Positions 1-64,000 of a DNA stretch of 64,000 nt are shown here, piece by piece. Numbering within the stretch: position 1 is the first letter of the stretch; each line of letters starts with the position of its first letter. A program made the position numbers and the translations under genes. Source of the DNA: Micromonospora echinofusca (GTDB lineage: Bacteria; Actinomycetota; Actinomycetes; Mycobacteriales; Micromonosporaceae); NCBI RefSeq assembly GCF_900091445.1, contig NZ_LT607733.1, forward strand, positions 6,864,001 to 6,928,000, written 5' to 3'. The notes beneath the pieces are model-generated. The model had not been told where the DNA came from. It did not search any database and saw only the letters and a list, made by a program, of their open reading frames with translations.

Positions 1-1050
1 GCCGCCGCCCTGGCCGGGGCCGCCGTGCCGCTCGCCGTCGGGCTGCTCGCCGTGACGGCCGGCGGGCCGGCGCACGAGGCGGCCTGGCCGGCCGCCGCCG
101 TGGTGGCGCTCCTGCTCACCCTCGCCGGGGTGGTGGCGTCCCGGGCCCACGACGACGGGCCGGCGGGCGCGACCCTGGGCGGCTACGCCCTGCCGTACGC
201 GGCGGCGGCGGGCGCCCTCGCGGTCACCTCCGGCGACCCGGTCGGGCCGGTGCCGGGGCTGCGCTGGATCGGCGCGCCCGAGCTGCTGGCCGGCTCGGTG
301 GCGCTGCTGTTGGTGTCGGTGCTCGGGCTGGTCGGCGTCGCCACCCGGCTACGGGTCTTCGTGGCGGGCGCCACCGTCGGGGCTGCCGGCGCGCTGGCGG
401 CCCTCGGCGGGCTGCTGCTCAGCCCGGCCGGCACGGCGGCGGTGCTGCTCTGCGTGCTGGTCTTCGCCGTGGGGGCGGTGCCGCTGCTGGCCATCCGGCT
501 CGGCAAGGTGCCGCTGCCCCCGATCACCCTGCCCACCGGCGATCCGGGTGGCGCCGACCGGGCCCGCGACCTGCCCGACCGGGACCGGGTCTACGCGGCG
601 GTGGCCCGCACCGAGGAGATGCTCACCGGAATGCTGCTCGGGCACGCGGTGCTGGCGGTCGCCGCCGCGGTGGTGCTGGGCCTCTCGGGCGGGACGGCCG
701 GCCGGCTGCTGGTGGCGGTCGCCGCGGCCGTGCTGCTGCTGCGCTCCCGGCTGTTCGTGTCGCTGCGCCACCGGGTGCCGACCGTCGCCGCCGGGCTCGC
801 CGGGTACGCGGTGCTGGGCGCCGTCCTCGTCGACGGCTCCGGTCCGACGGGCCGGCTGGCGCTGGTCGTCGGCGGGCTGATGCTGGCCCTCGTGGCGGTG
901 GCCGCCGGCACCACGTACGCCCGCCGGCCGGTCTCCCCGTACGTCGGCCGGCTCGCGGACCTGACCGACACCGCCCTGGTGGTGTCGGTGGTGCCCGTGG
1001 CCTGCGCGGTCCTCGACCTGTACGAGCGGGCCCGGGGGCTGCTCAGCTGA
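1..1050 (+). CDS. eccD: Type VII secretion integral membrane protein EccD, 3' part
   Basis: The reading frame is open from the first base, so the 5' end lies outside the window. About 350 residues are visible, nearly all hydrophobic, with roughly ten membrane segments and one polar loop (about residues 170-205). The C-terminus has an Arg-Pro ... Ser-Pro ... Arg pattern followed by a last helix and a short LYERAR tail, as in EccD proteins. EccD forms the membrane channel of ESX (type VII) secretion systems. The call rests on topology and C-terminal pattern; the ubiquitin-like N-terminal domain and other ecc genes are not in view. Its last codons form one arm of the terminator shared with ppa. 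Confidence 0.7.
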   Translation, partial: AAALAGAAVPLAVGLLAVTAGGPAHEAAWPAAAVVALLLTLAGVVASRAHDDGPAGATLGGYALPYAAAAGALAVTSGDPVGPVPGLRWIGAPELLAGSVALLLVSVLGLVGVATRLRVFVAGATVGAAGALAALGGLLLSPAGTAAVLLCVLVFAVGAVPLLAIRLGKVPLPPITLPTGDPGGADRARDLPDRDRVYAAVARTEEMLTGMLLGHAVLAVAAAVVLGLSGGTAGRLLVAVAAAVLLLRSRLFVSLRHRVPTVAAGLAGYAVLGAVLVDGSGPTGRLALVVGGLMLALVAVAAGTTYARRPVSPYVGRLADLTDTALVVSVVPVACAVLDLYERARGLLS

Positions 1051-1066
1051 GCGGCCCCCGGGCCCG
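1027..1066. terminator. Bidirectional terminator between eccD and ppa
   Basis: A 20-bp, nearly perfect inverted repeat is centred between 1046 and 1047, with one G-T type pair in the arm. It overlaps the eccD stop codon and ends 18 bp before the ppa stop, so it can serve both convergent genes. There is no T-tract, as is common in high-GC actinobacteria. Confidence 0.75.
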
Positions 1067-1084
1067 TCGGTGGTCTGTGCCGGG

Positions 1085-1591
1085 TCAGTGCGTGGACTCG
1101 CCGCGCGCCTCGGCCTCCCGGGCGCGCCGGTAGGACGCCGCGATCTCCGCCTCGGCCTCGATGCGCCCCACCCACGTGGCGCCCTCGACCGACTTGCCGG
1201 GCTCCAGGTCCTTGTAGACCTCGAAGAAGTGCTGGATCTCCAGCCGGTCGAACTCGCCGAGGTGGTGGATGTCGCGCAGGTGCTCCTGGCGCGGGTCCTC
1301 GTAGGGCACGCAGAGGACCTTGTCGTCGCCGCCCTTCTCGTCCGTCATCCGGAACATGCCGATGGTGCGGCACCGGATCAGGCAGCCCGGGAAGGTGGGC
1401 TCGGGGACCAGCACGAGCGCGTCCAGCGGGTCGCCGTCCTCGCCCAGCGTCCCCTCGATGAAGCCGTAGTCGGCCGGGTACTGCGTGGAGGTGAAGAGGG
1501 TGCGGTCCAGCCGGATCCGGCCGGTCGCGTGGTCGACCTCGTACTTGTTGCGGTGACCCTTGGGGATCTCAACCGTCACGTCGAAATCCAT
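1085..1591 (-). CDS. ppa: Inorganic pyrophosphatase
   Basis: Soluble family I pyrophosphatase, 168 residues, which hydrolyses PPi to two phosphates and so pulls biosynthetic reactions forward. It has the family hallmarks: the N-terminal [15 protein letters not shown] stretch, [11 protein letters not shown], and the acidic metal-binding block [10 protein letters not shown] near residues 55-65. The ATG at 1591 is chosen because GGGAG lies about 7 bases upstream and the protein then begins [12 protein letters not shown] as in other actinobacteria; a GTG two codons earlier is also possible. It is divergent from dacB and convergent with eccD. Confidence 0.95.
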
Positions 1592-1685
1592 CTGCACGCT
1601 CCCTCGTTTGCCCACGCTGGCCAACGGAAACCAGCGGCACGCCGCTCCACGGATGAATGCCCACCCGCGGGCTCCGGCCGCCGCA

Positions 1686-1708
1686 TAGTGTTCGGACCGA
1701 AGTAGTGT
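1686..1708 (+). promoter_or_regulatory. Candidate dacB promoter/operator
   Basis: Two copies of the -10-like hexamer TAGTGT (1686-1691 and 1703-1708) flank the perfect 11-bp palindrome TTCGGACCGAA (1691-1701), 37 bp before the dacB start. The symmetry suggests an operator over a promoter. No clear -35 was found and no regulator can be named. Confidence 0.35.
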
Positions 1709-1744
1709 CACCCAAGCAGATTTTCGCGGGGCGAGGAGGGGGCC

Positions 1745-3577
1745 GTGGGGAGGGAAGATTCACACTACCGTCCGGATGCCGATGCTGGACGGCGTACCGG
1801 CCGATCTGCTTCCGGCGGCGCGGCCGGGCGGTTCCCGGTGCCCGACGCCCACCTTCCCCGCCCGCCCGCGTCCCCCGGCCCCGCCGACCTGACGCCCGGC
1901 CCGTCCCCGGCCAGCGGAGTCCTCGCTGGCCCCGGCGCCCTGGGCGGTCCCGGCGTCCCGGCTGGTCCCGGATCCTCGGGCGGTCCCGGATCCTCGGGCG
2001 GTCCCGGCGTTCCGCGCGGTCCCGGCGGACCAGCGGGCCAGGGACCCTCGTCGGGGGCGGCGGACCTCTGGGCCGCCGCCGCGAACCGGCCGGCCGGCGG
2101 GCCGCCCGGCCCGGGCGCCCTGGAGTCGCCCGCGCCGACCCCCCGCCGTCGCCAGCGGGTGCCCGTACTGCTGGCCGCGGTGCTCGTGCTGGTTCTGGCC
2201 GCCGTCGGGATCGCCGTGCTCCGCCCTGGACCGGTGGCGGGGTGGCTGGGCGACGAGCCCGCCGGCCCGGGAGTCGCCGAACCGGCGGCGGAGCCGGCGC
2301 CGGTGGCGGTGCTGGCCGCCGCGGACGCGAACGCCCCGATGCCCACCCCCGAGGGCGTACGCGCCGCGCTCGCCCCGCTCGTGGGCGTGCCCGCACTCGG
2401 CGACCGGGTGCACGTGTCGGTGGCCGACGTGGCGACCGGTCAGCCGCTCTTCGGCCGGGGCGAGGACGACGGCACGGTGCCCGCCTCGGTGACCAAGCTC
2501 GTCACCGGGGTCACGGTGCTCGCGGCGCGTGGTCCTGCGTACCGCATCCCGACCCGGGCGGTGGCCGGCGCGGCCCCCGGTGAGGTGGTGATCGTCGGCG
2601 GCGGGGACCCCACGCTGGCGGTCGACAAGAAGGGCTTCTACCCGGGCGCGGCCCGCCTGGACGACCTGGCCGCCCAGGTGCGCGACGCCCTCGGCGGCAC
2701 GAAGCCGACGAAGGTCACGGTCGACTCGTCGCTCTACTCGGGCCCGGTCTTCGAGCCGGGCTGGGACGACGACATCCCCACCGGCGGTTACGGCGGCGCG
2801 ATCACGGCGCTGATGACCGACGGGGCCCGCAGCGACGTGACGCGCGCGAAGAAGGACGAGGCGGCCGGCAACCACTGGGCCGAGCGGGTGTCCCAGCCCG
2901 ACCTCGCCGCCGGTCGGGCCTTCGCCCGGCTGCTCGGCGTGCCGCCCAGCGCCGTCGCGCGCGGCACCGCCCCCGCCGCCGGCGCCGCCACCCCGGGGCC
3001 CGGGGCCGAGCTGGGCAAGGTGGAGTCGCTGCCGATGGTCCGGCTGGTCGACATCATGATCAGCGACAGCGACAACATCGTCGCCGAGGCGCTGGCCCGC
3101 CAGGTCGCGCTGGCCCGCGACCAGCCCGCCTCCTTCGTCGGCGCGGGCGCGGCGATGGACGCGGTGGCCGCGGAGCTGGGCCTGCCGGCCGACGAACTGA
3201 CCCTCGCCGACGGCAGCGGCCTGTCGCGCAGCAACCGAATCAGCCCCTCGCTGCTCACCGACCTGATCGCGCTCGCCGGTGACGGCAGCCGCCCCGAGTT
3301 GGCCGCGATCTTCGGCGGCCTGCCCGTCGCCGACTGGTCCGGCACCCTCGCCGACCGGTACGGGACGGCGGCGACGAAGGCCGGCGCCGGGGTGATCCGG
3401 GCCAAGACCGGGACGTTGACCAAGGTGCACGCCATCGCCGGCCTGGTGAGTACGAGCGACGGGCGGCTGCTCACCTTCGCGGTGCTCACCGACGCGGTGC
3501 CGCCGGACGGGCTGACGGCCGCCCGGGGAGCGCTGGACCGGATCGGCGCGGCACTGGCCGGCTGCGGCTGCCGCTGA
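1745..3577 (+). CDS. dacB: D-alanyl-D-alanine carboxypeptidase/endopeptidase (PBP4 type, family S13)
   Basis: Penicillin-binding protein of 610 residues that trims or cuts peptidoglycan cross-links outside the membrane. All three catalytic motifs are present: SVTK at 248-251, SDN at 442-444 and KTG at 554-556. A single membrane anchor lies at about 139-160. The roughly 135 residues before it are Pro/Gly-rich and include tandem GGPGSS repeats made by an 18-bp DNA repeat near 1960-2030. This cytoplasmic tail is much longer than in E. coli DacB. The GTG at 1745 follows a strong AGGAGG. The next genes lie on the same strand. Confidence 0.93.
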
Positions 3578-3663
3578 CCGCCGGCGCGGTCAGGGGCGGG
3601 CGTCGGCGCGGGACCGGCGTCGATCCCCGGGCGCGAGCCCGGGCCGGGGTGTCGCGGCGCGGG

Positions 3664-3669
3664 TACGGT
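3664..3669 (+). promoter_or_regulatory. -10 hexamer of a probable leaderless promoter
   Basis: TACGGT ends 7 bases before the ATG at 3677, matching the TANNNT element of actinobacterial leaderless genes. No Shine-Dalgarno sequence is present. Confidence 0.5.
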
Positions 3670-3676
3670 GGGGTGC

Positions 3677-4747
3677 ATGGCGCAGTTCGTGGACTGGGAT
3701 CTGGCCGCCGCGACCGCGGGGGCACTGAGCAAGTCGGGCCCCCGGGTGTCGTACACCGAGGCCACCGACGTGGTCGCTGAGCTGCGGCGGCTGACCGACG
3801 AGGCGGCCGGGCACGTCGCCGACTACACGGGGCTGCGTTCGCAGGTCTCCCACCCGCCCGTGCGGGTGGTCGACCGGCGGGACTGGGCGGCCACCAACAT
3901 CGCCGGGCTGCGCGAGGTAATCACCCCGTTGGTCGGCCGGCTCACCAAGGACAAGCAGCCGGGCGCGCTGACCGAGGCGATCGGCTCCCGGGTCACCGGC
4001 GTGCAGGCCGGCACCGTGCTCGCCTACCTCTCGGGCCGCGTCCTCGGCCAGTACGAGGTCTTCTCCGCCGACCCGGGGCAGTTGCTGCTGGTCGCGCCGA
4101 ACATCGTCGAGGTGGAGCGCAAGCTGGGGGCCGACCCGCGCGACTTCCGGCTCTGGGTCTGCCTGCACGAGGTGACCCACCGCACCCAGTTCACGGCCGT
4201 GCCGTGGATGCGCGCGTACTTCCTCAGCGAGGTGCAGGCCTTCGTGGACGCGTCGTCCAGCGGCGGCGAGCACCTGCTGGAGCGGCTGCGCCGGGGCGTC
4301 GCCACGCTCTCGGACGCGGTGAAGGACCCCGAGAGCCGCACCAGCGTGCTGGACATCGTCCAGACCCCGGGGCAGCGGGCCGTGCTGGACCGGCTCACCG
4401 CGCTGATGACCCTGCTGGAGGGGCACGCCGAGTTCGTCATGGACGGCGTCGGGCCGCAGGTCGTCCCGAGCGTGGACCGGATCCGGGCGGCGTTCAACCG
4501 GCGCCGGGAGGCCGGCAACCCGCTGGAGAAGGCCATCCGCCGGCTGCTCGGCATCGAGGTCAAGATGCGCCAGTACGCCGAGGGCCGCAAGTTCGTGCAC
4601 GGCGTCGTCGACCGGGTCGGCATGGAGGGCTTCAACAAGATCTTCGGCTCGCCGCTCACCCTGCCCCGGCTCGAGGAGCTGGGGGACCCGGACGCCTGGG
4701 TGGCGCGGGTGCACGGCCCGGTCGGCCCGGCGCCGACCGTCGGCTGA
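3677..4747 (+). CDS. Zinc-dependent metalloprotease (DUF2342 family)
   Basis: Protein of 356 residues with the zinc-protease motif HEVTH at 164-168 inside a predicted helix, typical of the actinobacterial DUF2342 family, which is often found next to tilS and sometimes labelled F420-biosynthesis associated. The substrate is unknown. There is no signal peptide, so it is probably cytoplasmic. The ATG at 3677 is preceded by TACGGT rather than a ribosome binding site, which points to a leaderless message. It ends 10 bp before tilS and probably shares its transcript. Confidence 0.85.
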   Translation: MAQFVDWDLAAATAGALSKSGPRVSYTEATDVVAELRRLTDEAAGHVADYTGLRSQVSHPPVRVVDRRDWAATNIAGLREVITPLVGRLTKDKQPGALTEAIGSRVTGVQAGTVLAYLSGRVLGQYEVFSADPGQLLLVAPNIVEVERKLGADPRDFRLWVCLHEVTHRTQFTAVPWMRAYFLSEVQAFVDASSSGGEHLLERLRRGVATLSDAVKDPESRTSVLDIVQTPGQRAVLDRLTALMTLLEGHAEFVMDGVGPQVVPSVDRIRAAFNRRREAGNPLEKAIRRLLGIEVKMRQYAEGRKFVHGVVDRVGMEGFNKIFGSPLTLPRLEELGDPDAWVARVHGPVGPAPTVG

Positions 4748-4757
4748 CCGTACGCCC

Positions 4758-5750
4758 GTGGCCGCGCTCGCCCCGCCGGTGGCCGCGATCCGGGTCGCGG
4801 TCCGCCGCGCCCTGGCCGACCTGCCGCCCGGCGGACCGGTGCTGGTCGCCTGCTCGGGCGGCGCAGACTCGCTCGCGTTGGCCGCCGCCACCGCGTTCGT
4901 GGCGCCCCGGACGGGTCGCACCGCCGGCCTGGTGACGATCGACCACGGGCTCCAGGAGGGGTCGGCGCAGCGGGCCGCGGCAGTGGCGACGTGGGCCCGC
5001 GAGGTCGGCCTGGCGCCGGTCGAGTCGGTGCGGGTCGAGGTGGCCGGCCGGCCGGGCGGTCCCGAGGCGGCCGCCCGCGAGGCCCGCTACCGTGCGCTAG
5101 CCGAGGTCGCCCACCGGCTCGGGGCGGCGGCGCTGCTCACCGGGCACACCCGCGACGACCAGGCGGAGACGGTGCTGCTCGCGCTCGCCCGGGGCGCCGG
5201 CCCGCGCGGCCTGGCCGGGATGCCCGCCCGACGGGACCTCGACGGGGTGCCGCTGCTGCGACCGCTGCTCGAGGTCGGCCGGGAGCAGACCCGTACGGCG
5301 TGCGCGGTGCTCGGGCTGAGCCCGTGGGAGGACCCGCACAACGCCGACCCCTCGTACGCCCGGGCCCGGGTCCGGGCCGACCTGCTGCCCGCCCTGGTCC
5401 GCGCCCTCGGGCCGGGGGTGCTGGACAACCTGGCCCGGACCGCCCGGCTGGTGGCGGCGGACAACGCCGTCCTCGACGGGCTGGCCGCCGCCGCGCTGGC
5501 CGACGTCCGCCACCCGGACGGCGGCCTCGCCGTACGCGGGCTGGCCGATCTGCCGGCGGCGGTGCGCGGCCGGGTGCTGCACGCCTGGGCCCGGGAGCTG
5601 GGCGCCCCGCCCGCCGCCCTGTCGCACCGGCACGTGACCGCCCTGGACGCGCTGGTCACCGGCTGGCGCGGGCAGGGCGCGGCGCACCTGCCGGGCGGGC
5701 TGCGGGTGCTGCGCCGCGACGGCCGGCTCGCCGCCATCGTTCCCCGCTGA
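4758..5750 (+). CDS. tilS: tRNA(Ile)-lysidine synthase
   Basis: ATP-dependent enzyme of 330 residues that converts the wobble C34 of tRNA-Ile(CAU) to lysidine, changing its decoding from AUG to AUA. The N-type ATP-pyrophosphatase loop SGGADS is at 33-38, and TGHTRDDQAETVLL follows in the first domain as expected. The C-terminal extension of the E. coli enzyme is absent, as in other actinobacteria. The GTG start lies 10 bp after the metalloprotease stop. In many actinobacteria hpt and ftsH follow directly; here a gamma-glutamyltransferase and a regulator are interposed. Confidence 0.93.
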   Translation: MAALAPPVAAIRVAVRRALADLPPGGPVLVACSGGADSLALAAATAFVAPRTGRTAGLVTIDHGLQEGSAQRAAAVATWAREVGLAPVESVRVEVAGRPGGPEAAAREARYRALAEVAHRLGAAALLTGHTRDDQAETVLLALARGAGPRGLAGMPARRDLDGVPLLRPLLEVGREQTRTACAVLGLSPWEDPHNADPSYARARVRADLLPALVRALGPGVLDNLARTARLVAADNAVLDGLAAAALADVRHPDGGLAVRGLADLPAAVRGRVLHAWARELGAPPAALSHRHVTALDALVTGWRGQGAAHLPGGLRVLRRDGRLAAIVPR

Positions 5751-5877
5751 TCCGTTCCGCCGGACGGTGCCCCCGTGGCGCCCCGGAGCCGGGCCCGTGG
5801 CCCCGGCGCCGGGTCCCGTCGGCACGGGGCCCGGTTCCGGGGCCACGGGATCCGCCGGGAGGCGGTAGACATGGCGC

Positions 5878-7521
5878 ATGGCGTACCCCCGACAGCCGCT
5901 CTTCGCGCCGCACGGCGCGGTGGCGACGAGCCAGCCGCTGGCCGCGGCGGCCGGCCTGGCCGTGCTGCGACGCGGCGGCAACGCCGTCGACGCGGCCCTG
6001 GCCACGGCGATCACCCTGACCGTGGTGCAGCCCCCGTCCAACGACATCGGCGGCGACCTGTTCGCGATCGTCTGGGACGGCGAGCGGCTGCACGGCCTCA
6101 ACGCCTCCGGCCGGTCCCCGGCGGCCCTGACCCGCGAGCGGGTGCTCGCCGCGACCGGGGGGCGCGGTGCCGCCGCGGTCGACGCGTTGGGCGGCGCGCA
6201 GCGGGCGGGCCCGGCGATGCCGGCCCGGGGCTGGCTGCCGGTGACCGTGCCCGGCGCGCCGGCCGGCTGGCGCGACCTGCACGACCGGTTCGGCTCGCTG
6301 CCCTTCGCCGACCTCTTCGCCGACGCGATCGGCTACGCCGAGCACGGCCACCCGATCTCCCCGGGGGTGTCGGCGATCTGGTCCCGCGCGCTCGCCGCGC
6401 AGGTCGACGCCACCGGGCCTGAGCTCGCGGAGTTCGACCGGGTGTTCGCCCCCGGTGGCCGGGCGCCCCGGGCGGGGGAGCGGTGGCGCAACCCGGACGC
6501 GGCGCGGACCCTGCGGCTGATCGCCGAGACCGGGGCGGAGGACTTCTACCGGGGCGGGATCGCGGCGGCGCTGGCCGCGCACGCGGCCCGCACCGGCGGC
6601 CTGCTCACCGGCGACGACCTGGCCCGGCACGCCTCGACCTGGGTGACCCCCGTGTCCGCCCGCTACCGGGGCCACGAGGTCTGGGAGCTGCCGCCCAACG
6701 GGCAGGGCCTGGCGGCGCTGCTGGCGCTGCACATCCTGGACGGTGCGGAGCTGGCCGGGCTGCCGCTCGCCGAGCGGCTGCACCGGCAGATCGAGGCGAC
6801 GAAACTCGGCTTCGCCGACGCGCACGCCCACGTCGCCGACCCGGAGCGGGTGCCGGTGCCGACGGAGGCGCTGCTCTCGCCGGCCTACGCGGCGGCCCGC
6901 CGCGCGCTGATCACCGAGCGGGCCGGGGAGCCGACGGCCGGCGACCCGGAGCGCGGCGGCACGGTCTATCTCTGCACCGCCGACGCCGACGGCATGATGG
7001 TCAGCCTGATCCAGTCGACCTACCTGGCCTTCGGCTCCCGCGTGGTGCTGCCCGGGCACGGCTTCGCGTTGCAGAACCGAGGGCTGGGGTTCCGCCTCGA
7101 TCCCGCCCACCCCAACGTGGTGGGGCCGGCGAAGCGGCCCTACCACACCATCATCCCGGGCTTCCTCACCCGCGACGGGCGGCCCGTGGGCCCGTTCGGG
7201 GTGATGGGCGGGCACATGCAGCCGCAGGGGCACGTGCAGCTGGTCTCGGCGACCCTGGACGGCGGGCTCGACCCGCAGGCCGCGCTGGACGCGCCGCGCT
7301 GGTACTGGCACGCCGGCCGCTCGGTGCTGGTCGAACCGGAGCTGGTCGCCACCGCCGAGGGGCGTGCCGCCGTCGCCGAGCTGCGGGCCCGGGGTCACGA
7401 GGTCGCCGTGGCGGAGGAGCCGGCGGTCTTCGGCCACGGGCAGGCGATCTGGCGGCTGCCGGACGGCGGATACGCGGTCGGCTCGGAGCCCCGGGTGGGC
7501 GGGGGAATGCTCGGCTGGTGA
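5878..7521 (+). CDS. Gamma-glutamyltransferase family protein
   Basis: N-terminal-nucleophile hydrolase of 547 residues. The N-terminal block with GGNAVDAALAT and NDIGGD is typical of the family. The probable autoprocessing and nucleophile threonine is Thr362, in GGTVYLCTAD, followed by the conserved QSTYLAFGS region. Members act on glutathione or other gamma-glutamyl compounds, and some are acylases; the substrate cannot be read here. No signal peptide is visible, unlike secreted GGTs. The ATG at 5878 is used; an ATG seven bases upstream is out of frame. It is convergent with the GlxA-type regulator. Confidence 0.88.
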   Translation: MAYPRQPLFAPHGAVATSQPLAAAAGLAVLRRGGNAVDAALATAITLTVVQPPSNDIGGDLFAIVWDGERLHGLNASGRSPAALTRERVLAATGGRGAAAVDALGGAQRAGPAMPARGWLPVTVPGAPAGWRDLHDRFGSLPFADLFADAIGYAEHGHPISPGVSAIWSRALAAQVDATGPELAEFDRVFAPGGRAPRAGERWRNPDAARTLRLIAETGAEDFYRGGIAAALAAHAARTGGLLTGDDLARHASTWVTPVSARYRGHEVWELPPNGQGLAALLALHILDGAELAGLPLAERLHRQIEATKLGFADAHAHVADPERVPVPTEALLSPAYAAARRALITERAGEPTAGDPERGGTVYLCTADADGMMVSLIQSTYLAFGSRVVLPGHGFALQNRGLGFRLDPAHPNVVGPAKRPYHTIIPGFLTRDGRPVGPFGVMGGHMQPQGHVQLVSATLDGGLDPQAALDAPRWYWHAGRSVLVEPELVATAEGRAAVAELRARGHEVAVAEEPAVFGHGQAIWRLPDGGYAVGSEPRVGGGMLGW

Positions 7522-7578
7522 CCGGCGGGCCGCCGGCCCCGCTCCCGGTGCCGTGGTCCGTCGCTGCGGGGCCGGGGC

Positions 7579-8538
7579 TCAGGCCTGCACGCGTTTGCGG
7601 AAGGTGGTCCGGTAGGTGTGCGGGGTGGCGCCGACCCGGCGGGCGAAGTGGTGCCGCAGCGCCGCCGAGTCGCCGAAGCCGGCCCGGTCGGCGACGGCCT
7701 CGACGCTGAGCCCGGTCTCCTCCAGCAGCCGTCGGGCCAGCAGCACCCGCTGGTTGGTCAGCCAGTCGTGGGGCGTGGTGCCGGTCTCGGCGCGGAACCG
7801 CCGGGCGAACGTGCGCGGGGACATCCCCGCCCGGGCGGCCAGCTCGTCGACGGTGACCGGGCGGTCCAGGTGCCGCATGAGCCACTCCAGCACCGGTTCC
7901 AGGGTCGGCGCCTCGGGGGTAACGGGGACGGGCGCCTCGACGTACTGCGCCTGCCCGCCGTCGCGGTGCGGGGGCACCACCATCCGGCGGGCCAGCCGGG
8001 TGGCCGTGGCGGAGCCGTGCTCCTGGCGGACCAGGTGCAGGCAGGCGTCGATGCCGGCGGCCGTTCCGGCGCTGGTGAGCAGGCGGTCGTCCTGCACGTA
8101 GAGCGCGTTGCACCGGACCCTGGCGCTCGGGTGGCGGCGTTGCAGCTCGTCGACGTAGCGCCAATGGGTGGTGCATTCCCGGCCGTCGAGCAGGCCGGCC
8201 TCGCCCAGCACGAACGCGCCGGAGCAGACGCTGAACACGTACGCCCCCCGGTCGGCGGCCCGGCGCAGCGCGGCGAGCGCGGTGGCCGGCACGACGGTGC
8301 CGTCCTGGTGGGCCGGGACGGCGACCAGGTCCGCCTCCTCCAGCGGGCCGAGGTCGGCGTGCGGGGTCAGGTGGAAGCCCGACGAGGTGCGGACCGGAGC
8401 CGCGTCGGGGCTGCACACGTGGAAGCGGTAGCCGGGGAACCCGTCGGCGGTGCGGTCGGTCCCGAAGACCTCCGCGAGGACTCCGAGCTCGAACGTGGCG
8501 ACCCGGTCCAGAGCGAGGACGGCGACCGATCTGAGCAT
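7579..8538 (-). CDS. GlxA-type AraC family transcriptional regulator
   Basis: Regulator of 319 residues with a DJ-1/PfpI-like N-terminal domain (about 1-175, including the nucleophile-elbow-like FSVCSGAF) and two AraC-type helix-turn-helix motifs at the C-terminus. Such proteins sense small molecules with the N-terminal domain, which is usually not enzymatically active. The effector is unknown. The ATG at 8538 is chosen because conservation starts with [11 protein letters not shown] pair of inverted TGGCAGGA elements lies just upstream and may be its own operator. Confidence 0.88.
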
Positions 8539-8560
8539 GTGACGAGGGTAACCGTCCGGT

Positions 8561-8596
8561 TGGCAGGAAATCGAGGGGAGGTGGCAATCCTGCCAC
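8561..8596. promoter_or_regulatory. Candidate operator of the GlxA-type regulator
   Basis: TGGCAGGAAAT on the plus strand (8561-8571) faces TGGCAGGATTG on the minus strand (8585-8595). The second copy also forms the perfect palindrome GTGGCA-ATCC-TGCCAC. They lie 23-58 bp upstream of the regulator start and about 95 bp upstream of a small plus-strand gene, so they could control both. Confidence 0.45.
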
Positions 8597-8688
8597 TGTC
8601 CGGGCGGCGGTGACCGGCGGAAACTGGTTCCAGTCCGGTGCGCACCGGCGGCGAAACCGACAGCAACCATGCGAAAGTGAGCGCCGCC

Positions 8689-8826
8689 ATGGAGATCCTG
8701 CTCTTCCTCTTCTTCCTCGTCCTCCTCGCCCTGGCCTCGGCCGTCGGCCTCACCGCCGACAGCCGGGACTCGGCCGACTGGAAGCCGTCCGACGACGGTC
8801 GGCGCTGGCGGTCCCGTCCCTGCTGA
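8689..8826 (+). CDS. Small single-span membrane protein (45 aa)
   Basis: Short gene between the GlxA-type regulator and hpt. The peptide starts with one strong hydrophobic helix (about residues 3-20), followed by a polar tail [18 protein letters not shown], so the C-terminus should be cytoplasmic by the positive-inside rule. Coding is supported by the clean hydrophobic/polar division and by similar short proteins that I recall in related actinomycetes. A GTG at 8677 is an alternative start adding four residues. The function is unknown. Confidence 0.55.
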
Positions 8827-8927
8827 GGTGGAATGCGGCCTTCGTGGCGTTAGTCCGGGGTGGGACCGCGCCCAAAAGGGGCGGCCCCGCCGACGGGGGC
8901 CATCCGGCGTACGGCAGGCTAGGAGCC

Positions 8928-9503
8928 ATGGCTGACGGCTCCTGGTACGACGCCGACATCGACCACGTGATCATCTCCGAGGCGCAGATCCGCGAGAAGA
9001 CCGCGGAACTCGCCAAGCAGGTCTCGGCGGACTACGCCGACGTCGATGACGGGCTCCTGTTGGTCTGCGTCCTCAAGGGCGCGGTGATGTTCATGGCCGA
9101 CTTCGCCCGGGCGCTGGGCCGCAGCGGGCCGCCCGCCGAGCTGGAGTTCATGGCCGTCTCCTCCTACGGCCAGGGCACCACCTCCTCCGGGGTGGTCCGC
9201 ATCCTCAAGGACCTGGACCGGGACATCGCCGGCCGGCACGTGGTCGTGGTCGAGGACATCGTCGACTCGGGTCTCACCCTGTCGTGGCTGCTGCGCTACC
9301 TGGAGTCCCGCTCGGCCGCGAGCGTCGAGGTGGTGGCGCTGTTCCGCAAGCCCGACGCGGTCAAGGTGCCGGTGCCGGTGAAGTACGTCGGCTTCGACAT
9401 CCCGACCGAGTTCGTCGTCGGCTACGGCCTCGACTTCGGCGAGCGCTACCGCGAACTGCCCTACGTCGGCGTGCTCAAGCCCGAGGTGTACGCCCGGACC
9501 TGA
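8928..9503 (+). CDS. hpt: Hypoxanthine phosphoribosyltransferase
   Basis: Purine salvage enzyme of 191 residues that joins hypoxanthine or guanine to PRPP. The PRPP-binding loop [11 protein letters not shown] (Glu109-Asp110 with Asp113) is present, with the usual flexible-loop SSYGQGT region before it and the [13 protein letters not shown] base-binding segment after it. The ATG at 8928 is followed by the conserved start [13 protein letters not shown] lies only two bases before it, too close for a normal ribosome site. In this lineage hpt is normally followed by ftsH; here 511 bp with tandem repeats separate them. Confidence 0.95.
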
Positions 9504-9526
9504 GCCCGCCCGGACCTGAGCCCGCC
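9495..9526. repeat. 16-bp tandem duplication across the hpt stop
   Basis: CGGACCTGAGCCCGCC occurs twice head to tail, so the end of hpt, including its TGA, is duplicated. Confidence 0.8.
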
Positions 9527-10014
9527 CGCGTCGGGCCCGCCACATCGCCGCCGGTCGAGCGGACGTTCAGCGGGCTCTCAGCGAGCCGGACTACGGTGGA
9601 GGCCGGTGGCGTGGAGGCTCCCTCCACGCCCGACCCCCGAACCGCGGGACCGGGCGGACGGGAGGCCGGGCGCGGAGCTCGCGTCACGCCGGCTGGACCC
9701 GGTTCGCCCTACGCGTAATTGTTGGGCTCGCAGGCCCGCTCCGCGCGCGAACGATGATCGGATCGTGCGCGTACGCGGGGCTCGCAAGCTCGCTCGTGCG
9801 CGCACAGCTGTTCCCTTTGTGCGTCACTGCGGGGCTCGCAAGCTCACTCCTCGCGTGCACGGTGTACCGTCGAATGACCGCGGCGCGGCAGTTTCGCGCC
9901 TCGGGGTCGAGCCGGCCCGCACGGCGGCTCCGGCCGCCGCCGCAGGCGGCGACACCATCAGACGGTCAGGACGTCGATCAGGAGGATGCGGGCGCCTCGG
10001 CGCTCGACAACAGC
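9504..10014. other. hpt-ftsH intergenic region
   Basis: Apart from the 16-bp duplication at its left end and the three 54-bp repeats, no gene or RNA is recognised. The ftsH frame stays open back to 9754, but that extension only translates the repeats. GGAGG at 9981-9985 directly abuts an out-of-frame ATG and does not give a convincing ftsH start. Confidence 0.5.
9724..9885. repeat. Three tandem 54-bp repeats upstream of ftsH
   Basis: GGGCTCGCA begins at 9724, 9778 and 9832, an exact 54-bp period. Copies two and three are most alike (GGGCTCGCAAGCTC then CTC). The reverse complement resembles the 59-bp repeats at 32070, sharing GCGAGGA and CCCGCAGT, so both may belong to one dispersed family. 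Confidence 0.75.
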
Positions 10015-12039
10015 ATGGAACGTACGCGTTTCTTCCGCCGACCGGTGGTCTGGATCATCCTGGTCATCCTCGGCGCCGTTGTGCTCAGTCAACTGTTCAC
10101 CGCTGGTCCCAGCTACCACCGGGTGGACACTTCCATTGCGCTCGACCAGCTCAACAAGGGCGGCATCGACAAGGTCGTCTTCCAGGACAAGGAGCAGACG
10201 CTCCGGCTCGACCTGAAGGACAAGGCCAAGTTCGGTGACACCGACACCGACCGGATCGAGGCGCAGTTCCCCTACGAGGTCGGCGACGAGGTCTGGAACG
10301 AGGTCCTCGAGGCCAAGGCGAACAACCGGGTCACCGGCCCGGCCAACGTCGAGGTGTCGTCTGACAGCATCTGGGTGAGCCTGCTGGTCAACCTGCTCCC
10401 GATCGCCCTGCTGGTGCTCCTGCTGCTCTTCTTCATGTCGCAGATGCAGGGCGGCGGCTCCCGGGTGCTCAACTTCGGCAAGTCCAAGGCGAAGATGATC
10501 ACCAAGGACACGCCGAAGACCACGTTCGCGGACGTGGCCGGGGCCGAGGAGGCCGTCGAGGAGCTGCACGAGATCAAGGACTTCCTGCAGAACCCGGCGA
10601 AGTACCAGGCCCTGGGCGCCAAGATCCCGAAGGGTGTGCTGCTCTTCGGCCCGCCCGGCACCGGTAAGACGCTGCTGGCCCGCGCCGTCGCCGGCGAGGC
10701 CGGGGTGCCCTTCTACTCGATCTCCGGCTCGGACTTCGTGGAGATGTTCGTCGGTGTCGGCGCCAGCCGGGTCCGCGACCTCTTCGAGCAGGCCAAGGCG
10801 AACGCGCCGGCCATCGTCTTCGTCGACGAGATCGACGCCGTCGGCCGCCACCGCGGCGCCGGCATGGGCGGCGGTCACGACGAGCGCGAGCAGACCCTCA
10901 ACCAGCTGCTCGTCGAGATGGACGGCTTCGACACCAAGGGCGGGGTCATCCTGATCGCCGCCACCAACCGGCCGGACATCCTCGACCCGGCGCTGCTGCG
11001 CCCGGGCCGCTTCGACCGGCAGATCCCGGTGGATGCCCCCGACATGGAGGGCCGCAAGGCGATCCTGCGGGTGCACGCCAAGGGCAAGCCGTTCACCCCC
11101 GACGTCGACCTCGACGCGGTGGCCCGGCGTACCCCAGGCTTCAGCGGTGCCGACCTGGCCAACGTGATCAACGAGTCCGCACTGCTCACCGCCCGTAAGG
11201 ACCAGCGTGCGATCACCAACGACTCCCTGGAGGAGTCGATCGACCGGGTGATCGCCGGTCCGCAGCGCCGCACCCGGGTGATGAGCGACCAGGAGAAGAA
11301 GATCACCGCGTACCACGAGGGTGGGCACGCGCTGGTCGCCTGGGCGTTGCCGCACGCCGCGCCGGTGCACAAGGTGACGATCCTGTCCCGCGGTCGGTCG
11401 CTGGGCCACACCCTGGTCCTGCCCACCGAGGACAAGTACACCCAGACCCGCGCCGAGATGGTCGACACCCTGGCGTACGCACTGGGTGGCCGGGCCGCCG
11501 AGGAGTTGGTCTTCCACGAGCCGACCACGGGCGCCGGCAACGACATCGAGAAGGCCACCCAGCTGGCCCGCGCGATGATCACGCAGTACGGCATGAGCTC
11601 CAAGCTCGGCGCGATCAAGTACGGCACCAGCGGCGACGAGCCGTTCCTCGGCCGCAACATGGGCCACGAGCGGGACTACTCCGACGCCGTCGCCGCCGAG
11701 ATCGACGGCGAGATGCGGGCGCTGATCGAGCTGGCCCACGACGAGGCCTGGGAGATCCTGGTGGAATACCGGGACGTCCTGGACAACATCGTGCTGGAGC
11801 TGATGGAGAAGGAGACCCTCTCCACCGCCGACATGGCCCGGATCTGCGCCCGGGTGGCCAAGCGACCGCCGATGGCGCCGTACAACGGCTTCGGCAAGCG
11901 CCAGCCCTCCACCGAGCCGCCGGTGCTCACGCCGGCCGAGAAGGACGCGCTGAAGGTGCAGGCCCAGGCCGACGGCGCCCAGGCCACGGTGGGCGGCGGC
12001 ACCGCGAGCAACTCCAACAACTCGGACGGTACGCACTGA
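10015..12039 (+). CDS. ftsH: ATP-dependent zinc metalloprotease FtsH
   Basis: Membrane-anchored AAA+ protease of 674 residues that degrades damaged membrane proteins and short-lived regulators. Two membrane spans (about 10-28 and 120-140) flank an extracytoplasmic domain. Walker A GPPGTGKT is at 212-219. The zinc site is HEGGH at 434-438, with Asp510 in [10 protein letters not shown] as third ligand. The tail is Asn/Ser-rich and disordered. The ATG at 10015 gives the conserved start [13 protein letters not shown]; no good Shine-Dalgarno is seen. It ends just before a strong hairpin and folE. Confidence 0.96.
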
Positions 12040-12049
12040 GCACCGACCC

Positions 12050-12086
12050 GACGGCCAGTTCCCGGGAGCACCGGGAACTGGCCGTC
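12050..12086. terminator. Perfect 16-bp hairpin after ftsH
   Basis: GACGGCCAGTTCCCGG and its exact reverse complement are separated by five bases, starting 11 bp after the ftsH stop. It looks like an intrinsic terminator without a T-tract. It falls inside the frame-open leader of folE and so bears on the folE start. Confidence 0.65.
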
Positions 12087-12179
12087 TCCGCGACCGAGCC
12101 GGACGGCGACGACACCCTCGACTACGTCGCCGCGCGCCTGATCAGCGGCAAGCTCACCGGCAGGCCCATCGAGGAGACC

Positions 12180-12743
12180 ATGGACCTCGGGCGGATCGAG
12201 AAGGCGGTCCGCGAGATCCTCATCGCCGTCGGGGAGGACCCGGACCGCGACGGGCTCCAGCAGACGCCGGCCCGGGTCGCCCGCGCGTACGCGGAACTCT
12301 TCGCCGGCCTCCGGGTCGACCCGGCCCAGGTGCTCAGCACCACCTTCGAGGCCAACCACGAGGAGCTGGTGCTCGTCCGGGACATCGACGTGATGAGCCT
12401 CTGCGAGCACCACCTGCTGCCGTTCCGGGGCAGCGCGCACATCGGCTACATCCCCGGGCCGGACGGCCGGATCACCGGCCTGTCCAAGCTGGCCCGGCTG
12501 GTCGAGGTCTTCGCCCGTCGGCCCCAGGTGCAGGAGCGCCTCACCTCCCAGATCGCCGACCTGCTCATGGATCGCCTCGCGCCGCGCGGCGTGGTGGTGG
12601 TGCTCGAGTGCGAGCACATGTGCATGGCGATGCGCGGCATCCAGAAGTCGGGCGCCAAGACCATCACGTCCGCCGTACGCGGCACCCTTCAGCGCGACGC
12701 CAAGTCCCGCGCCGAGGCGATGGCGCTGATCATCCCCCGCTGA
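12180..12743 (+). CDS. folE: GTP cyclohydrolase I
   Basis: First enzyme of tetrahydrofolate synthesis, converting GTP to dihydroneopterin triphosphate; 187 residues from the ATG at 12180. The zinc ligand motif SLCEHHLLP (Cys75, His78) and the later LECEHMCM block with the third ligand are present, with the [12 protein letters not shown] substrate region. The frame stays open for 48 codons upstream to a CTG that overlaps the ftsH stop, and its translation ends [11 protein letters not shown], which looks protein-like. A longer form from a rare CTG start is possible. The rest of the folate operon lies 13 kb away. Confidence 0.93.
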
Positions 12744-12755
12744 CACCGCACGGAC

Positions 12756-12790
12756 CGGCCGGCCGCCCCGCAACCCGGGTCGGCCGGCCG
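12756..12790. terminator. Terminator hairpin after folE
   Basis: CGGCCGGCCG at 12756-12765 pairs with 12781-12790 across a 15-base loop. It lies between convergent genes and can serve both. Confidence 0.55.
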
Positions 12791-12809
12791 TCGCTCTGCG
12801 CGGTGGTGC

Positions 12810-13610
12810 TCAGCCGGCCAGCATCGCGAGCAACAGGCCCGCGCTGACCAGCACCGCCGGGACCAGGCACACCAGGGCGCCCAGCCGGGCCGTGCGCGCC
12901 ATCCGGCCGCCCTCCGGCGGCGGGAAGAGCCGACCCACGCCGATCCAGCCCGCCGCGAACGCCACCGCCGGCATCGGCAGACCGCAGACCAACGCGGCCA
13001 CGCTTGCCGCCCCGGTACCGGTCGCCACGAACAACGCCACCTGGATCGCCGGCACCAGCAGCGCCAGCGGCCCGTACACGAGCAGGTTCCGCAGGTGCGG
13101 CGGCCAGGCGGCCAGGCGCGGCAGGCCGCGCGCGGAGAGCGTCGCGTCCGCGGCGTCCGCCCGGCCCCGGGCGGCGCGCAACGCGGCCAGCACCGCCGCC
13201 GGCCCGCCCGCCATCGCCCGGGCCGCCTCGGTCAGCTCCGGCGGCGTCGGGACCAACGAGATCGGCGGTACGCCCCGCTCGCGCAACCGGGCCTCCTGCG
13301 AGGCCAACCGGGTGCGTACGGCGGTCAGCTCCTCGCGGGCGGCCTGCACCGACCGGGCCTGCTCGCCGGCGGCGGTGGCCGCGTCGCGGCGCACCCCGTC
13401 GAGCTGACGGGCGGCGGCGAGGTACTCGGTCCACGCGGCGGCCACCGCGTCGGCGTCCCCGCCGGTGCCCGCCTGCCCGCCGGTGCCCGCCTGCCCGGCC
13501 GTGCCCGCCTGCCCCGCCGGGTCGGTGCGTTCCGGTGCCGGATCGACCCCGGAACGCTGCCGCCCCGGCGCGGACTGTCCCGCCGTGGTCCGTGCCCCAC
13601 CGCGGGTCAT
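12810..13610 (-). CDS. Hypothetical membrane protein
   Basis: Protein of 266 residues, not matched to a known family. It has a disordered N-terminus with GQAGT repeats (about 25-45), a long charged helix likely to form a coiled coil (about 55-110), and three or four hydrophobic segments in the last 100 residues, with the hairpin-like PLALLVPAIQVALFVA first. Its start overlaps the stop of the ATPase gene upstream as ATGA, so the two are translationally coupled and probably work together, for instance as membrane anchor and ATPase. Confidence 0.6.
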   Translation of the reverse strand: MTRGGARTTAGQSAPGRQRSGVDPAPERTDPAGQAGTAGQAGTGGQAGTGGDADAVAAAWTEYLAAARQLDGVRRDAATAAGEQARSVQAAREELTAVRTRLASQEARLRERGVPPISLVPTPPELTEAARAMAGGPAAVLAALRAARGRADAADATLSARGLPRLAAWPPHLRNLLVYGPLALLVPAIQVALFVATGTGAASVAALVCGLPMPAVAFAAGWIGVGRLFPPPEGGRMARTARLGALVCLVPAVLVSAGLLLAMLAG

Positions 13611-16144
13611 GCCGCCTCCTCCTCGCCGAAGGGGACCAGCATGGTGCCCTGCTCGCCGGGGCCGTCCCAGAGCACCGCCCGGCCCGGGCGGGGCCGCCAC
13701 TGCACCTGCCGGCCGAAGACCGATGCGAGCTGCGCACCCGGCAGGTCCACCACGGCCACGGCGGCGAGCTTGTCCACCTCGCCCTCGGGTTCCAGCAGCG
13801 CGGCGAACGACGGCACCGTCCGCCAGCGGCCCAGCAGGTGCCGGCCGATGGGCGGCCCCTCCCGCAGCAGCGCGCGGAGCCGCTCCGGGGGCAGTTGCTC
13901 CGGCGTCGGCACGTCCAGTCCGAAGACCACCAGGAAGGCCGGCGCGGGGTCGTCCACGGCGGCGAGCAGGCCCGGGAGGTCCACCGTCTCCACCGGGTGG
14001 CGCCCCGCCAGGTCGGCTGCCAACGCCTCGACCACCGGGCGGCACTCCTCGTCCGGCGCGGCCAGCACGAAGCGGGCGCCCCCGGGGGCGTGGTGCACGG
14101 CCGCGCTGCGTACGGCGGTGACCAGCAGCCGGGCCGCCTCCGGCCCGGGCCCGAGCACGGCCAGGTTCCGCCCCGGCGCCGGCCCGAGCGACACCGCGAC
14201 GGTGGTCCGGGGCACGTCCACCGCCCGGCCCAGCAGGGCGGCGGGCCCGGGTGCCTGCCCGGCGAGCGCCGCCCGGTACCGGGGATCGTTGCGCAGCATC
14301 GGGCGGGCGTAGCCGGCGAAGACCACCGGCGGGGACGCCCCCTCCGGGCGGGCCGACCAGAGCCGCTGCCGCAGCGCCTCGACGGTGTCGGGATGGTCCT
14401 GCGGGTCCGGGAACCGGACCATCCGCTCGTGCCCCCGGATCGCGCCCCGGGGCCCGCCGAGCCCGCCGGCGGTGTTCACCACCGCGCTGCCCACCGGCAG
14501 CCCGGCGGCCGAGTCGTTCGTCGGCTCCAGCACGGCACCTCCGCCGGGCAGCGCCACCCGCACCGGGAACTGCCCCAGCACCGAGTCCCGGTCGGTACGC
14601 GAGCCCAACCCCAGGTCGCCCTCGCCGGCCAACACCAGGTGCACCCCGTACGCACGTCCGGTGCGGGCCAGCGCGTCCAGCCGGGCGGCGGCCTCGGCGG
14701 CCAGCCGGTCCCGCTCGACGAAGAGCAGCGGCAGGTTGTCGAGCACGCACACGACCCGGGGCATCGCCCGGTGCTGGCGCAGCTCGGCGAAGCGTTGCCC
14801 GCCGGCCCGGGCGCCAGCCTCCTCGCGCCGGCGCACCTCCGCCACGAGATCGTCCAGCAGACTCAGCACGTACTCCCGGTCGGCCGCCATCGCGGCAGCC
14901 CGCACCTGCGGGATCCACGACCGGTCCCGCTCGGTCTGGAGAAACTCCACGAAGGACTCGGCGTCGGCGAGGTCCGCCAGGTAGAGGGCCAGCTCGTCGG
15001 GACCGTAGCGGGCGGTCAGGCCGAGCAGCGCGGTGGTGAGGAAGGTGGACCGACCCGCGCCCGAACGGCCACTGACCAGCCAGTGCGGCGTCAACTCCGA
15101 GAAACCGAGGGACACCGGCCGGCCACCGGCGTCCCCGACGGTCGTGGTCAGCCCGCCCACCCCGCTCGCCGTCCACAGCTCCTCGTCGGCCGCCGGCAGC
15201 AGGTCGGTCAGTGCCAGCCGGGAACCCGCCTCCACCTGCGCGGCCAGCCGGCGGCAGACCGCGTCGACGAGTTCGCCCGGCGGATCGGTCTCGATGAAGA
15301 CCGGCGAGTTCAGCCCGCCCGGCGGCTCGGCGCCCGGCCCCGCGAACGGGCTGCCCGGCGGATCACCCAGCAGCGCGTACGCGGTGCGGACCGCCAGCGT
15401 CGTCGCCCTCGGCAGCGGCTCCCGGCCGCCCGCCGGGGGCCAGCCCGCCACGACGAGATGCAGGCCGGCGGACCGACCCGACCCGGCCAGGGCCACGATG
15501 CGGGCCAGGTCGGTGGGCCCGGTCGACTCGGGCAGTGCGGCGATCACCAGCAGCAGCGTCCGGTCGTGCCGGCGACGCCCGCTCGTCCCCGGGGCCACCC
15601 ACTGCTCGGCCTCGGTGAGCACCGCCCGCAGACCCGCCACGTCCACCGCCGGCGGCGGCAGCAGGCCCGCGTCCGCGAGCGGCGCGAACGGCGCGAGGGC
15701 CGTGCCGGTCGCGTCGATCGCGCGGACCAGCAGCGCCCCGGCCGGGGTCGCCGCCAACAACCGCAGCAGTACGCCCCGCAGCAGCCCCGCCACCCGGGGA
15801 TCGCGGGCGTCGACGTCCACCGCGAGGTGACCCGTGCCGAGCAGCGGCACCAAAGCGGGGAACCGGGCGTCGTCCAGCGGTGCCGCCGTACCGACCCGGA
15901 CGAAGGGAGGCGGCCCCTCACCGGCCGGTGTGGTCGGTGCCGTCGTCTCCAGGGGAGCGCCCGCCCAGCCGGGAGCCAGCACCGCCGCCGCGGACCGGAG
16001 GCGGTCCGCCAGCTCGTACTGGCGGCGCTGATCGGCAGGGACGGGCCGGGTGTCGTCGAGGACGCTCGCGGCGGCAGTCGCGGTGGCGGCGGCCCGCCGA
16101 TGCAGTGCGGCGGCGCGGTTGGTGCGTGCCTTCGGACCGACCAC
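13607..16144 (-). CDS. FtsK/EccC-like ATPase with altered Walker A
   Basis: About 845 residues. The central part resembles FtsK/SpoIIIE and EccC domains: a strand ending HWLVSG, then a P-loop near residue 360, a Walker B-like strand RVVCVLDNLPLL and the GYGVHLVLAGEG-type strand (GRAYGVHLVLAGEG here). The P-loop reads GRSGAGRST, with Arg in place of the catalytic Lys, and the Walker B strand lacks the usual Glu. A second, more degenerate domain follows, so nucleotide hydrolysis may be weak or lost. The GTG at 16144 is chosen for GGAGG 11 bases upstream; a GTG at 16153 and starts up to 16237 are possible. A FHA- or ESX-linked role is only a guess. Confidence 0.65.
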   Translation of the reverse strand: MVGPKARTNRAAALHRRAAATATAAASVLDDTRPVPADQRRQYELADRLRSAAAVLAPGWAGAPLETTAPTTPAGEGPPPFVRVGTAAPLDDARFPALVPLLGTGHLAVDVDARDPRVAGLLRGVLLRLLAATPAGALLVRAIDATGTALAPFAPLADAGLLPPPAVDVAGLRAVLTEAEQWVAPGTSGRRRHDRTLLLVIAALPESTGPTDLARIVALAGSGRSAGLHLVVAGWPPAGGREPLPRATTLAVRTAYALLGDPPGSPFAGPGAEPPGGLNSPVFIETDPPGELVDAVCRRLAAQVEAGSRLALTDLLPAADEELWTASGVGGLTTTVGDAGGRPVSLGFSELTPHWLVSGRSGAGRSTFLTTALLGLTARYGPDELALYLADLADAESFVEFLQTERDRSWIPQVRAAAMAADREYVLSLLDDLVAEVRRREEAGARAGGQRFAELRQHRAMPRVVCVLDNLPLLFVERDRLAAEAAARLDALARTGRAYGVHLVLAGEGDLGLGSRTDRDSVLGQFPVRVALPGGGAVLEPTNDSAAGLPVGSAVVNTAGGLGGPRGAIRGHERMVRFPDPQDHPDTVEALRQRLWSARPEGASPPVVFAGYARPMLRNDPRYRAALAGQAPGPAALLGRAVDVPRTTVAVSLGPAPGRNLAVLGPGPEAARLLVTAVRSAAVHHAPGGARFVLAAPDEECRPVVEALAADLAGRHPVETVDLPGLLAAVDDPAPAFLVVFGLDVPTPEQLPPERLRALLREGPPIGRHLLGRWRTVPSFAALLEPEGEVDKLAAVAVVDLPGAQLASVFGRQVQWRPRPGRAVLWDGPGEQGTMLVPFGEEEAA

Positions 16145-16327
16145 CGCGTCCACCCCCTCCGCCCGAGGTCGGCAACCCCTCCCCGCGCAGAGACCGTAAC
16201 CCAGCCGGGCCGACTCGTCCGGGATGCGCGGCGACACTGCGCCGGGGATGTCGTGGATCTCACCGATGGGGAGTGGTCCGTCACGATCCGCTGCATCTGG
16301 GGCATTGGGTCTACCGCGTCCAGCCGC

Positions 16328-16333
16328 TAGCCT
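16328..16333 (+). promoter_or_regulatory. -10 hexamer of a probable leaderless promoter
   Basis: TAGCCT ends 6 bases before the GTG at 16340. Confidence 0.5.
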
Positions 16334-16339
16334 CAGAGG

Positions 16340-16912
16340 GTGGAATCAGTGCAGCCCCCCGCCGGTTCCCAGGTCTCCCGCGTACCGGCGCAACGGCCCC
16401 CCTCCGACCACCTGGCGCCGCCCTCGCCGGCCCCGGCGCCGGAGCGGCCACGGCGGCGGCTGCGCACCGTGCTCACGGTGGTCACGAGCGTCGTCGTGGC
16501 ACTCTGCCTGGGCGGGGTGGCCGCCGGATTTGTGCTCTACAACCGGGCTGCGGCACCCGACCGGAGCGCGCCCGACGTGGTGGTGGACAACTACCTCCGT
16601 GCCTTCCTCGTGGACCGCAACGACACCCGGGCCAACCTCTTCACCTGCGAGGGAAACGGCGATCGAACAGCGGTCTCCGGCTTGCGCAGCGAGATCGAGC
16701 AGCGCGAGGCCGATTTCGGAGTCGTGGTCAGAGTCAGTTGGGGGCCACTCACCCGAACCGAGACGCGCGAAGGCGAATCGGTGGCCACGACGCTCACCAT
16801 CTCCGGCTCAGCGAATGGCCAGCCTCGCAGTAGCAGGCACGAGGACTGGGTGTTCGAGGTGGTGGAGGGGAAGGAAGGCTGGCGGGTTTGCAGTGGACAG
16901 AAGGCCGGTTGA
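16340..16912 (+). CDS. Hypothetical single-span protein with NTF2-like outer domain
   Basis: Protein of 190 residues: a Pro-rich cytoplasmic N-terminus, one membrane helix (about 47-68) and an extracytoplasmic domain of about 115 residues starting APDVVVDNYLRAF, the pattern of small NTF2/SnoaL-like lipoprotein domains. Two cysteines (in FTCEGN and RVCSGQ) could form a disulfide. Its function is unknown. It is the only plus-strand gene in this block, and its stop lies 3 bp from the stop of the minus-strand operon, so it probably has its own leaderless promoter. Confidence 0.7.
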   Translation: MESVQPPAGSQVSRVPAQRPPSDHLAPPSPAPAPERPRRRLRTVLTVVTSVVVALCLGGVAAGFVLYNRAAAPDRSAPDVVVDNYLRAFLVDRNDTRANLFTCEGNGDRTAVSGLRSEIEQREADFGVVVRVSWGPLTRTETREGESVATTLTISGSANGQPRSSRHEDWVFEVVEGKEGWRVCSGQKAG

Positions 16913-16915
16913 GCG

Positions 16916-17518
16916 TCACTCAATCCAGAGCAGATGCACCGGAACCTCTAGTGTGGTTGGTGACTGGCCTCGCCAGGCCCACCGGTACCAATCCACCTCC
17001 GGCGTCACCCGGACGCAGATGTCGCCTTCCGCTCCGGAGTAGGTCTCGGTGACGGCTCGCAGGTCCCGGTGCTCGACGGCGTCGACGACGTGCACCACCC
17101 GGCGACCCGTGACGGCGTCCGACTCGAAGACCGGGGTCGGAGCGCGGTGCGCCGGGGCGTCCAGGGAGACCAGGCGGACGCCCGTCTCGCGGTCCACCGA
17201 CGCGTCCGGCCGCCGGGCCCCCACCGTCTCCACCCAGACCCGCTCAACTGGGATGAGCGGCGCGAAGACCTCCACCTGGTCGGACTCCGCCCGGTACCAC
17301 TCGTGCTCGGGGATGACCGGAACGTAGGTCCGGCTGTTCTGCACCACCCGGTCGTCCGCGCGAAGGTCACCGCGCCAGCCGAGCCCCGGGAGGCCGACCA
17401 GCACACGCCGCCCACGGAGCTCGACGCGGCCGGTGGCCGGCACGATCTCGATCGGTCGGGGCGGCTGGGGCGCCCAGTCCGGATGGTCGGCGAACGGGTC
17501 GGGAAACGGCTCGTTCAT
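16916..17518 (-). CDS. Hypothetical protein, last gene of the secretion-like operon
   Basis: Protein of 200 residues with no recognised family, no signal peptide and no membrane span. It is rich in Val, Arg, Trp and Tyr, with beta-type alternation. It starts 13 bp after the stop of the M23/lysozyme-like gene on the same strand and so belongs to that operon. It may be a cytoplasmic accessory or effector-type protein; this is inference from position only. Confidence 0.65.
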   Translation of the reverse strand: MNEPFPDPFADHPDWAPQPPRPIEIVPATGRVELRGRRVLVGLPGLGWRGDLRADDRVVQNSRTYVPVIPEHEWYRAESDQVEVFAPLIPVERVWVETVGARRPDASVDRETGVRLVSLDAPAHRAPTPVFESDAVTGRRVVHVVDAVEHRDLRAVTETYSGAEGDICVRVTPEVDWYRWAWRGQSPTTLEVPVHLLWIE

Positions 17519-17531
17519 GACGGCGAGCGTC

Positions 17532-18698
17532 TCATCCGACGCCCTTGAGCGGCGCGCCGCGCGACCGCATGAACGGCACCGGATCGATGGCGCCGCGGCT
17601 GCTCCGGTCCCCGTCCTCGTGTACCTCGAAGTGCAGGTGCGGGCCGGAGGAGTTGCCGCTGCTGCCCACTTCCCCGATGACCGCGCCGGCCTCGACGAGC
17701 TGGCCGACCTTGACCCGTGGCTTGCTCACCATGTGGCAGTAGCGGGTGATGAAGCCGCCGGCGTGCAGGACGTCGACGAACCAGCCGCAGCCCCCCTTGT
17801 TCGGCCAGCCGTCGACGTTGCACGTGAGCAGGTTCCGATTGTCCGGGTCGCAACGGGACACCAGGACGCGTCCGGTGGCGGCGACGCGGATGTCGGTGCC
17901 CTTCGGGGCGGCGATGTCGACCCCGTTGTGCCCCGGTCGGCTCGCGGTGCGGAAGCCCGAGCCGACGCCGCCGGGAATGGGAGCCGTCCAGCCCGAGGCC
18001 GCGATCTGCCCGGCGGCGGCCCGGTCGCACGCCTTCTTCCCGTCGACCAGCGCGATCCGGGCGGCCCCACCGGCCAGCGCGTTGACGATCCGGGCGGCCA
18101 TGTCCTCGTGCTTGGCGTACGCGTCCGGGAAGGCGCTGATCTGCACGGCCTGAGCGGCCCGGGTCAGCGGCATCGTCTCCCAGCCGGGCACCTTGACGAG
18201 CTTCTCGTAGAACTTCCGGGCGGCGTACTCGGGCGTCATCCGCTGCGCCACGGTGCCCCAGCCCGCCCGCTGCTGGAACAGCCCGACGGAGTCGTGATCG
18301 GCACCGACGCCCTCGTTGGGCAGGTTCTCGGACTCGCCGACGGTCCGGTTCGCCAGGTTGCGCAGCCGGGACTCCTGCATGGCGGTCGCCACGGCGATCA
18401 CCCAGCCGCGCGGCGGCACCTTCATCTCCTGCCCGACCTTGATGATCCGAGCGGCGTTACGAAGCTGGACCTGACCGTAGCCGGACATCCGGGGGATCTT
18501 GCCGCGAACATCAACCTGGTAGTTCTCCTTGCAGTCCATGCTCACCGGGGCCATGTCCGTGGACTCGCCGCCCAACTCCGTGAGGAAGAAGGCCCCGGCA
18601 CCGCCGGTGCAGCAGAGCAGGGCGAGCGTCGCCGTCAACGCGGCGGCCAGTGCGCCGAGTCGGAGCTGTCGACCGCGCGGTCGCGTCCCGTCGCTCAT
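17532..18698 (-). CDS. Membrane-anchored wall hydrolase: lysozyme-like plus M23 peptidase
   Basis: Protein of 388 residues with one N-terminal membrane span (about 14-38). A lysozyme/transglycosylase-like domain follows, with probable catalytic Glu109 in ATAMQESRL and the companion SVGLFQQRAGWG. The C-terminal M23 metallopeptidase domain has His257 and Asp261 (GHNGVDIA), His322 and HLH at 354-356. It should cut both glycan strands and peptide bridges. In Gram-positive type IV secretion systems a VirB1/CwlT-like hydrolase opens the wall, usually pairing a lysozyme domain with NlpC/P60; M23 is the variation here. It overlaps the VirB8-like gene by four bases. Confidence 0.88.
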   Translation of the reverse strand: MSDGTRPRGRQLRLGALAAALTATLALLCCTGGAGAFFLTELGGESTDMAPVSMDCKENYQVDVRGKIPRMSGYGQVQLRNAARIIKVGQEMKVPPRGWVIAVATAMQESRLRNLANRTVGESENLPNEGVGADHDSVGLFQQRAGWGTVAQRMTPEYAARKFYEKLVKVPGWETMPLTRAAQAVQISAFPDAYAKHEDMAARIVNALAGGAARIALVDGKKACDRAAAGQIAASGWTAPIPGGVGSGFRTASRPGHNGVDIAAPKGTDIRVAATGRVLVSRCDPDNRNLLTCNVDGWPNKGGCGWFVDVLHAGGFITRYCHMVSKPRVKVGQLVEAGAVIGEVGSSGNSSGPHLHFEVHEDGDRSSRGAIDPVPFMRSRGAPLKGVG

Positions 18699-19252
18699 TT
18701 CTGCTCCCAGTCCACGGCGTCCACCAGCCAGCGCCCGTCGGGCGCCACCAGTTCGAGGCGGAGCCGACCCGTGTCGAGCGGAACCAGCACCTCGACGAAG
18801 TTCTCGGCCCGGGGCTGAAGAGTGACGTCACCGTCGACCTGACCGGTCGGCACCCCGGACGGGTCGACGCCGGCCAGCTTGTCGGTCAGCACCGGGGTGG
18901 ACAGGGGACGCAGGCCCTCCTGCCACTGCTCCGCCGTGGTGCCCGGTTTGCCGAGCCAGGCGGCGACGAAGCGTTCGGCGGTCTGCTCCGGTGTGAGTTC
19001 GCCGGGGCGGGTGACCGGGGACGGCGGAGCGCCCGTCGAGAACGCGCCGTCATCACCGGTGGTGGGGGCGACCGTGGTGATCGGTCGGTCGGGGCGGTTG
19101 CTGAGCCCGGAGGTGGGATCGCCCGGCCCGGACACGAGCCGCGCCGCGCCGATGATCCCGAACACGAGTACGGCGATGCCGACCGCGATGCCGAGCCGGG
19201 ACCGGAGTACCCGGGTGACCAGGAATTCGACTGTCCGCCGCATCGCACTCAC
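18695..19252 (-). CDS. VirB8/TcpC-like membrane protein
   Basis: Protein of 185 residues with a short cytoplasmic N-terminus, one membrane helix (about 20-39), a Pro/Thr-rich linker and an outer domain of about 100 residues beginning TPEQTAERFVAAWL. That layout and the NTF2-like alpha+beta pattern match VirB8/TcpC components, which form the outer scaffold of Gram-positive type IV secretion systems. Sequence alone is weak, but its place between VirB6-like and hydrolase genes, with four-base overlaps on both sides, supports the call. Confidence 0.65.
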   Translation of the reverse strand: MSAMRRTVEFLVTRVLRSRLGIAVGIAVLVFGIIGAARLVSGPGDPTSGLSNRPDRPITTVAPTTGDDGAFSTGAPPSPVTRPGELTPEQTAERFVAAWLGKPGTTAEQWQEGLRPLSTPVLTDKLAGVDPSGVPTGQVDGDVTLQPRAENFVEVLVPLDTGRLRLELVAPDGRWLVDAVDWEQK

Positions 19253-21210
19253 CGCGCCTCGGAGCGGATCCGCGGGGTGGGTCGGTCAGGCGCGCGCTCG
19301 GCGGACCCGGGACGGTAGATGGCGAACGAGGGGCTCTCGTCCGGCACGTCCGGCTCGGTCCAGGCGGCCGGCTGCCGCCGCCGGGGCCTGGGTGCGACCG
19401 GGCGCGAGGTCTCCCGGTCCTCGGTCGGCGTCGGCTCTTCGGTGGCCTGCTCGCGGCCGTTGGGACGCTGCCGCTCCTCTGTGCCACGGGTGGCGGGGCC
19501 GCCACGGTTGGCGGCGTGTGCCGGATCCTCCAGCCGTGCCTCGGGTCGGAGGGTGCGCTGCTCCGCCACCACGGTCCGACGCCGGCCCATCGTCGGCTCG
19601 GCCGTCCCGCCGGGTTCCGCGACGTCGAGCCGGGCGGCGGTGCGCATGTCCCGGAAGAAGCGCCGGTGCCACGAGCCGGCCGAGCCGACCGCCTCGCTGC
19701 TGTCCTTGCCCCCGAGTTGGGTGATCCGGCGGTAGGGGCGCAGCAGCAGCCAGCCGACCACGCCGCAGAGCCAGACCAGCACCACCTGGAGCCAGCCGGG
19801 CAGGGTCGGCGTGCTCATGATGAGGTCGACTGCGAAGAGATAGATGGCGGCGCCGGTGCCGAAGATGGCGATGTTGAAGACGGCGGCGACCACCGCGTTC
19901 GCCAGCCGTCGCAACCCGGCGCTGGCCGGGCGCATCAGGCCCACCGTGCCGAGGATCGGCGCGGCGATCACCGCCCACCGGAAGATCAGGAAGCCCAGCA
20001 GCACCAGCAGCGAGGCGGTCAGGTCGAACATCGCGAAGAGAACCGCGGCCACTACGGCGATGAATCCGGCACCCACCCGGTCCATGTCCCGAACACCCTG
20101 GAGGTACTCGTACGCCTCCGGGTCCTCGGTCTCGATCTGCTGCGCCACCCGCGCCCACTGCTGTTGCTTCGCCTTGATGGTGGCAGGTCGCGTGGCCGGG
20201 TTCGACCGGAGCTTCGCCGCCTCCTCCCAGGAGAGCGACTTCGCGTCGTAGAGCGCCGGTCCGTACTTCTTCGCGGTCTCGCTGTCTGCTGAGCCGAGCA
20301 CGCCTCGCAGCCAGTTGCGGTAGAGCATCGCCTCGGTGGCCGTGTCACTGGCCCGTACGGCTGGCGGACGATTGTCTTTACAGGCCGCCGGGTTCGGGTC
20401 ATCGCACTGGCCGGGTGGCGTGTCCTTGGTGGCGGGGCCGACCGCGTCGTGGACCACGCCCAGGGTGGTGACGAGGGTGCCGTCGGCGATGTTGGCCGAC
20501 TTGACCGGCCAGGCGGCCAGGGCGGTCACCGCCACCATCACCAGCAGGGCCCAGCCCGCCGTGGTCATCGCGTTGCTCATGTCCGACTGGCGGGAGCGCC
20601 AGAGCAGGTACAGGCCGACCACGCAGAGGGTCACGATGCCGAAGACGCTGAACACCTTCTGGTAGACGGCCTTGGTCGCCTGGTCCACCAGCGGGTCGGC
20701 CCAGCCCCACATCGAGCGCGGGTCCCAGGCACGTTCCCGCAGCGCGTTCGAAGCGCCCACGATCGCTGTGGCGATCATGAACTCGCCGTTGGCCACCGTG
20801 TTGGTGAACTTGTAGTCGGGGTGCAGCACCGCGGTCGCGCAGCCGTCGACGTCGTACGTCGAGTAGCTGTACCCCGCGTAGCCGTAGTCGCTGTAGAAGC
20901 CCTTCGGGCCCAGTTGCTTGGCCGACTCCGGGCGGGACGCGAACCAGCCGGCGAGCCCGGAGTCGGGGGCGCCGGGAGTGGGGGCGTTCCGGCACTTGAC
21001 CTCGGAGTCGGCGACCTCCTTGAGCTTGGCGACGCAGGCGCGGAAGTCGGCCTGCCACTCCGGGGTGGTGCAGAGGTCGGCGTTCGCCTGGGCCGTCAGC
21101 GGTGCGGGGGCGGCCGCCGCGGCACCGACTGCCGGCCAGCCGATGGTCGCCCCGGCGAGTACGCCGACCGCGAGCAGGAACGCCGCCAACCGTGCCCGGG
21201 CCCGCGCCAT
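19249..21210 (-). CDS. VirB6/TrbL-like polytopic membrane protein
   Basis: Protein of 653 residues with a signal-like N-terminal segment, a Cys-containing outer region up to about 180, then five to seven membrane helices (two near 190-240, the main group about 378-500) and a charged disordered cytoplasmic tail of about 150 residues. This resembles VirB6/TrbL/TcpH inner-membrane channel subunits. The start lies one base after the stop of the VirB4 gene, and its end overlaps the VirB8-like start. A length above 600 with a long tail is common in Gram-positive systems. Confidence 0.7.
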   Translation of the reverse strand: MARARARLAAFLLAVGVLAGATIGWPAVGAAAAAPAPLTAQANADLCTTPEWQADFRACVAKLKEVADSEVKCRNAPTPGAPDSGLAGWFASRPESAKQLGPKGFYSDYGYAGYSYSTYDVDGCATAVLHPDYKFTNTVANGEFMIATAIVGASNALRERAWDPRSMWGWADPLVDQATKAVYQKVFSVFGIVTLCVVGLYLLWRSRQSDMSNAMTTAGWALLVMVAVTALAAWPVKSANIADGTLVTTLGVVHDAVGPATKDTPPGQCDDPNPAACKDNRPPAVRASDTATEAMLYRNWLRGVLGSADSETAKKYGPALYDAKSLSWEEAAKLRSNPATRPATIKAKQQQWARVAQQIETEDPEAYEYLQGVRDMDRVGAGFIAVVAAVLFAMFDLTASLLVLLGFLIFRWAVIAAPILGTVGLMRPASAGLRRLANAVVAAVFNIAIFGTGAAIYLFAVDLIMSTPTLPGWLQVVLVWLCGVVGWLLLRPYRRITQLGGKDSSEAVGSAGSWHRRFFRDMRTAARLDVAEPGGTAEPTMGRRRTVVAEQRTLRPEARLEDPAHAANRGGPATRGTEERQRPNGREQATEEPTPTEDRETSRPVAPRPRRRQPAAWTEPDVPDESPSFAIYRPGSAERAPDRPTPRIRSEAR

Positions 21211-21211
21211 G

Positions 21212-24200
21212 TCACGCCTCCATGTTCGGCAGGATGGCCGGCAGCACCCCGGCCGCCGCGGCGATCGCGGCGGGGGTGGTGTCGAGGTGCTCCAGCAGCC
21301 CGTCGACGTACGAGACGTCGACGCGGACCTTCTGCACGCGGCCGTCGACGTCCCGCATGACGAATTCCCGGAAGCCGAGCCGGGTCGCGCTGGTGGCGTC
21401 GGCGGTGGAGAGGGAGGCCAGCGTGGCCTCGTAGCCGTCGTTGACGGGCACCCGCAGCAGGCGGAGCGCTTCGGAGGCGATCTCCGCGTCCTCGGCGATG
21501 CGGCCGACGAAGACGGTCGAGACCAGGTTCTGCACGTCGAGGCCGAGGATGTCGCGCGGGTTCTGCGAGGCGACCAGCGCGGCGAGGTTCCACTTGCGGG
21601 AGTCGCGCGCGAGCCGGACCAGGAACGACCGCCCGGAGCGCCATCCCTCCATGAAGTGCGCCTCGTCCAGGCCGACCAGCTTCCGCGAAGACATGGAGCC
21701 GCCGTAGCAGCGGCGTACGGCCAGCCGGTGCGCGGTGTGCAGCATGGGCAGGGCCAGCGACTCCTCAGCGGACCAGTATTCCCGCTCGATCTTCAGGTCG
21801 GGCAGTCGCAGCCCGGCCATGGTGATCACGGTGAGGGCGGCGTCCGCGCCGAGCAGCCCCTCCGGCGGCCGGCCGAAGAAGAGCATGGCCAGCGGCATCT
21901 CGGCGGTGTCCAGCAGCAGGTTGGCCAGTTCCTTGCCGGCGTCGTCGTCGAGCTGACTGAGGCAGGCGACCACGTCGTCGAGGGTGGAGGTCTCCTCCGC
22001 CGGCACCTGGCGTACGGCGTGGCGGAAGAGGGTGGCGGTGGACGCCTCCCGGGCGACCTGCGGGGGCACCAGCATCATGCAGATGTCCTGCACCAGCATC
22101 CGCCGTTCGGCACGGGCGTTGGAGACCGCGATCTCGAACTCCCGGTCGCCGGCGGCCCCGGTGCCGAACTCGCTGCGAAGCGGCGTCGGGATGAGCGAGT
22201 ACGGGGCCAGGGTGCCGTGCTCGGAGCCGGTCAGGTTCAGCACCCGCGCGTACGGCCGCAGCTCCGGCATGGCGCAGAGCCGGGCGAGCGGGCCGGACGG
22301 GTCGAGCAGCGTCACCTGGACCCCGCGCCGCGCGGCGAGGTAGCCGAGTGCGCCGAGCAGGGTCGACTTGCCGCCGCCCGGTTCGGCGACGAAGACGGCG
22401 AGCCCGGAGCGTTCGCGTACTTCCATCGGGAAGTGCAGGTCGAGGAAGACCGGCCGGCGGCAGGTGCCGGCGGTGCGTCCGATGAGGTCGCCGCGCCGGT
22501 CGCCGACGGTGGAGGCGGCCTGGGGGAGCGCGGCGGCGAGCAGGTTGACCGGCATCCGCCGGACGTAGCCGGTGTTGGCGATCGGCTCGCCGGGGATGAA
22601 CTCGCGGGCCAGCCAGTCCTGGTTCTTCGGGTGTTGCAGCGAGATGCGCAGCTCGCGCGAGTAGAGCTGGATGAGCCGGCGGGCCCGCTCCAGGCACTCC
22701 TCGCGGTTGCGGCCGCCGACGGCGATCCGGTGCCAGCCGTGCGCGCGGGCGGAGTCGACCGGCAGGCCGGTGGTCATCTCGTCGCCGATCACCAGGGCCC
22801 GCTTGGCCAGCCGCTCCAGCTCGGGCGGGGCGTCGATGCCGTGCTCGGCGTAGTCGAGCTGCTGGGAGCGGATCATCCGCAGCCGGTGCTCCAGGTTTCG
22901 GAAGGAGTCGCCGGAGCCGAGGATGTCGACGCGGGTGGAGAGCTCCATCGGCCACGGCAGCCGCTCGTGGAAGTGCAGCCAGGGCTCGTGCCGCTCGGGG
23001 ATCTCCAGCGGCTCCATCCGGCCGACCGCCAGCACGGCGACGTGTCGCTCCTCGCCGGTCATCCGGTTGACCAGCTTGACGGTCGAGCCGTACGGGGTGC
23101 GGTAGCGCTCGACCTGCTCGGTGAGGGCGAGCAGGTCGCCACGTTCCCACCGGCCGTCGGTGAGCGGGGAGAGTTCCCCGGGCGGCGCCATGCACAGCGC
23201 CACCGAGCGGTAGAGCAGCCACTCCAACTCCTGGGCGGTGACGCGCCGGCCGCGCATGCCGAACGCGCCGAGCACCTCGTCGAACTGCTCGACGGTGCGG
23301 CTGAGCTTGCGGCGTTCGCCCTCGGCGACGCCCCGGCCGAAGGTGCGCAGCAGCCGTTCGGTGAGCGAGTCGCCGAGGGAGCGCCGGGCGAAGGTGACGC
23401 CTAGGTAGGTCTGCCCCTCGGCGTGGTTGACCGAGAGCAGGTGCCGCTGTGCGGCCACGAGGTGGTCGCCCCAGCCGGCGGTGCCGGGCACGTCGGGCAG
23501 CGGCGAAGGGGTGTGCGCGTCGATGGTGCGGGCCCACTCGTCGGCCGGGAAGGGCCGGGTGGTGCGCCGCAGGTGCAGCCGGAAGCCGGCCAGCCCGGCG
23601 TACTGCTCGGAGATCGCCGAGAGCAGCGCCTCCCGTTCGGCGTCCGGCCGGAACGCCCAGCGCACCTCCGGCAGCCAGTACCAGGCGGTGACGGTGTTGG
23701 GGGTGAAGGTGAGGTGGCCGGCGATCTCGGTGATGGCCAGCTCGACCGCCGGGTCCCGGTCCCCGAACTTGATCTTCGGTGCCTTGACCCGGACGGGCTT
23801 GGTGGGCCGGTCGCGCCGGCCGGCGGAGCGTTGCCGCGGCGGCGCCACCTCCCGGCCGGCCCGCTCCGACGGGCGCTCTCCGCTGCGGCGGGACGCCGGC
23901 TCGGCCGCCTGGTCCGGCGCGGGCGGGTCGAGCGGTGCCGGCTGCAGAGAGGCGGGGTGGGACGACGGCGGTGCCGCCGCGACGGGCGGCACGCCGGCCG
24001 CCGCGTTCTCCGCCACCGCCGGTGGGCGGAGCGTGGGCAGCCGGTCCCCTGACTGGTGCGGCACCCGGGACCTGGCCGGTCGGGCGGGCGGCTCGTACGC
24101 GTCGGCCGGGGGCTGTTCGACGGCCGGTGTGATCGCCGGGGACGTCCGGTGGGTCGCGTCGGCCGGGTGGTCGGTCCGGTAGGCGTCGGCCCCGTGGCCC

Positions 24201-24613
24201 GCCCGGGCGGGCGGCGGCAGGGGAGCGGCGGGAGCCGGCGGGAGCGCGGCCGGTGCGGCGGCCGGCTGCTGCCCGATGGCGGGTTGCTCCCGCCCGCCGG
24301 CTCGCTGCGGGGGCGCCGTCGGCCGGGTCGCGCCGGGACGCGTGCCGCCGAACAGGTCGAGGAAGGGCGAGTCGATGTCGGCGCTGTCGCCGGTGCCGGC
24401 GGGTTGCGGCTCGGCCGGCGGCGTCCGGCGCGGCGCCGGACGGGGTGCCTGGAACACGCCCACTCCGCCGTGCCCGGGTGTCGTCACCAGGGCCGGATCG
24501 AGGACGACCTCGTCGGCCTCGGGCTCGTCCGGGTAGTCGAACGACCGCGCACGGTTACCGTGTGGGACGGCCGGACGCCCTGCCGGGGAACCCGGCGTGG
24601 AACTGCGATTCAT
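21212..24613 (-). CDS. VirB4-family ATPase (SCO6880-like)
   Basis: Protein of 1133 residues. The first 280 or so are Pro-rich and disordered, followed by a VirB4/TraC-type N-terminal domain and a C-terminal motor domain. Walker A AEPGGGKST contains Lys749; Walker B LVGLDEAH has Asp983-Glu984; VASQNPRD is the sensor-like segment. VirB4 ATPases energise pilus assembly and substrate transport in type IV secretion. The actinobacterial SCO6880 family has this layout and occurs with PrgI-like proteins, as here. No relaxase or VirD4 coupling protein is encoded nearby. Confidence 0.85.
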   Translation of the reverse strand: MNRSSTPGSPAGRPAVPHGNRARSFDYPDEPEADEVVLDPALVTTPGHGGVGVFQAPRPAPRRTPPAEPQPAGTGDSADIDSPFLDLFGGTRPGATRPTAPPQRAGGREQPAIGQQPAAAPAALPPAPAAPLPPPARAGHGADAYRTDHPADATHRTSPAITPAVEQPPADAYEPPARPARSRVPHQSGDRLPTLRPPAVAENAAAGVPPVAAAPPSSHPASLQPAPLDPPAPDQAAEPASRRSGERPSERAGREVAPPRQRSAGRRDRPTKPVRVKAPKIKFGDRDPAVELAITEIAGHLTFTPNTVTAWYWLPEVRWAFRPDAEREALLSAISEQYAGLAGFRLHLRRTTRPFPADEWARTIDAHTPSPLPDVPGTAGWGDHLVAAQRHLLSVNHAEGQTYLGVTFARRSLGDSLTERLLRTFGRGVAEGERRKLSRTVEQFDEVLGAFGMRGRRVTAQELEWLLYRSVALCMAPPGELSPLTDGRWERGDLLALTEQVERYRTPYGSTVKLVNRMTGEERHVAVLAVGRMEPLEIPERHEPWLHFHERLPWPMELSTRVDILGSGDSFRNLEHRLRMIRSQQLDYAEHGIDAPPELERLAKRALVIGDEMTTGLPVDSARAHGWHRIAVGGRNREECLERARRLIQLYSRELRISLQHPKNQDWLAREFIPGEPIANTGYVRRMPVNLLAAALPQAASTVGDRRGDLIGRTAGTCRRPVFLDLHFPMEVRERSGLAVFVAEPGGGKSTLLGALGYLAARRGVQVTLLDPSGPLARLCAMPELRPYARVLNLTGSEHGTLAPYSLIPTPLRSEFGTGAAGDREFEIAVSNARAERRMLVQDICMMLVPPQVAREASTATLFRHAVRQVPAEETSTLDDVVACLSQLDDDAGKELANLLLDTAEMPLAMLFFGRPPEGLLGADAALTVITMAGLRLPDLKIEREYWSAEESLALPMLHTAHRLAVRRCYGGSMSSRKLVGLDEAHFMEGWRSGRSFLVRLARDSRKWNLAALVASQNPRDILGLDVQNLVSTVFVGRIAEDAEIASEALRLLRVPVNDGYEATLASLSTADATSATRLGFREFVMRDVDGRVQKVRVDVSYVDGLLEHLDTTPAAIAAAAGVLPAILPNMEA

Positions 24614-24662
24614 GCGACCGCCTCATCCGCGTCGTTCGACTGCCTGGTCGGGGTGCGACCGG

Positions 24663-25025
24663 TCATGCCAGTTCCTCCCGGATCCTGATCCGACTGCCGA
24701 CCAGGCGGGGGTCCCGCTGCTCCGCGGCCGGCTCCCGGGTCCGCCGCCAGTCGGTCAGCGCGGTGCGGATCACCATGCGCGCGGGCCGGTCCGGGTCGAC
24801 GTACCGGAAGATGAACGAGGTGCTCACGATGGCGAGCGCGATCTCCCAGGCGGGGAAGAGCTCCACCTGCAACGTGAACAGCCAGTGGATGAACATGTAG
24901 AGGGGAACGAGCAGCATGAACAGCCCGTACTGGGCGTACGGCAGGTGGACGGGAAGGGTGTAGCCGGGCGGCCCGAGGTAGACCAGGCGAGCCCGGTAGA
25001 TGTCGTCGTCGGTGCGCAGCCGCAT
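24663..25025 (-). CDS. PrgI/VirB3-like membrane protein
   Basis: Protein of 120 residues with two adjacent membrane helices (about 32-50 and 57-74), a basic N-terminus and a charged C-terminal tail. Size and topology match PrgI/TcpE/VirB3 proteins, which anchor the VirB4 ATPase to the membrane. It lies 49 bp before the VirB4 gene and 13 bp after the pilin-like gene. Confidence 0.7.
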   Translation of the reverse strand: MRLRTDDDIYRARLVYLGPPGYTLPVHLPYAQYGLFMLLVPLYMFIHWLFTLQVELFPAWEIALAIVSTSFIFRYVDPDRPARMVIRTALTDWRRTREPAAEQRDPRLVGSRIRIREELA

Positions 25026-25038
25026 CTCGTGCCCGCGC

Positions 25039-25353
25039 CTATTCGAAGATCAGGTCGATCAGGTAGTCGCCGATGAAGAAGAGTGTGGCGGCTCCGGCGA
25101 TGAAGGCGAGCCCGACGATCGCGATCGCCGAGCTGGTGAGGACCTTGGAGATCTCACCCCGGCTGGCCCGTCCGATGAAGATGACGCCCAGCACGGCCAG
25201 CAGGATCGGTGCGATCTTGCTGGCGAAGAACGTGACGACACCCTCGGTGTCGATGCCCTTGGGCGCGGGCTCGGCGAGTGGAGTCGACGCCAGGGTGGAG
25301 AGCGTGTGGGCGGCGGCGGACGTCGCCGTCTCCATCAGCTCGATGGCGATCAC
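25039..25353 (-). CDS. Small two-span membrane protein, VirB2/TcpD pilin-like
   Basis: Protein of 104 residues with an N-terminal stretch ending near residue 40 and two hydrophobic helices (about 43-61 and 72-93) separated by a short basic loop GRASRGE. This is the profile of VirB2/TrbC-type pilins and of TcpD. The GTG at 25353 is chosen because GGGAGG lies 5-6 bases upstream. It is the first gene of the operon, the usual place for the pilin-like subunit. Identity is inferred from topology and context. Confidence 0.6.
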   Translation of the reverse strand: MIAIELMETATSAAAHTLSTLASTPLAEPAPKGIDTEGVVTFFASKIAPILLAVLGVIFIGRASRGEISKVLTSSAIAIVGLAFIAGAATLFFIGDYLIDLIFE

Positions 25354-25547
25354 TGGAACCTCCCCAAGTCGCGGCCGGCGGCGCCGCGGTGGTGCAGTAG
25401 GCATGCCTGGCGGGAACGGTGCTCCCTGTGCGCAGCGTCGGCGACCCTGCGTTCGTTACCCACCACGGAGGGTGGTGAGCTTTGGGCGGATTTTCCCGCT
25501 TCGGCCCTCCCTCCAGGCTTCGCCATCTCGATGCCGGGCAGTTCCAA

Positions 25548-25576
25548 AGCGTACGGGCACCCACTGTTTGCGACAA
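25548..25576 (-). promoter_or_regulatory. Predicted promoter of the secretion-like operon
   Basis: On the minus strand TTGTCG (25576-25571) and TACGCT (25553-25548) are separated by 17 bp, a good sigma-70-type promoter. It would give a leader of about 190 nt before the pilin-like gene. Confidence 0.5.
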
Positions 25577-25614
25577 GCCGCGAAGAGTCTGCCCGATCCG
25601 ACCCGGACGACCGA

Positions 25615-25630
25615 TCGTACACCTGTTCGA
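25615..25630. promoter_or_regulatory. Near-consensus SOS (LexA) box
   Basis: TCGTACACCTGTTCGA matches the actinobacterial LexA site TCGAAC-N4-GTTCGA at 11 of 12 defined positions. It lies 39 bp upstream of the predicted -35 of the secretion-like operon and 55 bp upstream of the folP -10, in the divergent region. Confidence 0.4.
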
Positions 25631-25684
25631 ATGCGCATGTCATCGCCCTCGACCCGGCCGATCCGGGGCGGCCCGCGCGACCGG

Positions 25685-25690
25685 TACCGT
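25685..25690 (+). promoter_or_regulatory. -10 hexamer of the folP leaderless promoter
   Basis: TACCGT ends 6 bases before the folP GTG. Confidence 0.5.
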
Positions 25691-25696
25691 CTAGCC

Positions 25697-26614
25697 GTGA
25701 CCGATCTGGTACGGGCCTCGGCCCCGGTGGTGATGGGCGTCCTCAACGTCACGCCCGACTCCTTCTCCGACGGCGGACGGTACGCCGACCTCGATGCCGC
25801 CGTCGGACACGGCGTGCGGTTGCGGGCCGAGGGCGCCCACCTGGTGGACGTGGGCGGCGAGTCCACCCGGCCCGGTTCCGACCGCGTCGACGCGGCGACC
25901 GAGACGGCCCGGGTCGTCCCCGTGATCCGGGAGCTGACCGCCGCCGGCGTGCCGGTCAGCATCGACACGACCCGCGCGCGGGTCGCCGAGGCGGCCCTCG
26001 CCGCCGGTGCGGCCGTGGTCAACGACGTCTCCGGCGGCCTCGCCGACCCCGACATGGCCCGCGTGGTGCGCGACGCCGGCTGCCCCTGGGTGCTGATGCA
26101 CTGGCGGGGCCACTCCCGCCAGATGGGGGAGCTGGCCCGCTACGGCGACGTCGTCGCCGACGTGCGCGCCGAGCTGCGCCACCGCGTCGACGAGGCGTTG
26201 CGCGCGGGGGTCGGCGCCGATCGCATCGTCATCGACCCGGGCCTCGGCTTCGCCAAGACGGCCGCGCACAACTGGGAGCTGAGCAGGCACCTGTCCGACC
26301 TGCTGGACCTGGGCTTCCCGCTGCTCTTCGCGTCCAGCCGCAAGTCGTACCTGGGGCGGCTGCTGGCCGGCCCCGACGGCACCCCGCGCCCCACGGACGA
26401 CCGCGACGTGGCCACCGTCGCCACCAGCCTGCTCGCGGTTGCCGCGGGCGCCTGGGGCGTACGCGTGCACGACGTCCGGGCCACCGTGGACGCCCTCGCC
26501 GTCTGGCAGGCCACGGGCGCGCCCCGCCTGGCGTCCGCGTCCACCGGCGGGGCCCCGGCGGCCCACGCCGGCGCCGGACGGGACCGCACCGCGGACCACG
26601 GAGGAGACCGATGA
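25697..26614 (+). CDS. folP: Dihydropteroate synthase
   Basis: Folate enzyme of 305 residues that joins 6-hydroxymethyl-dihydropterin pyrophosphate to p-aminobenzoate, the target of sulfonamides. The family signature GVLNVTPDSFSDGG starts near residue 14, DVGGESTRPG is the second motif, and IDPGLGFAK and FASSRKSYLG form the rest of the active site. The C-terminal tail of about 35 residues is low complexity. The start is a GTG preceded by TACCGT with no Shine-Dalgarno, so it is probably leaderless. Its stop overlaps the folB start (ATGA). Confidence 0.95.
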   Translation: MTDLVRASAPVVMGVLNVTPDSFSDGGRYADLDAAVGHGVRLRAEGAHLVDVGGESTRPGSDRVDAATETARVVPVIRELTAAGVPVSIDTTRARVAEAALAAGAAVVNDVSGGLADPDMARVVRDAGCPWVLMHWRGHSRQMGELARYGDVVADVRAELRHRVDEALRAGVGADRIVIDPGLGFAKTAAHNWELSRHLSDLLDLGFPLLFASSRKSYLGRLLAGPDGTPRPTDDRDVATVATSLLAVAAGAWGVRVHDVRATVDALAVWQATGAPRLASASTGGAPAAHAGAGRDRTADHGGDR

Positions 26615-26976
26615 CCGACCGGATCCAGCTGACGGGCCTGCGGGCGCACGGCCGGCACGGGGTGTACGACTTCGAACGCGAGCAGGGGCAGGACTTCGTC
26701 GTCGACGCCGTGCTGGAGATGGACCTCGCCCCGGCGGCCCGCTCCGACGAGGTGGGCGACACCGTCCACTACGGCGAGTTGGCCGAACGGCTGGTCGCGG
26801 TGGTGACCGGCGAGCCGGTCAACCTGATCGAGACGCTCGCCGACCGGCTGCTGGCCGTGTGCCTGGCCGACCCCCGCGTCGAGGTCGCCACGGTCACCGT
26901 GCACAAGCCGGAGGCGCCCGTGCCGCACGTCTTCACCGACGTGGCCGTCACGATGACGCGGCGGCGGGACCGGTGA
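26611..26976 (+). CDS. folB: Dihydroneopterin aldolase
   Basis: Protein of 121 residues that cleaves 7,8-dihydroneopterin to 6-hydroxymethyl-dihydropterin and glycolaldehyde. The N-terminal GLRAHGRHGVYDFEREQGQ and the C-terminal catalytic VHKPEAPVP with its Lys are typical. It overlaps folP by four bases and folK by four bases (GTGA), so the three enzymes are translationally coupled. Confidence 0.95.
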   Translation: MTDRIQLTGLRAHGRHGVYDFEREQGQDFVVDAVLEMDLAPAARSDEVGDTVHYGELAERLVAVVTGEPVNLIETLADRLLAVCLADPRVEVATVTVHKPEAPVPHVFTDVAVTMTRRRDR

Positions 26977-27500
26977 CCCGCGCCGTCCTCTCCCTGGGCA
27001 GCAACCTCGGCGACCGGCTGGCCCACCTGCGCTCCGCCGTCGCGGCGTTCGGCGACAGCGTGCTGCTGGTCTCCGGCGTCTACGAGACTCCACCGTGGGG
27101 GGACGCGGACCAGCCCGCGTACCTCAACGCCGTGCTGCTCGCCGAGGACCCGGCAGCGGGCCCGTACGACTGGCTGGAGCGGGCCCGGGCGGCGGAGCGC
27201 GCCGCCGGGCGGACCCGTGACCCGCAGCGGCGCTTCGGGCCGCGCACCCTCGACGTGGACGTCGTCGCGGTGTGGGGCGACGGCGACGAGCCGGTGCTCA
27301 GCGACGACCCCGAGCTGACCCTGCCGCACCCCCGGGCCCACCTGCGGGCCTTCGTGCTGCGGCCGTGGATCGACCTTCAGCCCTACGGGCGGCTGCCCGG
27401 GCACGGCTGGCTGACCGACCTGCTCAACAACGGTCCCGCCGCCGACGACGCGCTGGATCTGCGCCCCCGGCCGGATCTGGCGATAGAGTCGACGGCATGA
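26973..27500 (+). CDS. folK: 2-amino-4-hydroxy-6-hydroxymethyldihydropteridine pyrophosphokinase
   Basis: HPPK of 175 residues, which transfers pyrophosphate from ATP to 6-hydroxymethyl-dihydropterin and supplies FolP. The N-terminal LSLGSNLGDR, YETPPWG and the metal-binding RRFGPRTLDVDVV block are all present. The GTG start overlaps the folB stop, and its own stop overlaps the ATG of an eight-codon open frame. Confidence 0.95.
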   Translation: MTRAVLSLGSNLGDRLAHLRSAVAAFGDSVLLVSGVYETPPWGDADQPAYLNAVLLAEDPAAGPYDWLERARAAERAAGRTRDPQRRFGPRTLDVDVVAVWGDGDEPVLSDDPELTLPHPRAHLRAFVLRPWIDLQPYGRLPGHGWLTDLLNNGPAADDALDLRPRPDLAIESTA

Positions 27501-27523
27501 CCCAGTGGAGCCGTCCGGCATGA
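27497..27523 (+). other. Eight-codon open frame between folK and DUF3180
   Basis: MTQWSRPA is read from an ATG that overlaps the folK stop (ATGA) and ends in a TGA that overlaps the ATG of the DUF3180 gene. TAGAGT (27484-27489) ends 7 bases before it, so it could be the 5' end of a leaderless message. It may only relay coupling, or be chance. Confidence 0.35.
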
Positions 27524-28062
27524 CGCAGGCGCAGTCCCCAGGACCCGGCGGGACGGGCCCCGAGCGGTCCCGGATGGGCCCCACCCGGGCCTCCACCCTG
27601 CTCGTGGCCGGCCTCGGCGCCGCCGCGCTGGCCTGGCTGCTGATCAGCACCCTCTACTACGACTACCTGCCGGAGCTGCCCTGGCTGCCCGTGGTCACGC
27701 TCGCCGCGCTGGCCGTGCTGGAGGCGTACGCCGCGGCCAACACCCGGGCGCGCATCGAGCGCCGGCCGGGCCGCGACCCGGTCAACCCGCTGCTGGTGGC
27801 CCGGTTCGTGGTACTGGCCAAGGCGTCGGCGCTGGCGGGCGCGATCTTCGCCGGCTTCTACGCCGGGCTGACCGGCTGGCTCTTCGTGGAGCGCACCGAC
27901 GCCGCGGTGGGCGACCGGCCGGTCGCCGGCGCCGGCCTGCTCGCCGCCCTGGCGCTGGTGGCGGCGGCGCTCTGGTTGGAGCGCTCCTGCCGGGTTCCGG
28001 AGCAGGAGGACGACGAGGACCGCGAGCCCGGCAACCGGGAGGGCCGCCCCGGCCCGCGCTGA
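27520..28062 (+). CDS. DUF3180 family membrane protein
   Basis: Protein of 180 residues with four membrane helices as two hairpins (about 24-45 with 51-70, then about 93-115 with 128-150) and a charged acidic tail. DUF3180 proteins follow folK in many actinobacteria, but their role is unknown. The ATG at 27520 overlaps the stop of an eight-codon frame; a GTG at 27505 is an alternative start. Confidence 0.8.
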   Translation: MTQAQSPGPGGTGPERSRMGPTRASTLLVAGLGAAALAWLLISTLYYDYLPELPWLPVVTLAALAVLEAYAAANTRARIERRPGRDPVNPLLVARFVVLAKASALAGAIFAGFYAGLTGWLFVERTDAAVGDRPVAGAGLLAALALVAAALWLERSCRVPEQEDDEDREPGNREGRPGPR

Positions 28063-28184
28063 TCCCGGGGGGTTACGCCCGGCCGTCCACGCGGGTACGG
28101 TGCCTGCGACCGGAGAGCAACGCCGCCCCGGTCCGCCCGTGCGTCGGACCTGGCTGGACGGGCGGCCACGTGGGAGGCGGCGTC

Positions 28185-29399
28185 ATGCGGTACGACGAAC
28201 CGGGGCGGGAGCCGTCCCCCGAGCCCTCGTCCAGCATCCCGGCCTCCGTCCTGGAGAACGTCTTCGACGACCCCGCGCACGGTGAGCCCGGCCGCGACCG
28301 GTTAGCCGTGCACGTCGTCTGGGAGTTGCTGCTCCTGGCCGGGCTGGGCGTCCTCGCGTACCTGCTCTGGGCGGAGGACCCGGCCGCGCTGCGTGGCGAC
28401 GCGCTGCGTTCCCTGCTCCTCGACGCGGTCGTGCTCGGGCTGCTGGCGCTGGCCGCCGGGCTGACCCTGCGTACGGCGGCGGTGAACCTGGCCGTCGGGC
28501 CCGTGGCGGTCGCCGCCGCGCTGCACGTGGCCGAGCAGGGCGACCGGGGCGTCGGCGCCGCCGTCGGCCCTGCCCTGCTGGTCGCCGCGCTGGGCGGGCT
28601 CGCCCTGGGGCTGGTCGTGGTGGTGCTGCACGTTCCCGGCTGGGCCGCGTCCCTCGCCGGCGCGGGCGGGGTGATCGTCTACATCCAGCAGCGCTCCGCG
28701 TCGGTGCTGCCGCAGGGCGACTACGACCCGGAGCGCGGTGCCCTGCACCTCTTCGTCGGGTTCGCGGCCGTCGCGGTGCTCGGCGGCCTGTTCGGGTCGG
28801 TGCGGGCCGTCCGCCGGATGGTCGGCCGGTTCCGCCCGGTCGTGGATCCGGCCCGCCGCCGGGGCGCGGTGGCGGCGGTGGTCACCGCCGGCGCGTTCGT
28901 CGGCTCCACGGTGCTGGCCGCGCTGGCCGGCATGCTCGTCGCCAGCCGGGACCTCGCTCCGGTCGCGCCGGAACCCGGGCTCGACTGGACGGTGCTCGCG
29001 GTCGGTCTGGCGCTGCTCGCCGGCACCAGCGCCTTCGGCCGGCGTGGCGGCGTCTTCGGCACGCTGCTGGCGGTCTGCCTGGTCACGGTCCTCCTGGCGT
29101 ACGCGCGGGCCCGCGGCTGGACGGTCAGCCGGTGGGGGGTCGGCGCCGCGGCGCTCGGCGTCGGGCTGCTGGTCACCCGGCTGGTGGAGGCGTACGGGCG
29201 GCCGGCGACCGGCGCCGCGGCGGAACCGGTCCCCGCCGGGGACGCCCGGATCGGCGGGGGCTGGACGGCACCCCCGGCCGACCCGGTCGGCGACTGGCCG
29301 CCCGCCGTGCCGAGGCGACCCTCCGAGAGTCCCGTGGACCCCTGGAGCGACCCGGGCTGGGAGAACGGCCCACGCCGGTGGGACGCCGACGAGCGGTGA
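28185..29399 (+). CDS. Polytopic membrane protein, weakly ABC-permease-like
   Basis: Protein of 404 residues with eight to ten membrane helices and an acidic, Pro-rich C-terminal tail of about 75 residues. The segment TAAVNLAVGPVAVAA recalls the conserved region of sugar-type (BPD_transp_2) ABC permeases, but no ATPase or binding protein of that type is nearby and the assignment is weak. GGGAGG lies about 8 bases before the ATG. It stands alone after the folate operon. Confidence 0.65.
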   Translation: MRYDEPGREPSPEPSSSIPASVLENVFDDPAHGEPGRDRLAVHVVWELLLLAGLGVLAYLLWAEDPAALRGDALRSLLLDAVVLGLLALAAGLTLRTAAVNLAVGPVAVAAALHVAEQGDRGVGAAVGPALLVAALGGLALGLVVVVLHVPGWAASLAGAGGVIVYIQQRSASVLPQGDYDPERGALHLFVGFAAVAVLGGLFGSVRAVRRMVGRFRPVVDPARRRGAVAAVVTAGAFVGSTVLAALAGMLVASRDLAPVAPEPGLDWTVLAVGLALLAGTSAFGRRGGVFGTLLAVCLVTVLLAYARARGWTVSRWGVGAAALGVGLLVTRLVEAYGRPATGAAAEPVPAGDARIGGGWTAPPADPVGDWPPAVPRRPSESPVDPWSDPGWENGPRRWDADER

Positions 29400-29453
29400 G
29401 CCGGCGCCGCGTCCACCGGGCCGGAAGTGATCTCGCCGGTTAGGCTCGGCGAC

Positions 29454-29768
29454 ATGACCGACACACCATCGACCTCCGCTGGCCCGTCGTTCGAGGAACT
29501 CGACGCGTTGTCCACTGAGGAGCTGCGCGAGCGGGCGTTCGCGGTCGCCCGGGAGCGCCGCGACGTGCGCTTCTTCTGGTCCGTGCTGCGGCACCTGCCG
29601 AACGCGGACGAGGCCGCGGCCCTCGACGGCGCACCCAACTCCGTGGGGCCGACGATCGACGAGGCCGCGGCGCTGTGGCGGGAGTTGACCGGGCACGGCT
29701 ACGAGGAGTCGGCGCCGCTGCTGCGGGCCGCGTTCATCGACTACCTGATGAAGCACCCGCGACGGTGA
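29454..29768 (+). CDS. Small hypothetical cytoplasmic protein
   Basis: Protein of 104 residues, mostly helical and acidic, with no signal or membrane span. It contains the pattern ELRERAFAVARERRDVRFFW and ends with FIDYLMKHPRR. Similar short proteins occur in related actinomycetes, but I know of no assigned function. TAGGCT (29441-29446) ends 7 bases before the ATG, so a leaderless transcript is likely. Confidence 0.75.
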   Translation: MTDTPSTSAGPSFEELDALSTEELRERAFAVARERRDVRFFWSVLRHLPNADEAAALDGAPNSVGPTIDEAAALWRELTGHGYEESAPLLRAAFIDYLMKHPRR

Positions 29769-29828
29769 CGGCGACCGGCGGCCCCGGGCAGGTTTGCCTC
29801 CCACGGTCCGCCGGGAACTGACCCGATC

Positions 29829-30326
29829 ATGGCGCTCACCAACCCGCCCCGGACCGGCGGTCGCTACGGGACGGCGGCGGGCACGGGCGCGCTCGCGGCC
29901 CTGCTGCTGGTCGCGGTCTGCGGCAGCCCGGCGTACGTCGGCTGGGCCGCCGGCACCGACCCGAACTCCGCCGGCGGCTGGTACCTGCAACTGCTCTCCT
30001 GGCCGGCGTGGCGCTTCGACGGCGACGGGGCGACCGGCGGCCTGCTCGTGGCGAACCTGCGGGCCGTCCTGCTGGTCATCCTCGCGGCGCTCTTCCTCTA
30101 CCTGCTGCCCACCTCGCAGGTGGCCCGGGTGCAGGGGTCGGGGACGCAGTTCTTCTCCGGCTGGGCCGCGTACGTCCTGGCCAGCGGCTTCGCCTCACTG
30201 ATCGCCGCCTTCCTCGGCCCGGAACCGGCCCTGCTCACGGCGATCCAGGCGGGCGGCGCCGGCGCGACCTACGGCTTCCTCTCGGGCTGGATCATCGGCA
30301 CGGCCAGCCTCGGCGGCCGCGCCTGA
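29829..30326 (+). CDS. Hypothetical four-span membrane protein
   Basis: Protein of 165 residues with four hydrophobic segments (about 18-38, 77-95, 109-125 and 137-158) joined by short loops; the first loop contains many Trp and Gly residues. No family recognised. It lies 60 bp after the preceding small gene on the same strand and is convergent with the ABC ATPase gene. Confidence 0.65.
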   Translation: MALTNPPRTGGRYGTAAGTGALAALLLVAVCGSPAYVGWAAGTDPNSAGGWYLQLLSWPAWRFDGDGATGGLLVANLRAVLLVILAALFLYLLPTSQVARVQGSGTQFFSGWAAYVLASGFASLIAAFLGPEPALLTAIQAGGAGATYGFLSGWIIGTASLGGRA

Positions 30327-30385
30327 CCGGCCGCCGCCCACCCGCTCGGGCCCGCACCCTTCGAGGGCGTTTCACCCGGCTGCCC

Positions 30386-31387
30386 TCACCCCTCGCGGTC
30401 GCCCAGTTCGAGCAGCCGCGTCCGGCTGAGTACGCCGACCGGCCGCCCCCCGTCGGTCACCACGATGCGTTCCGCGGCCGAGCTCAGCAGCGTCCCCAGC
30501 GCGTCGTACGCCGAGCCGCCGAGCGGCATCGTCGGCAGCCCGGCCACCCCGGTCTCGGGCAGCGGCTCGACGGTCTCGCCGGTGACCGGGGTGACGGCCA
30601 GCCGGCGGATGCCCCGGTCGGCGCCCACGAACTCGCGTACGAAGGGTGTGGCGGGGGCGCCGAGCACGGCGGCGGGGGTGTCGTACTGCTCCAGCCGCCC
30701 GCCCTCGGAGAGCACCGCGATCCGGTCGCCCAGCCGGACCGCCTCGTCCAGGTCGTGGGTGACCAGCACGATGGTCTTGCGCACCTCGGCCTGCAACCGG
30801 AGGAACTCCTCCTGCAACCGGGTCCGCGCGATCGGGTCGACGGCCGAGAACGGCTCGTCCATCAGCAGCACGACCGGGTCGGCGGCCAGCGCCCGGGCCA
30901 CCCCGACGCGCTGCCGCTGCCCGCCGGAGAGCTCGTGCGGGTAGCGCCGGCCGAACGTGGCCGGGTCGAGCCCGACGAGTTCCAGCAGCTCGTCGACGCG
31001 GCGGCGGCTGCGCTCGCGGGGCCAGCCGAGCAGGCGGGGCACGGTGGCGACGTTGGCGCTGACCGTCTGGTGCGGAAAGAGCCCGACGTTCTGGATCACG
31101 TAGCCGATCCGACGGCGCAGCCGGACCGGGTCGACCCGGGTGACGTCCTCGCCGCCGAGCAGGATCCGGCCGCCGGTCGGCTCGATGAGGCGGTTGACCA
31201 TGCGCAGCACCGTGGACTTGCCGCAGCCCGACGGTCCGATCAGCACCGCCAGCTCGCCGGCGGCGATGTCCAGGCTCAGCTCGCGTACGGCCTCGGTGCC
31301 GTCGGGGTAGCGCTTGCGGATGCCCTCCAGCACGATCGACGCCGCGCGCGGTTCGGCGGGGGCGGTGCCCTCCGGGGTAACGTCCAC
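30386..31387 (-). CDS. Glycine betaine/choline-type ABC transporter ATPase (ProV/OpuCA)
   Basis: ATPase of 333 residues powering uptake of compatible solutes such as glycine betaine or choline. Walker A GPSGCGKST is at 51-59; the signature HELSGGQRQR and Walker B VVLLMDEPFS follow. The C-terminal part after about residue 245 has one CBS-like segment, the usual ionic-strength sensor of this family. The GTG at 31387 follows GGAAGGA. Its start lies two bases from the divergent permease start, so each gene's signals lie inside the other's coding sequence. Confidence 0.9.
   Translation of the reverse strand: MDVTPEGTAPAEPRAASIVLEGIRKRYPDGTEAVRELSLDIAAGELAVLIGPSGCGKSTVLRMVNRLIEPTGGRILLGGEDVTRVDPVRLRRRIGYVIQNVGLFPHQTVSANVATVPRLLGWPRERSRRRVDELLELVGLDPATFGRRYPHELSGGQRQRVGVARALAADPVVLLMDEPFSAVDPIARTRLQEEFLRLQAEVRKTIVLVTHDLDEAVRLGDRIAVLSEGGRLEQYDTPAAVLGAPATPFVREFVGADRGIRRLAVTPVTGETVEPLPETGVAGLPTMPLGGSAYDALGTLLSSAAERIVVTDGGRPVGVLSRTRLLELGDREG
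31378..31383 (+). promoter_or_regulatory. -10 hexamer of the first permease gene
   Basis: TAACGT ends 6 bases before the ATG at 31390 and lies within the first codons of the divergent ATPase gene. Confidence 0.45.
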
Positions 31388-31389
31388 AC

Positions 31390-32073
31390 ATGTCCTTCCG
31401 CCTGAGCTACCGGGCCGACCCGGGTAACCCGTGGTTCTCCTGGCAGTACGTGCGGGACAACTCTGACACGATCCTCGCCGCCGTGCGTGAGCACGCCTCG
31501 CTGACCGCTCGCGCGGTGCTGATCGCCGCCCTGATCGCGCTGCCACTGGCGGTGGCCGCGTACTGGTACCGCTCGCTGGCCGGGCCGGTCCTGGCCCTCA
31601 CCGGGGTGCTCTACACGGTGCCGTCGCTGGCGCTCTTCGCGTTCATCGCCCCCTACCTGGGCATCGGCGCGCTGACCGCGCTCAGCGTGGTGGTCCTCTA
31701 CGCGCTGCTGGTGATCGTCCGCAACGCCGTCGCCGGGCTCAACCAGGTGCCCCCCGAGGTCCGCGAGGCGGCCGAGGGCATGGGGTACGGCCGCTGGGGC
31801 CGGCTGTTCCGGGTCGAGCTGCCGCTGGCCCTGCCGGGCATCCTCACCGGGCTGCGGCTGGCCACCGTCTCCACCGTGGCCCTGGTGACCGTGGGCGTGG
31901 TGATCGGGCGCGGCGGTCTCGGGCAGCTCATCTTCGCCGGCTTCCAGAACAACTTCTACAAGGCGCAGATCATGACGGGGACGCTGCTCTGCGTCCTGCT
32001 CGCCCTGGTGCTCGACCTGGTCCTGGCGGGGGCGGGCCGGCTGCTGACCCCCTGGCTGAAGCGGGCCCGGTGA
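31390..32073 (+). CDS. Glycine betaine/choline-type ABC transporter permease (OpuCB-like)
   Basis: Protein of 227 residues with about six membrane helices and the permease EAA loop (PPEVREAAEGMGYGRWG) that docks the ATPase. SWQYVRDNSDTI at the N-terminus is typical of OpuCB/OpuCD proteins. It is probably leaderless. Its stop TGA lies at the edge of a two-copy 59-bp repeat that separates it from the second permease. Confidence 0.9.
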   Translation: MSFRLSYRADPGNPWFSWQYVRDNSDTILAAVREHASLTARAVLIAALIALPLAVAAYWYRSLAGPVLALTGVLYTVPSLALFAFIAPYLGIGALTALSVVVLYALLVIVRNAVAGLNQVPPEVREAAEGMGYGRWGRLFRVELPLALPGILTGLRLATVSTVALVTVGVVIGRGGLGQLIFAGFQNNFYKAQIMTGTLLCVLLALVLDLVLAGAGRLLTPWLKRAR

Positions 32074-32187
32074 GCGCGAGGAACGCAGCGCAGCGGAGTC
32101 CCGCAGTCGCGAACGAAGAGGTTGGCCGGTGAGCGCGAGGAACGTAGCGCGGCGGAGTCCCGCAGTCGCGAACGAAAGGCGGGCCCG
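32070..32187. repeat. Two tandem 59-bp repeats between permease genes
   Basis: Copies at 32070-32128 and 32129-32187 share GTGAGCGCGAGGAACG and CGGAGTCCCGCAGTCGCG, with few mismatches. The 13-mer GCGGGCCCGGTGA occurs at both outer junctions (32061 and 32180), so the array may have split an original GTGA overlap of the two permease genes. The sequence resembles the repeats upstream of ftsH in inverted orientation. Confidence 0.8.
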
Positions 32188-32910
32188 GTGAACCCGGTCG
32201 AGGCGGCGTTGGTCTGGCTCAACGATCCGCTCAACTGGACGAACCCGGGCGGTGTCCTGGACCGGCTCGGCGAGCACCTGTCGATGTCGGCGGCGGCGGT
32301 GGCCCTCGGCTGCCTGGTCGCCTGGCCGATCGGGCTCTGGCTCGGGCACACCGGCCGGGGCGGCGGCCTGGTGGTGCTGGTGTCCAACGTGTCGCTGGCC
32401 GTGCCCACGCTCGCCCTGCTCACCATCCTGCCGCTGACCTTCCTCGGCTTCGGCCGGCCGTCGGTGGTGGTCGCGCTGGCCGTGTTCGCGGTGCCGCCGC
32501 TGCTGGCGAACGCGTACACGGGGGTGCGGCAGGCCGATCCGGAGGCCCGGGACGCGGCGCGCGGGATGGGCTTCTCCGGCTGGCAGTTGCTGCGCCGGGT
32601 CGAGCTGCCGCTGGCGGTGCCCTACCTGGCGGCCGGGTTCCGCACGGCGGCGGTGCAGGTGGTGGCGACCGCCGCGCTGGCGTCCTTCGTCAACGGTGGC
32701 GGCCTGGGCCAGATCATCCGGGCGGGCTTCGGGCTGGACATCGCGGCCGGCGGCGGACAGATCATCGCCGGCGGCGTGCTGGTGGCCGGGCTCGCCATGT
32801 TGCTGGAACTGGTACTGGCCCTGGTCGAGCGGCTGGTCACGCCGCGCCCGCTGCGGGCGGACCGCCGTCGGGCGCGCCGCCGGGCGGCGCAGGCGGTGGC
32901 CGGCGGCTGA
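32188..32910 (+). CDS. Glycine betaine/choline-type ABC transporter permease (OpuCD-like)
   Basis: Second membrane subunit, 240 residues, about six helices, with its own EAA loop (DPEARDAARGMGFSGWQ). The N-terminal NPVEAALVWLNDPLNW pattern is typical of the family. The GTG start sits exactly at the right edge of the 59-bp repeat array. It forms a heterodimer with the first permease and the divergent ATPase. Confidence 0.9.
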   Translation: MNPVEAALVWLNDPLNWTNPGGVLDRLGEHLSMSAAAVALGCLVAWPIGLWLGHTGRGGGLVVLVSNVSLAVPTLALLTILPLTFLGFGRPSVVVALAVFAVPPLLANAYTGVRQADPEARDAARGMGFSGWQLLRRVELPLAVPYLAAGFRTAAVQVVATAALASFVNGGGLGQIIRAGFGLDIAAGGGQIIAGGVLVAGLAMLLELVLALVERLVTPRPLRADRRRARRRAAQAVAGG

Positions 32911-33158
32911 GCGTCTCCGCCCACCCCGACGCCGAGCCCGAGCGGGCGTGCGACGGCGAATCCGGTTCACCTCCGGTGACGATCCGGTGACGAACTCCGC
33001 CTCGGGTTGTCGGTCCAGCGTGGAAGATGTTGGGGTGGGAAACCGGGCGGTCGCACAGCGGGCGCCCGTGGCAGACAGCGGGCGGCCGGACGAGATCGCC
33101 CGTCGGACACGCGGCCGGCCCGGCAGGGCCGCGCCGGGACACGGAAGGCGGGCACTCG

Positions 33159-34163
33159 ATGCGCGCACGTACACGCCTGGCCGTCGGTGCGGTGGGAGCC
33201 CTCGCCGCGGCGGGGATGCTGACCGGTTGCGGCGACGCCGGCTCCTCCGGCACGGACGCCCCCGAGCAGGCGGCCTCCGGCGCCGGCTGCGCGCCGGTGG
33301 CCGGTGACCAGCTCGTCGTGCTCGACGACGACAAGAAGCTCCAGAACACCGACAACGTCATCCCGGCGGTCAACGCCGACGCGGCCAACCCGCAGTTGCT
33401 CGCGGCGCTGGACAAGGTCTCGGCCGCGCTCGACACGCCGAAGCTGATCCAGCTCAACAAGGCCGTCGACGTCGACCGCAAGACGGCGCAGAAGGCGGCC
33501 GAGGAGTTCGCGGCGGCCAACGGCGTCACCACGGGCATCGCCAAGGGGCCCGGCGGCAAGATCGTGATCGGCGCGGCCAACTTCACCGAGAACCAGATCC
33601 TGGCCGAGCTCTACAAGATCGCCCTGACCGCCGCCGGCTACGACGCCAAGGTGCAGCAGATCGGCAACCGCGAGCTCTACGAGCCGGCCCTGGAGAAGGG
33701 CGAGATCCAGGTCGTCCCCGAGTACGCGGCGACCATGGCCGAGTTCCTCAACACCAAGGCCAACGGCAAGGACGCCCAGCCGGTGTCCTCGCCGGAGCTG
33801 GAGAAGACCGTCGCGGCGCTCAAGGCGGCCGGCGACAAGGTCGGTCTCGTCTTCGGCACGCCGGCCGCGGCGCAGGACCAGAACGCCTTCGCCGTGACCA
33901 AGGCGTTCGCCGACAAGTACGGCGTGCGTACCCTCTCCGAGCTGGCCGCCAAGTGCTCGGGCCAGGCCACGGTGCTGGCCGGGCCGCCGGAGTGCCCGCA
34001 GCGGCCGAAGTGCCAGGCGGGGCTCGTCCAGGTCTACGACTTCAAGGCCGGCTCGTTCAGCTCGCTGGACCAGGGCGGCCCGCAGACCAAGAACGCGCTG
34101 AAGACCGGGGCCGCGAGCGTGGGCCTGGTGTTCTCCTCGGACGGCGCGCTGGCCGTCGGCTGA
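33159..34163 (+). CDS. Glycine betaine/choline-type substrate-binding lipoprotein, circularly permuted
   Basis: Lipoprotein of 334 residues with lipobox LTGC (Cys24). It has both halves of an OpuAC-type binding domain, but in swapped order. Residues about 50-120, starting LVVLDDDKKLQNTDNV, correspond to the usual C-terminal end; residues about 135-334, starting KIVIGAANFTENQ, correspond to the usual N-terminal part and end in LVFSSDGALAVG, which normally runs straight into LVVLDDD. The fold could be preserved since the two ends lie close together. GGAAGG precedes the ATG. It completes the transporter operon. Confidence 0.88.
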   Translation: MRARTRLAVGAVGALAAAGMLTGCGDAGSSGTDAPEQAASGAGCAPVAGDQLVVLDDDKKLQNTDNVIPAVNADAANPQLLAALDKVSAALDTPKLIQLNKAVDVDRKTAQKAAEEFAAANGVTTGIAKGPGGKIVIGAANFTENQILAELYKIALTAAGYDAKVQQIGNRELYEPALEKGEIQVVPEYAATMAEFLNTKANGKDAQPVSSPELEKTVAALKAAGDKVGLVFGTPAAAQDQNAFAVTKAFADKYGVRTLSELAAKCSGQATVLAGPPECPQRPKCQAGLVQVYDFKAGSFSSLDQGGPQTKNALKTGAASVGLVFSSDGALAVG

Positions 34164-34271
34164 TCCCGGCCCGGCCACCGGCGGCGTTCCGTCGCCGGTG
34201 GCCGGCGTGGCGTTCGGCGGTGAAGATGCCGGATGCCCCGTTCACCCTTTCCGGGGCGGCACGACCCTCGG

Positions 34272-34277
34272 TAGGCT
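34272..34277 (+). promoter_or_regulatory. -10 hexamer before the coiled-coil protein gene
   Basis: TAGGCT ends 8 bases before the ATG at 34286. Confidence 0.45.
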
Positions 34278-34285
34278 GCGGACCC

Positions 34286-36073
34286 ATGCCAGCCCCGGTC
34301 GCCCCCGCCGACAAGCGCAGCCCGTCGCTGCTCACCATCCTCTTCTGGGCCGGTGTCGCCCTGGCGCCGGTGGCGGCGTTGATCCTGCTCGTCGCCGACG
34401 GCAACGGCCCGCTGCGGTTCGCCGCCGTGCTCGCCATCATGGCCGTCGTCCTGATCGGCCTGTCGATCGCGCTGCGCGCCGACGGCGCGGGCCCGGACCG
34501 GACCGACGAACTGCTGGACGAGATCGAGCAGCTCCGCCGCGAGCTGCGCGGGGAGGTCGTGGCCGCCGCCCAGCGCGGCAACCAGGCACTCGACGACGCC
34601 CGGCGGGCCCAGGAGGAGGTCGCCGCGCTGCGCCGGCGGCTGGACGCCAGCAGCGCCGCGCTGGCCGGCGTCGCCGTCCCGGCCGGCGCAGGCCGTGCCC
34701 GGGCGGCCGATGAGGCGGGCGCCGGCCGGGCGCGGGCGGCCGTCGACGACCCGGGCTTCGGCCGGGCGCGGGCGGCCGTCGACGACGCGGGGGCCGGCCG
34801 GGCGCGGGTGCCGGACCAGGACGACGTGGCACCCCGGCGGGGGCGCGCCGACCGGGACGACGAGGAACCCGCCCGCAGGCCGCAGCCGGGTCCGCCCGCC
34901 GAGCGGTCCGCGCCGGCCGGCGGCTACGGCACCGATCGGACGGCCGGGGCACCGGCTGGCGGGTACGGCCAGGAGGCCCCGGCACCCACCGGCGGGTACG
35001 CGGACCGGCGGGCGGCCGGCGGCACGGCCGGGGTGTACGGGGCGACCCGGCCGACGGAGCCGGGCAGCCAGCCAGGGGCCCGCCCGCTCGGCGTGGTGCG
35101 GCACACCGAGACCGTGCACGTCACCACCCGGCACACCATCGTCGACGGCTCCGCGTCCGTGCCCGCCGACCGGGGCGCCGGGTACGGCGGCGGGTACGCG
35201 GGGCGCTGGTCGCCGGCGCCGGAGGAGCGACCGTGGTCCGGCGAGCAGGACGACCGTTCCTGGGCCGGTCACGGGCACGCCGAGGTCGACGACCGGTCCC
35301 GCCGCGGCGACCGGCCGCGCCGGGACGACGACGGCCTGCGGCCGGGCCCCGGATCCGCCCCGGACGACCGGAGCCGGCCGGAGCAGCCCGGCGGCGGGGA
35401 GTGGTCGACCCAGGGCGACGACCGGGACTGGTCCGCCGCACCGGGTGCACGGGAGCGGTCCGCCGGGCGTGCCGACCGGGAGCGGCCGGGTCGGCACGAC
35501 GGGCGCGGGCAGCAGTGGGACGCGCCGGCATCCGCCGGACCGGGCTGGGCGGCGCCGGCCGGACCGTCCGGGCGCGGCCGGGCGTACGCGCCCGACGAGG
35601 CCGGTGGGGAGCAGTGGTCGCAGCTGAGCGCCGGGGACCGGTGGGCGGCCGTGCGGGACGACGAGCGGGGCCGGGAACTGCGGGTCGGGGAGCGGCGCGC
35701 CGAGATGCACGCCGACGCCAGCGGCACCGAGTACCGGGTCGCGGACCGCTGGGCGGCGGTCCGCCGGGACGAGCCGCGCCGGGGGCCGGAGCGGGGCGAC
35801 GACGGGTGGCGCGGCGGCTGGTCGGAGACGGATGACGCTCCGGCCCTGCCGGCCGGCGGGGTGCCGGTGCCCGACGAGTGGCGCCCGCCCCGCCAGCGGG
35901 GACACCAGCCCGAGGCGCGGCACGACGCCCGCCAGCCCGAGGCGCACCGCTCCCGCCGGGCGGAGCCCGAGCCGGAGCGGTACGGCCGGCGGCGGGAGGA
36001 GCACTACGGCTACCCGCTGCGGGACGACGAGCCCCGTGGGGGCGGTGCCCGCCCCACCGACCGCTGGCGCTGA
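34286..36073 (+). CDS. Membrane protein with coiled coil and long disordered tail
   Basis: Protein of 595 residues. Two membrane helices (about 15-34 and 41-62) form a hairpin, followed by a coiled coil (about 72-130) and a hydrophilic tail of some 460 residues rich in Arg, Asp, Gly and Pro. The tail opens with four 12-residue repeats of the GRARAAVDDAGA type made by a 36-bp DNA repeat, and has later DRWAAVR repeats. Nothing enzymatic is visible. It could be an envelope or scaffold protein. Confidence 0.7.
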   Translation: MPAPVAPADKRSPSLLTILFWAGVALAPVAALILLVADGNGPLRFAAVLAIMAVVLIGLSIALRADGAGPDRTDELLDEIEQLRRELRGEVVAAAQRGNQALDDARRAQEEVAALRRRLDASSAALAGVAVPAGAGRARAADEAGAGRARAAVDDPGFGRARAAVDDAGAGRARVPDQDDVAPRRGRADRDDEEPARRPQPGPPAERSAPAGGYGTDRTAGAPAGGYGQEAPAPTGGYADRRAAGGTAGVYGATRPTEPGSQPGARPLGVVRHTETVHVTTRHTIVDGSASVPADRGAGYGGGYAGRWSPAPEERPWSGEQDDRSWAGHGHAEVDDRSRRGDRPRRDDDGLRPGPGSAPDDRSRPEQPGGGEWSTQGDDRDWSAAPGARERSAGRADRERPGRHDGRGQQWDAPASAGPGWAAPAGPSGRGRAYAPDEAGGEQWSQLSAGDRWAAVRDDERGRELRVGERRAEMHADASGTEYRVADRWAAVRRDEPRRGPERGDDGWRGGWSETDDAPALPAGGVPVPDEWRPPRQRGHQPEARHDARQPEAHRSRRAEPEPERYGRRREEHYGYPLRDDEPRGGGARPTDRWR

Positions 36074-36176
36074 GCCCCCCGTCAGCCCTTCGCCAGCGCC
36101 CGGGAGATCGTCGACGTCGGGCGGGGACGGCATGCCCGGCCGGCCCGCCCGCGTCCCGGGGCGGTGCCGGGGCGGG

Positions 36177-37346
36177 TCACTTGTCGATGTCGCCGACCAC
36201 GAAGAACATCGAGCCGAGGATGGCGATCAGGTCCGGCACCAGGCAGCCGGGGAGCAGGGTGGCCAGCGCCTGCACGTTTGCGTACGACGCGGTGCGCAGC
36301 TTGAGCCGCCACGGCGTCTTCTCGCCCCGGGAGACCAGGTAGTAGCCGTTGATGCCGAGCGGGTTCTCCGTCCAGGCGTAGGTGTGCCCCTCGGGGGCCT
36401 TGAGCACCTTCGGCAGCCGGGTGTTGATCGGCCCGGTGAGCCGGTCCACCCGGTCCATGCACTGCTCGGCGAGGTCGAGCGAGGCGTACACCTGGTCGAG
36501 CAGCACCTCGAAGCGGGCGTGGCAGTCCCCGGCGGTCTTCGTCACCACCGGCACGTCGAGCTGGTCGTAGGCCAGGTAGGGCTCGTCGCGGCGCAGGTCG
36601 AAATCGAGGCCGGAGGCCCGGGCGACGGGCCCGGACGCGCCGAACGCGGCGGCGTCGGCGGCCGAGAGCACCCCGACGCCGACGGTGCGGGCCAGGAAGA
36701 TGTCGTTGCGCCGGATGAGGTCGTCCAGGTCCGGCATCCGCCGACGGACCTCGGCGATGGCGGCCCGGGCCCGGCCCGTCCAGCCGGACGGCACCTCCTC
36801 CTTGAGCCCGCCCACCCGGTTGAACATGTAGTGGATGCGGCCGCCGGAGACCTCCTCCATGACCGCCTGGATGGTCTCCCGCTCGCGGAACGCGTAGAAC
36901 ATCGGCGTGATCGCGCCGATCTCCAGCGGGTAGGAGCCGAGGAACATCAGGTGGTTGAGCACCCGGTTCAGCTCGGCCAGCGCCATCCGCAGCCAGGTGG
37001 CCCGCTCCGGCACCTCCATGCCCATCAGCCGCTCGACGGCGAGCACGACGCCCAGCTCGTTGGAGAACGCCGAGAGCCAGTCGTGCCGGTTGGCCAGCAC
37101 GATGATCTGCCGGTAGTCGCGGACCTCGAACAGCTTCTCCGCGCCCCGGTGCATGTAGCCGACGATCGGCTCGCAGGCCACCACCCGCTCGCCGTCGAGC
37201 ACCAGCTTCAGCCGGAGCACGCCGTGCGTGGAGGGGTGCTGCGGCCCGATGTTGAGCACCATGTCGGTGCCGAGCTGCTCCCCGCCGGCCCCGGTGCCGA
37301 CGGTCAGCTCGCGGAGGTCGCCGGCGTCCGTGGTCATGTCCGTCAT
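36177..37346 (-). CDS. nuoD: NADH-quinone oxidoreductase subunit D, stand-alone copy
   Basis: 49-kDa-type subunit of complex I, 389 residues, which helps form the quinone site. Conserved blocks are [13 protein letters not shown] (34-46), MHRGAEKL (65-72), FSNELG and the C-terminal [18 protein letters not shown]. It is not in a nuoA-N operon: no other nuo gene is in the window. Its ATG overlaps the stop of the upstream MidA-type methyltransferase (ATGA). Arg67 in MHRG corresponds to the NDUFS2 arginine that is dimethylated in human mitochondria. Confidence 0.93.
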
Positions 37347-38431
37347 CGTGCCATGAACCGCGCCGGGTCGACGCCGACCGGTTGCCGCAGCCACCAGTGC
37401 CCGCCCAACCCGGCCGGGTCGGTCAGTTCGGCCACCGCCGACGCGGCGGCGAGCGCCCGCACGTACCCGGCCGGGTCGCCGACGGCCAGGCTCAGCGGCG
37501 GTCGCCCGCCGTCGGCCCCGAGCGCCCGCAGCGCCTCCCGCTGCGGCCCCAGGTCGTACGCGCACCGCGCGACCCGGGCGCCGGCGGAGGCGACCGAGTC
37601 GACGGCGACGTGCGCGGTGACGTCGCGGCTCCCGTCCGGCACCGGCGGCACCTGCCGCCCGCCCCGGTACCCGGTCAGCGTCCCGTCCACGGGCCGGCCG
37701 CCGAGCAGGTGCCCGTAGTCCACGGCCAGCGCCAGCCCTTGGTCGACGTGGCCCACGGCGTCAGCCCATGCCTCGTCGCGCGTCCGGCCGATCTCTGCCC
37801 GGAACCCCGACCCGGTCGAGCCGGTCCCGTCCGCGCCGGCACCCGGTTCCGGCCACCACCGGGTGAGCCAGTCCGCGTCGGCGGGGTCGACCGGGTCACC
37901 GACGGTCTCCTCGCCGGTGGCCGGGTCGACCAGCAGGTAGCGCCAGCCTCCGGCGGTGTGCACCGCCACGTCGAGCGGCACGTTGTCCAGCCACTCGGTG
38001 GCCACCAGCAGGCCGGTGATCCCGGCGGGGATCTCGTCAAGCCAGTCGATCCCGTCGGGCAGGTCGACCGGTCGGGGAGCCTTCTCGACCGCGGTGAGGC
38101 GTACCCGGAAGGCGAGCGGAACCGACGCGGAGGGCGCGGGACCGGCGGACGACGGGCCGGACGAGGCCGAGGGCCGGGCGGCAACCCCCAGCGCGGCAGA
38201 GAGCGCGCGCAGCAGCTCGCCCCGCCCGGCGCCCACGTCGACCACGCGGAGGTCGGCGGGGTGGCCGAGGACGGCGTCGACCTGCTCGACGAGCCGCAGC
38301 AGCGCGGCGGCGAAGGCCGGCGACGCGTGCGCGCTGGTGCGGAAGTGGCCGGCGGGCCCCGACCCGGAGACGAAGAAGCCGCCCGGCCCGTAGAGCGCCC
38401 GTTGCATCGCGTCCCGCCAGCGGATCGACAT
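37343..38431 (-). CDS. MidA/NDUFAF7-type SAM-dependent methyltransferase
   Basis: Methyltransferase of 362 residues. The SAM-binding loop [13 protein letters not shown] lies at about 62-74, and the family features PGGFF near the N-terminus, [12 protein letters not shown] and ALAVDYGHL are present. Human NDUFAF7 of this family methylates an arginine of the complex I subunit NDUFS2, the NuoD homologue. Here the gene overlaps nuoD by four bases, so NuoD is the likely substrate. The ATG at 38431 follows AAGGA; a GTG five codons upstream (38446) is possible. A Ser/Pro-rich insertion lies near residue 90. Confidence 0.88.
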
Positions 38432-38521
38432 CGGTTCCTTCCCCACGCGGCGTGCGGTACCGGGCCGACCCTACGCAGCCGGTCGGGGGCGATCGTCGTC
38501 CCCGGGCCGCCGGTGCCATCG

Positions 38522-38535
38522 GTGAACGTTTTCAC
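38522..38535. promoter_or_regulatory. Small inverted repeat upstream of DUF2520-panC
   Basis: GTGAA-CGTT-TTCAC, 80 bp before the DUF2520 gene in the divergent spacer. It could be an operator, but the arms are short. Confidence 0.2.
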
Positions 38536-38614
38536 ACATCCTTGTCCCGGTTCCGTGGCCCCGGCGCATACTTGCGATCGACCGGTACCCCTTCTCGAGG
38601 ACTGGATCGTCGCC

Positions 38615-39568
38615 ATGAGCGCACCCCTGCGCCCGCGCCCGGCCGCCCCCCACGGGGCCGCCGTCCCGCCGGCCGCCATCCCCCGCTTCCTCACCGTCGG
38701 CGTCGTCGGCTCCGGCCGCGTCGGTGCCGTGCTGGGCGCCGCCCTCGCCGCCGCCGGCCATCGGGTCGTCGCCGCCACGGCCGGCTCCGGCGCCTCCCGG
38801 GCCCGGGCGGCGCTGCTGCTTCCCGGCGTGCCCCGCCGGTCCGCCGACGCCGTGGCACGGGCGGCCACCGACCTGCTGCTGCTCGCCGTGCCCGACGACG
38901 CGCTCGCCGGGGTGGTCGCCGCGCTTGCCGGCTCCGGCGCGCTGCGCCCCGGCCAGGTGGTCGCGCACACCTCCGGCGCGCACGGGCTGGCCGTGCTCGC
39001 CCCCGCCGCCGAGGTGGGGGCCCGTCCGCTGGCCCTGCACCCCGCGATGACCTTCACCGGCACGCCGGACGACCTCGCCCGGCTGGCCGGCATCTCGTAC
39101 GGGGTGACCGCCCCGGCGGAGCTGCGCCCCCTGGCCGCCCGGCTGGTCGCCGACCTCGGCGGGGTGCCGGAGTGGGTCGGCGAGGCGGACCGGCCGCTCT
39201 ACCACGCGGCGCTGGCGCACGGCGCCAACCACCTGGTGACCCTGGTCAACGAGGCGGCCGACCGGCTGCGCGACGCCGGGGTGACCCAGCCGGAGAAGGT
39301 GCTCGCCCCGCTGCTGCGGGCCGCCCTGGAGAACGCGCTGCGCCTCGGCGACGACGCGCTGACCGGGCCGGTGTCCCGGGGCGACGCCGGCACGGTCGAG
39401 CGGCACCTGGCCCGGCTCGCCGCGACCGCTCCCGAGTCGGTCGCGCCCTACCTGGCGCTGGCCCGGCGTACGGCCGACCGGGCCATCGCGGCGGGCCGGC
39501 TGCGGCCGGTCGACGCGGAGTCGCTGCTCGGCGTGCTCGCCGCCGACCGACGGCAGGTGGCGGCGTGA
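38615..39568 (+). CDS. Rossmann-fold DUF2520 protein (oxidoreductase-like)
   Basis: Protein of 317 residues with an N-terminal NAD(P)-binding motif [14 protein letters not shown] (28-41) and a helical DUF2520 C-terminal domain, a layout like 6-phosphogluconate or ketopantoate reductases. Such proteins precede panC in many actinobacteria. A role as ketopantoate reductase (PanE-like) is suggested by context, but not proven. Its stop TGA overlaps a GTG in the panC frame. Confidence 0.85.
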
Positions 39569-39624
39569 CCGGGCCGACCGCGGGTGGCGGCGTGGACGGG
39601 CCGACGGTGGACGGAGGGGATCAC

Positions 39625-40473
39625 GTGACGGAACTGGTGCACGGCCGCGCCGCACTGGCGGCGGCGCGGGACGGGCTGAAGGGCACCGTCGGCGTCGTGA
39701 TGACCATGGGCGCGCTGCACTCCGGGCACGAGACGCTGCTGCGGGCGGCCCGGGAGCGGGCCGACCACGTGATCGTCACGATCTTCGTCAACCCGCTGCA
39801 GTTCGGCCCGAACGAGGACTTCGACCGCTACCCGCGCACCCTCGACGCCGACCTGGAGATCTGCCGGCGGGCGGGTGCGGACGTGGTCTTCGCCCCCTCG
39901 GTGACCGACATGTACCCGGACGGGCAGCCCCGGGTGCGGGTCAACCCCGGCCCGCTCGGCGAGGACCTGGAGGGGCAGAGCCGCCCCGGGTTCTTCCACG
40001 GGGTGCTCACCGTGGTGCTGAAGCTCCTCCAGCTCACCCGCCCCGACCTGACGTTCTTCGGCGAGAAGGACTACCAGCAGCTGACCCTGGTGCGGCGGAT
40101 GGCCCGGGACCTCGACGTGCCGGTCGAGGTGGTCGGCGTACCCACCGTGCGGGAGCCGGACGGGCTGGCCCTGTCCAGCCGCAACCGCTACCTCTCCCCG
40201 GCCGAGCGGGAGGCCGCGCTGAGCCTGTCGGCGGCGCTGCGGGCCGGGGCCGCGGCGGCCGACGAGGGCGCCGACGCGGGGGCGGTGCTCGCCGCCGCGC
40301 ACGCGGCCTTCGGTGCCGGTGCGCCCGGCGCGCGCCTCGACTACCTGGTGCTCACCGACCCGGACCTGGAGCCGGGGCCGGTCTCCGGGCCGGCGCGACT
40401 GCTCGTCGCCGCCTGGGTGGGGGCCACCCGGCTGATCGACAACGCGGCGATCCGGCTCGCCCCGCGTTCCTGA
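39625..40473 (+). CDS. panC: Pantothenate synthetase
   Basis: Protein of 282 residues, joining pantoate and beta-alanine with ATP. The nucleotide motif [10 protein letters not shown] has its HSGH at 32-35; [28 protein letters not shown] and the N-terminal [10 protein letters not shown] are diagnostic. The GTG at 39625 follows GGAGGGG at good spacing; a GTG at 39565 that overlaps the upstream stop would add 20 residues. Beta-alanine comes from PanD, the next gene. Confidence 0.94.
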
Positions 40474-40509
40474 ACCCGACCCCGCCACCATCCCGCGAAA
40501 GGCACCCCG

Positions 40510-40935
40510 ATGCTGCGCACCATGCTCAAGTCGAAGATCCACCGCGCCACGGTGACCCAGGCCGACCTGCACTACGTCGGCTCGGTGACGGTCGACGAGG
40601 ACCTGCTCGACGCCGCCGACCTGATCCCCGGCGAGCAGGTGGCGATCGTGGACATCACCAACGGGGCGCGGCTGGAGACGTACGTGATCCCGGGCGAGCG
40701 GGGCAGCGGCGTGATCGGCATCAACGGTGCCGCCGCCCACCTGGTGCACCCGGGGGACCTGGTGATCCTCATCTCGTACGGGCAGATGGACGACGCCGAG
40801 GCCCGGTCGTACCGGCCGCGGGTCGTGCACGTGGACGCCGACAACCGGGTCGTCGAGCTGAACACCGACCCGACCACCGCCGCCCCCGGCACCGCCGGCG
40901 CTCCGGTGCCCAACCCCTTCGCCGCCGCCGTCTGA
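40510..40935 (+). CDS. panD: Aspartate 1-decarboxylase
   Basis: Pyruvoyl enzyme of 141 residues making beta-alanine from aspartate. It self-cleaves at Gly24-Ser25 in HYVGSVTVD, forming the pyruvoyl group on Ser25. The N-terminal [17 protein letters not shown] is typical, and the Ala/Pro-rich C-terminus is of normal actinobacterial length. GAAAGG lies about 7 bases before the ATG. It forms an operon with panC and the DUF2520 gene; panB is not in the window. Confidence 0.96.
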
Positions 40936-41103
40936 GCGGACCGCTTCCTCCTTGTCGTCCGCGCCGCGCCCGTTCGTCCCCTTCGTGATCCCTAGGGTCG
41001 TCCGGGCCGCCGAAGTGGGCACCTGTGCGGTCTGTCATCGGAAGGTCATCCCTGGGTAGTCTGGTTGCCCGTCGACAGACGCGGGTGGCTGGGGGAGGCC
41101 GCG

Positions 41104-41994
41104 ATGCGCCGTGCGATTGCCCTGCTCGCTGCCGTCGTCACGGCATCGCTGCTGGCCGGGTGCGCCGACTCGGGCGGGCTGGACGGTGACCTGGTCGACG
41201 ACTGGGCGGCCCCGTCCGCCCCCGGGCCCTTCACCCCCGCCGCCGGGGTGTGCCAGGTCGCCGACTTCGCCGACGTGGTGACGCTGGCCGCGTACGCGCC
41301 GGTGGACTGCGCCGCGCCGCACCGGGTCGAGACGGTGCACGTCGGCGCCTTCCCGGCCGGGCGGCCCGCCCCGCCGCCGGGCGGCTCGGCCGAGCTGCGG
41401 GGCGCCTTCGCCGACTGCGACGCCCGGGCGACCGGTCACGTCGGCGCCGACTGGCGGGCGGGGCGGTTGCGGCTGGCGGTGGCGGTGCCGTCCGGGGCGG
41501 GCTGGGCGGCCGGCGCCCGCTGGTACCGGTGCGACCTGACCGAGGTGAGCACCGTCGAGGCCGCCGCCACCGTGGTGCTGCGCACCGGCAGCCTCCGGGA
41601 CGCCCTGCGGCGGCCGTCCACGCTGCGCCTGGGCTGCCAGCGGGCCCGCGCCGACGGCGGGTCGGTGCGGACGCTGCTCCCCGTCGACTGTGCCGCCCGG
41701 CACGACGCCGAGTTCGTCGGGGTGTGGCGGGCGCCCGACCGCCCGTACCCGACCCGCCCCGCCGACTGGGCCCCGCTGTACGCCGGCTGCCGCTCGGTGC
41801 TCGGCCGCTACGTGGGGGTGCCCGACGACGCCGACCTGCGCTTCCGCAGCGGCGTGGTGGTCCGCCCGCCGGGGACCGGCCGGTGGCGCGTCGGTGACCG
41901 GGGCGTCCGCTGCTACCTCTGGCTCGACGACCGTACGGTGACCGGCTCGCTGCGGGGCGCGGGCCCGGCGGCCCTCCCGGTCCGGACCCGGTAG
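41104..41994 (+). CDS. Septum formation family lipoprotein
   Basis: Protein of 296 residues with a lipoprotein signal peptide ending LLAGC (Cys20). Two related outer domains follow, each with a VDC...H motif: APVDCAAPHRVETVHVG and LPVDCAARHDAEFVGVW, the mark of the actinobacterial Septum_form family. The exact role in division or wall synthesis is not known. GGGGGAGG precedes the ATG at good spacing. Confidence 0.8.
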   Translation: MRRAIALLAAVVTASLLAGCADSGGLDGDLVDDWAAPSAPGPFTPAAGVCQVADFADVVTLAAYAPVDCAAPHRVETVHVGAFPAGRPAPPPGGSAELRGAFADCDARATGHVGADWRAGRLRLAVAVPSGAGWAAGARWYRCDLTEVSTVEAAATVVLRTGSLRDALRRPSTLRLGCQRARADGGSVRTLLPVDCAARHDAEFVGVWRAPDRPYPTRPADWAPLYAGCRSVLGRYVGVPDDADLRFRSGVVVRPPGTGRWRVGDRGVRCYLWLDDRTVTGSLRGAGPAALPVRTR

Positions 41995-42000
41995 CACCCG

Positions 42001-42030
42001 CCAGACCGGGCCGCGCCAGACCGGGCCGCG
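42001..42030. repeat. 15-bp tandem duplication before nadB
   Basis: CCAGACCGGGCCGCG occurs twice head to tail, just after the lipoprotein gene. Confidence 0.7.
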
Positions 42031-42140
42031 CCGGCCTGCCGCCGTGCGTGGCGTCGGCCGGCGCGTCCGGACGCGATGGCGCGTACCACTCGTCCCGCCC
42101 CGGCCGCCCCTCGCGAGGGCGCTTCGGGTTGACTGTGGGC

Positions 42141-43835
42141 ATGGAGCTTCCGACCGTCGACCTGCCGGCGCTGCCCAGACTGCTGGCCGCCCCCGCGCCC
42201 GGCTGGGTGGAGACCACCGACGTGATCGTGGTCGGTTCCGGGGTGGCGGGGCTGACCGCCGCGCTGCACCTGCGCGAGGCGGGGCTGCACGTCACGGTGG
42301 TCACCAAGGTCAACATCGACGAGGGTTCGACGCGTTGGGCGCAGGGCGGCATCGCCGCCGTGCTCGACCCGCACGACACCCCGGCCGCGCACGCCTCGGA
42401 CACCGAGATCGCCGGCGTCGGGCTCTGCGACCCGGCGGCGGTGCGGGTGCTGGTCGAGGAGGGCCCGACCCGGCTGCGCGAGCTGATGCGGATCGGGGCG
42501 GAGTTCGACCGCAACGCCGACGGCTCGCTGATGCTCACCCGGGAGGGCGGACACCGGGCCGACCGGATCGTGCACGCCGGCGGCGACGCGACCGGGGCCG
42601 AGGTGCAGCGCGCCCTGCACGCCGCCGTACGCCGCGACCCCTGGATCCGGCTGGTCGAGCACGCCCTGGTGCTGGACCTGCTGCGCGCCCCCGGCGACTC
42701 CCCGGAAGGGCTCGGCGCGGCGTGCGGCATCACCCTGCACGTGCTCGGCGAGGGCAGCGAGGACGGCGTGGGCGCCATCCTGGCCCGCGCGGTCGTCCTG
42801 GCCACCGGCGGGATGGGCCAGATCTACGCGGCCACCACCAACCCGGCCGTGTCGACCGGTGACGGGGTGGCCCTCGCGATGCGGGCCGGCGCGGCGGTGA
42901 CCGACGTGGAGTTCGTCCAGTTCCACCCGACCGCGCTGATCACCCCGGCCGGTGCCGGCGTTGAGGGCGCCGGGCACGCCCAGCAGCCGCTGGTCTCCGA
43001 GGCGTTGCGCGGCGAGGGCGCCCACCTGGTCGACGGCGACGGCAAGCGCTTCATGCTCGGGCAGCACGAGCTGGCCGAGCTGGCGCCCCGGGACGTGGTG
43101 GCCAAGGGCATCCACCGGGTCCTGCTGGCCACCGGCGCGGACCACGTCTTCCTCGACGCCCGGCACCTGGGCGGCGACTTCCTGGCCCGGCGGTTCCCGA
43201 CCATCGTGGCGTCCTGCCTGGCCATCGGCGTCGACCCGGCGACCGACCTGATCCCGGTCGCCCCGGCCGCGCACTACGCCTCCGGCGGCGTCCGCACCGA
43301 CCTGCGCGGCCGCACGTCCATCCCCGGGCTGTACGCGTGCGGCGAGGTCGCCTGCACCGGTGTGCACGGCGCGAACCGGCTGGCCAGCAACTCGCTGCTG
43401 GAGGGGCTCGTGTTCTCCCGGCGGATCGCCGAGGACATCGCGGCCGGGCTGCCCGAGCAGGCCCAGCCGGCGCCGACGGGCGCCTGGGTCGGCGGCGAGG
43501 GCTGGGTGGTGCCGGCCGAGGCGACGCCGGAGCTGCAACGGGCGATGACCCGGGGCGCGGGCGTGCTCCGCTCGGCCGACACCCTCGCCGGGACCGCCGC
43601 CGTACTGGGCCGGCTCGGCGAGGGCCGGGGGCGGCCCCGGACGGCCGACTGGGAGGCGACGAACCTGATCACCGTGGCGTCGACGCTGGTCGCCGCCGCG
43701 TACGCCCGGCGGGAGACCCGGGGCTGCCACTGGCGGGAGGACTTCCCGACGGCCGACGAGCGGTGGCACGGCCACCTGGTCGGCGCCGTCGGGGCGCAGG
43801 GCCGGCTGACGCAAGCGTGGGAGGGGACCCGATGA
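42141..43835 (+). CDS. nadB: L-aspartate oxidase
   Basis: Flavoenzyme of 564 residues that oxidises aspartate to iminoaspartate, the first step of de novo NAD synthesis. The FAD-binding motif VIVVGSGVAGLTAAL is at 28-42. STRWAQGGIAAVL, EFVQFHPTAL and the C-terminal HGANRLASNSLLEGLVF block are family hallmarks. Quinolinate synthase (nadA), the usual partner, is not adjacent. The stop overlaps the nadC start (ATGA). Confidence 0.95.
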   Translation: MELPTVDLPALPRLLAAPAPGWVETTDVIVVGSGVAGLTAALHLREAGLHVTVVTKVNIDEGSTRWAQGGIAAVLDPHDTPAAHASDTEIAGVGLCDPAAVRVLVEEGPTRLRELMRIGAEFDRNADGSLMLTREGGHRADRIVHAGGDATGAEVQRALHAAVRRDPWIRLVEHALVLDLLRAPGDSPEGLGAACGITLHVLGEGSEDGVGAILARAVVLATGGMGQIYAATTNPAVSTGDGVALAMRAGAAVTDVEFVQFHPTALITPAGAGVEGAGHAQQPLVSEALRGEGAHLVDGDGKRFMLGQHELAELAPRDVVAKGIHRVLLATGADHVFLDARHLGGDFLARRFPTIVASCLAIGVDPATDLIPVAPAAHYASGGVRTDLRGRTSIPGLYACGEVACTGVHGANRLASNSLLEGLVFSRRIAEDIAAGLPEQAQPAPTGAWVGGEGWVVPAEATPELQRAMTRGAGVLRSADTLAGTAAVLGRLGEGRGRPRTADWEATNLITVASTLVAAAYARRETRGCHWREDFPTADERWHGHLVGAVGAQGRLTQAWEGTR

Positions 43836-44728
43836 CGGAGTCGACGGAACGGGCACTGCGGGACGCGGGCCTGGACCCGGCGCAGGTGCGGCGGGTGATC
43901 GAGGGCGCGCTCGCCGAGGACCTGGGGCCGGACCTGCTCGACGTCACCAGCGTCGCCACCATTCCGGCGGAGCAGACCGACACGGCCGACCTGGTGGCCC
44001 GCGCCGACGGCGTGGTGGCCGGGCTGGCCGTGGCGGCGGCCGTGTTCGAGCTGGTGGGCGAGGCGACCGGCGCCGGCCGTACGGTCGAGGTGTCGGTGGT
44101 GGCCCACGACGGCGCGCGGGTGGCGCGGGGCGACGTGCTGGCCACGGTGGCCGGCCCGACCCGGCTGCTGCTGACCGCCGAGCGGACCGCGCTCAACCTG
44201 CTCTGCCGGATGTCCGGGGTGGCCACCCACACCCGGGCCTGGGCGGACGCCCTGGCCGGCACCAAGGCGATGGTGCTCGACACCCGCAAGACCACGCCGG
44301 GCCTGCGCGCCCTGGAGAAGTACGCGGTGCGCGCCGGCGGCGGCACGAACAAGCGGATGGGCCTGCACGACGTCGCGATGATCAAGGACAACCACAAGTT
44401 CGCGGCGGGCGGCATCACGGCGGCCTTCCGCCGGGTCCGGGAGACCTTCCCGGAGGTGCCGGTGCAGGTCGAGGTCGACACGGTCGCCGAGGCCCTGGAG
44501 GCGGTCGAGGCCGGGGCGGACTTCCTCCTGCTGGACAACATGACCCCGGAGATGCTGACCGAGGTGGTGGCGTCGGTGGGGGACCGGGCGGAGCTGGAGG
44601 CGACCGGCGGGCTGACCCTCGACGTGGCGGCGCGGTACGCGGCGACCGGCGTCGACTTCCTGTCGGTCGGGGCCCTGACGCACTCCTCGCCGATCCTCGA
44701 CATCGCCATGGACCTGCGCACCGGGTGA
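43832..44728 (+). CDS. nadC: Nicotinate-nucleotide pyrophosphorylase (quinolinate phosphoribosyltransferase)
   Basis: Protein of 298 residues that converts quinolinate and PRPP into nicotinate mononucleotide. LDTRKTTPGLRALEKYAV, GGGTNKRMGLHD and MIKDNH form the active site; the C-terminal DFLSVGALTHS is also conserved. It overlaps nadB by four bases and is followed by coaX after 32 bp. Confidence 0.95.
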   Translation: MTESTERALRDAGLDPAQVRRVIEGALAEDLGPDLLDVTSVATIPAEQTDTADLVARADGVVAGLAVAAAVFELVGEATGAGRTVEVSVVAHDGARVARGDVLATVAGPTRLLLTAERTALNLLCRMSGVATHTRAWADALAGTKAMVLDTRKTTPGLRALEKYAVRAGGGTNKRMGLHDVAMIKDNHKFAAGGITAAFRRVRETFPEVPVQVEVDTVAEALEAVEAGADFLLLDNMTPEMLTEVVASVGDRAELEATGGLTLDVAARYAATGVDFLSVGALTHSSPILDIAMDLRTG

Positions 44729-44748
44729 ACCGGCGGCCGGCCGTTGTC

Positions 44749-44754
44749 TAGGCT
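44749..44754 (+). promoter_or_regulatory. -10 hexamer of the coaX leaderless promoter
   Basis: TAGGCT ends 6 bases before the coaX GTG. Confidence 0.5.
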
Positions 44755-44760
44755 GCGTGC

Positions 44761-45519
44761 GTGCTGCTCTGCATCGACATCGGAAACACCAACACCGTGC
44801 TGGCGACCTTCGACGGCGACAAGCTGGTGCACTCCTGGCGGATCAAGACCGATGCGCGCTCGACGGCCGACGAGCTGGGCCTGAAGTTCCGCGGGCTGCT
44901 CGCCGGGGACGCGGTCGAGATCACCGGGGTCGCGGCCTGCTCCACCGTGCCGGCCGCGCTGCGCTCGCTGCGCACCATGCTGTCCCGCTACTACGCGGAC
45001 CTGCCGAGCGTGATCGTCGAGCCCGGGGTGCGCACCGGGGTGCAGCTCGCCATCGACAACCCGAAGGAGGTGGGCGCCGACCGGGTGGTGAACACCCTGG
45101 CCGCCTACACCCTCTACGGCGGGCCGTCGATCGTGGTGGACTTCGGCACCACCACCAACTTCGACGTGATCAGCGGCCGGGGCGAGTTCCTCGGCGGCGC
45201 CTTCGCCCCGGGCATCGAGATCAGCTTCGACGCGCTCGCCGCCCGGGCCGCCCAGCTGCGCAAGGTCGAGGCGACGAAGCCCCGCTCGGTGATCGGCAAG
45301 AACACCGTCGAGTGCCTCCAGTCCGGCCTCTACTTCGGCTTCGCCGGGCAGGTGGACCGGATCGTCGAGCGGATGATCGAGGAGATCGGCGAGGTGAGCG
45401 CCGTGATCGCCACGGGCGGGCTGGCCTCGCTCGTGATCAACGAGTGCCGCACGATCACCCACCACGAGCCGATGATCACCCTGATCGGCCTGCGGATGGT
45501 CTACGACCGCAACGTCTGA
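44761..45519 (+). CDS. coaX: Type III pantothenate kinase
   Basis: Protein of 252 residues that phosphorylates pantothenate, the first step from pantothenate to coenzyme A, linking to panC/panD upstream. It has the phosphate loop CIDIGNTNT at the N-terminus, VGADRVVN near 105-112 and DFGTTTNFDVI near 127. GTG start; TAGGCT directly upstream suggests leaderless transcription separate from nadBC. Confidence 0.95.
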   Translation: MLLCIDIGNTNTVLATFDGDKLVHSWRIKTDARSTADELGLKFRGLLAGDAVEITGVAACSTVPAALRSLRTMLSRYYADLPSVIVEPGVRTGVQLAIDNPKEVGADRVVNTLAAYTLYGGPSIVVDFGTTTNFDVISGRGEFLGGAFAPGIEISFDALAARAAQLRKVEATKPRSVIGKNTVECLQSGLYFGFAGQVDRIVERMIEEIGEVSAVIATGGLASLVINECRTITHHEPMITLIGLRMVYDRNV

Positions 45520-45648
45520 ACCCCGGCCGCCGGAGAGGGCGTGAGTGGGGCCGGTCATGCGGGCGGGTTATCCCGTAACGCCCTCCGGGCGCCTTGAGTA
45601 CGCTCGGGGCCTGACCCCGCCCGAAATCTCCTTCTGAGGAAGCGTGCC

Positions 45649-47157
45649 GTGACCGAGCAGAACCCCGTGCCAGTCGATCCCGCCGACGACCTTCCCGAGC
45701 AGATGAAGGTCCGCCGGGAGAAGCGGGACCGGATGCTCGCCGAGGGCGTCGAGCCGTACCCGATCGGTTTCCCCCGGACCAGCACGCTGGCCGACCTCCG
45801 GCAGAAGTACGCCGAGCTGCCCACCGACACCGCCACGGGCGACCGGGTCTCGGTCACCGGTCGGGTGATCTTCGTACGCAACACCGGCAAGCTCTGCTTC
45901 GCCACGCTTCGCGACGGCGACGGCACCGAGTTGCAGGCCATGCTCTCCCTCGACCGGGTCGGCGCCGACCGGCTGAACGACTGGAAGCGCCTGGTCGACC
46001 TCGGTGACCTCGTCGGGGTGACCGGCGAGGTGATCACCAGCCGGCGCGGCGAGCTGTCCGTGCTGGCCGAGCAGTGGGCGGTCACGGCGAAGGCGCTGCG
46101 CCCGCTGCCGGTGGCGCACAAGCCGCTGAGCGAGGAGGCGCGGGTCCGGCAGCGCTACGTGGACCTGATCGTCCGGCCGCAGGCCCGCCAGATGGTGCGC
46201 ACCCGGGCCGCAGCCGTACGCAGCCTGCGCGACTCGCTGCACGGCCGGGACTTCATCGAGGTCGAGACCCCGATGCTCCAGCTGCTGCACGGGGGCGCGG
46301 CGGCCCGGCCATTCGTGACCCACAGCAATGCACTGAACACCGACCTGTATCTGCGAATCGCGCCGGAACTGTTTCTCAAGCGGGCCGTCGTCGGCGGCGT
46401 CGACCGGGTCTTCGAGATCAACCGCAACTTCCGTAATGAAGGTGTCGACTCTTCGCACTCGCCCGAGTTCGCGATGCTCGAGGCATACGAGGCCTACGGC
46501 GACTACGACACCATGGCCGAGCTGACCCGAAATCTCGTGCAGCAGGCGGCGATCGCCGTCGGCGGGTCGACCGTGGTGACGCACGCCGACGGCCGGGAGT
46601 TCGATCTGGGCGGCGAGTGGCGCTCGGTGACCCTCTTCGGGGTGCTTTCCGAGGCGCTCGGCGAGGAGGTCACCGTACGCACCGAGCGCGCCCGCCTCGT
46701 GGAGTACGCCGACAAGGTGGGTTTGGCGGTCGACCCCAAGTGGGGGCCGGGCAAGCTGGCGGAGGAACTGTTCGAGGAACTTGTGGTGCCGGGCCTGACG
46801 GCGCCCACCTTCGTCCGCGACTACCCGGAGGAGACCAGCCCGCTGACCCGGGCGCACCGCAGCGAGCCCGGACTGGCCGAGAAGTGGGACCTCTACGTGC
46901 TCGGTTTCGAGCTCGGGACCGCGTACTCCGAGCTGGTGGACCCGGTGGTCCAGCGGGAGCGGCTGGTGGCCCAGGCGCAGCTCGCCGCCCGCGGCGACGA
47001 CGAGGCCATGCGGCTGGACGAGGACTTTCTCCGGGCGATGGAGTACGGAATGCCGCCGGCCGGGGGTATGGGAATGGGAATCGACCGGCTGTTGATGGCC
47101 CTCACGGGCCTGGGAATTCGGGAAACCATCCTCTTCCCCCTGGTTCGCCCGGAGTAG
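45649..47157 (+). CDS. lysS: Lysyl-tRNA synthetase, class II
   Basis: Protein of 502 residues with an N-terminal OB-fold tRNA-binding domain (about 60-165) and a class II catalytic core. Motif 2 reads [11 protein letters not shown] and motif 3 [11 protein letters not shown]. The GTG is preceded by GAGGAAG. Between coaX and lysS lie 129 bp, with a TACGCT -10-like hexamer at 45599. It is followed by lsr2, a common actinobacterial order. Confidence 0.95.
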
Positions 47158-47191
47158 TCGCGCATCTCCACCGGGTCGTTACCGCATCCTA

Positions 47192-47222
47192 TTGACGCGG
47201 CAAGCGTCGCGCAGGTTATCGT
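47192..47222 (+). promoter_or_regulatory. Predicted lsr2 promoter
   Basis: TTGACG (47192-47197) and TATCGT (47217-47222) are 19 bp apart, giving a short leader with AAAGGAA before the lsr2 GTG. Confidence 0.45.
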
Positions 47223-47266
47223 GCTTACAGTTTGCAGGAGCACCCTGCTCGAAAGGAATGTGGGAC

Positions 47267-47617
47267 GTGGCCAAGCAGATCATTCATAAGCTGGTCGATG
47301 ACCTGGACGGCGGGGACGCTGACGAGACGGTCAAGTTCGCGCTCGACGGCGTTCAGTACGAGATCGACCTGTCTAGCTCGAACGCCGAGAAATTGCGCGA
47401 CGTATTCGCCCCGTACATCGCCCACGGCAGCAAGGTGGGCAGGGGCGGCGTCGTCGTCGGAGGCCGGGCCGCGCGCGGTCGAGGTGGTGCCACCGCCGAC
47501 CGGGAGCAGAACAAGGCGATCCGCGCCTGGGCCAAGAAGGCCGGCAAGGACATCTCCGACCGGGGTCGGATCCCCCAGGAGATCGTCGACGAGTACCACG
47601 CGAAGGCCGGTCACTGA
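47267..47617 (+). CDS. lsr2: Nucleoid-associated protein Lsr2
   Basis: Bridging, H-NS-like protein of 116 residues that silences AT-rich and acquired DNA in actinobacteria. The N-terminal dimerisation part has EIDLSSSNAEKLRDVF; a flexible Gly/Arg linker follows (RGRGG), and the C-terminal DNA-binding domain contains the minor-groove RGR in SDRGRIPQEI. The GTG at 47267 gives the conserved start MAKQIIHKLVDDLDG with AAAGGAA upstream. It ends before a hairpin and 34-bp repeats. Confidence 0.96.
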   Translation: MAKQIIHKLVDDLDGGDADETVKFALDGVQYEIDLSSSNAEKLRDVFAPYIAHGSKVGRGGVVVGGRAARGRGGATADREQNKAIRAWAKKAGKDISDRGRIPQEIVDEYHAKAGH

Positions 47618-47640
47618 CCGGGACCCTCGACGGGCGACCA

Positions 47641-47677
47641 CGACGCCGGGCCGGAGCACGACTCCGGGCCGGCGTCG
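47641..47677. terminator. Terminator hairpin after lsr2
   Basis: CGACGCCGGGCCGGAG pairs with 47662-47677 with one mismatch across a five-base loop, 24 bp after the lsr2 stop. Confidence 0.6.
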
Positions 47678-47763
47678 CCGTATCCGCCCGGCTGGCTCCG
47701 GGCCGGCGTCGCGGTGCCCGCCAGGCTGGCTTCGTAGCGGGCTCGCCGTATCCGCCCGCGACG
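47662..47763. repeat. Three tandem 34-bp repeats between lsr2 and clpC
   Basis: Units start at 47662, 47696 and 47730, an exact 34-bp period. Units one and two share CTCCGGGCCGGCGTCG; units one and three share CTCGCCGTATCCGCCC-type sequence. The first copy doubles as the right arm of the terminator. Confidence 0.7.
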
Positions 47764-47798
47764 GCAGCCGAGCGGGAAGAATTCGGTCCCGACGGTCG

Positions 47799-47841
47799 TT
47801 GTCCACAGCCGGTGGAGAGTCTGTCCACAGCCTGTGGACGA
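47799..47841. promoter_or_regulatory. Cluster of three DnaA-box-like sites
   Basis: TTGTCCACA (47799-47807) is the exact high-GC actinobacterial DnaA box. CTGTCCACA (47821-47829) and the inverted TGTGGACGA (47833-47841) each differ at one base. The last two form the palindrome GTCCACAG-C-CTGTGGAC. Confidence 0.5.
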
Positions 47842-47945
47842 CTCCCGCGCGGTCCGGATCCGGGCCGCGCAGGCACCGGCGCGACCCGTATGACGGGTTC
47901 CGCGACCGCGCCGAATTTCGCTCTGCGCGTACAGGTAGGGGTACC

Positions 47946-47971
47946 GGAACACCCCCTGAGCGCGGACGGTT
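47946..47971 (+). promoter_or_regulatory. Candidate SigR-type promoter of clpC
   Basis: GGAAC, an 18-bp spacer and GTT fit the actinobacterial SigR/SigH consensus (GGAAT-N18/19-GTT). It would give a leader of about 170 nt. A TAGAGT hexamer at 48039-48044 is an alternative housekeeping -10. Confidence 0.4.
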
Positions 47972-48146
47972 GTGCAAAACGGCGCGTACACGGCCTCCGG
48001 CGGGGACACACGACCTCAGCGGAGTCGGTTCGCGGCGATAGAGTAAGGAGGCACGGACGCCCGTCCCGGTCGTCCGCGCACCGGCCCCGCCACGACTTCT
48101 TGACCATCAAGATCGAGTGCGCACGGCACGTGAGGAGCACGAGGGC

Positions 48147-50678
48147 ATGTTCGAGCGGTTCACCGACCGAGCGCGACGGGTTGTCGTCCTGGCCCAAGAA
48201 GAGGCCCGGATGCTCAACCACAACTACATCGGTACGGAACACATCCTGCTGGGCCTGATCCACGAGGGTGAGGGCGTCGCCGCCAAGGCTCTGGAGAGCC
48301 TCGGCATCTCCCTGGAGGGTGTGCGACAGCAGGTCGAGGAGATCATCGGCCAGGGCCAGCAGGCGCCGAGCGGGCACATCCCGTTCACGCCGCGGGCCAA
48401 GAAGGTGCTGGAGCTGTCGCTGCGCGAGGCGCTTCAGCTCGGCCACAACTACATCGGCACGGAGCACATCCTGCTCGGGCTGATCCGCGAGGGTGAGGGC
48501 GTCGCCGCCCAGGTGCTGGTCAAGCTCGGCGCCGACCTCAACCGGGTCCGCCAGCAGGTGATCCAGCTGCTCTCGGGCTACCAGGGCAAGGAGCCGGCTG
48601 CGGCGGGCGCCGCGCCGGGCGAGGCCGCGCCGTCGACCAGCCTGGTGCTGGACCAGTTCGGCCGCAACCTGACCCAGGCCGCCCGCGAGGGCAAGCTCGA
48701 CCCGGTCATCGGGCGCGAGAAGGAAATCGAGCGGGTCATGCAGGTGCTCTCCCGCCGTACCAAGAACAACCCGGTCCTGATCGGTGAGCCCGGCGTCGGC
48801 AAGACCGCCGTGGTGGAGGGGCTGTCCCAGAAGATCATCAAGGGCGAGGTGCCCGAGACGCTGAAGGACAAGCAGCTCTACACGCTCGACCTCGGTGCCC
48901 TGGTCGCCGGTTCCCGCTACCGCGGTGACTTCGAGGAGCGCCTCAAGAAGGTGCTCAAGGAGATCCGCACCCGCGGCGACATCATCCTCTTCATCGACGA
49001 GATCCACACCCTGGTCGGCGCCGGTGCCGCCGAGGGCGCGATCGACGCGGCGAGCATCCTCAAGCCGATGCTGGCCCGCGGCGAGCTGCAGACCATCGGT
49101 GCGACCACGCTCGACGAATACCGCAAGCACCTGGAGAAGGACGCGGCCCTCGAGCGCCGCTTCCAGCCGATCCAGGTGGGTGAGCCGTCGCTGGCGCACA
49201 CCATCGAGATCCTCAAGGGCCTGCGCGACCGCTACGAGGCGCACCACCGGGTGAGCATCACCGACGCCGCTCTCGTGGCCGCCGCGACGCTGGCCGACCG
49301 TTACATCTCCGACCGCTTCCTGCCGGACAAGGCGATCGACCTCATCGACGAGGCCGGTGCCCGGATGCGGATCCGCCGGATGACCGCGCCGCCGGACCTG
49401 CGCGACTTCGACGAGCGCATCGCCCAGGTGCGTCGCGACAAGGAGTCCGCGATCGACGCGCAGGACTTCGAGCGCGCCGCCCAGCTGCGCGACAAGGAGA
49501 AGCAGCTCCTCGGGCAGAAGGCCCAGCGGGAGAAGGAGTGGAAGGCCGGTGACCTGGACGTCGTCAGCGAGGTCGACGACGAGCAGATCGCCGAGGTGCT
49601 CGGCAACTGGACCGGCATCCCGGTCTACAAGCTGACCGAGGAGGAGACCTCGCGCCTGCTGCGCATGGAGGACGAGCTGCACAAGCGCGTCATCGGCCAG
49701 GAGGACGCGGTCAAGGCGGTCTCGAAGGCGATCCGGCGCACCCGGGCCGGCCTGAAGGACCCGAAGCGCCCCTCGGGCTCGTTTATCTTCGCCGGCCCGT
49801 CCGGTGTCGGTAAGACCGAGCTCTCCAAGGCGCTGGCCGAGTTCCTCTTCGGCAGCGAGGACGCCCTCATCCAGCTGGACATGTCCGAGTTCCACGACCG
49901 CTACACGGTCTCCCGGCTGGTGGGTGCCCCTCCCGGCTACGTCGGCTACGACGAGGGCGGCCAGCTGACCGAGAAGGTGCGGCGTCGGCCGTTCTCGGTG
50001 GTCCTCTTCGACGAGATCGAGAAGGCCCACCCGGACGTGTTCAACACGCTGCTCCAGATCCTGGAGGACGGTCGGCTCACCGACGGTCAGGGCCGGATCG
50101 TGGACTTCAAGAACACGGTCATCATCCTGACCACCAACCTGGGCACCCGTGACGTCGCCAAGGCGGTCTCGCTCGGTTTCCAGGCGTCGGAGGACTCCGA
50201 GTCCAACTACGACCGGATGAAGCAGAAGGTCAACGACGAGCTCAAGCAGCACTTCCGGCCTGAGTTCCTCAACCGGATCGACGACACCATCGTCTTCCAC
50301 CAGCTGCGTCAGACCGAGATCCTCTCGATCGTCGACATCATGATCCAGCGGATCGAGGGCCAGCTGCGGAACAAGGACATGGGTCTGGAGCTGACCGACA
50401 ACGCCAAGAAGTACCTGGCGAAGAAGGGCTTCGACCCGGTGCTCGGCGCGCGTCCGCTGCGTCGCACGATCCAGCGCGACATCGAGGACAACCTGTCCGA
50501 GCGGATCCTCTTCAACGAGCTGACCCCGGGTCAGATCGTGGTGGTGGACTGCGAGGGCGATCCGGAGGACATCGACAAGTCCAAGCTCGTCTTCAAGGGC
50601 GCGGACCGGCCGGCCACCGTGCCGGACGCCGTCCCGGCCGACCTCGGCGGCACCGCCGCCGCAGGCGCGGACGAGTAA
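48147..50678 (+). CDS. clpC: ATP-dependent Clp protease ATPase subunit ClpC
   Basis: Hsp100 unfoldase of 843 residues that feeds substrates to ClpP. Two N-terminal Clp repeats (about 1-145, each with [13 protein letters not shown]) are followed by AAA+ domain 1 with GEPGVGKT at 213-220, a UVR-containing middle region (about 425-460) and AAA+ domain 2 with GPSGVGKT at 550-557. [16 protein letters not shown] is the conserved C-terminal block. The ATG at 48147 gives [12 protein letters not shown] with GAGG upstream. The leader holds a SigR-like promoter, DnaA-box-like sites and repeats. Confidence 0.97.
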
Positions 50679-50695
50679 GGCCGAACAGCACGAGG

Positions 50696-50731
50696 GCGGC
50701 GGCCCGGTGGCACCAGCCACCGGGCCGCCGC
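50696..50731. terminator. Terminator hairpin after clpC
   Basis: A perfect 15-bp stem (50696-50710 with 50717-50731) with a six-base loop is followed by GCTTT, 18 bp after the clpC stop. Confidence 0.8.
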
Positions 50732-50756
50732 GCTTTGCGTCGTCACTACGCCGTCA

Positions 50757-50871
50757 CCCCGCCCCGTCCCTGTCCCCGCCCCGGACCGCGTGGGATCCCC
50801 GTCCCCGGGTCCCCGCCCCCGCTCCAGGCCCGCGTGCGATCCCCGCCCCCGTCCCCGCTCCAGGCCCCGTG
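50757..50871. repeat. C-rich low-complexity repeat region
   Basis: Irregular repeats of CCCCGTCCCCGC, with GCTCCAGGCCC twice (near 50821 and 50858). No gene is seen. The rest of the clpC to C39 peptidase gap (50879-51088) shows no recognised element apart from an inverted TGTAACCA at 51022-51029. Confidence 0.6.
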
Positions 50872-51088
50872 CATCACGCAGTTGTGGTGCCGTCTATCGG
50901 CACGATCGCGCGGTTTGTGCCCCACCAGGACTGCATGATCGCCGCAGGGTGGGTGGTATGTGCCGGTTTGGGGTGGCGGACGCCACCGGGGGTCGGGGCA
51001 TGGGTCGGGGCGCCGGGTCGTTGTAACCATCGTGGCCGCGTGACCAGGCCGTTCAATGACCACGCCGTTCGCCGGCCGGGTGGCCGGC

Positions 51089-51337
51089 GGAATGCGGGTC
51101 CGGCCCGGGTGGTTACATCCTCCGGACCGCGGAGCACCATCCGGGCCTGAGCCACCGGGCACCGGCCCGCCGGAATGACCGGCCCCCCACCGTGGTTACA
51201 TCCCCGGACCCCGGCGGGTGCCCGTCGCACGAGCCCCGCGAGACGTGTGGACGTGGAATGTGTGGCCGGCCCGGCCGGTTGCATCCCCCCGGGAACGAGC
51301 CTCGGCCCCCCGGCCGCAGGCCCCCGGACATCTCGAC
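51089..51337. repeat. Three-copy 83-bp array upstream of the C39-like peptidase
   Basis: GGAATG occurs at 51089, 51172 and 51255, and GGTTRCATCC at 51111, 51194 and 51277. Both have the exact period 83, with 16 bp between the two blocks each time. The rest of each unit has diverged. The array ends about 75 bp before the peptidase start. It may be an operator array or a repeated leader RNA element. Confidence 0.7.
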
Positions 51338-51411
51338 CTTTCCTTTCTCGCGGCGCACCCGCCCCCCCTTGGTGTGTGTCGCGTACCCCCGATCGAAAGG
51401 TGCCGACCATC

Positions 51412-52065
51412 ATGCGTACCGACATCTTCCGTAAGACCGCTCTGACCGTGGCCGGGCTCGCCTTCACCGGCGGCGCCATCGCCGGCCCCGTCACCACCGC
51501 CGTCGCCGCGCCTGCCGAGGGCAAGCCCACCCCGGTGAGCCAGGACCGCAAGCAGCACGGCGAGCGCGAACTCGGCGTGCGCTACGAAGCCCAGCCCAAC
51601 TTCTACTACTGCGGCCCCGCCGCCGCCCGCAACGCCCTGAGCGTGCAGGGCAAGAACATCGACGTCGACGGCATGGCCCAGCGCATGGGCACCACCGAAG
51701 CCGGCACCAACTCCATCAACGACATCACCCCCGTACTCAACAAGGAAACCGGCCGCGACGCCTACCAGTCCGTCGAGATCCGCGACCCCAAGGCCGACGA
51801 CAAGCAGACCGACAAGCTACGCACCGACATCGTCACCGCCATCGACGAAGGCCACGCCGTCGTCGCCAACATCGCCGGCACCGCCACCGACACCGACGGC
51901 ACCACCCACTCCTTCGAAGGCGGGCACTACATCAGCGTCGTCGGCTACCGCGACAACGGCAACACCGTCACCATCGCCGACTCCGCCGACCCCAACCAGG
52001 CCTCCTACCGCATGAGCGTCGACAACCTCGCCGACTGGATCGCCACCCGCGGCTACACCGCCTGA
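51412..52065 (+). CDS. Secreted C39-like cysteine peptidase
   Basis: Protein of 217 residues with a Sec-type signal peptide (about 1-33, ending TAVAA). The mature part is a papain-like C39-type domain: Cys67 in YYCGPAA, His172 in EGGHYISVVGY and Asp190 in TIADSADP form the probable triad. There is no ABC transporter fusion, so it is not a bacteriocin exporter; it may cleave other secreted proteins or peptides. It has an unusually long upstream region with the 83-bp array and is followed by a strong terminator, so it forms a single-gene unit. Confidence 0.85.
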   Translation: MRTDIFRKTALTVAGLAFTGGAIAGPVTTAVAAPAEGKPTPVSQDRKQHGERELGVRYEAQPNFYYCGPAAARNALSVQGKNIDVDGMAQRMGTTEAGTNSINDITPVLNKETGRDAYQSVEIRDPKADDKQTDKLRTDIVTAIDEGHAVVANIAGTATDTDGTTHSFEGGHYISVVGYRDNGNTVTIADSADPNQASYRMSVDNLADWIATRGYTA

Positions 52066-52104
52066 CCAGTAGCCCCGCACAGCCCCGCACCACGCAACGA
52101 CGAC

Positions 52105-52137
52105 AAGGGCCGGCCCCCACCCAGGGGGCCGGCCCTT
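52105..52137. terminator. Strong terminator after the C39-like peptidase
   Basis: A perfect 14-bp stem AAGGGCCGGCCCCC with loop ACCCA; the stem end gives a short T run on either strand, so it may also serve the minus-strand side. Confidence 0.85.
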
Positions 52138-52262
52138 TCGTCATGCCGCCGAGCCGGCGTCGAGCGAGCCGGGGCGTTGCGCCGAGCCGTGAAGGAACCG
52201 AGAGCCTCGGCGCACCGGACCGGCCCGAGCCCGGGGTCGGGCCCGGGGCGAGTCGAGGTGCG

Positions 52263-53162
52263 TCAGCCCACCGGGACCGGCGGTCCGTCGCCGAGGAGGC
52301 GGAACGAGGATTCGCCGACCGGCTCCACGAGGCCGTCCCGCACCAGCCCGGCGAGGGCCCGGGACCGCTGGACGTCGTCGGCCCACACCTGGTCGAGCCG
52401 CTGGTGCGGCACCGGCCCGGTGGCCTCGCGCAGTACGCCGAGCAGCAGCCCGCGTACCTGCCGGTCGGTGCCGGCGTACCGCTGGGGGCGGCGGGTCGGA
52501 CCCGCGGGCGCCTCACGACCGGACGCGCGCCAGGCGCAGACCGACTCGACGGGGCAGGCCCCGCAGCGGGGCGACCGGGCGACGCAGACCACCGCGCCCA
52601 GCTCCATGAACGCCGCGCTGGCCAGGGCGGCGGCGGCCGGTTCGGTGGGGAGCAGTTCCTCGGTGGCGACCAGGTCGGGCGGGCGGGTGACCGGGCCGGC
52701 GTCCGGTTCGCCGGCGATCGCGCGGCAGACGACCCGTCGTACGTTGGTGTCGACCACCGGGTGCCGCTGACCGTACGCGAACGCGGCGACCGCCCGGGCC
52801 GTGTACGTGCCGACGCCCGGCAGGGCCAGCAGCTGGTCGAGCCGGTCCGGGACGTGGCCCCCGTGGCGCTCGACGATCGCCACGGCGCAGTCCCGCAGCC
52901 GTACCGCCCGGCGGGGGTAGCCGAGCCGTCCCCACATCCGGATCGCCTCGGCGGGGCTGTCCGCCGCCAGGGCGGCCGGCTCCGGCCAGCGCGCCAGCCA
53001 GGCCTCCCAGGCGGGGAGCACGCGTACGACCGGCGTCTGCTGGAGCATGACCTCGCTGACCAGGATGGCCCACGGGCTCACGTCGGGCCCGCGCCAGGGC
53101 AGGTCGCGGGCGTTCTGCTCGTACCACCGGCTGACCAGGGTGGCGAAGGTGGGCTCAGTCAT
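52263..53162 (-). CDS. mutY: A/G-specific adenine glycosylase
   Basis: Base-excision repair enzyme of 299 residues that removes adenine paired with 8-oxoguanine. Catalytic Glu37 lies in SEVMLQQT, the helix-hairpin-helix is LPGVGTY at 114-120, and Asp138 lies in VVDTNVRR. The iron-sulfur cysteines are Cys193, Cys200, Cys203 and Cys209 (spacing 6-2-5). The C-terminal NUDIX-like domain that reads 8-oxoG in E. coli is absent, leaving only about 80 residues after the cluster. It is divergent from the ACT-domain gene. Confidence 0.93.
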   Translation of the reverse strand: MTEPTFATLVSRWYEQNARDLPWRGPDVSPWAILVSEVMLQQTPVVRVLPAWEAWLARWPEPAALAADSPAEAIRMWGRLGYPRRAVRLRDCAVAIVERHGGHVPDRLDQLLALPGVGTYTARAVAAFAYGQRHPVVDTNVRRVVCRAIAGEPDAGPVTRPPDLVATEELLPTEPAAAALASAAFMELGAVVCVARSPRCGACPVESVCAWRASGREAPAGPTRRPQRYAGTDRQVRGLLLGVLREATGPVPHQRLDQVWADDVQRSRALAGLVRDGLVEPVGESSFRLLGDGPPVPVG

Positions 53163-53379
53163 CGCGCCGCCGATGATGTCACGCGGCCCGCGACCGGAGT
53201 GGCGCGGGCGACGACGCGCCGCCCGCCTCGCGCCGGCCTGCGGCGGCCCGGCCGCCCGCCGCGCCCCGTCCCGGTCGAGGCCGGGCCGCACCCCGCCGTC
53301 CGCCGCATAGCGTCCCGCTGGCTGGGCGGTGCGGGCGGGGCGCTGCGGCGGTGGCGGACGGATCGGGCAGAATGCCCGG

Positions 53380-53892
53380 ATGAACGAGCTCGCGATCACC
53401 GTCATCGGCCGGGACCGGCCGGGCATCGTGGCCGACGTCGCCGAGGTGCTGGCCCGGCTCGGCGCGAACCTCACCGACAGCACGATGACCCGGCTGCGGG
53501 GGCACTTCGCGATGACCCTGATCTGCGTGGGCCCGGCCGCCGCCGACGTCGAGGCCGCGCTGGCGCCGCTCTCCGCCGACGGCCAGCTGCTGGCGACCGT
53601 ACGCGCGGTCACCCCCGACGGTGAGACGGCTCCCGCCGGCGAGCCGTACGTGATGGCGGTGCACGGCGCGGACCGGATGGGCATCGTGGCGGCGATGACC
53701 CGGGCGCTCGCCGACGCCGGCGGCAACGTCACCGACCTGAGCACCCGGCTGGCCGGTGCGCTCTACGTCGTGGTGGCCGAGGTGGAGCTGCCGCCCGGTA
53801 CGGCGGACGAGCTGGCCGGACGGTTGACCGCGACGGCTGCGGAACTGGGCGTCGGGGTGACCCTGCGCCCGGCAGATCCGGACGTGCTGTGA
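53380..53892 (+). CDS. ACT domain protein (GcvR-like)
   Basis: Protein of 170 residues made of two ACT domains (about 1-80 and 88-165), each opening with the ligand-loop pattern: GRDRPGIVADVAEVL and GADRMGIVAAMTRAL. Two-ACT proteins such as GcvR bind amino acids and regulate other proteins. It overlaps the peptide deformylase start by four bases (GTGA), so the pair is coupled. CAGAAT ends 6 bases before the ATG, a variant of the leaderless -10 seen at other genes. Confidence 0.85.
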   Translation: MNELAITVIGRDRPGIVADVAEVLARLGANLTDSTMTRLRGHFAMTLICVGPAAADVEAALAPLSADGQLLATVRAVTPDGETAPAGEPYVMAVHGADRMGIVAAMTRALADAGGNVTDLSTRLAGALYVVVAEVELPPGTADELAGRLTATAAELGVGVTLRPADPDVL

Positions 53893-54473
53893 CCGGCGGC
53901 GAGCGCGGCCCGGACAGCGAGGCGTACGCGGGCCTCGGCGACTGGACCCCGGATTCCCTGGGCGTGGCGGGGGAGGTGCGGCCCGTGGTGTCCGCCCCGG
54001 AGCCGGTGCTCACCTACGTCGGCGGCGAGGTGGACCCGACTGCCGAGGAGACCGTACGGCTGGCCGCCGACCTGATCGCCACCATGCGGGTGTCGCCGGG
54101 CTGCATCGGGCTGGCCGCCCCGCAGATCGGTGTGGCCGCGCGGGTGTTCGCGGTGGACGTGGTCGGCCACCCGAAGGCGCTCACCGTGCACGGCACCTTC
54201 GCGCTCTGCAACGCGCGGGTCGTCGAGGCTAGCCGGTGGAAGGTCGCCCGGGAGGGCTGCATGTCGGTGCCCGACCTGACGGGGGACGTCAAGCGGGCGA
54301 GCCGGCTGGTGGTGGAGGGCGTGCTACCGGGCACCGGTCGGCCCGTACGGCTGGTGACGGACGGGTTCGAGGCGCGGGCCCTCCAGCACGAGATCGACCA
54401 CTGCGCCGGCCTGCTCTTCCTGGACCGGGTCGCCGGCGCCCACGCCATCTACCAGCGCAAGGTGTACCTCTGA
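53889..54473 (+). CDS. def: Peptide deformylase
   Basis: Protein of 194 residues that removes the formyl group from nascent proteins. The three family motifs are GCIGLAAPQIG (71-81), EGCMS with metal ligand Cys124, and QHEIDH with His167, Glu168 and His171. The N-terminal 35 residues are longer than usual and low complexity. The GTG start overlaps the ACT gene stop; a shorter form starting inside is possible. Confidence 0.94.
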   Translation: MTGGERGPDSEAYAGLGDWTPDSLGVAGEVRPVVSAPEPVLTYVGGEVDPTAEETVRLAADLIATMRVSPGCIGLAAPQIGVAARVFAVDVVGHPKALTVHGTFALCNARVVEASRWKVAREGCMSVPDLTGDVKRASRLVVEGVLPGTGRPVRLVTDGFEARALQHEIDHCAGLLFLDRVAGAHAIYQRKVYL

Positions 54474-54606
54474 GTGGCGCCGGTACGTCGACCGAGCGTC
54501 GCCGACGGGACACGGTCGGCAGGCGCAACCGTCGCAAGTGGAGTGTCGACGCGGTGAGCCGTGGCGGCCTCGGCGCGTCGCGCGGTGCTGGCGTGCCCCG
54601 CGCCGC

Positions 54607-54612
54607 TACGGT
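54607..54612 (+). promoter_or_regulatory. -10 hexamer before the anchored protein gene
   Basis: TACGGT ends 9 bases before the ATG at 54622, slightly further than in other leaderless genes here. Confidence 0.35.
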
Positions 54613-54621
54613 GGGGGCATC

Positions 54622-55368
54622 ATGCGTCTGACGGTCGGCCCCCTGCCCCCCGCCGTTTACTGGCGGCGTCGCGCCGTCGTACTCGGAGCGGGGCTTCTCT
54701 TCCTGATTGTCCTGCTCTATTCGTGCACCGGTTCGAGCCGGAACGCGAACAAGGGCGGCGACGCGCAGCCCTCCGCGGGTGCGACGTCGTCCGGTGCCTC
54801 GCCGGAACCCACCGGCTCGGTGCTCACCCCGCAGACCGGGGCGCCCTCGCCGGGCGCGCCGGGCGGCCCCGACGCCGGTGAACCGTCGGGTGGTTCCGCC
54901 GGTGACCCGCCGGGTGGCTCGGTCACCACCGATTCGCCGCCGGTGGCGCCCGTGGTGCCGGCCGTCGACGACGGCACCTGCACGGACGCCGAGATCACGG
55001 TGACCCCGGTGGCCCAGCCCGCCTCGGTGGTGCGCGGGGCCGTCGTTGATCTGCAACTCAAGATCAAGAACCGGTCGGAGCGGACGTGCAGCCGCGACGT
55101 CGGCGCCTCCGTGCAGGAGCTGTTCATCAAGTCGGGGGCTGAGAAGATCTGGTCGTCCGACACGTGCGGCACCGCCCAGGGCGCCGACGTGCAGTCCTTC
55201 ACCCCGGGCTTCGAACGCTCCTACCAGGTGGGCTGGAACGGCCGCGACACCACCAAGTGCGCCAACGGGGTGGCGGCGGGCCCCAACCCGCCGGCCGGCA
55301 CCTACCAGGTCTTCGCCCGGGTCGGCACCAAGCTCAGCGAGCCGGTCAAGCTCACCGTCACCAACTGA
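54622..55368 (+). CDS. Hypothetical membrane-anchored extracytoplasmic protein
   Basis: Protein of 248 residues with a short cytoplasmic N-terminus, one membrane helix (about 18-34), a Ser/Pro/Gly-rich linker (about 36-115) and a beta-rich outer domain of about 125 residues with four cysteines, likely two disulfides. The domain pattern (ASVVRGAVVDLQLKIKNRS ... TYQVFARV) resembles immunoglobulin-like or DUF4232-type domains. Cys35 follows LLYS, a poor lipobox, so it is probably a signal-anchor protein. Function unknown. Confidence 0.75.
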   Translation: MRLTVGPLPPAVYWRRRAVVLGAGLLFLIVLLYSCTGSSRNANKGGDAQPSAGATSSGASPEPTGSVLTPQTGAPSPGAPGGPDAGEPSGGSAGDPPGGSVTTDSPPVAPVVPAVDDGTCTDAEITVTPVAQPASVVRGAVVDLQLKIKNRSERTCSRDVGASVQELFIKSGAEKIWSSDTCGTAQGADVQSFTPGFERSYQVGWNGRDTTKCANGVAAGPNPPAGTYQVFARVGTKLSEPVKLTVTN

Positions 55369-55599
55369 CCGCCCGCACGCCCCGCGGTGCCCTCGGCCCG
55401 GCCGTCAGCGGGTGCCGGGCGATCAGGAACGGCCCGCCTCGACCGCCTGGTCCGCCCAGCGCCGCCCACTGCTCGACGCAGCCGGTGCCGGGCCTCGGAC
55501 GGCGTGCACCACGGCCTGCGGCCCGCCTGGACACGGGTCGCCCCGGTACGTGCACCGGTCGCCGCCGGGGCGGGTCGAGGTGCCCAGGCCCGGCCGGGG

Positions 55600-56784
55600 T
55601 CAGACGTAGCGTTCGAGGATCGACGCCTCGGCGAGCCGGGACAGCCCCTCGCGGACGCCCCGGGCGCGGGCGTCGCCGACCCCCTCGACGGCCTGGAGAT
55701 CCTCGACCGTGGCCCCCAGCAGGCGCTGGAGACTGCCGAAGTGCACGACGAGGCGGTCGACCACGGTCACCGGCAGCCGGGGCACCTTGGCCAGCAGCCG
55801 GAAGCCGCGCGGGCTGACCGCCGCGTCGAGGGCGTCGGACGCGGCCGGGTAGCCGATCGCCTTGGCGACCGCGACCAGGTCGATCAGCTCGGTGGCGCCC
55901 AGCAGATCGAGCTCCACCAGCGCCTCGTCGAGGGTGCGGGACTTCCGGCCGGCCGGCAGGTAGTCCCGGATCACCAGGGTGCGGTCGGCGTCGACGCCGG
56001 CCATCAGCTCGTCGAGCTGGAGGGCGAGCAGTCGGCCGTCGGTGCCCAGCTCCACCACGTAGCCGGCGATCTCGTCGGCGATCCGGCGGACCATCTCCAG
56101 CCGCTGCACGACGGCGACCGCGTCCCGTACGGTGACCAGGTCCTCGATCTCCAGGGCAGAGAGGGTGCCGGACACCTCGTCCAGTCGGAGCTTGTAGCGC
56201 TCCAGCGTGGCGAGCGCCTGGTTGGCGCGGGACAGGATCGCCGCCGAGTCGTCCAGCACGTGCCGCTGGCCGTTGACGTAGAGGCTGATGATCCGCATCG
56301 ACTGGCTGACCGAGATCACGGGGTAGCCCGTCTGCCGGGCGACCCGCTCGGCCGTGCGGTGCCGGGTGCCGGACTCCTCGGTGGGGATGGTCGGGTCGGG
56401 CATCAGGTGCACGGCGGCCCGTACGATGCGCGTGCCGTCGCTGGAGAGCACGACCGCGCCGTCCATCTTGCACAGCTCCCGCACCCGGGTGGCGGAGAAC
56501 TCGACGTCGAGCGGGAACCCGCCGGTGCAGAGGCCCTCGACCACCTTGTCGTAGCCGAGGACGATCAGCGCGCCCGTCCGGCCGCGCAGGATGCGCTCGA
56601 GGCCGTCGCGCAATGCGGTGCCGGGGGCCATCAGGGCGAGGTTCGCCCGCAGCGGGTCGCCGGCGCCCCCGGCGCCGCCGGTCACGGTCACGCTGATCGC
56701 GCGGGCGGGGGACACGGCGCCGGTGCGGGCGTGGGGTGTCGCGCCAGCAGGCTTGGCGGTGTCGCGGTCGATCGGCACGCGCAC
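55600..56784 (-). CDS. disA: Diadenylate cyclase / DNA integrity scanning protein DisA
   Basis: Protein of 394 residues that makes cyclic di-AMP from two ATP and scans DNA for branched structures. The cyclase domain carries DGA at 108-110 and RHR at 141-143 ([11 protein letters not shown]). A helical linker follows, and the C-terminal helix-hairpin-helix domain has [16 protein letters not shown]. About 40 extra residues precede the usual start, so a shorter form is possible. It lies 136 bp after radA on the same strand, as in many Gram-positive bacteria. Confidence 0.95.
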
Positions 56785-56920
56785 AGTCTACGGACTGCCC
56801 TGCGGTGGGTGCTGTCGTGGTTACTGTGATGTGTCACGATGCCCCACCTCGCCCGGACCGTGGGTCGGCGTCCGGACTGTCCGGTATCGCGGCATACGTT
56901 CCGTCGAGCGCCACCGGCGT

Positions 56921-58375
56921 TCACTCGGCGGACACCCGGGCGACGGCCTGGAGTGCCGCGCGCACGTCGGTCACCTCGATCACCCGCATGTGTTCGGGGG
57001 TGACGCCGGTGCTGTCGGGGCCGCAGCCGGTCGGCACCAGCGCGAGGCGGAACCCGAGCCGGGCCGCCTCGGCCAGCCGGCGCGGCACCGCCCCGACGCG
57101 GCGCACCTCGCCGGTCAGGCCGACCTCGCCGATCGCCACCAGGTGCGGTGCGATGGCCAGGTTGAGCCCGCCCGAGGCGACGGCGAGGGCGACGGCCAGG
57201 TCGGCCGCCGGCTCCACCACCCGGATGCCGCCGACGGTGGCCGCGAAGACCTCCCGGTCGTGCAGGGTCAGCCGCTCCGTGCGGCGCTGGAGCACCGCCA
57301 GCACCATCGCCAGGCGGGCCGAGTCGAGCCCGGAGACCGTCCGCCGGGGCGAGCCGGCCACGGTCGCGCCGATCAGCGCCTGCACCTCGGTGACGAGCGC
57401 CCGGCGGCCCTCCATGGCCACCGTGACGCAGGTGCCGGGCACCGGCTCCGAGTAGCGGGTCAGGAAGAGCCCGGACGGGTCGGCCAGGCTGCTGATGCCG
57501 CCCTCGTGCATCTCGAAGCAACCCACCTCGTCGGCGGCGCCGAACCGGTTCTTCACCCCCCGCACCATGCGCAGCGAGGAGTGCTTGTCGCCCTCGAAGT
57601 GCAGCACCACGTCGACCAGGTGCTCCAGCACCCGGGGGCCGGCCACCTGACCGTCCTTGGTGACGTGGCCGACCAGCACCGTGGCGATGCCGCGTTCCTT
57701 GGCCACCGCCACCAGGGCGGCGGTGACCGCCCGCACCTGGGTCACCCCGCCCGAGACCCCCTCGGCGTTGCTGGTGGAGATGGTCTGCACCGAGTCGAGC
57801 ACCAGCAGGCCCGGCTTGACCGCGTCGAGGTGGCCGAGCACGGCGGCGAGGTCGCTCTCGGCGGCGAGGTAGAGCTGGTCGTGCAGGGCGCCCATCCGCT
57901 CGGCGCGCAGCCGGACCTGGCTGACCGACTCCTCGCCGCTGACCACCAGGGAGGGGCTGCCCGCGCCGGCGGCCCACTGCTGGGCCACGTCGAGCAGCAG
58001 GGTGGACTTGCCGACGCCCGGCTCCCCGGCGAGCAGCACCACCGCGCCGGGGACCAGGCCGCCACCGAGGACCCGGTCGAGCTCGCTGACGCCGGTGGGG
58101 CGGGCCCGGGCCGGCGCGGCGCTGATGGTGGCGATCGGCCGGGCCGGCTCGGCCGGCATCCGGGAGCTGACCACCTTTCCGGAGACCGTGGGGCCGGTGA
58201 CCGTGCACTCGACCACCGAGCCCCACTCGCCGCACTCCGGGCAGCGCCCGACCCACTTCGGCGGCTGGTGGCCGCAGGCGTCGCACTCGTAGGCCGGCCG
58301 GGGCTCGCGCGCGGCGGCGCGGCCGCGCCCGCCGGCCCCGCCGGCGCGGGGGGAGGTCGATCGGGAGGTGGTCAC
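56921..58375 (-). CDS. radA: DNA repair protein RadA
   Basis: Helicase-like recombination factor of 484 residues that extends D-loops after strand exchange. A zinc finger (Cys31, Cys34, Cys45, Cys48) is followed by a RecA-like ATPase with Walker A GEPGVGKS at 117-124 and the RadA-specific KNRFG at 275-279, then a Lon-like C-terminal domain. GTG start. It probably shares a transcript with disA downstream, whose activity RadA controls in Bacillus. Confidence 0.96.
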   Translation of the reverse strand: MTTSRSTSPRAGGAGGRGRAAAREPRPAYECDACGHQPPKWVGRCPECGEWGSVVECTVTGPTVSGKVVSSRMPAEPARPIATISAAPARARPTGVSELDRVLGGGLVPGAVVLLAGEPGVGKSTLLLDVAQQWAAGAGSPSLVVSGEESVSQVRLRAERMGALHDQLYLAAESDLAAVLGHLDAVKPGLLVLDSVQTISTSNAEGVSGGVTQVRAVTAALVAVAKERGIATVLVGHVTKDGQVAGPRVLEHLVDVVLHFEGDKHSSLRMVRGVKNRFGAADEVGCFEMHEGGISSLADPSGLFLTRYSEPVPGTCVTVAMEGRRALVTEVQALIGATVAGSPRRTVSGLDSARLAMVLAVLQRRTERLTLHDREVFAATVGGIRVVEPAADLAVALAVASGGLNLAIAPHLVAIGEVGLTGEVRRVGAVPRRLAEAARLGFRLALVPTGCGPDSTGVTPEHMRVIEVTDVRAALQAVARVSAE

Positions 58376-58402
58376 ATTGGGACGTTAGTCCCCGGGTACG
58401 AC

Positions 58403-58446
58403 GAAGACACCGTCGGCGTGGCGGTCACCACGCCGACGGTGTCTTC
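58403..58446. terminator. Perfect 19-bp hairpin between lipoprotein gene and radA
   Basis: GAAGACACCGTCGGCGTGG and its exact reverse complement are separated by six bases. It lies 17 bp after the lipoprotein stop on the minus strand and 27 bp before radA, so it likely insulates radA. Confidence 0.8.
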
Positions 58447-58463
58447 GGTCGTCGGGGGCGGGG

Positions 58464-59243
58464 TCAGTGCCCGCCGTCCTCCTGGCCCTCGTAGCCGCCT
58501 TCGCGCTCGATGATCGGCGACGGGGGCGCGGCCGGGGTGAGCGGCACGGCGACGGGCGCCGGGCCGGTGACGGTGACGCCGTTGCCGAAGTCGAAGGTCA
58601 CGAAGACGTTCTGGCCGGAGCGCAGCGACTCGTTCAGGCCGATGAGCTGGAGCGCCCGGTCGGCCTCGGTGTTGAGCTGCACGTAGCTCAGCGGCGGGAT
58701 CTCGATCCGGGCCGGCTCGCCGGCCGGCGCGGCGGGGCTCTCCGGGGCCGACGGGCTCTCCGGGGCGTCGGGGCTGGCGGAGCCCGAGGGGCTCTCCGAG
58801 GTGCCCGGGGCGGGCGAGCCCGAGGGGCTCTCGGAGGTGCCGGGGCTGGCCGACTGCGACGCGGACGGGTCGGGCGACGGCGACCCGCTCGGGGGCGCCG
58901 ACGGGCTGGCGGCCGCACCGGTGCCGGTGATCACCACCTCGCGGGCGCTGTCGGTGGTCACGGTCACGGTGACCGGGTTGCGCGAGTCGTTGTAGATGAC
59001 GGCGTTCAGTTTGGCGTTGGCGCCCGCCTGGTAGCCCTCGGTGCCGGGGAAGTCGACCAGCAGGCCACGGACCGCGTACTCGCCGTTGCCGGCCGACAGG
59101 TTGACGCCCTGGACCGACGGCTCCTTGTTGGCGGTCTCGGAGACCTGGCCGGCGCCGCAGCCGGACAGCAGCAGCCCGGTCGCCGCCGCCATCCCGGACA
59201 GCAGCAGGGCCGCCCGCCGGGAACCCCTGATCGAGCGCGTCAC
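58464..59243 (-). CDS. Hypothetical lipoprotein with Ser/Pro-rich central linker
   Basis: Lipoprotein of about 259 residues with lipobox LSGC (Cys29). An outer domain of two halves is split by a low-complexity stretch of some 70 residues of SPSG, SESPSG and APESP repeats. The outer half with VNLSAGNGEYAVRG and LNAVIYNDSRNPVTVTV resembles LpqE-like actinobacterial lipoproteins. The GTG at 59243 is chosen for AGGAGG six bases upstream; a GTG at 59261 would add six residues. Confidence 0.75.
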   Translation of the reverse strand: MTRSIRGSRRAALLLSGMAAATGLLLSGCGAGQVSETANKEPSVQGVNLSAGNGEYAVRGLLVDFPGTEGYQAGANAKLNAVIYNDSRNPVTVTVTTDSAREVVITGTGAAASPSAPPSGSPSPDPSASQSASPGTSESPSGSPAPGTSESPSGSASPDAPESPSAPESPAAPAGEPARIEIPPLSYVQLNTEADRALQLIGLNESLRSGQNVFVTFDFGNGVTVTGPAPVAVPLTPAAPPSPIIEREGGYEGQEDGGH

Positions 59244-59382
59244 GTCGGTCCTCCTCGTCACGATCCCACCCGGTGCTCACGCCGGGCTTGGTGGCCATGC
59301 CCGCGCAGACCGCGCTCCAGGGTAGTTGGGCCTGATCGACCGCCGCACGCCGACCCGGAGATGCCACCCGAGGGGGCGCGGC

Positions 59383-60222
59383 TCACACCAGTCGGCCGCT
59401 CGTGACCAGCAGGACGACGTCGATGAGGGCGACCAGCATCACGGCCCGGAAGGCGGCCACCTGCCGGCCCCCGGGGCGGGCGGCCGCGCGCCCGGCGTAC
59501 CAGCTCAGCGGCGGCACCACGACGGCGGCGGCGACCGCCGCGACGCCGACCCCCGACGGCGGCCCGGGCGGCCCGAGGACCAGCGTGGCGGTCGCCGCGA
59601 GCAGCAGCAGCGCGGCGGCCGCCCGGCTGCCGGCCGGACCCAGCCGGTGCGGCAGCCCGCGCACCCCCGTCCGGGCGTCGTCGGCCAGGTCGGGCAGCAC
59701 GTTGGCGAAGTGCGCCCCGGCGCCCAGGCAGGCCGCGGCGGCGACGAGCCAGACCGGGGGGAGGACCGCCCCGGGCAGTGCCAGCACGACGAAGGCCGGC
59801 AGCGAGCCGAAGGACACCGCGTAGGGCAGCACCGAGACGGGGGTCGACTTCAGCGGCCAGTCGTAGAGCAGCGCGGAGACCAGCCCGAGGGTGGCGCAGA
59901 GGGCGGCGGTCGGCCCCGTGGCCAGGGCCAGCGCCGGGGTGGCGAGCGCGGCCACCGCGGCGGCCACGGCCGTCGCGCGCCGGCCGACCGCGCCGGCGGC
60001 GACCGGCTTGTCGGTACGCCCCACCGTGGCGTCCCGGTCGGCGTCGAGCGCGTCGTTGGCCCAGCCGACGGCGAGCTGGCTGGCCGCCACGGTGAGGACC
60101 ACGGCGAGGATCCCGGCGGGCCGGTGCCCGACGCCCCACGCCAGCAGCCCGGCCACCGTGGTGACCGCGGCGGCCGGCTCCGGGTGACTCGCCCTGACCA
60201 GCCCTAGCACCGTTGGCGACAT
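59383..60222 (-). CDS. UbiA-like prenyltransferase
   Basis: Membrane prenyltransferase of 279 residues with seven to nine helices. It has both aspartate-rich motifs: NDALDADRD (56-64) and DLADDARTG near 175. UbiA enzymes attach isoprenoid chains to aromatic rings or other acceptors. It is divergent from a UbiG-like methyltransferase (45 bp apart) and lies next to an acyl-CoA dehydrogenase-like gene and a type III polyketide synthase, matching the alkyl-O-dihydrogeranyl-methoxyhydroquinone cluster of Actinoplanes. Its probable role is prenylation of the polyketide-derived ring. Confidence 0.88.
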   Translation of the reverse strand: MSPTVLGLVRASHPEPAAAVTTVAGLLAWGVGHRPAGILAVVLTVAASQLAVGWANDALDADRDATVGRTDKPVAAGAVGRRATAVAAAVAALATPALALATGPTAALCATLGLVSALLYDWPLKSTPVSVLPYAVSFGSLPAFVVLALPGAVLPPVWLVAAAACLGAGAHFANVLPDLADDARTGVRGLPHRLGPAGSRAAAALLLLAATATLVLGPPGPPSGVGVAAVAAAVVVPPLSWYAGRAAARPGGRQVAAFRAVMLVALIDVVLLVTSGRLV

Positions 60223-60267
60223 GAGGAAAGTCTGGTCGTTACCGGGCAGTCGTGCCACGCTCGGTCC

Positions 60268-61041
60268 ATGCCAGACGCGGGCCGTACCCTGCCACGCAAC
60301 GATCCGCGCCAGTACGACGACCTGGCCGGCGAGTGGTGGCGGCCCGACGGCGCGTTCGCGATGCTGCACTGGCTGGCCGAGGCCCGCGCGGCGCTCGTGC
60401 CGCCGGCGTCCCGCCCCGGCGCCCTCCTGGTCGACCTCGGCTGCGGCGCCGGGCTGCTTGCCCCGCACCTGGCGGGCAAGGGCTACCGGCACGTGGGCGT
60501 CGACCTCACCCGCTCCGCCCTGGAACAGGCCGCCGCGCACGGGGTGACCGCCGTCAACGGCGACGTCACCGCCGTACCGCTGGTGGACGGCTGCGCCGAC
60601 GTGGTCGCGGCGGGCGAGTTGCTGGAGCACGTGCCGGACTGGCGGCGCGCGGTGGCCGAGGCGTGCCGGCTGTTGCGGCCGGGCGGCCTGCTCGTCCTGG
60701 ACACGTTGAACGACACGGCGCTGAGCCGCCTGCTCGCCGTGCGGATCGCCGAGCGGCTGCCCACGGTGCCCAGGGGCATCCACGATCCACGGTTGTTCGT
60801 GGACGCCCGGGCGCTGGTGGCCGAGTGCGCCCGGCACGGGGTCGACCTGCGGCTGCGGGGCATCCGGCCGGGGGTGCCCGGCCTGCTCGGCTGGTTGCTG
60901 CGCCGGATGCGCGCCGCCGGCCGTCCGGACGCGACGACGGGCGACCGTCCGGGCGCGACGGCCGCCGGCCCCACGCCGCGGATCGTGCCGACGTGGTCGA
61001 CCGCCGTGCTCTACCAGGGACGTGGTCGACGGAGCGGATAG
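60268..61041 (+). CDS. SAM-dependent O-methyltransferase (UbiG-like)
   Basis: Methyltransferase of 257 residues. YDDLAGEWWRPDGAFAMLHW near the N-terminus is typical of UbiG, and motif I LLVDLGCGAGLL lies at about 53-64. UbiG enzymes methylate hydroxyls of ring intermediates in quinone synthesis; here the likely substrate is a hydroquinone or resorcinol from the neighbouring polyketide synthase. CACGCT ends 6 bases before the ATG, a variant of the leaderless -10. It is followed by the flavoprotein gene after 44 bp. Confidence 0.88.
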   Translation: MPDAGRTLPRNDPRQYDDLAGEWWRPDGAFAMLHWLAEARAALVPPASRPGALLVDLGCGAGLLAPHLAGKGYRHVGVDLTRSALEQAAAHGVTAVNGDVTAVPLVDGCADVVAAGELLEHVPDWRRAVAEACRLLRPGGLLVLDTLNDTALSRLLAVRIAERLPTVPRGIHDPRLFVDARALVAECARHGVDLRLRGIRPGVPGLLGWLLRRMRAAGRPDATTGDRPGATAAGPTPRIVPTWSTAVLYQGRGRRSG

Positions 61042-61085
61042 CGGTGCCCGTCCCTGGGTAGGGAGAGGGCCGAGAAGGGGGCTGT

Positions 61086-62252
61086 ATGACGCAGCACGCG
61101 CTCCAGGCGGCTCGCCGCCTGGCACCGAGGCTTGCCGCCCGGGCGGCGGAGCACGACCGGGACGGCTCGTTCCCGACCGAGGACTTCCGGGACCTGCGCG
61201 AGGCCGGGCTCTTCGGCCTGATGGTCCCCACCGCGCTCGGCGGGATGGGCGCCACCTTCGCCGAGTACGCCGCCGTCGCCACCGAGCTGGCCCGGGGCAA
61301 CGGCGCGACGGCCCTGGTCTTCAACATGCACGCCTCGGTCACCGGCGCGCTCGGCGCGGTCACCGAGGAACTGGCCGAGGCGCTCGGGGTGCCGGACGAG
61401 GCGCTGGCCGCCCGGGACCGGCTGCTCGCCGCCGCCGCCCAGGGCGCCTGGTACGCGGTGGCGATGAGCGAGCGCGGCGCCGGCGCCCGGCTGTCCCAGC
61501 TCAGCACCGTCTACGAGCCGGCCGACGGTGGTTGGCACCTCAAGGGCAGCAAGACGTTCTGTTCCGGGGCGGGGCACGCGGACGGCTACCTGGTGGCCGC
61601 CCGCAGCGCCGCCGACCCGTCGGTGGTCTCGCAGTTCCTGGTGCCGGCCGGCGACGGGCTGACCGTCGAGCCGACCTGGGACTCGCTCGGCATGCGCGCG
61701 ACCTCCTCGCACGACCTGCACCTGGACGTGACGGTGCCGGCCGACCGGCTGCTCGGCGGCGTGGAGGGGCTGGCCCTGGTGGTCGCCCAGCTCATGCCGC
61801 ACTGGCTGGTGGCCAGCTACGCCGCCGTCTACGTCGGGGTCGCCCGGGCGGCGGTCGACGCGGCGGCCGAGCACCTGAACGCCCGCAACCTCGCCGGCCT
61901 GCCGGCGGTCCGGTCCCGCCTCGGCCGGGCCGACGCGGCCGTGGCGGCGGCCCAGCTGGTGGTCGCCGAGGCGGCCCGCCGGGTCGACGAGGCCCCGGGC
62001 GACGCGGAGACGAACCGCTGGGTGTGGCGGGCGAAGCTGCTCGCCGGCACCACCGCCGCCGACGTGGCGGCGTCCGTGCTGGAGGCGGCCGGCACGTCCG
62101 CCACCCGGCGGGGGCATCCGCTGGAGCGGCTCTACCGGGACGCCCGCTGCGGATCGCTGCACCCGGCGACGTCGGACGTCTGCGCGGACTGGCTCGGCAT
62201 CGCCGCGCTGGGCGGCGACCCGGACCGCGACACGACGGTTCCTCGTTGGTGA
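61086..62252 (+). CDS. Acyl-CoA dehydrogenase-fold flavoprotein
   Basis: Protein of 388 residues with the acyl-CoA dehydrogenase fold: N-terminal helical domain with MVPTALGGMGATFAEYA, middle beta domain with AMSERGAGARL, and C-terminal helical bundle. The usual catalytic Glu of fatty-acyl dehydrogenases is not evident in the C-terminal region, which reads RDARCGSLHPATSDVC. It could be a flavin monooxygenase of this fold that hydroxylates the polyketide ring, as the Actinoplanes cluster needs an oxygenase. This role is inference. Confidence 0.82.
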   Translation: MTQHALQAARRLAPRLAARAAEHDRDGSFPTEDFRDLREAGLFGLMVPTALGGMGATFAEYAAVATELARGNGATALVFNMHASVTGALGAVTEELAEALGVPDEALAARDRLLAAAAQGAWYAVAMSERGAGARLSQLSTVYEPADGGWHLKGSKTFCSGAGHADGYLVAARSAADPSVVSQFLVPAGDGLTVEPTWDSLGMRATSSHDLHLDVTVPADRLLGGVEGLALVVAQLMPHWLVASYAAVYVGVARAAVDAAAEHLNARNLAGLPAVRSRLGRADAAVAAAQLVVAEAARRVDEAPGDAETNRWVWRAKLLAGTTAADVAASVLEAAGTSATRRGHPLERLYRDARCGSLHPATSDVCADWLGIAALGGDPDRDTTVPRW

Positions 62253-62358
62253 GCGTGGGGGGTCCGCCGGGGCGGCGGACGCGCGGGCGCACGGTACGGG
62301 GGGCCCGTCCAGGGGCGGGCTCGGCCGCCCGGTGCGCAAGGCCGGACGAGAGGTGGGC

Positions 62359-63411
62359 ATGGTGGCCGTACCGGTGATCGCGGGGCTGGGGACGGCGCAC
62401 CCGCCGTCGGCCGCGCAGGACGACCTGTGGGAGGGCTTCTTCTCGAAGCACTTCTCCGGCAGCACCCGGGCGCTGGCACAGCGGATCTTCACGCACTCGG
62501 GGGTCACCCGCCGCCAGGCGGCCGTGAACCCGTTGCTGGAGGACGTCTCCGACTGGCCGACGGAGCGGCGGATGCGCCGCTACCTGGTAGAGGCGCTGCC
62601 GCTGGGCAAGGAGGCGGTGGGTCGGGCGCTGACCGCCGCCGGCCTGTCCGCCGGCGACGTCGGGCTCTTCCTCGTCTGCTCGTGCACCGGGTACGCCACC
62701 CCGGGGCTGGACATCCTGCTCGCCCGGGACCTGGGCATGGCCCCGGACACGCAGCGCATGTTCGTCGGGCACATGGGCTGCTACGCGGCCCTGCCGGGGC
62801 TGGGCGCGGCAAGCGACTTCGTCACCGCCCGGGGCCGGCCCGCGCTGCTGCTCTGCGCGGAGCTGACCAGCCTGCACATCCAGCCCTCCAGCGCCCGGGT
62901 CGACACCCAGCAGATCGTCTCCCACGCGCTCTTCTCGGACGCCGCCGTCGCCGCCGTGGTCGTCCCCGGCGGCCGGGGGTACGCGCTGCGCGAGGTCACC
63001 TCCGTCACGGACACCTCGACGGCCGACCACATGACCTGGGACGTCACCGACACCGGCTTCCGGATGGGGCTGTCGCCGAAGGTGCCGCAGGTGCTCTCCA
63101 CGCACGTACGCGGCCTGGTCGACGGGCTGCTGGCCCGGCACGGCACGACGCTGTCCGAGGTGGACGGCTGGGCTGCGCACCCGGGCGGCCCGCGCATCCT
63201 GAACGTGGTCGAGCGGGAGTTGGCCCTGCCGTCGGAGGGGCTGGCGGCCTCCCGGGCGACGCTGGACGAGCACGGCAACTGCTCGTCCCCGACGGTGCTG
63301 CTGATCCTCGACCGGCTGCGCCGGGCCGCGTCGCCGCCACGGCGGGTGGTGATGCTGGCGTTCGGCCCCGGCCTGACGCTCTACGCCGCGCTGCTCGAAC
63401 GACAGGAGTGA
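62359..63411 (+). CDS. Type III polyketide synthase
   Basis: Chalcone-synthase-like enzyme of 350 residues that extends an acyl-CoA starter with malonyl units and cyclises the chain. The triad is Cys141 (GHMGCYAALPG), His274 (AAHPGGPRI) and Asn307 (EHGNCSS). FGPGLTLYAALL is the C-terminal signature. By cluster context it should make an alkylresorcinol or related lipid phenol that is then oxidised, methylated and prenylated. The ATG at 62359 follows GAGAGG. It ends 30 bp before a membrane protein gene. Confidence 0.93.
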   Translation: MVAVPVIAGLGTAHPPSAAQDDLWEGFFSKHFSGSTRALAQRIFTHSGVTRRQAAVNPLLEDVSDWPTERRMRRYLVEALPLGKEAVGRALTAAGLSAGDVGLFLVCSCTGYATPGLDILLARDLGMAPDTQRMFVGHMGCYAALPGLGAASDFVTARGRPALLLCAELTSLHIQPSSARVDTQQIVSHALFSDAAVAAVVVPGGRGYALREVTSVTDTSTADHMTWDVTDTGFRMGLSPKVPQVLSTHVRGLVDGLLARHGTTLSEVDGWAAHPGGPRILNVVERELALPSEGLAASRATLDEHGNCSSPTVLLILDRLRRAASPPRRVVMLAFGPGLTLYAALLERQE

Positions 63412-63429
63412 ACTGTCGCCCGCTGCGGT

Positions 63430-63435
63430 TACCCT
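63430..63435 (+). promoter_or_regulatory. -10 hexamer of a probable leaderless promoter
   Basis: TACCCT ends 6 bases before the ATG at 63442. Confidence 0.45.
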
Positions 63436-63441
63436 CTGGTA

Positions 63442-64000
63442 ATGGACGCCGACGCGGCAGACCGGCCGGAATCCGCCCCGGATCCCGGTGAGCAGGCGAC
63501 TCCGGGTGGCACCGACGACCGGCTGCGCGGCGTCGTACTGGCCGTGGCGGGGCTGGCCGCGCTGGTCGGCGGCGGCTGGTGGTGGCAGGCCGAGGCGCCC
63601 CGCACCGACCCCGTACCGGCCGCGTCGAGCAACGTCGCGCCGGCGGACCGGGCCCGACTCGGTGTCTCATCGCAGGCCGGGGCCCGGGTCATGGTGACGG
63701 AAGGGGCCGGGGGCATCACCAACGTCTGGGTCGTCGATCCGGCGACCGGTGCTGTGGTCGGGACCGCCCCGGGCAGCGGCGCCACCTTCCGGACCGACCC
63801 GCGCGGCGGCGACGCGCTCCGGGTCGACGTCAGGCCCGGCGGGCCTGACGATTCCCGCCGTCTCATGGACGAACGGCTCGACGGGGCCGTGCGGCGCGGC
63901 GGGCTGGACAGCTTCCCCGGCACGCTCTGGACCGCCCGGGCCCTACTGGGCCCGGGGAAGGGCCTGGTCAAGCAGGCCTCCGCCGAGGGCGGGGCCCGGC
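63442..64000 (+). CDS. Hypothetical membrane-anchored protein, 5' part
   Basis: The frame runs off the end of the window; 186 codons are visible. A polar N-terminus of about 27 residues is followed by one membrane helix (about 30-48) ending in three Trp residues, then an outer region with no recognised domain. It is probably leaderless and separate from the polyketide cluster. Function unknown. Confidence 0.65.
   Translation, partial: MDADAADRPESAPDPGEQATPGGTDDRLRGVVLAVAGLAALVGGGWWWQAEAPRTDPVPAASSNVAPADRARLGVSSQAGARVMVTEGAGGITNVWVVDPATGAVVGTAPGSGATFRTDPRGGDALRVDVRPGGPDDSRRLMDERLDGAVRRGGLDSFPGTLWTARALLGPGKGLVKQASAEGGAR

Follow-up and report, generated by a model that had tools for sequence, protein, structure and literature searches.

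Organization of the operon

The 64,000-nucleotide stretch of Micromonospora echinofusca DNA analysed here, hereafter the window, contains a seven-gene operon whose open reading frames (ORFs) all lie on the minus strand, from position 25353 to 16916. The seven minus-strand ORFs of the original prediction (16916..25353) are all present, and translation of the first gene begins at its end point, 25353, with a GTG codon preceded by GGGGAGG. The genes encode, in order, a pilin-like protein, a VirB3-like protein, a VirB4 ATPase, a VirB6/TrbL-like protein, a VirB8-fold protein, a lysozyme and M23 hydrolase and a conserved last protein, with median intergenic spacings across related loci of 13, 49, 1, −4, −4 and 13 bp. 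Ahead of the first gene lies a promoter-like site that recurs in all 22 related loci chosen for comparison, which with the window makes 23 of 23.

25548..25576, minus strand: putative promoter-like site ahead of the operon, TTGTCG-N17-TACGCT
25039..25353, minus strand: pilin-like protein (VirB2 position), 104 amino acids (aa), two membrane spans; assigned from position and spans
24663..25025, minus strand: VirB3/PrgI-like protein, 120 aa; homologous to the gene preceding VirB4 on plasmids and an AICE
21212..24613, minus strand: VirB4 ATPase, 1133 aa; AAA_10 match, E 2.3e-23
19249..21210, minus strand: VirB6/TrbL-like membrane protein, 653 aa; profile chain to TrbL
18695..19252, minus strand: VirB8-like protein, 185 aa; AlphaFold2 model, NTF2-like domain plus a single membrane helix
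17532..18698, minus strand: cell-wall hydrolase, 388 aa, lysozyme-like part and M23 peptidase; M23 match, E 1.7e-24
16916..17518, minus strand: final gene of the operon, 200 aa with a pair of small beta-barrel-like repeats; AlphaFold2 pLDDT 84

The VirB4 protein begins with a variable tail (about residues 1–270), which contains the motif DIDSPFLDLF (79–88), invariant in 55 of 55 readable loci, and continues into the ATPase core. The residues singled out in the original prediction are real: the Walker A lysine (Lys749) and the acidic pair Asp983-Glu984 are each conserved in all 79 loci that could be read. The protein also matches the NCBIfam profile TcpF (E 4.8e-20), at a score of 71 bits that is far below the cut-off of 1100.

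Fold and profile matches extend beyond the ATPase and agree with the VirB6-like, VirB8-like and M23 assignments made earlier from the letters of the sequence. The VirB6/TrbL-like protein has no direct Pfam match and only a weak, below-cut-off match to NCBIfam CD3337/EF1877 (E 7e-4); it is connected indirectly, by a chain of profiles (A2–A13–A14) that ends in an above-cut-off match to TrbL. The AlphaFold2 model of the VirB8-like protein is nearest to domains of PrgL and TraM, and its NTF2-type fold is common to many other proteins. Residues 76–367 of the hydrolase match the tape-measure family phrog_10030 (E 5.9e-63), and the part joined to M23 is presumably a lysozyme, as read from motif and position and from this match. 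The model of the last protein gives weak SH3/Tudor-like matches. At the start of the operon, the pilin-like protein has no Pfam match, and among 12 relatives of the VirB3-like protein one touches TcpE weakly (E 0.008); the pilin and VirB3 labels are putative, drawn from where the genes lie, how large the products are, their membrane spans and their homology to proteins encoded on plasmids.

Neighbouring genes

The operon is embedded among the housekeeping genes folP, folB, folE and ftsH. Three further genes on its downstream side had been passed over in the original prediction: an FtsK/EccC-like ATPase and a coiled-coil membrane protein (16237–12810), and a plus-strand gene (16340–16912).

25712..26976, plus strand: folP and folB, flanking housekeeping genes; NCBIfam domains inside the ORFs, folP start approximate
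16340..16912, plus strand: membrane-anchored conserved protein, 190 aa; lies between the operon and the FtsK-like gene
13607..16237, minus strand: FtsK/EccC-like ATPase, 876 aa, accessory; PF01580 match, E 4.2e-16
12810..13610, minus strand: coiled-coil membrane protein, accessory; overlaps the FtsK-like gene
9754..12743, plus strand: ftsH and folE, flanking housekeeping genes; NCBIfam

At the nucleotide level the 190-aa plus-strand gene is matched in 76 of 81 loci, and tblastn gives 52–73% identity among the 40 matches listed; its product has no Pfam match, and the gene is tied to the operon by position only. Two of the flanking genes recur around the operon, with folE found in 63 and folP in 66 of 80 related loci, and with the two placed on both sides of it in 56.

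Conservation in Micromonosporaceae

Almost all sampled members of the Micromonosporaceae, which live in soil and sea, have this gene set, similar to the channel by which mobile DNA passes between cells, fixed in the chromosome. The VirB3-like gene is present as a single copy in 58 of 61 genomes, representing 42 of 44 genera. The five genes from VirB4 to the last gene, which is itself found in every locus, share one strand and the same order in 80/80 related loci, and all seven are in order in 66/80, which is beyond what chance would give. The pilin and VirB3 genes are not detectable in the other 14 loci, 12 of which are at a contig end; the pilin-like gene is detected in the same number, 66, of the related loci and in 14 of 14 loci of further genera. 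In the VirB4 tree the family forms one clade (11 rows, support 100/100). Ka/Ks values relative to M. gifhornensis are 0.05–0.28 for the seven genes, pointing to purifying selection, and the operon is retained in genomes of 3.5–4.0 Mb (loci L107 and L108).

Relatives on an AICE and on plasmids

The same module, including a related last gene, is found in an AICE of approximately 22.5 kb in Phytoactinopolyspora mesophila (L101, L137), which is bounded by 48-bp repeats at tRNA-Pro and encodes a tyrosine integrase, RepSA and FtsK; no relaxase or VirD4 was found in this element. Its module has the gene order of the window, with identities of 39% for VirB4, 27% for VirB6, 32% for VirB3 and, over its best piece, 43% for the hydrolase, but differs in being carried inside a mobile element with an integrase, RepSA, FtsK and repeats. 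This mobile copy points to the origin of the chromosomal operon.

Five actinobacterial plasmids, pSM17C, pSSFR2, the 891-h plasmid, a Nonomuraea plasmid and pRHL3, carry conjugation-type modules with, in order, small genes, VirB4, a large membrane protein, a VirB8-like protein and an NlpC/P60 or M23-type hydrolase. They differ from the window in having FtsK/T4CP genes aboard and in their VirB4, which is about 32–38% identical. FtsK- or T4CP-type genes are beside the module on four of the five, and a homologue of one of these genes is present on the remaining plasmid. Plasmid typing assigns a MOBP relaxase to pRHL3 and classes the other four as non-mobilizable.

Genes for mobility and coupling

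The original prediction saw no relaxase, VirD4, integrase or attachment repeats at the operon. In a genome-wide profile search, the sole VirD4 match (PF02534, 1.93 Mb) and the sole TrwC relaxase match (PF08751, 1.98 Mb) fall together at 1.93–1.98 Mb, approximately 2 Mb from the operon if the chromosome is circular and near another T4SS-like gene cluster. The relaxase search covered the TrwC family, as distinct from other relaxase families and RepSA. Tyrosine integrases (PF00589, as distinct from serine integrases) are absent from the window and from about 60 kb to the left and 80 kb to the right of the operon, and no att-like flanking repeats were seen at 9–30 kb around it, so that neither the integrase nor the attachment repeats typical of ICEs and AICEs were found in these searches. 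Nor is the distribution patchy, as it would be for such elements, given the 58 of 61 genomes and the fixed neighbours in 56 of 80 loci. Among the components that define a Gram-positive T4SS, the operon has VirB4 with Walker A and the acidic pair, a VirB6/TrbL-like protein (by indirect assignment), a VirB8-like protein and a wall hydrolase, and lacks the VirD4 coupling protein.

The operon might act as a helper in trans, its channel moving the DNA of resident plasmids, AICEs or the distant VirD4/TrwC locus, which would themselves provide the relaxase and the coupling protein. The presence of both genes elsewhere in the genome would fit this arrangement, as would the service of related modules to plasmids and an AICE. 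However, VirD4 (PF02534) is patchy, occurring in 38 of 61 family genomes and missing from 22 of the 58 that carry the operon marker, the VirD4 locus is adjoined by its own ATPase and membrane genes, and a benefit to passing elements hardly explains family-wide retention. We consider this arrangement unlikely.

The adjoining FtsK/EccC-like ATPase suggests another arrangement, in which the operon and the FtsK-like pair form one hybrid machine and the EccC-like protein, not VirD4, recruits substrates. The FtsK-like gene is beside the operon in 76 of 80 loci and the coiled-coil gene in 70 (median spacing between the two, −4), EccC is nearest to the profile of the FtsK-like protein among PDB sequences, and FtsK/T4CP-type genes accompany the module on the plasmids and the AICE. 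Yet the FtsK-like protein has a degenerate Walker A (GRSGAGRS) and a degenerate Walker B, its Walker lysine is absent in 67 of 75 readable loci, and outside Walker A it shows no specific resemblance to the FtsKs of the plasmids. Moreover, the two units are separated by 482–942 bp in related loci, and the pair is not found in 6 of 14 further-genera loci that keep the operon (L107, L108 and L113–L116, where the L113 and L114 slices leave little room for it). A hybrid machine is quite unlikely.

Least probable of all, and very unlikely, is a decaying, functionless remnant of an old integrative element: the lack of a TrwC relaxase, VirD4 and tyrosine integrase beside the operon and the degenerate FtsK-like motifs would suit one, and ICE-finding tools, as presented in the available part of PMC9513070, would class such loci as defective ICEs, but the operon is retained in nearly all family genomes, as in the 3.5–4.0 Mb genomes above, with VirB4 motifs intact and Ka/Ks well under 1.

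A transfer channel probably kept for the cell's own use

We favour, at a probability of about 70%, the explanation that the operon encodes an envelope channel of the Gram-positive type IV secretion-like kind, acquired by an ancestor of the Micromonosporaceae from a mobile element of actinobacteria and since maintained in the core genome. Sequence and structural models show the components in their order, the conservation of a promoter-like site, VirB4 with intact catalytic motifs, purifying selection on the seven genes, one family clade in the VirB4 tree and a relative on a mobile element. Domestication, proposed originally in place of a conjugative element, is well supported by the single-copy presence, the intact motifs, the one clade, the lack of a tyrosine integrase and repeats, and the mobile AICE relative elsewhere; the proposal needs the qualification that a member of the coupling-ATPase superfamily adjoins, with motifs degenerate in Micromonospora. 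The host cell has probably put the operon to a use of its own. With no TrwC-family relaxase beside it and no conserved VirD4, ordinary conjugation by the operon alone is unlikely.

In the mechanism we propose, VirB4 would energise the assembly or work of a channel formed by the proteins resembling VirB3, VirB6 and VirB8, local opening of the wall would fall to the lysozyme/M23 enzyme, and the pilin-like protein may be a channel or surface part. If the operon indeed belongs to the core genome of this antibiotic-producing actinomycete family, is passed on vertically and has no relaxase nearby, it would clearly exemplify the conversion of a transfer machine into a cell machine. AICEs are viewed as elements that dispense with a T4SS; the Phytoactinopolyspora AICE, which carries a T4SS-like module as well as FtsK, departs from this view.

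Comparison with other systems

Gram-positive T4SSs are known chiefly as conjugation machines. Those of pCF10 (Prg), pIP501 (Tra) and pCW3 (Tcp) share the VirB4, VirB6, VirB8 and hydrolase logic of the operon but are conjugation systems with a relaxase and a coupling protein.

The nearest studied analogue is cmdABCDEF of Streptomyces coelicolor (SCO4126-4131), which, according to the available part of its description, is required for normal sporulation (PMC2782261). Like the operon, it is chromosomal, encodes a VirB4-like membrane ATPase and membrane proteins and is conserved across species of its group, and conjugation genes are not reported in that part of the text; it differs in having six genes and a studied developmental phenotype (PMC2782261). 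The role taken as typical of cmd operons lies in sporulation and chromosome segregation. The window proteins gave no tblastn match to putative cmd loci (L128–L132), in which gene sizes and order differ; the ATPase of two such clusters (L128, L131), identified as cmd by inference rather than by comparison with the SCO sequences, is roughly 470–480 aa. By analogy with cmd, the likeliest use of the operon would be in hyphal growth or sporulation, whether for export or for DNA handling across the envelope or septum. This is the weakest step of our explanation, a tentative one that we would expect to fail more often than to hold. The operon would tie the older cmd sporulation phenotype to a wider pattern.

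A broader and more doubtful proposal is that there exists a distinct actinobacterial type IV class, in which a VirB4/VirB6/VirB8 channel works with an FtsK-type pump replacing VirD4 and relaxase, and which is carried on linear plasmids and AICEs. Two or more large lineages would have made it a permanent machine for hyphal development, in the case of the Micromonosporaceae from around the time when the family arose, and DIDSPFLDLF and the tandem-barrel last protein would be host-specific adaptors.

A chromosomal VirB4–TrbL cluster of Streptosporangiales (L119–L123), widespread in that group, resembles the operon in its pilin-like protein, VirB4, TrbL, VirB8-like protein and wall hydrolase and in their shared order. 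It differs in its hydrolase (SLT and NlpC/P60), its VirB8-like protein is weakly linked to that of the window, and its VirB4, 28–29% identical, forms its own branch.

Distribution and gene order across Micromonosporaceae

What sets the T4SS-like parts of this operon (25353-16916, minus strand) apart is that they are fixed, occur in nearly the whole family and have no transfer genes next to them. Of 61 Micromonosporaceae genomes, 58, spanning 42 of 44 genera, match the VirB3-like marker gene exactly once; one of the other three is 69% complete, and the remaining two (G023 and G054) belong to a single genus. The loci of these two (L102 and L103) hold a different, partly related system, possibly a replacement of the window-type operon. 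The VirB4 of these loci is a different one, and their M23 hydrolase is 46% identical to that of the window. Matches to AAA_10, a family that also picks up other ATPases, occur in 59 of the 61 genomes. A sample of 118 genomes from the class gave marker matches in three, two from the window's own genus and one identified as Phytoactinopolyspora mesophila by an identical VirB4 protein (G146). The 11 family rows of a 28-row VirB4 tree form a single 100/100 clade on a long stem, in a tree that marks four rows outside the family as long-branched and leaves some deep nodes without a firm order.

The genome scan yielded 258 related loci, and the best 80 of these were compared, all from Micromonosporaceae genera by title. 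The VirB4, VirB6, VirB8, M23 hydrolase and last genes are each present in 80/80 of these loci, and identical in order and strand in every one. The full seven-gene set, which adds the pilin-like and VirB3-like genes, was detected in order in 66 of the 80; pilin, VirB3 and folP went undetected in the remaining 14, 12 of which stop within about 200 bp of VirB4 (L042 and L071 are the exceptions). Both folP and folE bracket the operon in 56 of the best 80, and folE is absent from the vicinity in three Asanoa loci. Fourteen loci from further genera of the family all contain pilin, VirB3, VirB4, VirB6 and hydrolase genes. VirB8 was found by tblastn in 12 of them (L107, one of the two misses, has a VirB8-like open reading frame in place), the last gene in 10, and the downstream FtsK-like and coiled-coil membrane genes in eight each. 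Because of these counts, we regard pilin to hydrolase as the core and the remainder as accessory. Between locus L002 and the window, Ks is only 0.02-0.03 for pilin and VirB3 (24.6-25.4 kb) but 0.16-0.31 for the remaining genes compared, a hint that recombination took place recently across the operon start.

Selection and downstream neighbours

Judged from its sequence, the operon is under selection. Ka/Ks values against M. gifhornensis, rough at this high GC, are 0.05 for VirB3, 0.12 for the last gene, 0.14 for VirB4, 0.15 for VirB6 and 0.24-0.28 for VirB8, hydrolase and pilin; the hydrolase reaches 0.42 against Salinispora. Among the best 80 of 258 loci, the VirB4 Walker A motif AEPGGGKS and the acidic pair DE are both retained in 79/79 readable cases. 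A possible docking motif, DIDSPFLDLF (VirB4 residues 79-88; window 24350-24379), is identical in all 55 readable loci of this set, embedded in a tail whose other parts are proline-rich and variable. A TTG...-N17-TACGCT site occurs in the window and in 22/22 chosen loci.

The FtsK/EccC-like gene (13607-16237) lies a median of 679 bp downstream of the operon (range 482-942), and the gap contains one conserved gene:

16340-16912, plus strand, conserved gene between the operon and the FtsK/EccC-like gene

Of the best 80 loci, 76 have the FtsK/EccC-like gene and 70 the coiled-coil membrane gene. The Walker A lysine of the FtsK-like protein is missing in 67 of 75 readable loci in this set and kept in eight, from Asanoa, Phytohabitans and Plantactinospora, the pattern of a lineage-specific pseudo-ATPase. 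Elsewhere in the window, 31390-34163 holds ordinary glycine-betaine/choline-type ABC transporter genes.

Absence of mobility signs

On sequence grounds, the operon appears non-mobile in this genome, and its domestication is well supported. Tyrosine integrase matches come no closer than about 60 kb on one side and 80 kb on the other, no att-like repeats were seen around the block, the window contains no tRNA, and the GC content of the block resembles that of its surroundings. Confined to tyrosine integrases, VirD4 and the TrwC relaxase family, the search gave one VirD4 match (1.934 Mb) and one TrwC match (1.979 Mb) in the genome, next to a T4SS-like cluster that brings an ATPase and membrane genes of its own. 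This second T4SS-like locus (G000:C1:1934209-1941413) combines VirD4 with membrane genes and an ATPase of about 478 aa, and TrwC (G000:C1:1975988-1980259) lies about 45 kb from it (comparison loci L085-L088 for the two). Among the 61 family genomes, 38 have a VirD4 match; of the 58 that bear the marker, 22 have none.

Mobile relatives and parallels in other actinobacteria

The P. mesophila module (L101, L137) has the same gene order, and its last gene is related to that of the window operon by hhalign (probability 93%, E 3.9e-7). The module sits in an AICE bounded by two 48-bp repeat copies at a distance of 22,538 bp (contig 32.0-54.6 kb), one of which overlaps tRNA-Pro; the element also encodes FtsK, RepSA (E 1e-97) and an integrase of the tyrosine type. 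Pfam gave no relaxase or VirD4 match among 14 element open reading frames, a scan that left aside the small pilin, VirB3-like and last ones. AICEs are described as using a single FtsK-like protein in place of a T4SS (PMC3218068); unlike that description, the P. mesophila element has both FtsK and a T4SS-like module. The module order is also the same on five actinobacterial plasmids, with an FtsK or T4CP-type gene nearby (identified by annotation or match on four, while the gene on the fifth is 75% homologous to one of those four). Four of the plasmids were typed as non-mobilizable, and pRHL3 has a MOBP relaxase. Most likely, the window operon descends from such an AICE- or plasmid-type element, a direction that we infer.

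Streptosporangiales have their own chromosomal cluster (L119-L123) of VirB4-, TrbL- and VirB8-like genes with an SLT+NlpC/P60 hydrolase; 24 genomes of family f15 are listed with matches (best E 5e-70 to 2e-65), in a survey whose 92 genomes without a match carry no family listing. Another VirB4-like cluster (L124, L125), with a T2SSE/VirB11-type ATPase gene near, is common in a further family, f18 (AAA_10 about 1e-44).

Passages on actinobacterial terms in a 2025 T4SS review (PMC12857230) describe no such system, and a M. lupini account lists one VirB4 gene amid proteins of unknown function (PMC4182475). The closest studied analogue is Streptomyces cmdABCDEF, which is required for normal sporulation and chromosome segregation; CmdB resembles VirB4, ATPase point mutants fail to complement, and its authors already raised the idea of a type IV-like channel (PMC2782261).
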